Made by a program: the position numbers and the translations under genes. DNA of 64,000 nt from Cheilinus undulatus. Lineage: Eukaryota; Chordata; Actinopteri; Labriformes; Labridae. Under the pieces are notes generated by a model that searched no databases, was not told the origin of the DNA, and worked only from the letters and a program-made list of their open reading frames with translations. The DNA is taken from positions 4,147,632 to 4,211,631 of the forward strand of contig NC_054875.1 in the NCBI RefSeq assembly GCF_018320785.1, given 5' to 3'. Positions 1 to 64,000 of this stretch are shown piece by piece. How positions within the stretch are numbered: the first letter of the stretch is position 1; the number at the start of each line of letters is the position of its first letter.

Positions 1-317
1 TACTCCAACAAAGTGAAAATGCCCCATATCAAAGCACAATATTAATCTGCAAAGAGGAACGAATACTGGCGGTGCTAGCTGCTAATGTTAGCGGGTGTGA
101 CGTGAGCTTGATTTACTCTGTGCTGTTGATTTGACTGTTTTTAAATATTTTCTTCTCTTTAGACCAGTCGGTTATACACAGCTTAAATTAGCATTTAGCC
201 AGAGGGGGAAACAGACGCACAGGAACATCCCTCAGAACTATATCAAAGCAGTAAAATATCCCATACATCAGTGAAGCTGCTGACAAGAAGCAGTCATGTT
301 TAGCTATGACTTCTTAC

Positions 318-3300
318 CTTGGTCCTCTTATAGTCACACAGGAACTCCACCTCATACTCGTTGACGTTGGCTTTGTTCACCCCCAGCTCTTTACAGTAAA
401 GACCCTCAGTACGACAAAGAGCCTCCAGCTCATCCCACGACATCTTACAAGGTACACTGCAATCTGACACACAACATCTGCTTTAAAAAGCTAAAAATGC
501 ACCAAATATAAACCAAACAGCCAGTTTAAACTAACTCTGCTTGATGCTGCTGAAATATGTAAAGCAATAACAGAATACTGATGATACTAGAAAACATTTG
601 TTAAAGAATATATACAACCTGGGCAGGGGTTTTTATACAAATTAATGCATTTTCAAATGAAATAAAGGGAAAGAAAGGCTGCAGTTGTTAAAATAGATGC
701 ATAAGCCATAGCAAACTTGGAATCCTTTGGCAATCCTCCTCCATCATCATCTGACAAACCCTTAATTCCCTGGAAACTAGGGAGAATTTCTCAATACTTC
801 CAGCGAAGCCACTCGCAGGAGTTATGGGCTTGGCACACTGAGTCCTCTAGTTTTGGATGTGATGCAAAGGTTTTTCAGGTCTCTACTTGAGAGACTAGGA
901 AAAAAGCTTTCAGATGTCATGTTTTTTTTAATTACATTTGGTTTGATCTTGTGTGTGAACAGGGAGGGAATCTAACTGCCAACTGGTTTTATACACTGTG
1001 TTGAGCAGAATTGTGGTTAAAACTCAAAACTTTGATCGAAGCTGGCATTTATGCTGTTTGTTTATAGAGACAAAAATGAATTATGACAATATCGTCATCA
1101 GTGTGGACAAAGATATCTCAGCACCATATCCTGTTGATACGTGATTGGTCAATGCAGCTTGGGAGGGTTTTTAAGGGACTTTGCTCTTATTTAAAAATAA
1201 CAGAATACTGTAAGAGTCCACAAATTTAAAGCATCCTCCAAGAAATATGCAGCTTTGCCTTCAGAAGAAGTCAAATATTTAACTTCAGTGATATAATTTA
1301 CATTTATTCTTCTGGTTATTTGTAGGGATGCACGATATTATCAGTAGTATATTGGTATCGGCCGATAATAGCTTAAAAAGTTAATTACCGGTATCGACCG
1401 ATAGTAAAATTTACGCCGATGTGTACGGCCGATAATATGACGTCATAATGAAGCGCACGCGATGACGCCGGACGTGCACAACCAACAACAATAAACAACA
1501 TGTCAGCTGTGTGGGAGAAGTCTGAGGTGTGGGAACAAGACAGCAAAGTAGCTGTTTGCATCGCTTGTAAAGTACATCAGATGCATGTATGAGCTCGACA
1601 ACATGCCTTTAACACCACCAGTTTAATTTTTCATCTAAAAAAACACCAACCTGATGACTATAAGGACTATAAAGAATGGCAAAACTTCGTGCCAGGGAAA
1701 ACTCAGCAGCAGCCTCTACTTAAGTCATTCAACAAAGCTAAAAAAATAGAGCAGTGACCACCCAAAGGTAAGGAGCTGAACAGGAAAATCATTGAATTTA
1801 TAGCTCTTGATAATCAGCCTTTCAGCGTGGTGGAATATAGCAGCTTGTGATGCATTTAAAGCCCCGCTACGTTATACCTAGCAGGCACTTATAGCCTTAC
1901 CTGAACTGCAAAACTTTGTTTCCAGTCACGTAGAGAAGCTCCTCGTTAAAGCTAAACATATTAGCTTCACCACGGATATATAGACATCATCACGTTTAGC
2001 CTCACTGCCTCCGTGGATAGATGAGGATATTACTCTAAAGTCTGTCCTACACTCACAGGAGTGCTCACTCAGCAACTGCAGTAGCAGCCACTTTTGATAA
2101 CATGTTTAGATAGAGATAAAAAGAACGTGCATGTCGTCCTACGTGACATGCGCAAAATATGGCAAAAGCAATGACGGACTTCTGAGTGCCGTCTCCTGTG
2201 CACACTCGAAGGTGCACAAAGGTGTGTCCAGCATTGGAGATGTGGGTGTCACTATGTTGTTATAGCGCTGTTTACAGTGAAATGCCCATTAAACTTGGTT
2301 GCTTAGTTAGTTTGTGCTTTTTAAAGCAGAATCAGGAGAACTACTTTAGTTGAAGTTTTATTTCTGTTCATCTTGAGTCTCAGAAATTTGGAATTATGAT
2401 TAAGCTCTGAACTATAGCTAGATTTTTTTTGCATTGAAGAATCTTTTGTTGTTGTTGTTATTTAAAGCCCTTTGTCAGGAGTATCTCAGGGAGTCATCCT
2501 GCAAACTGGCTGAGTAATAAGGAGAATCAGTCTAAATGTATAAGCTATTTCTTTTTTATACTGTGGAGCTCAGAGTAAGCAGGTTATTTTGCTGTGTCTT
2601 ATTGCCCTCAAAAATGCAGATGACTTTGGCTGTACTGTTAAAAATACATGTAAGCATGTAATACACATGTAACCCAAAGACATTACTGTAAGTTTGTCAT
2701 TTGTGTATGGCTGTATTTGAAAAAAACAAAAACAATATATCCTTCAGTTCTGATAAAAATCAAATGTTTGTCAGTTTGTACAAAAATAGACTACCAATAT
2801 TTAAAAAAAAATGTAGTCCATGATAGAATTGGTGTTTATAACAGTGGAAAAAAATGTAATTAATTAAATATCGGTGTCGGCCAAAATTTGTTTCAAAATA
2901 TCGGCATATCGGATATCGGCAAAAATCCAATACCGTGCATCCCTAGTTATTCGTGTTAAATCTTAATGAGATGATAAATAAGTTCATCTAACCTGCTCTG
3001 ATTTCAAGTGAAAGGTCAAACTCTCGTAGGGCATCTTTCACCAGAGGAAGATCCTTCAGCTCCACCATTCCTGACAAACAACAGAAAATACACAAACATT
3101 GTTTTCAACACTGTAACAAGCTTCCTAGTTTATTCATGTAGAACCCCTATTGACTTTTAGTATCATGAACAAGGAGGATATAACCGTACTCTGTCACAAT
3201 TCAAGAAAGAAACAAGCTCTGCATTGAGAAGAAGTCCAATATTTGACTTTAGTTTATTATTTTTCAAACTTCTTAAATTCTTTGTTTATATCTTAGCTGA

Positions 3301-6300
3301 GTTTATAACCAAGTCTGTCTTACCTGCTTTGACTTCCAGTGACAGGTCAAACTCTTGGAGATCATCTTTGAGCAGCGGAGGATTTTCCAGCTCCACCAGT
3401 CCTGAGAAACGACCAGAAACACCCAAACACTCAGTAGGTTTATGTGCAGGTCGTAAAAGTCAAACTTTTGTGTAAATTTGGCTAAAACAGGACTACTGAG
3501 GTGCATTATAACATGTTAATATGACTGAAATTGTACTTATTCAATATTTTCTTTTTAACTCAGACTATAACTCCTACAATTTATTCTTGCATGTTTGAGG
3601 GCTTGGTATTCTCTGGATGCTCTCAGTCTCCACCCCAGGCTTTGACCTGAGTTGATAAGCATAGATGCTAACCATAGCAGGAGCTGTGTTGTTTGAAATC
3701 CCCATGAGTTTGAGGTATGGTGTTCATGTTCCAAACACAAAGTTTTACCATAAACTAATAGAACCAGTTAGTTGCTTGCCAATGTGTTAGCAAAGTCTAC
3801 AAAAACAGTGTTCAACTGTAGTTTGCCTAAAGGTGCATTATCACCACCTACTGAGGCAGAAATACTTTTGTCGATAAATCGATTCTCCCTTAGAGCATTT
3901 ATACTGGTACAAGGACAGTAGTCCAGTTTAATGGTCTAATCGAGTTATGACTGTAGCTCGACTTAACTGAGATGTAAATGTGCTGATTGTCTCTAACAAG
4001 CTTTGTTAGCCACACTTTGTAAAAATTGTTTTGACCATTAGCTTAGGAATATTTTTCAAACACAGTCCTCATTATAGTAAAATGTGAGGGACCAAACCAA
4101 AGATTCTGTCATTTTAAAACTATTTAAATTAAGGCTGGATAATATATCCATATTGGACATATATTCAAATGGGATACAGCACAAGATATTTAAATCAATA
4201 TAGTTTAAGCTGATGGGTTTTTTAGAAAGAAAAACTGATGTCAGCACTAACAGTAAAAGACTGATTACAGAACTAAAAGCAAAGTTTAGATTAATCAATA
4301 ATATCCTCCCTCTTAATCAAATACTAGTTTGTTTTCTCACCTGGTTTGACTTCAAACGGCACTTCAAACTCTCGGAAAGCATCCTCACACAGAGTGATCT
4401 TCTCCACTTCGATCGCACCTGAGGAACAGAAAATACACCAACGCCATCTTCAAAACACTTTCTCATCTTTAATTTATGTTATGTTTTACATTATTATGGA
4501 TAAGAAATTACATAGACTGATTGTGTAAATTAGGGCTGATGGGATGTATAAAATAATCCAGCTGATACAGATGTTTTCTTCTTTTGGTGTAAGCTTCCTT
4601 CTTTGCCAACAGTCTGTCTCATGTCTGACCATGAAAACACATCAGATTTCTAACAGGGGACTCCCTCTGCCTTTTAAAAATGTCTTATTTGATTCAGCAG
4701 TTCAGTATACAAGATGCATTAAATTAATCTGACATAACTGATGGCTACTAATAGCTATCCATGCTGCGTCCTTTGCTGATGGGCAATGGTGGCAGATACA
4801 GATGCATCTCTGTTAAAAATATTTGCCATTTTGTCCATAGGCTTTATCATTTTTTCAGTTATTACATATTACTATACAAGCAGAAAAAAGGAGGGTGAGT
4901 GCCACATGTGGTCAACATGCCTAAAACATTGTACCCAGGAGCAGGTGCCCTTCTTCTTAAAGTTACAGTACATATGTGTGCTTAATCATCCATTTCTATT
5001 CATTTATTCTTTGCTTTTGAAGTGAAGTGAGCAATAGTGTGCTCTAATCCTGATACCAATACCAATCAAAATCATTGTATATAAAATCTTGCCATAATTG
5101 AACTGCCCTTATATCATCCTTCAGTGAAAAAATGAATTATAAGTTTTGGACAAAATAGCCCAGCCCTAGTTTGGCATACAGTTAACACTCGATCTAGCAT
5201 TTAATAGCAACGTAATTTACTCCTACTTTCCACTTAGTAGAAATACTTTAATCATACGTGAGACAGACCAATAGTTTGGAAGGGCTGTCATTAAAAAAAT
5301 CAGGCAATTTTTTCGGTAAACTGGTTGTAGCGTTCCAGTGCCGGTGTTACGGTTAAATGAGTGGCCGTGTTGACTGGCGACATTTGGCCTAATGCGTCTA
5401 AGGTTGTTCCAACAGATTTGAGTACAGAGCCCTCACGAATGCCCTTTTTACGTTTTATTAATTACAAGTGAATACATATGTGATGACATAACGAACATAT
5501 AACAGAGAAAACTTCTTAACTGTTCGGTACCCGAGGTAACTTCGACAGCTTTAAAAAAATCGGCTAAAGACGTCAGATAACACGATCACAAGTTAAACCG
5601 CTACACCGGTAGTGGACTAAACGGAAAGCTGTATGTAAATGTATGTTTTTTTTCATTCAACAGCCGTCAAAATCTATTTGTCGCTCTAGGCTGATTCAAA
5701 TATTATAAATTTACAAGGAATGGATGGTTGACTACTACAGAAATAATGGTATTTCAGTGCTATTTTTGTAGAATGTCACTGACAACGCGTTCGTAAAATG
5801 GCAACCAAGACCATAAATAGTTCTTAATCTTATAGTCATATAATAACGTAAATAGGTGTTATTTAATAAACAAAATGTTAGTCCAGAAGTATATACTTCC
5901 ATTTATAAGCAGCTGCATGGCGCGTTGAGCTGCGGTTTTGCCGCTTTAACCACGCAGCATGCCGATTATAAAACTCATGGGGGAAAACTAACTTTTAAAT
6001 CAATTATAAAACGCTTGCCAAAATCGATATAATCGATATGAGTAAGACGAGTTCGTCTTCAGCTTTCTTCACCAAAGAAGCTGCATTCAACCATCCGTAA
6101 CTTCATCTCTTTTAAACTCGCTTTCTTAGGAAACACATGATAACACAATACCACCCTGAAACGAACTATTGCGGCTTCGTTAACTCGACGCTAAACAAGC
6201 ATGTATGTTTGAAGTTTCGGAAGAGTTGTCACTTAGATTTAACCAAATGCACGTGTTTATTTAACCTTTAAATCGAATATTTCATAGTTTGTCGTGCTCG

Positions 6301-6327
6301 TGAGTTACCTTTCAAATTTTCCGCCAT
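318..6327 (-). CDS. suv39h1: Histone H3K9 methyltransferase SUV39H1, 5' part (partial gene)
   Basis: SUV39H1 trimethylates histone H3 lysine 9 in heterochromatin. Only the N-terminal coding exons are present; the rest of the chromodomain and the pre-SET, SET and post-SET parts lie beyond the left edge. Coding exons in transcript order are 6309-6327 (MAENLK plus one base), 4341-4418, 3324-3401, 2993-3070 and 318-463. All have GT/AG borders and the frame stays open throughout. The start MAENLK is the same as in mammalian SUV39H1. Exon 318-463 encodes 49 residues, including CSVPCK, a W-x-E-L-x-x-L-C segment and YEVEFLCDYKR, the start of the chromodomain (known family pattern CSVCCK ... FEVEYLCDYKK). 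The three 78-nt exons between are not part of the family layout I know and are listed separately. The fish paralog (suv39h1a or b) is not resolved. Confidence 0.88.
1323..2945 (+). mobile_element. Degraded hAT transposon with BED-finger remnant
   Basis: The terminal inverted repeats read TAGGGATGCACGATAT on the left and, inverted, TAGGGATGCACGGTAT on the right. The element is flanked by 8-bp direct repeats GTTATTTG (1315-1322) and GTTATTCG (2946-2953), one mismatch apart, as expected for the hAT superfamily. From 1500 a broken reading frame resembles a BED-type zinc finger (SAVWEKSEVWEQDSKVAVC, then IACK). Further on a fragment resembles the hAT transposase block KIIEFIALDNQPFSVVE. Stops and frameshifts make it inactive. 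It sits in the intron before the suv39h1 chromodomain exon. Confidence 0.82.
2993..3070 (-). CDS. suv39h1: suv39h1 repeat exon C (78 nt, phase 1/1)
   Basis: The acceptor CAG is at 3071-3073 and the donor is GTTAGA at 2987-2992, slightly off consensus. It encodes 26 residues beginning GMVELKDLP and ending EFDLSLEIRA. It is followed by a 2.5-kb intron carrying a hAT transposon, then by the pre-chromodomain exon at 318-463. Confidence 0.8.
3324..3401 (-). CDS. suv39h1: suv39h1 repeat exon B (78 nt, phase 1/1)
   Basis: The acceptor CAG is at 3402-3404 and the GTAAG donor at 3319-3323. It encodes 26 residues beginning GLVELENPP and ending EFDLSLEVKA. It matches repeat C at 17 of 26 positions, so these two appear to be the youngest duplication. 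Skipping it leaves the frame intact. Confidence 0.82.
4341..4418 (-). CDS. suv39h1: suv39h1 repeat exon A (78 nt, phase 1/1)
   Basis: This exon has a CAG acceptor at 4419-4421 and a GTGAG donor at 4336-4340. It encodes 26 residues beginning GAIEVEKI and ending FEVPFEVKP. Residues shared with repeats B and C are Gly1, Glu4, Leu10, Asp13, Glu17, Phe18 and Glu23. It is the most diverged of the three: about 10 of 26 residues match B. It is acidic, with alternating hydrophobic positions. No function is recognised. Confidence 0.8.
4530..5170. mobile_element. Probable non-autonomous inverted-repeat element
   Basis: The left end reads ATTAGGGCTGATGG. The right end, inverted, reads ACTAGGGCTGGGCT, a short imperfect inverted repeat typical of hAT-like small fish elements. 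The interior is AT-rich with no coding potential. A related sequence begins near 4129 (AAGGCTGGATAATATA), so borders are uncertain. It lies in the first intron of suv39h1. Confidence 0.4.
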
Positions 6328-6445
6328 GTTTCCCCCTCAGCCGCCAAAATAAGAGGAGCCACGGCGCAGGGAGGATTGTGACGCAGAAAATTCGGAGGCG
6401 GCTTCTGATTGGATAAGCGCTAGCTATCAGGTCTCTGATTGGCTC
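6328..6445 (-). promoter_or_regulatory. suv39h1: suv39h1 proximal promoter with two CCAAT boxes
   Basis: Upstream of the MAENLK start on the minus strand are two inverted CCAAT motifs, seen as ATTGG on the plus strand at 6408-6412 and 6438-6442, 30 bp apart. The surrounding sequence is richer in CpG than its neighbours. Paired CCAAT boxes about three helical turns apart are typical NF-Y promoters of housekeeping and cell-cycle genes. The transcription start is not determined. Confidence 0.5.
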
Positions 6446-7016
6446 AGCAGTGGTTGACCGGAAAACATGAACGTCGAAGGAAGCTAGTTGAATTCAGAAA
6501 GAAGTTACGAAAAAAACGTAGAAGTGTAGTACTTCTGCCGCTTGTTGTGGGTAGAGAACAGTAAAAAAAAAAATGTATGAAAACTGACCAAAAATCCCCC
6601 ATTTTAAAATAATTTTTATTTAACAGTCAGTCTCATTTACGTCTTTTAAATTACACCACTCCCATTTATCGACGTTAATTGTTTAGGATGCGCTTGTATC
6701 AGTGTTTGAGAGAACTGCCTACCAGCTGTTAACTAGACTGACCCCTTTAAAATACAAGCAGGTTAAAGGGATGGACATTTATCTCCATTTATTCAGTAAT
6801 AAAGCTTCCAGAAAACTGTAGGTCTGCTTAAACTCTTATTTATCTTATATCCAGGCTGAAGGCTCATGTATTCAGTGACTTATTTAATTATCTGGGTAAT
6901 TAATCTTTACAGCAATTTGGACTGTACATCCACTTAATCTTTTTTACATTTGTGCTTAAGTCTTTTTGTATCTCAGCATCTGCTCTGCTGTTATGATGTT
7001 GTCTTAAACCTATAAT
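6446..7016. other. Spacer between suv39h1 and repeats, nothing recognised
   Basis: AT-rich sequence with a short A-tract near 6560. I see no exon, RNA gene or clear repeat. Confidence 0.5.
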
Positions 7017-8537
7017 ACAACCCAAATTCCAAAAACATTGTGATGCTGTTTTGCAAATACAAAGAGAATGCTATGACTTGCATATTTCATTATACTCATC
7101 TTTTATGCACAGTATAACATAAACAACATATCTGACCTTAAAACTGAAACATAATAGAATTCGATGGCAGCAACACATCTCAAAAAAGTCAGGACAGGGC
7201 TATGTTTACCATTGTAGCATCCCAACAGTCTGTAAACATCTGGGAAGTGAGGAGACCAGTTGGAGTTTTGAAAGAGGAATGTTGTCCCATTCTTATCTGA
7301 TGTAGGATTCTAGCTGCTCCACAGTCCCGGGTCTTCCTTGTATAATTCTCCAAATGTATTCTGTTGGTGAAAGGTCTGGACTGCAGGCAGGCCAGTTTGG
7401 GACCTGGACTCTTCTTCTGTGAAGCCATGCTGTTGTGATGGACGTGGTATGTGGTTTAGCATTGTCTAGCTGGAATAGTCAAGGCCTTCCCTGACAGAGA
7501 TGTATGGATGGGAGCATATGTTGCTCTGAAACCTCTATTTACTTTTTAGCATTAATAATTAATAATTAAAAGCATTTTTAATTTTTAGAAGCAGTTTTTG
7601 CAGATTGATGATCCTCTGCCAGTCTTTACTTCTGATAGCCTCTGTTCCTCTAAAATGCTCTTTTTATTTCCAGTCATGTTACTGACTTGTTACCAATTAA
7701 TCCAAAATGTTCTGTCATTAGTTTTTCACTGGTGACACTTACTTTTCTAGCCTTTTGTTGCCCTGTCTCTGCTTTCTTCAGATGTGCTGCTGCCATCAAA
7801 TCAATATTAGTTAATTACCTCCGCCAAGGAGGTTATGTGATCGGGTGGGTTTGTTCATTTGTTTGTTAGCAACACAACTCAAAAAGTCATGGACAGATTT
7901 TGATACAATTTTCAGGAAATGTCAGAAATGGCAAAAGGAAGAACTGATTAGATTTTAGGAGTGATCCAGATCACCGTCTGGATCCAGGAATTTTTTTAAG
8001 GATTCTGTGCTATTGGGAGATAGGGCTAATGGTGGAGGTCTGCGCTGTTACCACTTTACACCAGGAGATTGCGGACATGAGTAACTTATTCAAAGTTTTG
8101 GAGTTTATAGAGAGACGATTCGGAGCGTAACAGAGAGAAAGACAGCAAATTGTAGCGAGAATACTCACAATGCTGGGAGAAATAGAGGAATATTCACCCT
8201 CTGCCATGACTTCCACACATAGCAAAGCCAATGCTTTGCCTCACCATGTCTCCACCCCACCGGGGAGGGAGTAATCGGCGAATTAGATTTTCGGAGTCAT
8301 CCGGATCACTGTCTGGATCCAGGAATGTTTTTAAAGGATTCTTCACTATTGGGAGATAGGGCTGATGGCAGAGGTCTGCGCTCTCTGAGTGCTTTTCTAG
8401 TATTTTTCATGAAATGGTAAAATGTCTCAGTTTCAACATCTGATGTGTTGTTTATGTTCTATTGTGAATAAAATTGCATCCTGTTTTTTTTTTTTTTAAT
8501 TCTACACAGCGCCTCAACATTTTTGGAATTGGGATTG
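7017..8537. mobile_element. Composite non-autonomous element with nested repeat
   Basis: The ends form an imperfect inverted repeat: ACAACCCAAATTCCAAAAAC on the left and, inverted, ACAATCCCAATTCCAAAAAT on the right. A second repeat beginning ACCTCCGCCAAGGAGG (about 7816) is nested inside. Two ~100-bp direct repeats, 7940-8040 and 8285-8385, both containing GTCTGGATCCAGGAAT, flank about 240 bp of different sequence. No intact transposase gene is visible. It lies between suv39h1 and slc51a. Confidence 0.6.
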
Positions 8538-9187
8538 TGAATAAGAGCACCTTGTCTTCTGGTACCCTGTTGGTTGGTGTGGGATGGGTTGGGGTAGGGG
8601 GTTGATATTTAAATATTCAAAATTGTTAAAAATGTAAAATGGACAGGCTGATATATGTCTGTGCTGATTTCAACAATAAAATTGTCACAAAATAGGAATT
8701 CCTCAATTTCATGCATTTTCTCATAAGGTGCCATGGAAAATGTGATTAAAACTTCATATTTGTGTGCTTTGGCAAGTAAAAAAAGATGCTACTAACTTCA
8801 GACAACCTCTAAGTATGTAATGAGTGTGCAAGCTGTCAATGTTTGGGGGGTTAAATATTTTCCTTGATTTTCTTGCACAAAAAAAAATAACATTTCACAA
8901 ATACAGTTCCAGGGCTCTTACACTGAAAAAGTTCATGTAGCAAAACTTTTCATTTTCAGCAGGTGCTTGGTGCAGTAATGAATAAGAAACTAAAAACATG
9001 AGGTGTAAACATTATTAAGTGACTTTGCATAATGGTGAGGATGAGTATTGAAACTTTGTCTAAGTTTTCTTGATAAATATGAGTTTTTTTTAGGGTTTTG
9101 AGATGGTGGGTCTTTGCCCTGACACATCCAAGCCAGTGGCAGAAACATTAGTTCATATTGGTCTTTTTTTATTTCTTCCATGGATGA
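8538..9187. other. slc51a 3' flank / 3' UTR region
   Basis: AT-rich sequence below the slc51a stop, with a short G-rich patch near 8580-8600. A motif reading AATAAA on the minus strand lies at 9168-9173 but is only about 15 nt past the stop, so the real polyadenylation site is probably farther. Nothing else recognised. Confidence 0.4.
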
Positions 9188-12100
9188 TCAAACCACAGTG
9201 ACATCTTTAGATGCTTGATAATTAATGTCAGCTCTGACAGTGATGTGGGTCGCATCTTCACCAGGTTCATCTACAGATTTAAGCTCTACCACTTCTTTTC
9301 TGCGGGACGTCTGTGGTCTCACCCGAGGAAAGGGGAAACCGTCCAGAGGTGTGTGCTCTATCCTGCACAGACTATCCTCTATGTGACTGAAGCTCGGATT
9401 TGAGGTGCCAGCGAGGCAGCGACCGGGCCAAAGTTCCTCTGATGGTCGGCCCGGCTCTGGATGAGTCCTCTGAACATCGTCTGTTTGGACGGCCGTCTCC
9501 GTCGTACTGACCAGCCTCTCCACATCCTCTACGACGCTGGGTTCTACCTTACGGAAAGTGTGGCGGGCGTACAGGCCGATGCAGAACATCTCCACAATCA
9601 CACAGTAGTGGTAGATCACTGAAATTCAACAAAGAACACAATAATACTCATGATTACTACACCTTTCTTGTCATAATCTTGTTTTGCATCATTGCACACC
9701 CTTATATATTTTGTCTTTGTGTCATAGTTATAAGTGCACTTGATTTGTGCCGTTTTTTGACTTACACTGTGACCTGGTCAGTACAGAGAAAGGCGGCATG
9801 CAGGGGATCACCTCCAAAGCTCCCATAGTCTCCAAGATGCCGCTCTGCAGGCCACACAGCACCAACACCACGATGATGCAGATGAACTTGGCTCTCAGTC
9901 CGTAGCCAGGCAAAGCGCTCTTAGTGGCTTTGTAGAAGAGAAGGTGGCCGTAAAAGGACACAAAGGTGGATACGCAAATGATGCCATTAACATAAAGGTT
10001 TGGGTCGACTGAATCCACCTGGAGAACAATAAGAAAGTGGTTCTGTTATTTTATCCTTTAATTTAGTCGGCTGAAATAATCCTTTCATATTTCTCTGAGT
10101 TTATAAAGGTTTGACAGGACAGCTGAAGTCATCTGCTTGCAGCTCTTTACACTCTGAGGGCTTCAGTTTGCTTTAAATCACCTTTGTTTAGTTTCATTTG
10201 TATCTCTGGTTCTGATTCATCTCATTTGCACGCATAAGTGTTTAAAACACAAGCTGTTATAGCAAAAACAGTTTACTATGAGTGTAATCTTCCAGGCTGC
10301 ATCCTGCCGTCTTCTTGATCTCTCAGCATCTATGGATTTTGTTTTGTGACAAACTCATCAACATGAATATAACTCAGGCTTTCAGGGCATCATGCCACGT
10401 AAACATTCATATGTTTGCACTTGGCAAGTACTTCACTGGAAGCATACTGAGGCTTTTGGAGATGCTGCAGTTGCTTGTTCCCACGTAAACAGCTCCAAAG
10501 ACTTCTTATCTATTCAAAAAGCATTAATAAGAACTTTTAAGTTTTATGAAGTTAAACTATAAATATAAGCAATAGAGATGCACCAGTTGTAAAAATCAGG
10601 GTAGATACTGATGTTTCAGACAACTATTTAACTGACTGCCACTTCCAGATCAGGTCAGGTATGTGAACATGTGCCGGTCTGGTATTTCACTGCATCAACT
10701 TTGATGGCCATTGTCCATGCCCCAGCTCTCCAGGTATCCTGGGGTCCAGCGTCTGGACTTGCCCACAGTGTCCTGGGCATCCAGTATGTGGTGAGCTGGA
10801 TCAGGCCAGGGAAAGTGCGCCAGGTGCCCTTAAAAGCGCAGCTGCTGTTCCTGCATCAAGCAGCTGACCCTTCCCATCTTCGCTCTCCTGATAGATCAGC
10901 ATTAGACTCAAGGCCATGCCAATGGTTAGTGTCGTAGTACTTGAGAATGGTTTTGGTCTTAAGACTAGTCTCAAGACCATATTTTTAATGGCTAGGTCTT
11001 GTCTTGGACTGAAGAGCATTTTTACTCGGTCTTGTCTCAGTCTGGGACTGGCCGGTTGAGACCAGCACTGATCTGCTATTCTTTGACTTCATTAATGTGA
11101 TAATAAGGAGGAGCACTAGCTAAAACAACAAATAGCTACACCTGCAAAAACTCGGACATCAGTCCGTCTTATTTCTAGTCAGAAATCCCTCTGGCATTAG
11201 GCCTCATTCACGTGACAAATCTAGATAAACATCTAATTTCCAGTTAGCTAAAATAATTCCAAACTTGTCAGTGGCATTTAAATACATACAATGATTTATT
11301 TTTTACAAGAAGTTAGTTGAACAAATTTGTTAAGATTTGAGATTTTTGTATGTTGTGCTTGGAAAGAGTTGCAGACACCTTGTTTTATCTGTCAAATTTA
11401 TTTTAAAGAAAACTAAAATGAAAGAAAGAAGGCTCTTCAACTGTTCAACCTTGTCATGATTTTTGAAATGATTTTTGTGGTCTTGGTCTTATCTCGGTCT
11501 TGACCCCTAAAAGTCTTGGTCTTTTCTTGGTCTTGGTGAACTCTGGTCTCAGGCAAGTCTTGGTCTCAGATAGTGTGGTCTTGACGACAACACTACCAAT
11601 GATATCCAAAGATGTACCAAAGAGAAGATGCCAGTCTAGCTGGCGCCTCTGGCCATCAGTCAACGTCCAGGCTTCACAAGAGTATAGTAAGACCGGGAGG
11701 ACTACGCACCAAGAGACTCTGACTTTCGTGCGCATGCTCAGAAATCGGGAACGCTACACTGTCTTCCTCAGTGAACCCATCGCCCCATGCATGAGTCCAA
11801 TACCAGTGCTGATGCTTTTTTCAGTACTTCTCTTTAAATCTACCCCAATTCTAACATTTTCTCTCATGTTTGACCATGACAATAGATCAGAGTTTGTCCA
11901 TAGACATCTGGATTGCAGAAGGCTGATGTCTGTCAAAAGGGCTGATTTTGACTAATAGTGATGTTAAACTGATGCATCTCTGCATCCTTAATAAATGATT
12001 TCAAACAAACATTTTCAGAGCAAGCATTTACTAAATGATATCTTCTGACTAATTTTTGAAAATACTGAAAAGAAAAGATAGTTTGGACTGTTTAAATATC

Positions 12101-13393
12101 TTAAAACATGTTGGCTAAACACCAGATGAGCCAAAGAATTTCCCTTCAACGAGATCTAACTGTGGAAAAGGAGCTTAGGGAACCAGCTTGGGAGAGTAAG
12201 CACATATTAAGGTAAATAAATGACTCACATCACCGTAGTCGTACTGTTCATCCGTCCACAGAACCAAAGTGACAAAGAACAAAATACTGCGGACCACAGA
12301 GAGCTGCAGCACGGCAGCCATCATCCAACCACGGCTGCTGCTGAACACAAGAACAAACAAAAACTGCATATAAGAAGTGGATGTAGCCACCAAGCATAAC
12401 AACTGTTTGTGGACTTTGGATTTGAAGTAGGGCTGTCAAACAATTAAAGATTTCCGTCACAGCTAGTCTCAGTATTTCTGTAGTTAACTGTAATTAATCT
12501 TGTCTGTCTTAATCAGGCTAGTGTTTTGTCTCTACCTGTTGATGGACACCATTGGGAGGCAGCAGCAGCAGCAACAAGGGAACGGATCAGGAGAAACCTG
12601 CTGACCAGAGAGAGCCGAGAGCATACGTGCTTTCCCACCGAAGAAGTCTGTGATCAGCCCCATGAATTTCAGTAGAGTGATGGAGTGATACCTGCACAGA
12701 TGTACAACATCAGACAACAGCAGCAGTAACAAAAGTGATTATTAAAGAAAGACTTGTTAACTCACAGTGAGGCGATGAAGTTACACAGAGAGGAGGAGCG
12801 AGGAATGTACAGCGCTATGAGGGAGGTGGTGACAAACACCTGAGGATGATAAAAACATCATGAGGACTCTTTCTGGATTTGTTATTTGAATGTATTTTCT
12901 CAGAGTAGGAGCTGAATGAAGGTGCTGTTGTTACCGGGTACATCCCTAGTATCCACAGGTAGAGCTGTTTCCGTCTGGATGAGCGGATGTGACGCAGGAA
13001 GAAGCCCACCTCCTCCAGAAACACCCCCAGGATGATGACAGCCAGGCCGGCCGGAATGAGGAAGAGCCACAGCTCATCTTTGATGACTGACAGAAGACAC
13101 AGACAGACAGAAGAAATTCACACTACGCATCTTTAGCAGTCCAGCACAGCTGTGGAGCTCCTCAATACACTTATTTAAGTTCCTTGTTAGTGGGAGTGAT
13201 TCTGTATATTAGCTTTCTACAGCTAGTTTTCTTTTCTGAACAAAAACATGCAGACCTACTTGTCTATAAATCTGATTCAGATCAAAAGTTTTACCTCTAA
13301 TCTAACACTGATAAAAAGTCTCTTACCATTAAAAAACTGTGACGACAGCGGGATCTCAGGTCCAATCCAGCTGCAGTTTGTTGTTCTTCCCAT
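9188..13393 (-). CDS. slc51a: Organic solute transporter subunit alpha (SLC51A/OSTalpha)
   Basis: OSTalpha is a seven-pass basolateral membrane protein that, with OSTbeta (SLC51B), moves bile acids and steroid conjugates. Coding exons in transcript order are 13327-13393, 12935-13086, 12766-12839, 12536-12691, 12229-12340, 9766-10018 and 9188-9618. Phases join without a break and give 414 aa. Family features visible are a short N-terminus with an Asn-Cys-Ser glycosylation sequon at residue 6, the segment LYIPRSSSLCNFIASLYHSI, the cysteine run PFPCCCCCCLP, and the ending GALEVIPCMPPFSVLTRSQ of the last hydrophobic block. The last exon adds a polar tail of about 140 residues. From memory human OSTalpha is about 340 aa, so this tail is long. 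A non-coding first exon near 13512 upward is likely, since the ATG exon has an acceptor just before it. Confidence 0.9.
10660..11780 (-). mobile_element. LINE reverse-transcriptase fragment, interrupted
   Basis: The minus-strand translation around 11630-11735 includes VVLPVLLYSCEAWTL followed by TDGQRRQLD. This resembles the C-terminal region after the reverse-transcriptase core in fish non-LTR retrotransposons, which typically read VLLYGCETWTL. The fragment continues on the far side of the insertion at 10925-11593. It is broken and non-functional. The clade is not certain. Confidence 0.6.
10925..11593. mobile_element. Small inverted-repeat element inside the LINE fragment
   Basis: It is flanked by near-identical 8-bp sequences TGCCAATG (10917-10924) and TACCAATG (11594-11601), and removing it rejoins the LINE sequence. 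The ends are related in inverted orientation (GTGTCGTAGTACTTGAG versus GTGTTGTCGTCAAGACC). The interior holds many CTTGGTCT/AAGACCAA repeats on both sides. It is hAT-like and non-autonomous. Confidence 0.6.
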
Positions 13394-13599
13394 CCTATCT
13401 GTAATGTGAATTCACGCTTTGTCCACCTGTCGCTCAGCAAACACAGAAAATGGAGATTAATCACTGTCTGATACAAAAACAGATGTTGGAATGGCCAGAG
13501 GTGCCACACTAACCTGGATTCTCCTGGGTCCGAGAGGATTTAGAGCCATTTTCTTCTGCCAGGTCGTCTCTGCGTTGATCTGAACACTTCCTGTCTGAC

Positions 13600-14747
13600 T
13601 GGAACATTAATGATCAACTAGAGACAGGTAACAGGACAGGGGGGAGGTCCAAGTCCATCCTGAGCATGGCTTTAAGTTCACCTGAGGAGATATTCTTTTG
13701 AAAACACACCTTTCCAGGTTAAATAAAGCCTTAGTCACTTATCTAAGTGGAAATTGGTCCCAGATGTTTACTCAATCCCCCGAAATTCTTGAGAGGATAT
13801 TTGTTTTTAAAAGCTTTTTCAGGTCTTAAGAAGAGTCTGATGTTCACCAAAGATGGAAGGATAAAATATTAATGTGCTAGATTAAGAATAGCACAATAAC
13901 ATTGAATATTTTTATCCTATTTAGCAACATTTCTATCAATTTAACACTTTTACTTAATCAAATATGTGAAAATACATGACTTAAATACAGTCAAGTAGTA
14001 ATTTTACCATGTAGTGTTTGATCTTAGCACATGTAGGTTCATCGCAACAAAGTAAGTGTTACGTGTTAGGTTTTAGAATAAAAAAATATAACTGAATCTT
14101 CCATTTTGGAGCAGTTGGGACTACTTCAGAACTTACTTTCAAAAAATGTCAAAGTATTGTGATTGCTTTTATAATTTACTTTAATTAGGACGTTACTGAT
14201 ATCTTGCTTCTTCCGCTCTTACTTCTGTGTTTGCACACTGCCCTGCACTCTCATGCCCTTACATGGGCATAAACGAGGCATTTCTCTATTCTTAGTGGGA
14301 GAAATTTGCACATTTGTCCAGTTTGTAAACTCCTGGCATTCATCAACTAAAGAACACATGGGAGAACAGTTTTGCCGTTGAAGAACAACATATGAAAAAC
14401 CTTGGGAAGATTATGGTGAATGAGGCATATTAAATCTAACAACAACAAGCAGGTAGCTGATAAAGGAGCTGGTCTACTGCAAAATTTAGAATGAGCTGAA
14501 GTAAGTGGCTTTTAAAGCAAACAAGTCAATAACTTTCGTGTTTTGCCTCCAAGTCCGAGGCCATCGTTCTCGGCTGTGAAACGGTGGATTGCTCTCTTTG
14601 GGCGTTGGGGTTTAGTGATAGAATAGCTTATGTATAAAGATGGCAGAGATAGATCAGCCAGACATCCCTACAGCTTTCTCTGGTATCATAAAGGCAAAGG
14701 AAATGAGTTAAGGAGGAACAATCTCTGCTGAAATATTTGGAAGTCGC
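13600..14747. other. slc51a-porcn spacer
   Basis: A mostly AT-rich spacer between the slc51a 5' end and the porcn 3' end. I see no exons, RNA genes or well-formed repeats. Confidence 0.45.
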
Positions 14748-15263
14748 ATATTATGCAAAATACACTTTTTCAGACTTTTAACAAAAATATGTTCCCCTGG
14801 CCTGTCCACAATCCCCAGAAAAACCAATTTCCTTCCCCCTCTCTTTCTCCACCTTTTGGAAAATGTGTGCTGAAACAAGCTGTTCTCAGATTATCCCCTC
14901 ATGATGTCATGTGGGGAGTTAGCTCCACCCCCAGGTCCAGTTGGCCCTCCCTGCTTGGAAGAAAGTTCCACCCTCCTCTCCTGATCTTCCTCCCTGCTGC
15001 CAGCTGAGAAGAGGATCAGGAGAACAACATCCATTGAGCCACATCCATTTCCTGAGAGGGGCCAAGTCAGACAGCTCATTATCATTTACAGCAACAGACA
15101 CAGAAACAGCTCATTCTTAGCAGGGCTGAAACAGAGGGGTTTTTAGATATGCAAAAATCCAATACTGGAATGATTTCCAGCAACAGACTTCACAGGCATG
15201 CTTTGGGGACCTCTGAGACCAATATAAACTTGTCTTTAAAGGGGTAACATTTGTGACCTTTAA
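14748..15263 (-). mobile_element. ~500-bp TTAAAGG inverted-repeat element, copy 1
   Basis: This is one of three related copies in the window (also 18914-19423 and 31382-31865), inverted relative to the others. Shared parts are the sequence around CCTGGCCTGTCCACAATCC, the block CCTCATGATGTCATGTGGGG, and the end GACAAGTTTATATTGGTCTC (seen inverted here). The end with GGGGACATATT is missing, so this copy is slightly truncated. No coding capacity. Confidence 0.65.
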
Positions 15264-16176
15264 CTGGATCCCCTGTCGTATCCATTGGACCTTTTGGCTG
15301 AAAATGCGTTGATATGAAGACTTGATCCATGGGTTGTTATTAAATGCATTCATGCAATGTTTCTCAGTAAACTTAAAGATTTTGAAGGGCTATTTCAGAC
15401 TATATTAACAATATCTCCCCTCCAAAATAAAATAAGGCAAATTAACAAGGAGTTTGTGTGAAATTGATGTGTAAGTGTTTAAGTGCATTGCAGGATTAAA
15501 TAAATAATCACATTAATGAATAAATTGTATATGTTGGTGTGTTTACATACTGCCAAGAAAGAAAGAACAATGATCAGACTCAGGCTGAGTCAGGCTCTAT
15601 CTCAGCTGTTTTTAATAGAAAACAATAGAAAAACAAAATAGCAGCAGTAGAAAAATACACAGTTGTAACAAAAGGACATATATACTTACAGAAATGTACC
15701 TTTTAAAACCCTATAATAATAATGTACCTAGATATTATATTTCAAACTGAAATGTGTTGGACGTGTACAACATTGCAGCTTCATTGTGGAGAAATACAGG
15801 TAACCTCTTCTCTCTCCAATATACTGCATACAGGTAAAATAAAACATTTTATTGCCTTTGTGGGTCCATCACTAACTCTTACATGCAGGATTTTCAGTTC
15901 AGTCAAATCAGTGGAGTGATCGCTTGCAGAAGCTTACTTAAAATGTCCTGAAATGGTCCCAAAATAACCAGGGTTCGTACAGGAAACCACAGGTGAGGTG
16001 CCACTATGTGTCCCATCCAAACAGTGAGAGAAGGAGTGTTTTTACCTCCACGTTCACCTGCAAAGAAGCAGGCTCAGTCCTCCATCTTTCCAGCAGCTTC
16101 TTCTTTACCATCAGTTAAAAAGATCCTGATATTTATTGGCACAAACCCTCTTCTTTAGTAAACTTCTCTAATACTC
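15264..16176 (-). other. porcn: porcn 3' UTR / downstream region
   Basis: Non-coding sequence following the porcn stop codon (16177-16179) in the minus-strand sense. A polyadenylation signal candidate lies at 15848-15853. The AT-rich part beyond it, toward 15264, shows nothing recognisable. Confidence 0.45.
15848..15853 (-). terminator. porcn: Candidate polyadenylation signal of porcn
   Basis: Reads AATAAA on the minus strand, about 325 bp past the porcn stop codon. It is the first well-placed hexamer I noticed; use is not proven. Confidence 0.35.
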
Positions 16177-19100
16177 TCACTGGATTAGTCTGTAGAAAAC
16201 CCAGCAGGCGAACACGACCCAGTGGCTCGCCCAGTTCAGTTCAGACCACCTCTGGATGGTGTGGATCGCTGCGTACCCCTGCAAACGTGAGACACATGTA
16301 AGCAAACATAAGAGTTTTCAAGTGCCATCTATGGAGAATCCAACAATACTAGAGTCGTGTAAAATGTATTTCCTAAATTTTATGATAGTTCTTTCCAAGA
16401 ACTGTTAGTTCACGATTTAACAAGGGAGGAGGCAATTAGGTGAGGTGTATTATAAATAAAAAAGCAGTGTCATTGTGCTCCTACCTCTTCTACTTCTTGC
16501 TCATCAACTCCAGGATCAAACATGGAGCCCAGGTAGGTCAGGTGGAAGATGGCCAAGAGGCTAAAGACCAGGTTCAGCAGCATCACCCAGTAATCCTGCG
16601 CACAAGGAAAACGAAACACTTTAAACAGCAACACAACATACAAGATTAAAACATGGTAAATGTGCTTTTAGTTTATTATCCTGTCAGTTTTGTTTGATAA
16701 TGTCTGTTTAGTCCAGGTAGACTGCAGGGTTAAATCAAGTTCTGAAGAATCTGAATGTCTTTAGTTGTGATTTCCGAGCTTTGCTCTTTGAATCAAACAG
16801 GTTTATAGAGCAGCAGTTGTACCTTCTTGTGCTGATGGCTGCAGTCAGCAGCGCAGGGCCGGGAGAGGACACAGGCGCTGAAGATGGATGCAAGTTTTTG
16901 TCTCAGAACTGAGGATGAAGGAAGATAAAACACCAGTACAGCATAAGAGACAGAGTGGAGAACAATTACAAACTCAAGAAATACAATCTGGTGTTTTTTT
17001 GCACAGCTGAAATAGAAAGTTTATTTCAATTCAGTGCTTTAATTCAGGGTTCCCAACCTGTTTTCCTTAGGGCCGCCCCTACTTGAAAAGCAAAGCCCCT
17101 CAGGACCCCCTCGGAAAAATTCAAATCAATTTTAATTGTTTTTATTGACAAAATCTGAACATAATAGGCCCACATACTCCTGTTCTTGACAAAAATCAAT
17201 GTTTAAACTTTCCATTATTACTACAGGGCAACTCTTGAAAAAACAATAAAGAGGACTTAGTCATTTTTCAATAAAACCTCTAAATTCTCAAGGTAAAAAA
17301 GTTGTTAATTTACAGGAAAAAAGTAGACATTTTGTCACTTTGAAAGTTGTAATGTAAGTGAACCAAAATTTAGTGTTTTTGAGATTATAGAGTCAAAAAT
17401 CCAACCAATATTTTCAGTTTGGTTTCTTATAGATTTTTGGTAAAACACTATTTTACATTGCATTGAAGGATTTTAAAATTTGACATTTTTTTAGTTTCTA
17501 TTGTCAAAATTAAAGACTTCCTTAGCTCAGAAACTGCAATATTGTCTTGTAAATTTCTTACTTTTTAAACTTTGAAACCCAGAGTTTTTTCTGGAAAATA
17601 AACAACTTTAAAATCTTATTTTCCCCCTGAAAAACATTTTTGCCTAAAAAATTACAGATTCTCTCCATTTTTAAAAATCTTTTACATTGGCCTTAAATCA
17701 TCATGTTTCTAATCATGATTCTTACTAAATATATTTGTACATCTAATTTTGACAGCCTCAGAGTAGACAGGGTCCTGCACCCCCCTGAAATCTCTGGCGC
17801 CCCCCCCCCCCCCCCAGGGGTGCCTGGACCCCAGGTTGGGAACCAATGCCTTAATTAGTATTTTTAGAGCATTTTCATACTAGACAATCTGTCACATACC
17901 CAAGCATGCTTGTCCCCAAAATCAAGTTTGTTTGACAGCTGTGAGCGCTCTAGTATGGTTCCTTAGCGCTGGTCCAGATGGAGGAGGGCCTCAGCATGGT
18001 ATGGTAATTATTTTTATGTCTATAAATCTTCTTGGGTGTTCATCATCTTGTATAACGTCTATGTTGAGCTGGTCCACTGGACCTTACAGAACACTTACTG
18101 ACTGTTTTATGTCTGATGCCCCACAGACTTACTCTGAATTAGGAAAATCTGCAAGGAGCTTTCATGCTTCAAATATGTAGAATCACACTGTTAAGATCAA
18201 AACTCTCATTTCTCAGAGGCAGTGATTTATAAATCTTGAATCATTTAATCTCTGTGTTTTCTTCTTGTATTTTTCTATTTGGTTTAAATGTGAATTGTTT
18301 GTGTATCAACATCACTGGAAGTGAGGGAAACCCTGCTGGTTTTCAAGGCTTGAATTAAGGTTGATGATGTTTGCTCATGCATGCTAATGTGCCTATCACA
18401 GATGTTACGTCTAATCCGTTTAGCTGTTCCTTCAGCAGTTCTTTAAAACAATGGAGAGTATCAAAGAGTGACAACAAGTGAGTAAAGTTACTGTCATGTT
18501 GTCTGTGAATTTCTATATTGTGCTGACTGTCAGACAGCGTGTCTTATAAACTGTGAATGCCATGTTATAGCATGATGATATATCCGTGTGCACAGACTGG
18601 TGGGGTACTGAGGAGGGGGACAGATTTAAGTGTGAGCGTGCCTCCATACCAAGCAGAATAATAACTCTTACCATGTTCTACATATGTGATGAATCCCAAA
18701 GACAGCAAAACTGCTCCAAGGTGGAAACTCAGACCCTGAAGAAAGTCCAGATAATATCTGTTATTTAAAAGCAATTGTTAAAGCGGAAGGACTTCCAAAA
18801 AACTAAACGTTAATAATTCAGTTACTGTCCAGGTTATTTGCAAACAACGTCCCTGGAAAAAAGAACTGCAGTCAAAATTCAAAATCTAAGCTAGTCTGAC
18901 ATAATATAAATCCCTTAAAGGGGACATATTTTACCCTTGTAAGACAAGTTTATATCCATCTCAGAGGTCCCCAAAACATGCCTGTGAAGTCTGTTACTGA
19001 AAAAACACTCTAGTATTGGATTTTTGCATGTCTAAAAACCCCTCTGTTTCAGCCCTGCTCAGAACAAGCTGTTTTTGTGTCTGTGGCTTTAAATGCTGTC

Positions 19101-22100
19101 TGACTCCTACTCTCAGATCAGAGTCAACAGCTATCCAGCATCTCAGCTGGCAGCTGAGATGAAGATCAGGAGAAGAGGGCGGAACTTCTTCTCAAGCAGG
19201 GAGGGCCAACCAAACCTGGGGGCGGGGCTAACTCCCCACATGAGGTCATGAGGGTATAATCTGAGAACAGCTTGTTCCAGCAGACATTTTCTGAAAGGCG
19301 GAGAAAAGAGGGTGGAAGGAAATTGGTTTTTCTGGTACTTGAGGGGATTGTGGACAGGCCAGGGGCACATATTTATGTTAGAAAAGCCTAAAAAAGTGAT
19401 TTTTGCATAATATGTCCCCTTAAATAACATGAGAGTGCCTTAAATTTAGACATTTTTTTAAGAGGCGTTGTTTGCAAGTAACTTGGATAGTCATTGTTTT
19501 GCTATTTTGACCTCCGTCCCCTTATCCTTTAAAGCACTTGATCCTTGTCGCACTTTTTAATACATTTTTGGCCCTGTGCAGAACTTGCATTATTCTATCT
19601 AAAACTCAAAATCTGTCTTTGAAACAGTTATTGTTTAGAGCAGTGTTAATTTTGTCGACTAAAACTATGACGTTATGACAGACTTTTTTCCATGACAAAA
19701 ACTAGATAAAGACTTACCAACAATAGATCTATGATGACTAAAACTGACAAAAACTAAGTTAAGTTTTCGTCAAGATGACTAAAACTAGACTAAAATGTTA
19801 TGTAGTTTCCGTCGGACATTCGAAATCTGTGATATTTGTCCACTGTGGGTAAATCTGTCAAAAAAACAACGCGTCTGTATCTATTCTGCCTCTCAGCTGT
19901 AGAAAGCAGGGACCCCATATTTAGCAGAGTGCATAGAACACGCTACCATGATTTGGTACCAGATTTAAGCAAGAGATTAAATGCTTGGACTAAAAGTAAA
20001 GACTAAAATGTGAGGACTTTTTATGGACTAAAACTAGACTAAAATGTTTTGAGTTTTCATCGACTAAAACTAGACTAAAACTAAAAAGGAAAGAAATAAC
20101 TAAAATGTGACTAGAACTAAAATGCATTTCATCTAAAGACTAAAACTAAAATTAAAAATAGCTGCCAAAATTAACACTGGTTTAGAGTATATTAAAATGC
20201 CGTTCATTACTGTCAAAGGCTGGTAAAAGGAAGTATGCATGGTGTTACTAACATGCAGTAAGGCGCTGGCTGTGTACGTCACCAGGATGGCTGGAAAAGT
20301 CCCCAGTTTCATCGCATTTTTGAAAACGTCTGAAGAAATAAAAGGACAACACAATGTTAGATCTCAGCATACTTGTTCATACAAATGCTGTTTTTGATGC
20401 AACATTCATGGATAAGACATATGAGACAGACTGAATATACTGTACATAGATAGCTATAGTCATACTCCAAGCAGACAAAGAATAAAGGGAATCAGATCTA
20501 ACAGGCTGATAGCAACAGTGATCTTCTTTTCTGTAGCTTTTTATAGTTGGTTAATATTTGCCAACTTTACAGCCTTCAAATTACCTGCTGATTAAATTTG
20601 TTATAAATAACTGTGACCAAAAGATGAAGTAAAAAATGGCTTCTTGAAAGCTATGTGCTGAGATATGCTTGTTTCTTAAGCCATATTTAGTGATACTGGA
20701 GTTTTGTGTGGATACACATGAGGTTTGCACTTACAAGTTTTCAGCCAGCGGGACATGGGGATGTTCCAGGACGTCACCACCAACACCATGGAGCGAGGCA
20801 TTTCAACACTGAGAGGCTTTACAACGCTCATATCCCTAAACATTAAAAACATGGAGAAACTGTATGAAGAAAACAAGTTTAAAGGCATTTATTCTTTAAT
20901 CTAGTCTTTGGTTTTTGGAGATTTGATGACTATTCCCGAGCTTTGATTGTGGTAAAAAACATTTAAAAAAATATGAGAATAGTTTTCTGTAAAAATAAGA
21001 TCATTGCTAAAGCTTTTGCCACCTTTACAGATGCATTACAAACATGACATCTCTCTCTAATCAGAGGAGCTAAGCCTTGATAAAACTCACCAATTGATGT
21101 TGTCTTTGTCCTCAGTGAAACCGGCTCCAGCCAGCATGCTGGTGCCTTCACTCAGGTGACCCACGAAGTAGTTACTGAAGTGGAAGGACACGGCGTTTTC
21201 ATAAGCATGCATCCACCTGACAGACACAGAAAACACACATCAGACACACACATGGGTAACCCTTTAAAATCTTCTGTGTACATGTCCTCTCTGATGCAGG
21301 AGGTCTGTGATCTGAATGATAATGTGGCTTACTTCTGTGTGAACGGGCTTCCCTCGATGGGGATGAACAGCGTGAAGAGGTAGGGGGCGATGCAGGTGGA
21401 GACCAGCAGACAGATCTGACTCTTCAGAAGGCTAAAAGAGCAGCTCTGCAGCCACGCCCAGCTCTAAAGGAGCAAATAACGTGACATCCAACACTACGAT
21501 AAGGACATAAACAAGAAGATGTAAGCAGAGGAAGCAGGAAGCATGAACTCCTCACCAGTTTTCTGCCCTCTGCTGCGTTCTTATAACTGGTAAAGCTGAT
21601 CCAAGGGCCGAACGCGACAGAACCCACGAAGAGGATGTAACCGAGGAACTCAGCAGGGGAGGGCAGAGCGGCCACCACCCCTCTGTCCAGGTCAAAGGCC
21701 AGAGAGATGGCCTTCATCGCAACCACCATCTGAGAGCCTGACACACATCAACACATCTACAACATCAATGTCTTAACAGAAAAAAAAAAACAGATATAGA
21801 CCCAGATCACTATTGTGAAAATTAAACAGGCTGATTTTCTTGGTTTCTAAAAAGTGAAGGCAGGATTCTTGTCACTTAGACTTAAAAAAAAAAAAAAAAA
21901 AAGTGGATACTTTAATTTCTTTCAGAACAGAAAATTCAAATAACATGAAAGCATTAAGAAGCTGTTGTTGCTATAACTTTTGATTTGAACTGACCTTTAT
22001 TTTAAAAATGTCTTTTCAGATACAGTATCCCCTGGTACCTCAAAGGCCTTAAAATTTTTATTACACTATGCAGAATTCTTCTAAGACACCAGGAAAATCT

Positions 22101-23188
22101 CTGACAACCAACAGAATTCCCATCAGGCTCTTAAAGGTTAAAGTCAGATATAAAGAACAAGGAAATAAGAAAAATGTAAATCTGACCTCTTATTTTATGC
22201 CAGGTCACCGCATCGATTAAATGCAACTCTCTGAAATTATGAAAAAGAACAAAAAAAAAAAAGATTTTATCCCAAGAATCAAATATGAAATTTATGATGG
22301 GTAAGTTGAATAAAAACTCCACTCTGAATGTTAGGTCCTCTAATAATAAAGGCAAAGAATTATTTCCAGGTAAAGCACATCAACTTTTCTGTAATCAGCC
22401 ACACAAAAATACAGCATAAACACTTATTGCTCATGAGTGTTTCATTCTGCTATACTGAGCCTTTATATGTTATATTCTGATACCAATAGACAAAGATTAA
22501 AAATAAAATTTAGATTTAATAAATGGTCCAAACTCCTCTCTAGAGATTTGTTTCATTACAACCAAAAGTCTATAAAGATTAAACAATAACAATACTTTAA
22601 ATTCAAGGCATGCACAAGTTTACAGTAATGATGTTGTCTGTGTCCATATAAAGCTTGACATTATTTTACCATGTTTGCTCACCCGATAAGGAGGAAGACG
22701 AGGATGACAACAGAGAGGAAGATTCCTCTGCCGCTGGAGTCTCGGCTGAGGAGCAGAATGAGGTAACAGAGAGCGCTGAGCAGCAGCACCCACAGCATGT
22801 GCATCTCAAAGAAGAGGAAGAGGGCGCACATCCCAAACAGCGCCGACGTCAAGTGCTTCACCGTGGACGCACTGCCTGAGGAACACAAACAGGACAACAC
22901 TCTGAATCACAGTTACGAATAGTTCATATTCTATAAAGACACATGAAACTGACAGAAAGGCCACATGACACTGGAGCAGTGTGAAGTGTGTATAGTAAAG
23001 ATAAACCAAACAATAGCATCAGAATTGTCTTCATGCATTCTGTGCGTCTTACCCAGTCTGAAGCAGATCCTGCAGACGAGGCAGAGCAGCAGCAGATTCC
23101 AGACCTGCTGCACACCCTGCTGGAGCGTGCTGAGCCCACAGCTCTCTGCCAGCTGCAGCCACAGAGCCAGCCTGATGGACATGTCCAT
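16177..23188 (-). CDS. porcn: Protein-serine O-palmitoleoyltransferase Porcupine
   Basis: Porcupine is a multi-pass ER enzyme of the MBOAT family that attaches palmitoleate to a conserved serine of Wnt proteins, which Wnt secretion requires. Twelve coding exons in transcript order: 23053-23188, 22683-22875, 22187-22230, 21556-21737, 21333-21463, 21091-21216, 20735-20835, 20253-20329, 18672-18735, 16823-16908, 16485-16595 and 16177-16278. They total 1353 nt and give 450 aa, close to the ~461 aa I recall for human PORCN. Conserved blocks seen are [54 protein letters not shown] and SALLHGLSFHLG. His330, in SALLH, matches the catalytic MBOAT histidine, and Asn295 lies in the conserved TSWN motif. 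The start at 23188 opens an N-terminus ([19 protein letters not shown]) aligned with the human protein. Non-coding 5' exons must lie upstream, because the ATG exon has an acceptor one base before the ATG. Confidence 0.95.
17045..17848. mobile_element. hAT-type non-autonomous element with C-tract
   Basis: The ends are CAGGGTTCCCAACCTG and, inverted, CATTGGTTCCCAACCTG. The element is flanked by 8-bp near-duplicates CTTTAATT (17037-17044) and CCTTAATT (17849-17856). The interior is AT-rich with a run of about 16 C near 17801. It lies in the porcn intron between 16908 and 18672. Non-coding. Confidence 0.75.
18914..19423 (+). mobile_element. ~500-bp TTAAAGG inverted-repeat element, copy 2
   Basis: The left end TTAAAGGGGACATATT and the inverted right end TTAAGGGGACATATTA form clear terminal inverted repeats. 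The body matches copies at 14748-15263 and 31382-31865 (AGGTCCCCAAAACATGCCTG, then GGGGCGGGGCTAACTCC). Located in a porcn intron. Confidence 0.72.
19641..20179. mobile_element. hAT-type non-autonomous element with perfect 8-bp target duplication
   Basis: The terminal inverted repeats are CAGTGTTAATTTTGTCG and, inverted, CAGTGTTAATTTTGGCA. The 8-bp direct repeats GTTTAGAG at 19633-19640 and 20180-20187 are identical, which suggests a fairly recent insertion. The interior is built of variants of GACTAAAACTA. A decayed relative starts near 44953 in myt1. Confidence 0.85.
20400..20734. other. porcn intron, nothing recognised
   Basis: AT-rich intronic sequence with no exon or repeat that I recognise. 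Confidence 0.4.
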
Positions 23189-23669
23189 CCTGCAGCTACA
23201 CAAACACATCAAAAACATACAATCATGAATAAAGCACTGATACATCAGTTCACTGGTGGACTCAGAGGGGCAAATAATCTAACTGCAGGGCTTTTTTTCT
23301 GCTATTGCAATTGTGATTTGATATGCATCTACTTTTAAACTTCCTCATTGTGTGTATTTTTCAACAAAGACAAGCCAGAGCTCATTCTATATAATATCCA
23401 AGATGTTATTTGATAGGTTAAACAAGGGCTGCACAATTTTGAAAACTACTTAATTGCGCTGTTGACCCATATTGTGAATTCAATATGAATTGCTGTATTT
23501 TGATGAAAGGGATTTTCATGTCATTCTCATTTTGATCAAGAAAAACATACACAAAAAATAAGGAAGGTGGGATTTTTTTAAACTATTCTGAACATGGCAC
23601 TTGAGTGTTTGCAAGATGTAGAGAGAAGCATCCCTGCTGCAGAAAAAAATAGCATTAAACTGGTACTTT

Positions 23670-23855
23670 TGGGCGCTAGTGTTGCTCAGTGGGTAGAGCA
23701 GGCGCACGTAAGCAGAGGCTATAATTCACACTGCACTGACTCCCGGTCTCAGTGCATGTTTGGTGTATGTCTTCCCCACTTTCCTCATCCATATTTTGTG
23801 TCCCTCTTCAGCTATCCTGTCAAATGGTGGCAAAATGCCCAAAAAATCAACCTTC
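23670..23855 (+). mobile_element. tRNA-derived SINE
   Basis: It begins with a tRNA-like head: GTTGCTCAGTGGGTAGAGCA matches a Pol III A box, and GGCTATAATTCACAC stands at the B-box position. A non-tRNA body and a tail reading CTATCCTGTCAAATGG with runs of AAAATGCCC follow, as in common fish tRNA SINEs. It lies upstream of the porcn start exon. Confidence 0.65.
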
Positions 23856-23899
23856 AAAAGAAAATGGTACTTTGACACATATTTCAGGTTAAAAAAACA

Positions 23900-24160
23900 T
23901 AAGAATCTGCAAAAGTGCCCTTTTCGGATGCCTGTATGATACATAAACCATGATAAAGTGCCTTCTAAGCACCCTCCTATAGGGAAAAAACACAGACAAG
24001 TGCCCTCTCTGGTGCCCTTCCAGTGGGCAAATGGTCACAAAGTGCTCCCTAGGGGGTCCTTCAAGTGGGCAAAGCAAGATAAAGTGCTTTATATGGTGCC
24101 TTTTGATTGGCTAAAATTTAGTCAAGTGCCTTCAGGGAGCCCTCTCATTGGATGTTAAAT
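23900..24160 (+). repeat. Degenerate minisatellite (~50-bp unit, AAGTGCC)
   Basis: Five to six diverged tandem units of roughly 50 bp, each with AAGTGCC(C/T)T followed by a GGTGCC(C/T)TT..TGGGC-like segment. It adjoins the SINE at 23670-23855. Non-coding. Confidence 0.55.
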
Positions 24161-26015
24161 GAAAAAGGGATCTTTGCTACTGTGACCAAGCTCAACACAA
24201 CACTACAAATGCCACACAGCCAGTGACAACTGTGCATGCAGAGGCAGCCATTTTCCTAAATGAAGATGACCAAGACCTTGCTCAGGAACAGATGTGGTAA
24301 ACGACTAAACAATTCAGAATTCCTTGTCTAAGTACAGAGGTGTAATAGGTACAATCACATAATATAAATATTTAATCTCAACAGGGTTTCTGACTGTTTC
24401 ACCTTAAATATATCCTCCCGAGACCCAAGCTTTTGCTTGCAATTCGTTTTTAGTTTCCCCAACTTACTTAGAATCAGTAGAACCTGATAAGTATAAAACC
24501 TACAGTAAGCCTCATCTTGGTACAGTAAGTAATTTCCAACCAAAATGATTTCTGCATGGTATATGAGAACAGGCTAATCTTAGTGTACAACACACAAAAA
24601 AAAATGATAATGATTTTCATACATTTCAAGTGTGTTTCAAAGACACAGTCTATAAGAAATAGTGTCAGTCATTCAAAGATGTGCGACGTTGTCCTTTTCC
24701 GATGATAGACCTACAGAACTTGTTAAGGCCATGTAGGAGCTAAATTTCCACTGAAAATTTCCTTTTAAATACAGAGATTCCCAAAACATAACAATTTCAA
24801 AGGCCAGTATGTCCTTAATATCCCCCATATATTTCAGTAAGCTTTTTTTTAAAAGAGCCAAAAGATTAACAAGCAAGCAAATAAGCAAATTCCCTAAAAG
24901 AATTCTGCAAAAAAATCAAATGATTTCCTCCAAAATTCCATGAAAATATGGAAAACAAATTCCAAAAAATGCATGAATAAATTCCTCAAATTGCCATAAA
25001 ATTTAAGAAAATCAAAGCATACTAACCCCACGCCAAAATATATATATATCTGCAAAACACACAGGCAAATTCCCAAAATCTTATGGAAATTCTGGACAAT
25101 TATCTCTAAAATTCTAGTAGCAGAATTCACTGCTATGTTGAAGGAAAGACCAAATGTAACAATGTCCTCATGTGTGCACGCAGGGTTTCAGGAGGATATG
25201 ACAACCTTTCTGAGCACCGGTGCTCCTCTGCATACAGCTGATGCCCTACTAGTAATTTCTCAAACATCATGAGTCCGCCAGTGCATCGGTCTAATATCAG
25301 TATCAGCAGATATCAGCCTCTCCCAGACATCGGCCCATTGAAAGATGATGATTCATAAATGTGTACCAAAGTAATGCTGACAGCAAGAAACAAAGAATTA
25401 ATAAATATTGGGTACATAAGATTTATATTTGTGTTACCATAGTTTTGAAACAGGTATTGATCTAGTTTGATTCATACTATAATTAAATAAACGTTACAGG
25501 ACAACCCTGGCGTCCATTTAGTTGATTTATTTTTCTATTTTTCTTTGTCTCAAAAATGAATCACAGTGCGGACTGTTGTATGTAAATGACAGTCATAGTT
25601 TAAGCTAGCTGTAAAAATCAACTGATAGAAAACTGTCATCAAAAATGCTGTTTTTAACCGTGACTGTGTTCTGTGTCCAACAATAAATAACGCCATGTTA
25701 GCTTAATGTAAGACACTCTGATTTAACTTAGTAAAACTTTTTAAAGTTTGAAAACACCGATAAATAAGTAGCATTACGTTAACTATCCAATCTTAAACGC
25801 TTTAATAAAATGTAGCTGACATAGCCACAGCTATCGTTATCGATTATTGGCTGTTTGGAGTTTTAAATCACTCAATTTCAGCACAATAAATCCCAGCAGT
25901 CCACTGAATAGCATCAGAATGCGTCGATTATGCTCGTTTCTGACGTTGTCAACAACGTGCAGTGCACCGAGTCACAACTCGTTTGTGTTTTTAAATCGCT
26001 AAGAAGCCGACCTGA
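24161..26015. other. porcn 5' intron/upstream region with AT-rich repeats
   Basis: Contains a stretch rich in AAATTCC motifs (24890-25130), related to a similar stretch in the other orientation near 55180-55600. A short TA dinucleotide run lies at 25038-25048. A decayed fragment at 25280-25340 resembles the TATCGGC ends of the hAT element at 1323. No exon recognised. Confidence 0.4.
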
Positions 26016-26019
26016 AGAG

Positions 26020-26215
26020 TGGAGGAGTTAAAAAATACCAAATCTTTGATACCTGAGATGATAAAAGTTAGGTTACACCTTTGGTTTGTCCGCTCCTGCT
26101 CTTCTTCTTCTACGTTCCTCGTCGCGCTCTTCTTCTTCCCTCACGCTGAACTTCAGGGATTGGAAACTACTGAACACACGCGCCACCTGCTGGCCGAAGG
26201 AGAGACAACACGGGG
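26020..26215 (-). promoter_or_regulatory. porcn: Candidate 5' non-coding exon/promoter of porcn
   Basis: A locally CpG-richer island with purine runs on the minus strand (GAAGAAGAAGAGCGCGACGA). On the minus strand it ends in CCAAAG followed by GTGTAA, a weak possible donor. Its position upstream of the porcn ATG exon and its base composition fit a first exon. No transcript evidence is available. Confidence 0.35.
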
Positions 26216-27520
26216 AGCTAGCTTACTGACATTACTTTGTAGAAATCTGTTTTCACTTTGACATTAAAGATGTTTTTTATATATACATTTATTTTATCAA
26301 AAAAGCCAAAACGTATAGCCCATGATTAATTTATAAAATCAATAAAAGGGTAAAACATCCAAGTGTGCAAATAGTATTTTTAAGTGGGAAGTGTATATGT
26401 GGACGTTTCTGCATCTGTATATATGTATCTATATACTCCTATTTGGGATTATTTCAGTTTTCATCAATTTTGGTATCACTCAGGTCACATACATTAAGTA
26501 ATAAAACACAAACAAAGAACAGACAGTCACTTACCCAACACAGTTCACCAATGCACCTGTATATATTGAAGGTTCTGAGCCCTTGATGGAAACTTTATCA
26601 AACTTCCTCTTTTTGCTATTTATTTGAGCTAATAGATTGTCAGAGTTTCTGTCATCATTAATCCATTCACCGGGTACTGGGGTTTTTGCATTTCTCAAGT
26701 TTTCAACAATGTTTTGTTGCAATAAAAAAAAAGCAGTGCTTTTGTGACACCTAGTGGTAAAATGATTTATCTCCTAGAAGACACACCTGAGGGGTTACTG
26801 AGAGGGGCTTTTCTAACATTTATCCAAGTTTTCCAGCACCTCTTTCCAAAAGGTAAGAACTACAGGTTAATCCTATACAGTCTGCCAATTTCCACTTTAT
26901 ATTTCTAACATTTTCTCTCTTGTGCCAGACCCATCCTAAACAACAGTACACACATATCATTTTGTAACGACAAGATTCACTCCCTATATCTCTGAAAGCC
27001 CAACCTGTGCTGGATATTATGCATCCTCTCCAATTGCATTTTCTAAATCTTTTTTCCAAATTAATCTCAAGTTCTCCCACTTTTCACCCTTCATATTTAT
27101 GATAGTTTTATGTATAGTGAGGCCCTGTGTTTTTTCTCTGGCATCTCAAAAACCTTCTGCATCGAACTGGACTCCTCTAAACATTTATTTTCAAGAACAC
27201 TCCTTATGTATTGCTCTGCAGTTGGAGGTATTTCCAAAATTCTCCTTTCCCACTCAATTTTAAGTGGTCCAGTAGCTCCTGGTATGTCCTAACATTTCAA
27301 TCTCCACATAAAACTTTAATCACACGTACAATGCTCTTTTGACTATCCCAGTTAAGCATACGTTTCCAAACCAGGACTTAAGGATTGTCCCATTAAGAAG
27401 GATAAACCTGTTTATACTGAGATTTTTCCAGTCATTTTATGGACCTCAGGCCATACCCACTTTGAGTGCTTGAATATGAGGTTATCATCCCTCTCTTTTA
27501 GTTTTACCTGTGAAAGTGTC
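26216..27520. other. porcn-myt1 spacer
   Basis: AT-rich intergenic sequence. I recognise no exons or RNA genes. Parts may be old repeat debris, but no ends are visible. Confidence 0.4.
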
Positions 27521-28460
27521 ACGGATTACGGGGAAAAACTCAAAACCGAGGACCCAAATGCAGATTAAACAAAACTGATTTAATAAGCAAACAAAAGAAC
27601 TACTTACAACTAAACCCTAGGAATCAAAACTCAAAAGTGCATAAAACAAAGCAAATCCAAAAGAGGCACGAGGGAAGCACGAGGAGCAACTGACACGAGG
27701 AAGACATCTACAATGAACCGACACAGACACAGAGACACAGAGCTTATATACACAGGGAGTGATTAACAATGGCGGACAGGTGTGGACAATCAGACACAGG
27801 TGAAACTGGTGAAGGATAATCAAAGTGGAGGAAAACTCAGGCAGGAAGCAAAACTGGAATCACACACAAGGGAAGGCAACTAGAAAATAAAACAGGAAAC
27901 ATGGAACCTAACACAAGAAGCACATGAGGACTGAAAACTGGACACAAGAAGCTAAACTATAGAAACACTGAAAACACAGGAGGATACAAAGAACCAAGGA
28001 GGGAAACTCAAACACAGGGAAAAAAACTAAAACATGAAACAACAAAACAAGAAGCGCAGGGAAACTTAACATGAAACAGGGAATTAACTAAACATAAAAC
28101 ACAAGGAGCAAAAACTGAACATGAAACAGGGAAATAAACTAGACATGAAATACATGGAGTACTACACATGAAACACAGGGGAAAACCTAAACATGGAACA
28201 CAGGGAATTATTTAATACAATAAAAAACTAGACACATGGAAAATAACAAAAGCCCAAAATACACAGAAACACAAAGACTATATAAAACACGAAATGAACT
28301 TAACTAAACACTAAAAGCTGAACAAAGGAAACACAAGGGCTACAGATAACATCTAAGATCTAAACCTAATACAAAGTAAACCTAGAAATCACAGAATTCA
28401 CAAAGGAAAACCAGAGGAAAACTCAGAAACATAATAAACCAAAACCTGGGTCATGACAGA
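27521..28460. repeat. Purine-rich repetitive element (GAAACAGGGAA-type units)
   Basis: It starts near GTGTCACGGATTACGGGG and ends near AACCTGGGTCATGACAG. The interior from about 27890 to 28400 is a degenerate tandem array of ~30-bp units around ACATGAAACAGGGAA and ACTAAAC. It looks like a fish repeat seen between genes. No coding capacity and no certain class. Confidence 0.5.
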
Positions 28461-29159
28461 AAGAGTCTGTATAGGTTTATCTGTGTTTGTGCATGGAATT
28501 TTTCTCTTTTTAGCCATTGTTTCTTTTTTATTAACTTCTCCAGTGTGCAGCACTTTAGTCTGCTGCTGTTTAAAAGTGTTCTATATAAATACATTTTATT
28601 TGATTCGTATTTGTATTTGGCAGGTACTCCTTTCCCTAGTTTTATCGTGTGACAATATCAAATTATACAACTGTAATGACTTGGCATAATTATTTTTCTT
28701 ACTTGGGATGAGATGATGTTATGTATCACTTTAATATTTCTTATACAAAATCATCCATGAATGTTTGCTTTCAAATTTTACCTGATAAAGCCTTCTATGG
28801 CCCTTTTATCCGTCGTCTAAACTATTTTTAGTCTTTTTTGTGTGTTGAAAACTGCCTTTTGTTCCCATTGGATGATTTGGATCACGTGAAGATAGTTGTG
28901 TTCTCTGATTGGCTGTTCTTTCCGGCATCAATGAGCCGTGTAGGGATTGGCTGTTGAGTTTGTTTTAGGGGTAAAAAAACGACTAAACACGACAAATATT
29001 TACCGAAAACGTTTTTTATTAGTATTACCTGTTTTATTCTGATTTTAAATTTTTTATACTCTAACGAGTGGTATATTAGCAGCAGGCCTATGTGTAATCT
29101 TAAAACTTGGGTATCGTTCGTCGTAGTGGTTTTGAGTTTCTCGCTGTTTTCAGGAGTGT
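28461..29159. other. myt1 upstream flank
   Basis: AT-rich up to 28860, then several ATTGG (inverted CCAAT) motifs between about 28868 and 28950 and a CACGTG E-box near 28883. This may be part of the myt1 promoter region. Confidence 0.35.
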
Positions 29160-29553
29160 TTGGTGACATCCTCCTCCCTCTCTCCTCTCTACCCGCCGTT
29201 CTCCAGCTGCTTGGCGGCTCTTTAAATATTCACACCCTGCAGAGCCAGCCTCTCCGCCGCGGGGTATCCGGCCCCTTCCTACCCCGGCCGGCTGCTACTC
29301 CTCGGGTGTCCAGAAGGAGGCGGTGCAGCGGGGCTTCTGTCCATGGTGCTGAAGATTCGGCTGGCTCTGTCCTGGGTGCTGAGCAGGCTCTGGGGGGTGC
29401 TGGGCTCAGTCTAAAACTGCTGTCACGCTCCTTCGGTCCACTTCCATCCGGTTCTGGTCGTGTGTTTCTGGTTGGAGTGGCTCCAGGAGGGTTAAAGTGA
29501 GATCTTCAGCCTCGGAGCGGAGGGGGAGGGGAGGGCAGCAGTCTGAGCGGAAG
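29160..29553 (+). promoter_or_regulatory. myt1: CpG-rich 5' region and candidate non-coding exon 1 of myt1
   Basis: GC- and CpG-rich sequence (for example CTCCGCCGCGGGGTATCCGG) stands out from its AT-rich surroundings. It ends at GAGCGGAAG followed by GTAAGG at 29554, a strong donor on the plus strand. This fits the first untranslated exon of myt1, whose coding start is 3.9 kb downstream. An open frame of 136 codons at 29090-29500 crosses it, but I regard that as incidental. Confidence 0.5.
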
Positions 29554-31381
29554 GTAAGGCTTTATGTCTCCGTGACAAAGAGCATGAAGCTCACTTATTT
29601 ATCGGTATTTTCTGTGGACTCTTCCCCTGGTCTTACGGTGGATTTATCACCGAGTAGAGATAACGGGATGGACCGTTAGGTAGGTTGTTGTTCCGCGGGT
29701 GTCATTTGGCTTTCCGTTGTTTTTTTTTCTCCTTCCGCGGAGAAAAAATTCAACCTCGGTGTGAATGAGCGTACAGTCCGGCTTATAAACCGATTATTAA
29801 TGCTAGTAGTTGTTTTCGGCTTCTACAATGGCGGCCAGGAGTGTGTACAGTCCGTTTTTTAACTCTAAATTTAAGTGTATAACACCGCTGGCCTTTGTAT
29901 GTTTGCTGTTTTGTCACTGTGCCAGTTTATGAGAGGAGAAAGGCCTCGTCCTAGTCCGGCCTACATCTCTGCTGTCACCACTAAACATTTCTACGCACTT
30001 ATTCTTAACTTTCGTGTTTAATTTGCGCTTTTATGCTTAAAAAATGTTTCTCCCTCCTAAAGTTTAGAGTATCTAAACCAAGTAAAAGTCCTTCCTAGTT
30101 GGCAAAAGTCCGTTTTTTGGTCGCTGAACGAGTCAAAGATCCCTAAACTGTCACGACCACCGCTGCCTGCTGTCAAACTGTCACGTACACATACCTTTGT
30201 ATCAGGAGCATCGAGGAGTCTCCGGATTGAATACATTACCATATATATCCATCAATTCTGGGCTAATTTACTGGCATTATATTTACATTTAACCACATTT
30301 AACTAAAAAGTATGTATTCTAAATAAAATATTGAATTTATGTCATTTTATGATGTTACGTGCTAGATTTACGACTTGATTTCAAAGTATTTCACGGGCAA
30401 AACAGGTTTGTTCTGGCCTGTAGCTACTTTCAGACTCAGATTAGTTTATTGTACTTTTAAAGAGCATTATATAAATTTAACAAGCCTTAGAATAAATATA
30501 TATATATATATATCATATTGATTTGATAACACAATAGAAACGGTAGCCTATGTTCACAAAGGCAATATTTTCAAACATAACCATGTAAAATATTTCTCCT
30601 GAGAACCAGACTTTTATTTGGTAGACATTATTTAAATTTCTCCTAGTTATTAGAGATTATTAGGACCTAATAAGTATAAAAACTAAACTTTGTATTTCGA
30701 TGAGCAGTTTAAAAAATATGTCCTCATATGTGGACAGTGGGTCTGTTTTACATAATAATGTGAAGACACAATCGAGCAACAAAATATGGCCTATGACATA
30801 CTGGTTTAAAGAAATAGTGGTAAATAAAGTATCTCCTAAATAAGATATCTCAGAGTCGTCAGAACATTCAACAATCTTTCCTTGATAGAGAAATATACCT
30901 TTAAAATATATCTCATATAAATAAAGATCAAAATGTAGACTAAATTGTACCACATGCAATAAGCATTATTACTAACTATACTGTTGTTTCTTTCCAAAGG
31001 AATCCCAAGCTAATTTAAATGATAATAAAGTCCCAATGTCCTCATATGAGTACTTGCAGTTTAGTTGTGTGGTTGCCTGATACTATTAATAAAACATCAA
31101 ATTTGCCATCATCAAACTACAAACATTAGAAAGCATAAATAAACAATTATCAAATCTGAAGAGCTTTTGTACCATGAGCAGTTTTGTGTGACACTGGCTG
31201 TAGAGCATTTTGGTCAGAATGGCAGCCATCTTAAATGCATACCCATAATTGTGATGTGCTTTTGAGGCCTCTAGATGGCAGACAAAGTGTCCACAAATAA
31301 GGCAAGCAGGTCTAAATTGATCAAAATTAACGATAACCTAAAATGTAATGTTCTCATATGAGGATGCCAGTTCATAGGAGC

Positions 31382-31865
31382 TTAAAGGTCACATACTTGA
31401 CCTTTTTAAGACAAGTTTATATTGGTCTCAGAGGTCCCCAAAACATGCCTGCAAAGTTTGTTGCTGAAAAAACTCATTACTTTTGGATTTCTGCATGTCT
31501 AAAAAATCCTCTGTTTCAGTCCTGCTCAGAACGAGCTGTTTCTGTGTCTGTGGCTTTAAATGTTACTGAGCTGTCTGACTCCGCCCCTCATAGGAAATGG
31601 ATGTGGCTTAGAGGAGGATTGGAACTTTCGTCCTAGTGGAGAGGGCCAACCAAACCTGGGGGCGGGGCTTACTCCTCACATGACATCATGAGGGGAAAAT
31701 CTGAGTACAGCTTGTTTCAGCACACATTTTCTGAAAGGTGGAGAAAGAGACGGGGGGAGGGAATGGATTTTTCTGGTACTTGAGGGGATTGTGGACAGGC
31801 CAGGGGCACATATTTGTGTTAAAAAAGACTGAAAAAGTGTATTTTGTATAATATGTGACCTTTAA
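31382..31865 (+). mobile_element. ~500-bp TTAAAGG inverted-repeat element, copy 3
   Basis: The ends TTAAAGGTCACATA and TATGTGACCTTTAA are perfect inverted repeats. With flanking bases the match extends to AGGAGCTTTAAAGGTCACAT, apart from one missing T. The body is shared with the copies at 14748 and 18914. Confidence 0.75.
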
Positions 31866-32999
31866 AGCTCCTGTGATTAACAGTTGTTGTAGGTGAATTT
31901 GATGCCACCTGTGGCCAAAATGGTAGTCCTTATAATGTGTCCTTACAGATTTTGCCCCCATAAATGGTTAATATTTTCTGCCTTTCTTTTATCAGACAAG
32001 TGTCACAGTAGTTGAAATTATTAGTATCTGGAAATTAAAAAAAAAAAAAGACTAACCAGTTAAAAAGTCCTCACAGGAACAATAGAATTACACTGACTCT
32101 ATTATCTAACTACCTTTTCTTATAATTATAAGAAATATGCTTCATGTTTTCATGGACCTATCATTACACCAAATTAAGGCTGTCACATTTAAACTTCCTT
32201 TTAATGCTTTAAACACTTTTCTATGTTTTTTAAAACTACATGTTTTAAAATTTCCAGTGTTTTTATGACTGATTGTCTGAAGAAAAGTCTACACAAGTTT
32301 TGAAAAACATTAGTGATTTCCTAAGACAGGTGCGAGCCGGTGTGTTACTTAACTTTACCAATTTTTTGTGCAATTAAGAAAGTGTGCAGGATTTCTCCTG
32401 CAAGTTGAGGTAATCAAAAACAAAAACTGAACTAATGTTGGTTGCCTTGGATTTCTATTTTTGTTGCCATTGTATGGAAACTGGTGTCGATGTTGCAGCA
32501 TTTTTCGTGAAGTAGCATAACAGTTTTAAAGTATGGTACTGTGACAACTCTGCAGCATATGCCAGTTAAATTTACAGTGATATAAATGCAGACTTTCTTC
32601 CTTAGTTAGAGGTATCATCTGATTTTGATAGTCAAAATTTACTTGACTTATTTCAGTAGTTCTCCTCCATACATTTTGGACACTTATTTCAGGTTAAAAT
32701 CAATTTTACAGGCAAAGCTTGCAGGAATTTGACTCTGGTTTATAATTACTCTTAGTGTCACTCATCATACAGGACTCTACCCACACAGTTTTCATACCTT
32801 CCTTCAGGCAGGCACCTTTGGTACATTAGGGCATGTACCAGCCGGCTCCAGGAAAGTTTCTATCCTCAGGATATAACACTACTCAGCAGTAGAACCTAAT
32901 GTTCAAGTGTGCAATAACTGTTTCAGGATGTTCTATTAGAATTTTTTGTCTCTACAGAACTATTTATTATTTCCATGGTTGTAATCTATTTGTTTAATG

Positions 33000-33105
33000 G
33001 GGTGGGAGGGTGATGAGCCAAAATGCATTTCATTGCACTGACTGAACATTTTGCCTTTTAATGCATATGACAAATAAAACTGAATTGAATTGAATTGTGC
33101 ATAGA
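33000..33105 (+). mobile_element. Retroelement 3' tail
   Basis: Sequence ending TATGACAAATAAAACTGAATTG with repeated GAATT units resembles the 3' end shared by many fish LINE/SINE families. Only the tail is clear; the upstream part (from about 32760) is too decayed to place. Confidence 0.4.
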
Positions 33106-33446
33106 CTAAAGAAAGTGCAATACTACACATAAAACAAGGACAAGTTTGGAAAAGGTAGTGCAAATATTAAAAGACTAAAAGCCAAAATTGAGGTCCAGGG
33201 ATGCAAATACATGTTAAATAATTGTTGATAGTAACTTTGTTTTTTCTGAATTTTCTGTGTATTTACTGTAGAAAATGAGTTAAAAGATCTGAAACTGAGC
33301 CAACCGGAGGACGTGGGCAGAGCCAATCAACAGAGAGGACAAGCCTCAGCATCAAAGTATTTATCCATCCATTGCCTGTCATTCATCCATTTGAACATCC
33401 ATAAATCTGACCATTCATTTATAACTTTCTCCCTCTGCTTCATTAG

Positions 33447-50960
<17,514 letters not shown>

Positions 50961-51900
50961 CGGGCGAGGGGGCAGGGCATCACAGTGACAACTCCAATCT
51001 TTCTTTCCAAACCCATTAGATACTGTATGTACTTAATTCTTCTCATTTGGATCCCGGTCATCCGTTCTTTGCGTTTGTTTGCTTGTTTGCATGTTGCTTT
51101 ATGACGGTATGTGTGAAGAAATGAGGGTGTGGCTGTAAAGCGTGTGGTCGCACACCGGAATCAAACTGTTGCTGTAAGCGAGGGCGTCCAGAGGTTAAAA
51201 AATAAATGAACAAATCAGGAGTGCAGTATCCGGCCTTAGCTGAGCAGATCCTCTTAGTTAGTGAACATCTCCCATCTCCACTCAATAATGTTGATAGTAT
51301 CTATATGAGCATAGTGATGTTGCACCTCCAGGACTAGTTTGTAGATTCATTCTTACTATTGCTGTGTAACTATTTAAGTCCTTTGCAAACGTTGGTTTAC
51401 TAACTTATTCATTCATGTCTGCTGTATTTATTTTTATTTATTGGCCTATTTATTATTCATTATCTATTTATTATCTTGTTTCAATCACTACCTGAGAAGA
51501 TTTTAAACCCAGAGACAGGAATCATTTCCTCTGCATTGTTGAACAAAGAGGAAATATTTTAAGATATCAACTATGAATTCTTTTATATATCTTATTATTT
51601 ATTTAAAATACTGGAATCTTTTTAAGTGCAAATATTTTGTAACGGAAAGTTTTTTAATAATTTTCTAAAGATTTTCTTTGTTTTTTTCGGTGCTTCTGTT
51701 TATATGATTTTTCCTTTTTATTCTCACAAACTATTTTGAGTACATTGCAATACACTGGGAATAATGAGCTGCACATATTTGGTATTTATTTGGTGATGAA
51801 GAACAAAGTGATGGTGAATATTTATTTTGTATTGTCTATGTGTTAACGATGGCTGTGTATGAATTAGTATTTAAGTTGCTCTTGAAATAAAGGTTAACCC
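50961..51900 (+). other. myt1: myt1 3' UTR
   Basis: AU-rich sequence after the stop at 50958-50960. Several ATTTA and TATTTAT motifs (about 51420-51610) could affect mRNA stability. The best polyadenylation signal is at 51886-51891. Confidence 0.6.
51886..51891 (+). terminator. myt1: Polyadenylation signal of myt1
   Basis: AATAAA located 926 bp past the stop, just before repeat-derived sequence begins, which fits the transcript end. Confidence 0.55.
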
Positions 51901-52013
51901 TGCAGAAAACGTCGACTGGCCTGGTTATTTATCCTTATCTTTTAAATTACAGACTGCGTTAACGATGTCCTAATTGATCAGCCACTGATAGATCAATTAT
52001 ATAAGGACTATAA

Positions 52014-54988
52014 AAAGTATTAACCCCCTTGGATGTTTTACCCTTTAATTGATTTTACAGATTAATCAAAGTCAATAAAATTGACACTGCAATTTTACTC
52101 CATTCTTCTTTGCTAAACTGCTCAAGTACACGGGGATCTGGAGTGAAGAGCCCTTTTCAAGTCCAGCCACAATTTTTCTCTTGGATTGAGGTCTGGGCTT
52201 TGACTCTGCCACTCCAGAACATTCACCTTGGTTTCCTTTAAAGCACAGGTGTCCAACTCAAGGCCCGGGGGCCAAATCCGGCCCGTGGAACAGTTAAATT
52301 CGGCCCACAAGATGATCTCATATTTCGGTTCTAACTGGCCCATCAGTCTGAGGTCTGCAGATTTCCTCAAGTATAAAAATGTGAACTTATCCTGATGATT
52401 TAAGATTTCCTTGTTAAGTCAAAAAATCTGAAAAAGTAAGGAGTAAAAATACTTAGACAAGGAGTCAGGAATGTGGGAAAAGAAATTAATTGTGTTTTAA
52501 TTTCATATTTTCAATTTAGCATCTCACAAATAGAACTCAAACTAAATTTTAACTTTTTATTTCATACTTTGAGCATTTCAACTCATAATTTTGACTTCTC
52601 ATATAATATTTTGAGCTTTTAGATTCATAATTCTAATTTTTAAGTGATATTTTGACCTTTTTGACCAGTTATTTTGTATTTTATCAAATATTTTCAACTC
52701 CAAACTGTGTCTTCATAATCCCATAGTTTGACCTTTTAGAGTCACAATTTAAAATTTTGAATTATATTTTGACTTTTAATTTCATGGTTACAAATTTTAT
52801 TTCATATTTTGACCTTTTAAACTGATGATTTTGACTTTCTTTCTCATATATTTGCCTTTAAAATACATTATTTTTCAATTTCAATTTTATGTTTTGACCT
52901 TTTTGGACTAATAAATTTACTTTCTCAAATTGTGAAAATTTAAACGTATCTTTTTAGTTTTTTAAACATCAAAATCATTTATCATCAGTGCTAAGTTTTC
53001 TTTTTTTTCATATTTTATTACTGGTGATATGAGGTTGACGGTTCATGGTTAAAAAGGTGACCCTGTTAGGCCCTCAGGTTAGTCCTGAATCCAGAACCCA
53101 GCCCCCCTGCTGTGATTGAGTTTGACACCCCTGCTTTAAACCATTTCTGTGCAGATTTCTTTGTAGGCTTTGGCTCATTGTCTTACTAGAAAATAAATAT
53201 TCTCCCAAGCCGTAGTTCTCTGTCAGACTAAGATTGTCTTCCAGGATTTTCCTGTGTTTTGCCACATTCATTTTACCCTCTACCTTTACAAGCCTTCCAG
53301 GGCTTGCTGCTGAGAAGCACCCCCACAGGATGATGCTGCCACCACCATGCTTCACAGTGGGGATGGTGTGTTTGTGCTGATCTGCAGTGTTTGGTGTCTC
53401 CATTTTGGTCTAATCAGACCAAAGAATTTTCTTCCTCTTGACCATGGAGTCTCCCACATGCCTTTTGGTGAACTCTAGTGAATCTGAGTTTTCTCCAACA
53501 ATGTCTTTCTCTTTGCCACTCTCCCATAAAGCTCTGACTGGTGAAGAACCTGACCAGCAGTTGTTGTCTGCAGTCAGATCTAGGCTGTTCTCACAAACTA
53601 TGTTGGCCATGGTTGATTTATAAAATCAATTCTTAAAAAATATTTTCTCTGTCACAAATCTACACTCAGCACCCCATCAGGACAAAGTGAAAACAGATTT
53701 ATTTTGCCAGTTAATCAAAAACAAAAACAGAAATATTTGGTTGAAATTATTTAACAGGACAGTGTGCAGTGTCATTGATTATTTACAAACATAAAAAGAC
53801 GGCTGCACCAGATTTAGCGTAAAGCTAATTTCCATCTGTAGTCCTCACATTACAGGCAGACATGTACTGAGTGTAATTAGACAACAATATCACAAATATC
53901 ACATTGACATCAGTGTTCAGAGCTTTTGTAAAAACACTAGAAATTTAGCTCAGGTTCGCCCCATACCTCTTATCTCTGCTGAGATGTTTCCACACCTTGA
54001 CTGGAGTCTACCTGTGCTAAATTAAACTGATTGGACATGATTTGAAAAGCCACACACCTCTCTATAAAAGGCCTCACAGCTGACAATAATACCAGAGCAG
54101 AAGCCAAGCCATGAGGTCAGAGGAGCTGCAGAGACAGGATTGTTGCGAGGCACAGATCTGGGGAAGGCTACAGAAACATTTCTGCTGCATTGAAGGTTCC
54201 CAAGATCACAGTGGCCTCCAGAATTCTCACACGGAGGAAAAACATGAAAGCTTGCTTGGATTTCATGAGCAAATTTTTGCAAACTAAGAGGGCTTCATGT
54301 GTCTTGCACTTAGGAGATGCTTCCATCTTATCACTTGTCATAAGCTCAGATTAGTCGAGGGCTGCAGTGATGGTTTCCTTCTGGAGCTTTGTCTCATCTC
54401 CACACAGGATCTCTGGAGCTCAGTCAGAGTGACCATCTGGTTCTCTGTCTCCTCTCTTACTAAGGCCTCTCTCCCCTGATTGCTCGGTTTGTCCAGAAGA
54501 CCAGCTCTTTGAAGGTCCTGGTTTTACCAAACTTCTTTCATGTATTACGGAGGCTGCTGTGCCCTTGGGAACCTTCAGTACAGGAGAACTGTCTCTGAGC
54601 TCTGCAGGCAGATCTTTTGACCTCATGGCTTGGTTTTTGCTCTGATATGCACTGTCAGTATAGAGAGGGTGTGTGCCTTTCTAAATCATAATCAGTTTAA
54701 TCTAGCACAGGTGGACTCCAATCAAAGTGTAGAAACCTCTCAGCAACAATCAGAGAAAGGGGAGGAACCTGAGCTAAATTTACAGTGATGTTGCAAAGGG
54801 TCTGAATACTAAAGTCAATGTGATATTTCAGTTTTTAATTTTAATAAAGTTGCAAAAACTTCCAACATTCTGGTCTGCTGTTGTCATGATGGAGGACTGA
54901 GTGTAGATTAATGAGAACAATTTTTTTTTATGGTAGCATTCTGCTGCAACAGAAGAAAAAAGTGAAGGGGGTCTGAATACTTTCTGAT
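52014..54988. mobile_element. Composite non-autonomous DNA element(s)
   Basis: The left boundary AAAAGTATTAACCCCCTT and the inverted right boundary AAAGTATTCAGACCCCCTTC are related, as for terminal inverted repeats of a fish DNA transposon derivative. The sequence breaks at 52244-53133, where a hAT element is inserted, and resumes with matching text on both sides. Several short open frames are meaningless. The superfamily is not certain, and two adjacent elements rather than one are possible. Confidence 0.5.
52244..53133. mobile_element. hAT-type element inserted in the composite element
   Basis: The ends CACAGGTGTCCAACTCAA and, inverted, CAGGGGTGTCAAACTCAA form an 18-bp inverted repeat with three mismatches. 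The flanks CTTTAAAG (52236-52243) and CTTTAAAC (53134-53141) are 8-bp near-duplicates. The interior is AT-rich with repeated ATTTTGACTTTT and carries no gene. Confidence 0.8.
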
Positions 54989-56803
54989 TCATGTTGCATG
55001 ACTCCTGTTTAACTCCTTACTGTCTGGTGTTTAACCTCCTAAGATCCTGCATCAACATATGAGTACATTACATTTTGGCTTTCCTACATTATAGGAATCA
55101 CTCTTGGTATTAGAACTGATGCAAAAAAAAATGTGCAGTCAATTTTAAGGTATTGAGCTTGAAATGCTGGGATAAATTTCTGTTTGGATATTTGCTTGGA
55201 AGTTATCAAAGTATTTTCATTGAAATTAGGAGGACATGTTTGTATATTTGAGGGTTTCATGGCTTTGAATTTATTTAAATTTTTTGTGCATTTTCATGGG
55301 AATATGGGGAAATTATGACCAAATTTTGGGGGAGCTAGATTAGGAATTTGGAGTTCAGGATTGTCCTTAGAAATTTTCAGGATTTCTGTTAGAAAACTTT
55401 AGGGGGTTTTGGTCATTGCATCACTTTCATGGAATTTTGGAGAATGTTTTTTTTAAATCTGCCAAGAGATTTAAGTTGGAATTTACTTTAATATTTAAGA
55501 ATTTGCTTGAATTTTTTCAGGAATTTGCATGGTTGTTTGTTGGATACATTTTTATTGGAGTGTTCAGGCTTTATGAGGAATTTTCACTGAAAGATTTGAG
55601 GACTAACTAAAGCAGTGATACTCAAGGTGTGGCTCTTGAGGCACATGTGGCTCTTTTGTATCTTCATTTAAAATATTATTCCCCTGGAATACCTATAAAA
55701 AGGGAAATGTTGACCTCAGAAATAATCCATTGCAAGTCACAAGTCAGGCTGATTTCCACACTTACACAGTTGGCTTTAATTGTCAAGCTTTATTTTCTGT
55801 CTATATATTTCTATTGCCCTTACGTTCAGTTTTTACCACTTTTTTTGCCACCTTTAACCCATTTCTGCCACTTTTTGCCCATTTTTTTTGCAACTTTTAT
55901 ACTGTTTTTGCATCCCCCCCTTTTCAACTTTTCAGCCTTTCGCCAATGAATGCCACTTTTTTCTGACTTTTCCCACCTTTTTGCTGCTTCAGGATTGTCC
56001 TGAATTTTGGGGGTTTGGAAAGGAAAATTTCCTAAGAAATTCCTGATCAACAACAAGACCGATATTTTAATGTACCAGGTCCCATTTATCCCAAATAGGT
56101 GGGAGAAAATAAAAATGCGCTCCAAAGGTTTAGGTTTCAGGAGGTTAAAGAAACAAACCATCATAAATGTGCATTTTAAAACGGCTGTTACCATGGTTAC
56201 TGCTATGTTGATTCTATAGAATTGTATCGATACGCGTCTGCAAACAGCACATTTATGATATATTGCCAATTTGATTTTTGGAGAAAAAATGTCACCCTTA
56301 AATAAAATGCACACATTGTTTCTAATGAATTTTCTTAGCTAATGTGAAAAAATTGGATGAATTGTGCAGATGCAACTGGAAGTAAAAACTCCACCCAGTG
56401 AACGTGTCATTTACTCATTTTAATGGTTAAAAAAATACTTCTTTGCGCAAAGAGACAACAATACGTCTCTGTTCACTGAGGAAACAAGAGACCAAAACAA
56501 TGATGGCCACCAAATGATGACAGGTGGAGCGAGAGAAGATGAGGTAAATGTTTTTGAGGAGAGAAAACAAAAAAAGGCACAATTTACAATCAATCATGCC
56601 CCAAATTCACAATAATTATAACGACAACAATAATAATAATAACAATAATAATAATAATATATCAATACAGCTAAAAAAAAATCTGAAAATCTGCAACAAC
56701 GAAAAATACAGACCAAATCTATCATACAAGGCAAATCCTGCCTGTCAGGCTCCTCCTGGTTTCTGTACAGCTGGGCCCCCCCCACAGAGACCTCAGTAAC
56801 ACA
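54989..56803. other. myt1-asxl1 spacer with repeats and asxl1 3' UTR
   Basis: Left part: AT-rich with repeated GGAATTT motifs (55180-55600). A truncated copy of the hAT-like element starts at 55613 (CAGTGATACTC) and keeps the TTTTTGCCACTT array to about 55990. Right part: probable asxl1 3' UTR, with an (AAT)n microsatellite at 56625-56660 next to the stop at 56804. Confidence 0.5.
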
Positions 56804-59800
56804 CTATCTGACCACCAGACACGACACGCACAGTTTGGAGGGCCCGATGCAGTCGTCATGGCAGAAGGCACCGCAGCCTTGGCACATGATCATGGCTTTG
56901 AGGCGGCACGAGCATTTGAGCGCCACCTCCTCGGCCGTACTGTCAGTAAAGGCCTGGATGCTGAGGGTGGCCTGCGTGGAGGTCAAACGGGGGCGCAGCT
57001 GGAGAACGCTGTCCGCCATGCTGCGGGAGAAACCGCCGTTATCCATCACAGACACGTTGGCCGTGTAGCTGACTCCTCCGCCTTGCTTGGGGAGCTTCCC
57101 GTAGAGCTGGAAGGGGAGTGACGATGAGGGCGATGGAGAGGAGGAGGAGGACGGGGAGCCGGAGGAGTAGGGAGCTTTGTTGTGCTCCTTCTTGGCCATC
57201 CTGGCTAAAGTCATCTCCATGTTGAGGAGTCCCTCCATGGCCCCGCCGCTCAGGTAGCCATCCATGGAGCTGCTTGGCTCCTTTTTGGTAACACTCAGAG
57301 GTTTGGTGGGGGGCGATTTAGCCAGAGCCTGGCAGGATGGACGAGCACCGACTTCGTTCTTCACAGACGACGCAGGAGATAGCTGCTGTTGGTGAGCATG
57401 GGGGATTTGAGATGGAGGAGGGCGCCAGTTGATCTTGATGGTGGGCACCACTTCCGTGGGGCACGGGTCAGCATGGGGAGGAGAGGGGCCGTTCTGCAGG
57501 GTCCGCTGAGAGTTCTGCGGTCTGTCTGGAGTGACCACGGGGCCGTGAGAGTCTTTGATGACGGTGGACTCCATAGCGCCCTGAGAGCTGATGTCTGGTT
57601 TCCCTCTGAAGTTTAAACTGGAGGAGGAGGGGGGCAGAGAGGTGATGACAGGGACCGCTCCAGGGGCCTGCTGGGACTGATACTGGGAAACAGCTGGGGT
57701 CTCCATCAGACAGGACACAGGACGTCCTGGAGGAGACTTGTTGTGGTTCTGATAGGCCGCAGACAGATCTGGGCTTGGAGACTGGGCTGAGATGTCCGGT
57801 CTGCCTCGTGGCAGCGGTGGCAATCTTGGCTGGGGTCCCGGTAATCGGCTGATCTCTAACCTGTTGGCAGAGTGCGTGGGCAGAACCTTCTCCAGGGGCA
57901 GACTGCCCTGTAGCAGCTGAGTGACCAGCGGGTTGTTGGCTTCCACACTAGACACCGGTCTGGCTGAGCTGGCCGGTCTCTTGGAGGCAGCAGCAGAACC
58001 GGGGAGGTTGATGGACTGCTTCAAACCTCCACGACACTCGTCTTCAGTTGACACCTGTCTGGAGATCCTGCAGTCTTCTCCTGGCTCCATTTTGACCACA
58101 ACGTTGGTGTCCCGGATGGGGAGGGGCTGGTGATCCTGGAAGTAGAGATGCCACAATACCAGAATTAGAGTTTAATACACTATTGTTCAAATTTAAACAT
58201 ATTGATTTGGGTTCAGAAGTCATTTGAAGTCACTTGTGATATCAAACATTTCCGTTTCAATCCATAAAAAGTTCCTTTTCTCATGTTTATGTGCATGTTT
58301 TAATCTACAGTGTACTTAAAGAAGCAGGCCAATACCTCCAGCAGGAGGTCCTTTACCTTACTTTAAGACTGGTAAAACTCAAAATGCCAAAAACAGTTTT
58401 GAATGTAAAATTGTGCAATTTTAAAATGCAATTAAAAAGGAGGCAATTAATTTTAACAACGGAACCTGCAACCTGATGATTCAAATCATTAAAATACAGC
58501 GTGCAAATGGACTTTGCGACTGTTTTGTTTTGTTCTTTTTGGTGAAGAAGTTTGACAAGGACCTGGAGAAGGAAATACCTGCACTGTAAACATATTCATA
58601 AAAAAAAAGCACTGTGTGAAAACACGGGTAGTCAAATCACCAGTCAGATAGCATTTTTACTATGGATTGACCTTACATTGGTAAGAAACCTTACATTCTG
58701 TCAAGCATTGACAGACAGGATATATCCAGTCAGTCTGCTTTGGTACATGCTGGTTTTCGCCTCTGTCTATGTCACGGAGCATGAATGCTGCTTGAGTAGC
58801 TTCAGAGTGAGTTATGCTCATGTTGTCGTTCATGATGTGTAAACTGAACTTTTAAGTCACTGTTAACCAAAAGTATGGACGTTTACTGCGTTAAGCTGGG
58901 CATACACTGTGCAATTTTCCTCTGATTCAGCCATGAATTTTAAGTCACACGACACATTTAGAAGTCATGCCGACTTCCAATGGGTTGGGCGTTGTTTGTC
59001 GTGCTGCGTACAAGAGGATATGACGGCCGACAACGTCCCGATCACAGTCCGACCAGCAGCTCGCAACTGGTCGGATGGATTTCTGACACATTTGATATTT
59101 TGGTTGTATGACTGCAGACACTCCACAGTCAGAGCAGAAACACATGCAGATTAAAAACTTTGGGGGATTGTTTTCCTTTGTTAGCTGTCAGACAATGTTG
59201 TAAATCACCCTGACAACAGCTGGATTGACTTTTTGATGGCCCTCCATCCTCACGATGATAAAGGAAATAAATGAGTAGGAAATATTCCCAACTGCGGACC
59301 TGCAGCTGGCACGGATGGTGATGCTGTCTGTGTGTTTGGGATAGAGAGAAAGAGAATATGACTGGAGACACGTCACTCTCAGAGTGTGAAACTTTTTAAA
59401 AAGAAAACTGCAGATTTCTCCTACAGTCAGTCGCGACTTCACTAGTTCAGTGTGAGCACTCAGACGAAGCACAACCATCTGACTGTATAGTCTGACCACA
59501 TAAATTGTGTGCGATGGTCTTGCGTCGTAAGCGATTCAAATGCACAGTATGAGTTGACATTCTGCCACGACTGTCGTAGGGTCAGCTTGAAATTGCAGAG
59601 TATGCCAGGCTTGCTTTAAGGCATGGCCAAGGTTTATATAGAAAATCAGACATTACATTAAATACTTTCTAAGACCCTTTTCAAGACCCTTTTCATACAT
59701 TTTAAGACCTATTGCACCTTCAGTTTCTAAGCCCTTACATTAATGACACAGTCTGGTAAATGTTTTGGGCCGACAGTATGATAAAAATGTGACAGAGAAA

Positions 59801-62800
59801 ATGACAATGGTATATCTTATTGTAGTATGAAAATAAGAATTCTTGGAGAATTTTTCATAATAGACTATGAGGAAAAATAAAACTTGATACTATAAGGTAG
59901 CTGAATGGAAGTTCTTATTTTTTACTTAAGTGGCCTTAAGCTTTTTATACCTCAATCTGGAAGTAGCTGCTTACAATTTTTGCTCCGTAGTAAAAGTAAA
60001 ACAGCACAGTTTTAGGTTTTAGGGAAAAAAAACTGTATAATTGCGCACTAATTCTGATTCTAAAGCATACATGTGCAGCCATCATATTACTGCTGTAGCC
60101 ATAGTTCACTTTAATTGTGCTATATTCATTTCAATAATTTATTTCCACAAGTCTGTGGGCTAAAAATGTTGCCAGCATATAATAAAGATAGACTGGCACA
60201 ATATCTCACTTCATTAATGTCTTCTATGACTTAAAACTAGTCTATAAGCTCTTTAGATTAATATAAATATAGATAACACAATCTGAGACCTCATAGTCAT
60301 GCTTTTATGATTTTTTTTGCACTTTTTAAAAGCCTTTATTTGACTTAATTCATTTATCAACTATCAATATTTTTAAAGACTCTGCAGATGCCCTCACAAC
60401 CCTGTAAGAACTCACTGTGCTTCAAAGGAGAAGAGCGTGCATGCCGTTTATCACACATTAAAAAACAAGCACATCACAGCATGTGCTACAGTAATCATTT
60501 ACTTTCAGTTACCTGCTTTTATGATCATGGGAAGCTGAAATTGATGAAGTGCAACTTCGGCAACAATCAAACAAAATCCTTCTTCTTCCTGCATGTTTGT
60601 GTGGAGGTGTCGATGTATTCCTAAGATCTTTAGACTGCTGTGAAACAAGCAGTCAACAAACACCTGATTTCTCTTTCTTTCTTTCATAACTTTTGGTACT
60701 ATTAAGGTGAAAATAATGGATATTTTCATGTGTAATGTGCTAAGTGATCTTGAGAGCCTTACCTGGGAATGGGGGCGACTGTGCTGAGGGTGGGGCAGAC
60801 CGTTGGGGAAGCATGGCTGAATGACTGTCTGACCTTGGCGGCTGGACACGTGGGCGTGGATGACTGGCTGCTGGTTCTGAGGGGGAGGAGGAGGACTGCA
60901 GATGACCAGTTGGCCGTTTCTGGGCGTGCTCAGTTGAGGGCACCAGTCCTGATCGGGGTGCTGATCATCCTCCTGAACCTCGTTCTCACAGTCTGAAGCG
61001 GTTTCCGTAGAGTCACTGTGAGTCCCAGCCTCGTCGTCTTTCTCAGAGGAGTCCATGTGCTGGGGTGAGGATGTGTTTGTAGGCTTTCTCTCTGTAGCAG
61101 AGGGAGAGAAAACGTCCTGGGCATCCACATGATGGGAGCCATGTTGGATGACACCTCCTAGTCCTGCCTCCTTTCCTTTCAGCTGCTCTTTGGGCTGGCA
61201 GGAATTCGCTAGAGTCTGAATGACATCCACACCCTGAGCCCCAAACCTGGGGAGGGAATCTGGGATGGAGGTTGGGACCAGAGAGGGTTTTTCAGGACCC
61301 AGGTCTGCCCTTTCAGAGGGGGCAGCAGCAGAGTCTGGGACTTGGTTCAGCCTGGTTGACTGAGGGGCCTGGGTGGGTACAGAGTCCAGCTCCGGAGAAG
61401 ACGACTCAGCTGCTTTCTCTGCAAGACTGTTGGAGGAGCTCTGGTCGCTGGCTGATGCTGCTTCTCCTTCTTCTCCAGCTTCTGCGCTCCCGGGGACCTC
61501 CTCTAGAGGTGGAGTCGGGGTCTGAGGGGGCTCCAGGGACATGGAGGTGGAGGTAGTGGACAGAGACGGCGACGGCTCTGGCACTGGCTCTACATTGTGA
61601 AGCTGTAGTTGTGTTCCAGACGAATTAGAGCCCGAAGACGATCCCTGCTCCTCCATCCCACCACCTCCCCCTCTTCCACTTCCTCCTCCTCCTCCTCCTC
61701 CTCCGTCTCCTCCTCCGGGCTCGATAGGTCCTGGATGCTCTCGCGCTCGTCGTCCATTGCTGCTATCCGGTAGCCCAGTAGCAGCCCGCACCCGGACCCC
61801 GTCCGTCCCTGTCCCGTCGCCAGTGGCTGCAACAGCAGCAGCGGCCTCGCGTTGGGCGCGGGCTTGCTGGGCGCGGGCTTTGATGTCCGCCAAGGTGCGC
61901 GCACCCCCCGTCCCCGACCGCCGCGAGCCCTCGCCGGGAGGCACGATCCGCGGACAGATCTGGTAGGTGGGGTGGCCTTTGACCCAGGGAGGTTTGATTC
62001 TGGACAGTTGAATCTGGAGAGGAAGCACAAAGACAAGGTTGAACTTGCATCAAAACCCACTTAATTCTTAGAGGGAAAGTTCATTTAGGCACAAGACCAC
62101 TTGAGGCCTGATTTTGGCCCAGTATACTCCTAGATTGGGAGGTTCAAGGCTTATCGCAAGACATGTTATGTCTGAATTAGTGTTTCTAAGAGATCTTGTG
62201 TCCGTGAAATCTTCACTGTGAAATCATTAACAGGTTTGACAGTCCCGTCTTCTTTGTCAGGAGGATAATAATGTTAAAAAATGGTCCAAATCTGTCATTA
62301 AGTCTGGTGTCTCCCACATTTTTAAAACAGGCTAAAATTTATAAATCTTTGGAGGTACAGCCATACAAGATAAAAAAAAAGTCTTTCCACCCTAGGATTA
62401 GTTAAACCAAGTCTTACCCGGATAGGCGGCACCTTGGGCTCTTCTGTTGTCGGCTGCGGCTTCTCCGTACGGACACCGTCAATTGTGGTACGAAAGGACT
62501 GACGGTCATCCAGCCGCGGCCTCTTTTCGGGAAAGCTGGAAAAGGCCTGAGCCTCGTCGGGCCTCCTCTTCTCCTTGAGCTGGGAGCTGGGAACGGGAGT
62601 GGTGGCTGGGCTGGCTGAGGGGCTGCTCTCACGGCTGCTGGTGGCGGTGCCTCCGGTGATGGAGGTGACCACAGAGGCGGTGTCATCCAGGGGATCGGCC
62701 GCAACCGCGGCACTGGATGACGCTGAAGAGGAAGAGGAGGAGTCCAAGCCTGCTGCAAAAGCTCCTTGTCTGTCTGAGGGGGAGGAGGGCGAGGAGGCTG

Positions 62801-63986
62801 GTGAGGAGGCAGATGAAGAAGATGAGGAGGAGGAGGATGGGGAGGAGGTGGAGGCCAGAACGGGCGCGGCCTCCTCTGGGAGAAGGCGAGCTGTGACTTC
62901 TGGCTCTTCGTTGGCGCTGGTGGAGGCAGGACTGGGGCTGGGGCTTGGAGTGGGTGTTGGAGTGGGTGTTGGAGTGGGTGTCGGAGTGGGAATGGGAGCT
63001 GGTAATGTGACCGGCTCTGGAGTGGGTGCAGGCTTTTCCTCTATCGTGGTGGTCTCAGCTGGGAGCTCCACGCCACACTCGGCCTGCAGCACCACCTCAC
63101 CTTGCACCACTGTGTTGTCGGACATGGGCGAGCCCATGGAGACTGCAGAGATGTCCAGAGCAGCGCTGTCTTCTGTGGTTTCTGTTGCCTGTATGGCTGG
63201 AGGAGTGGCCTTACAGAGGGTTCTGCGGGCCCGGCGGCGCAGATCAGCTCGCGTGCGTCTCCTCATCCGCCCGTCTCTCCTCCTCCGACCAACGCTGCGT
63301 CTCTTCGGTGTTGCAACTACAGCTACGTCACTTTCCAGCACCGTTGCTGCAACTTCACTGGCTTCACTGGCAGTCAGTTTAAGGGACTCCTCCTTAGTCA
63401 GACCAGACCTAAAGGTACACAAAACACAGTTTAGATTTTCATGAATTATCTGCATGTCCCAGTGACATGGCGAATACTTTAGTGGTTCTCAACTGGTCTA
63501 GCGTCAGAACCCAACACCTCCTGGATGAGAAGCTGTGAACCATATTAGTCTAACATCCAAATATTTTTATGAAAATGATGTATTTTGACTTGAGTTGGAA
63601 CAAAAGACACATCATAAAGAGATGGAGACATTTCCTTCAAAATAAAAGCCAGTTATAGACTTTTGCTACACATTTTTATCCAGGCATTCATCCACAACCC
63701 ACTGAAGAGGACTACCTGATCCACCCGGTCTACATTATAAATGAGACAGCAGGCACATGGAAGTAACAAAGTACAAGTACATGTCTTTAGATCAACGTAA
63801 AAGTGAACCACAAATCACTGACAGAACCTGATATGTCCTTTGTGTGAGTGGTGAAATCATGAAGTAAGTGGGGGTCTTACTTTTGCCCGTGGTACTCCTC
63901 AAAGAATTTCTCCTTCCATGCTTCAACCTTCTTCTCTTTCTCCATTTCCTGTCGGAATCGCACCTGCATCTCATGGGTGAACTCAC
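56804..63986 (-). CDS. asxl1: ASXL1-like Polycomb cofactor, C-terminal exons (partial gene)
   Basis: ASXL proteins are nuclear cofactors: their DEUBAD/ASXH region activates the H2A-K119 deubiquitinase BAP1, and a C-terminal atypical PHD finger ends the protein. Coding exons in transcript order are 63881-63986, 62418-63408, 60763-62013 and 56804-58135, with matching phases, giving about 1226 residues. The N-terminal HARE-HTH part and most of the DEUBAD lie past the right edge. Features in order: end of the ASXH/DEUBAD region ([19 protein letters not shown], then SGLTKEES), an Arg-rich block with [10 protein letters not shown], a Pro-Thr repeat, Ser-rich runs, EEPKVPPIR joined to [31 protein letters not shown], a Gly run, [18 protein letters not shown], and the PHD finger ([17 protein letters not shown]) ending LVVR. 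IKPPWV and SLPLEKVLP point to ASXL1 rather than ASXL2 or ASXL3. Confidence 0.88.
58136..60762 (-). other. asxl1: asxl1 intron splitting the large 3' coding region
   Basis: GT donor at 60761-60762 and CAG acceptor at 58136-58138, phase 0, between ...HSRPHSQ and DHQPLPIRD. It contains an inverted-repeat element (58889-59620). The remainder is AT-rich and not recognised. Confidence 0.6.
58889..59620. mobile_element. Inverted-repeat element in asxl1 intron
   Basis: The left end reads AAGCTGGGCATACACTGTGC and the right end, inverted, reads AAGCCTGGCATACTCTGCAA; both continue into AATTT. The interior is richer in CpG than the flanks. The element looks like a ~730-bp non-autonomous fish DNA transposon. 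No coding capacity. Confidence 0.6.
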
Positions 63987-64000
63987 CTAAAACAAAAAGA

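Follow-up and report, generated by a model that had tools for sequence, protein, structure and literature searches.

The first intron of the suv39h1 gene of Cheilinus undulatus holds three putative exons, designated A, B and C, of identical length and related sequence, which raises the questions of where these exons came from, how they multiplied and what their products would do ahead of the chromodomain of a heterochromatin enzyme. A sequence-only reading had proposed lineage-specific exon birth by tandem duplication. The window analysed here is a stretch of 64,000 nucleotides that contains the N-terminal exons of the gene.

Results

Predicted exons between the MAENLK and CSVPCK segments

The exons were rebuilt by script from the minus strand of positions 1-7500. 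The coding part of the first exon (6309..6327, minus strand) encodes MAENLK and the first base of the following codon; its 3' border, in the minus-strand reading, is ...ATGGCGGAAAATTTGAAAG followed by gtaact, a phase-1 donor that ranks 6 among 433. The next suv39h1 exon (318..463, minus strand; DCSVPCKMSWDELEALC...YEVEFLCDYKRTK), referred to as the CSVPCK exon, opens with (G)AT TGC AGT GTA CCT TGT AAG, which reads DCSVPCK, and terminates at the start of the chromodomain. Exons A (4341..4418; GAIEVEKITLCEDAFREFEVPFEVKP), B (3324..3401; GLVELENPPLLKDDLQEFDLSLEVKA) and C (2993..3070; GMVELKDLPLVKDALREFDLSLEIRA) are positioned between these two on the same strand; each is 78 nt long, is flanked by ag and gt, and has both of its borders between the first and second bases of a codon (phase 1/1). 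The inserted exons are symmetric and the host intron is also in phase 1, which is the configuration of class 1-1 exon shuffling. Coordinates, lengths, AG/GT borders and phases agree exactly with the sequence-only reading, as do the residues invariant across the units (G1, E4, L10, D13, E17, F18 and E23) and the 17 of 26 residues identical between B and C. Its claim that any subset of the exons can be skipped in frame also holds, as all of the combinations (8/8) are stop-free through the CSVPCK exon.

The assignment of the host gene to suv39h1 rests on two similarities: 31 of 55 residues are identical to a presumed human SUV39H1 sequence, and a weak PDB match to the SUV39H1 structure 3mts covers 11 residues (E 0.53). 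The PDB search with these 55 residues returned results from which SUV39H1 was absent, and the CSVPCK exon alone has no Pfam match. The MAENLK and CSVPCK exons and the start of the chromodomain are common to this gene and SUV39H1/Su(var)3-9, whereas the predicted full form of this gene carries 78 additional residues after residue 6. The window stops in the intron after the CSVPCK exon, just into the chromodomain, so that suv39h1 is seen here by its N-terminal exons only and the body of the chromodomain and the SET domain lie outside it.

Scored with simple matrices, the donors of A, B and C take places 2, 3 and 9 among the 433 GT of the minus strand in 1-7500, and their acceptors places 5, 1 and 2 among the 472 AG there. 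At 463, the CSVPCK exon has a weak acceptor (rank 199/472), and no alternative acceptor nearby that would keep the CSVPCK frame was seen by eye. Throughout the window, the AG-78-GT stretches with an open frame in phase 1/1 number 61 on the minus strand and 68 on the plus strand; both splice-site thresholds, which were set post hoc with A, B and C already known, are passed only by these three among all the candidates. From their splice sites and open frames, A-C are predicted to be spliced between MAENLK and CSVPCK, where they would add 26, 52 or 78 residues.

Similarity of the 26-residue units to the VPS13 N-terminus

A search of the 133-residue spliced product with hmmscan yields a match in two stretches to PF12624 (VPS13_N) with an E value of 2.1e-8 and 32.9 bits, and the match improves to 3.9e-9 and 35.3 bits when the CSVPCK exon is removed with its first codon kept. 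Single units suffice for A (VPS13_N 33-59, E 0.005 alone) and C (33-57, E 0.018 alone), both of which start at model position 33; unit B alone has no Pfam match. Pieces of 27 residues from VPS13A and from a presumed VPS13D sequence also match exactly positions 33-59. The match of the repeats is significant and in a consistent register. The two scores stay below the Pfam gathering score of 80 bits for a model of 1317 positions, of which the best stretch of the product spans 32, and the spliced product is not classed as a VPS13 protein.

A profile of three VPS13 sequences taken from PDB (VPS13C, VPS13A and Chaetomium VPS13) provides an independent check. With this profile the product scores 32.5 bits (E 1.8e-8 in a set of 5001 sequences), and the best of 5000 shuffles reaches 8.7 bits. 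In ungapped BLOSUM62 comparisons of A, B and C with the same three sequences, none of 20000 shuffles reaches the observed score in eight of the nine cases, and six of 20000 do so in the remaining one, B versus Chaetomium VPS13.

The window was also searched by tblastn, for which four queries of 69-78 N-terminal residues were used: the presumed VPS13D, VPS13C, VPS13A and Chaetomium VPS13. The solved human VPS13C places A, B and C on top (E 0.001, 0.001 and 0.022; next 1.0), the solved VPS13A places A and C on top (E 6.7e-4 and 0.022; next 0.11) with B absent, and Chaetomium VPS13 finds C alone (E 0.38), A and B being absent. No other part of the VPS13 N-terminus and no fourth copy is significant in the 64-kb window, the lowest E value outside A-C being 0.11. 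Taken at the level of sequence comparison, these matches show that the units are homologous to one segment of the chorein region at the VPS13 N-terminus, where the lipid-carrying beta-groove of the lipid-transfer bridge begins.

When a profile of the three units was run against PDB, no VPS13 was listed; the matches to CheW and CaBP1 (E at least 0.91) are attributed to chance, as are the lone PDB match of the 133-residue product, MRT4 (E 0.17), and a lone NCBIfam match under its cut-off. No tRNA was found in the whole window and no Rfam family in 1-20000.

Relationship to individual VPS13 paralogues

Of 26 residues, A, B and C share 9, 8 and 8 with human VPS13A, 9, 10 and 9 with human VPS13C, and 14, 17 and 15 with the presumed VPS13D. 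This last query, which we take to be VPS13D and which was validated as a VPS13 N-terminus only (E 1.1e-35) and not as VPS13D, retrieves C, B and A from the 64 kb with E values of 1.4e-7, 9.2e-7 and 1.3e-6 (next 0.94). Unit A shares 14 residues with it, versus 10 with B and 9 with C, and unit B shares 17 with it, the same number as with C. Because A is nearer to the presumed VPS13D than to B or C and B is equally near, these values fit a VPS13D-like ancestor; C, with 17 identities to B and 15 to the presumed VPS13D, does not follow this pattern. The paralogue of origin is probably vps13d, as judged from these identities.

Exon borders in the family were compared with those of the inserted exons. 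The 5' border of the homologous segment in VPS13A, which we take to lie at c.100/101 in phase 1 within the homologous Gly34, was not found in the literature among the matches listed, and the same is true of the exon borders of VPS13D. Exon 3 of human VPS13A is 43 bp long and lies 3' of the acceptor c.145-2, according to the available part of PMC12411190, and intron 3 directly precedes c.188, according to that of PMC3280254. By our own count, the resulting 3' border at c.187/188 is in phase 1 but lies 9 nt further 3' than the equivalent position, and VPS13A has an extra intron at c.144/145, within the homologous segment. The offset and the internal intron make VPS13A an imperfect model of the donor; VPS13D is predicted to carry a 78-nt exon of class 1-1.

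Duplication history and constraint on the copies

B and C were duplicated as DNA. Unit B (3202..3429, minus strand) comprises the exon and intron sequence on both sides of it, and is homologous to a unit C that runs from 3098 to 2948 and is continued at 1324-1239. With 1325-2947 removed from the C side, the two align over approximately 230 nt, from 28 nt 5' of the exon to more than 100 nt into the intron. The duplicated intron sequence of unit C is interrupted by an element of 1623 bp (1323..2945, minus strand) in the intron after exon C, which has the ends TAGGGATGCACG...CGTGCATCCCTA and the flanks CGAATAAC/CAAATAAC, alike at 7 of 8 positions; from the look of its ends, we take it to be hAT-like. 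The flanks of A resemble those of B and C more weakly. As the intron is common to B and C, copying was most likely a DNA-level tandem duplication, and the most likely order, as read from the alignments, is that A split from B/C, that B and C separated later and that the hAT-like element came last. Of the exon birth by tandem duplication that had been proposed, the duplication stands, borne out by the shared flanks of B and C and the weaker ones of A. The birth from local sequence does not appear to, as the units match the VPS13 N-terminus; capture followed by duplication explains more, because all units correspond to the same VPS13 N-terminal piece.

Codon-level dN/dS among the copies, which had been suggested as a check, is below 1 in all three pairs (NG86: A/B 0.50, A/C 0.61, B/C 0.36; YN00 for B/C: 0.160/0.433), but the divergence of B and C is close in the exon (0.205, 16/78) and in the intron (0.248, 34/137 ungapped sites), which leaves the constraint modest; indels are confined to the intron. 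In neutral simulations of 5000 runs per pair, the copy stays open in 3175 runs for C/B, 2516 for C/A and 2263 for B/A. The observed identity is reached in 1264, 1827 and 1477 of these open runs, and the observed similarity score in 124, 58 and 290, respectively. A-C are likely, though not proven, to be under selective constraint, which is modest.

Discussion

The explanation that we favor, with a probability of about 0.72 for the whole of it, is that a VPS13-family exon was captured in intron 1 of suv39h1, triplicated as DNA and, by prediction, spliced in as an acidic spacer or adaptor. The captured piece, about one exon in size and most likely from vps13d, would have entered the phase-1 intron 1 and been copied twice as DNA, which separated A from B/C and then B from C. 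The exons would be spliced into the N-terminus after MAENLK, and the three units may fold as a short acidic beta-meander ahead of the HP1- and chromatin-binding N-terminus, where the acidic module could tune, weaken or redirect chromatin anchoring in the role of a spacer or adaptor. We infer the paralogue of origin, the splicing, the fold and the effect of the units.

Derivation from VPS13 would also hold if the exons were relics, skipped or rarely included, with a main transcript that joins MAENLK directly to CSVPCK, which we regard as rather unlikely. Such relics would be consistent with the donor of C, the weakest of the three, with the neutral simulations, where 2263-3175 of 5000 runs keep an open copy and the observed identity is often attained, and with a B/C divergence that is alike in exon and intron. 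However, frame, length and good splice sites are retained in 3/3 copies, dN/dS is below 1 in 3/3 pairs, and each copy retains its likeness to the presumed VPS13D.

An exon born from the local intron and then duplicated in tandem, with the VPS13 likeness put down to convergent evolution of a short acidic strand motif, would account for the tandem duplication, which is real, and is helped by the shortness of the units and by the missing Pfam match of B alone. It is made very improbable by the identical VPS13_N register of two single units (A and C), by the shuffles, 0/5000 of which come near the score of the three-VPS13 profile, and by VPS13C and the presumed VPS13D, both of which put exactly A-C first in 64 kb. 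The VPS13 homology would also suit membership of A-C in another chimeric transcript, such as that of an embedded partial vps13 gene, but the phase is compatible with suv39h1 on both sides and the N-terminal 69-78 residues searched find no significant neighboring VPS13 parts in 64 kb, which makes this the least probable of the explanations considered and one with hardly any likelihood.

The units correspond to the same 26-residue segment of the VPS13 N-terminal (chorein/RBG1) region, especially that of VPS13D, at VPS13_N 33-59; in contrast to VPS13, suv39h1 has this piece alone, in three copies that lack the N-terminal helix and the other parts of the groove, within a gene for a nuclear enzyme. 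Bridge-like lipid transfer proteins combine an N-terminal helix with a multi-strand beta-groove, as described in the available part of PMC7613979, and the tblastn searches found no further significant VPS13 N-terminal piece in the window. Lipid transfer is not expected of a captured piece that lacks the helix and the rest of the groove.

The N-terminus of the host enzyme is itself a functional region. In mammalian Suv39h1, residues 1-41 bind HP1 and chromatin, and deletion of 1-41 leads to a very poor recovery of pericentric H3K9me3 in cells (excerpt of PMC5538823); the chromodomain together with residues 1-41 has an RNA affinity that is increased 16-fold (excerpt of PMC5538822). The insertion point precedes most of the 1-41 region, and the net charge of the three units is -11. 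The units may thus constitute an optional acidic N-terminal spacer or adaptor rather than a lipid-transfer module. A more specific proposal, which is tentative and on balance doubtful, is that a vps13d exon was shuffled into suv39h1, triplicated and selected as an alternatively spliced module that sets how firmly HP1 holds the H3K9 methyltransferase on heterochromatin, or that links the enzyme to a partner which normally reads the VPS13 N-terminus.

A chimera of suv39h1 and VPS13 is not described in the literature on SUV39H1, teleost suv39h1a/b or VPS13/chorein among the matches listed. The nearest parallel is the insect Su(var)3-9/eIF2gamma fusion, in which, according to the accessible part of PMC1435931, Su(var)3-9 is likewise joined via an intron with a functionally unrelated gene; there, a methyltransferase exon lies inside the intron of another gene, whereas here a foreign exon lies three times inside the methyltransferase gene. 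The same part of that source (2006) gives the suv39h1 intron numbers as 4 for zebrafish 1a, 5 for zebrafish 1b, 4 each for medaka, Tetraodon and Takifugu, and 5 for human, and these teleost counts, as far as that text goes, fall short of what three extra exons require. The introns of medaka, Tetraodon and Takifugu are given there without transcript evidence and were partly deduced from similarity gaps, so that extra exons could have escaped notice in those fish.

The locus would exemplify exon shuffling in a vertebrate, from a lipid-transfer gene into a chromatin enzyme gene, and a foreign, possibly splice-optional module at this position would constitute a natural experiment on the N-terminal tuning of heterochromatin.

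Other features of the window

The intron of suv39h1 that follows the last of the three inserted 78-nt exons harbors a 1623-bp element (1323-2945), which is bounded by 12-bp terminal inverted repeats and has 8-bp flanks that are alike at 7 of 8 positions; this element is hAT-like. An MBOAT-like exon is observed at 21424-21747 (-), with a score of 22.3 bits (E 8.9e-5) that is under the cut-off of 27. This exon presumably resembles porcupine (PORCN), which neighbors SUV39H1 on the human X chromosome.

Exons of an Ostalpha-type solute transporter lie at 9728-13117 (-), where the Solute_trans_a profile matches at 9728-10045 (-) (E 1.2e-12) and, below the cut-off, at 12815-13117 (-) (E 0.0067). A long open frame at 56804-58171 (-) terminates in an Asx-type PHD (PF13922, E 4.3e-22). 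The open frames 60505-62049 and 62322-63488, the latter giving no match in Pfam, both resemble portions of an ASXL gene. Additionally, MYT1-type exons are found at 42963-44172 (+) (PF08474, E 5.9e-27 and 3.8e-17), and the open frame 36716-38059 (+), which contains long Glu runs and gave no Pfam match, may be part of the same MYT1-type gene.
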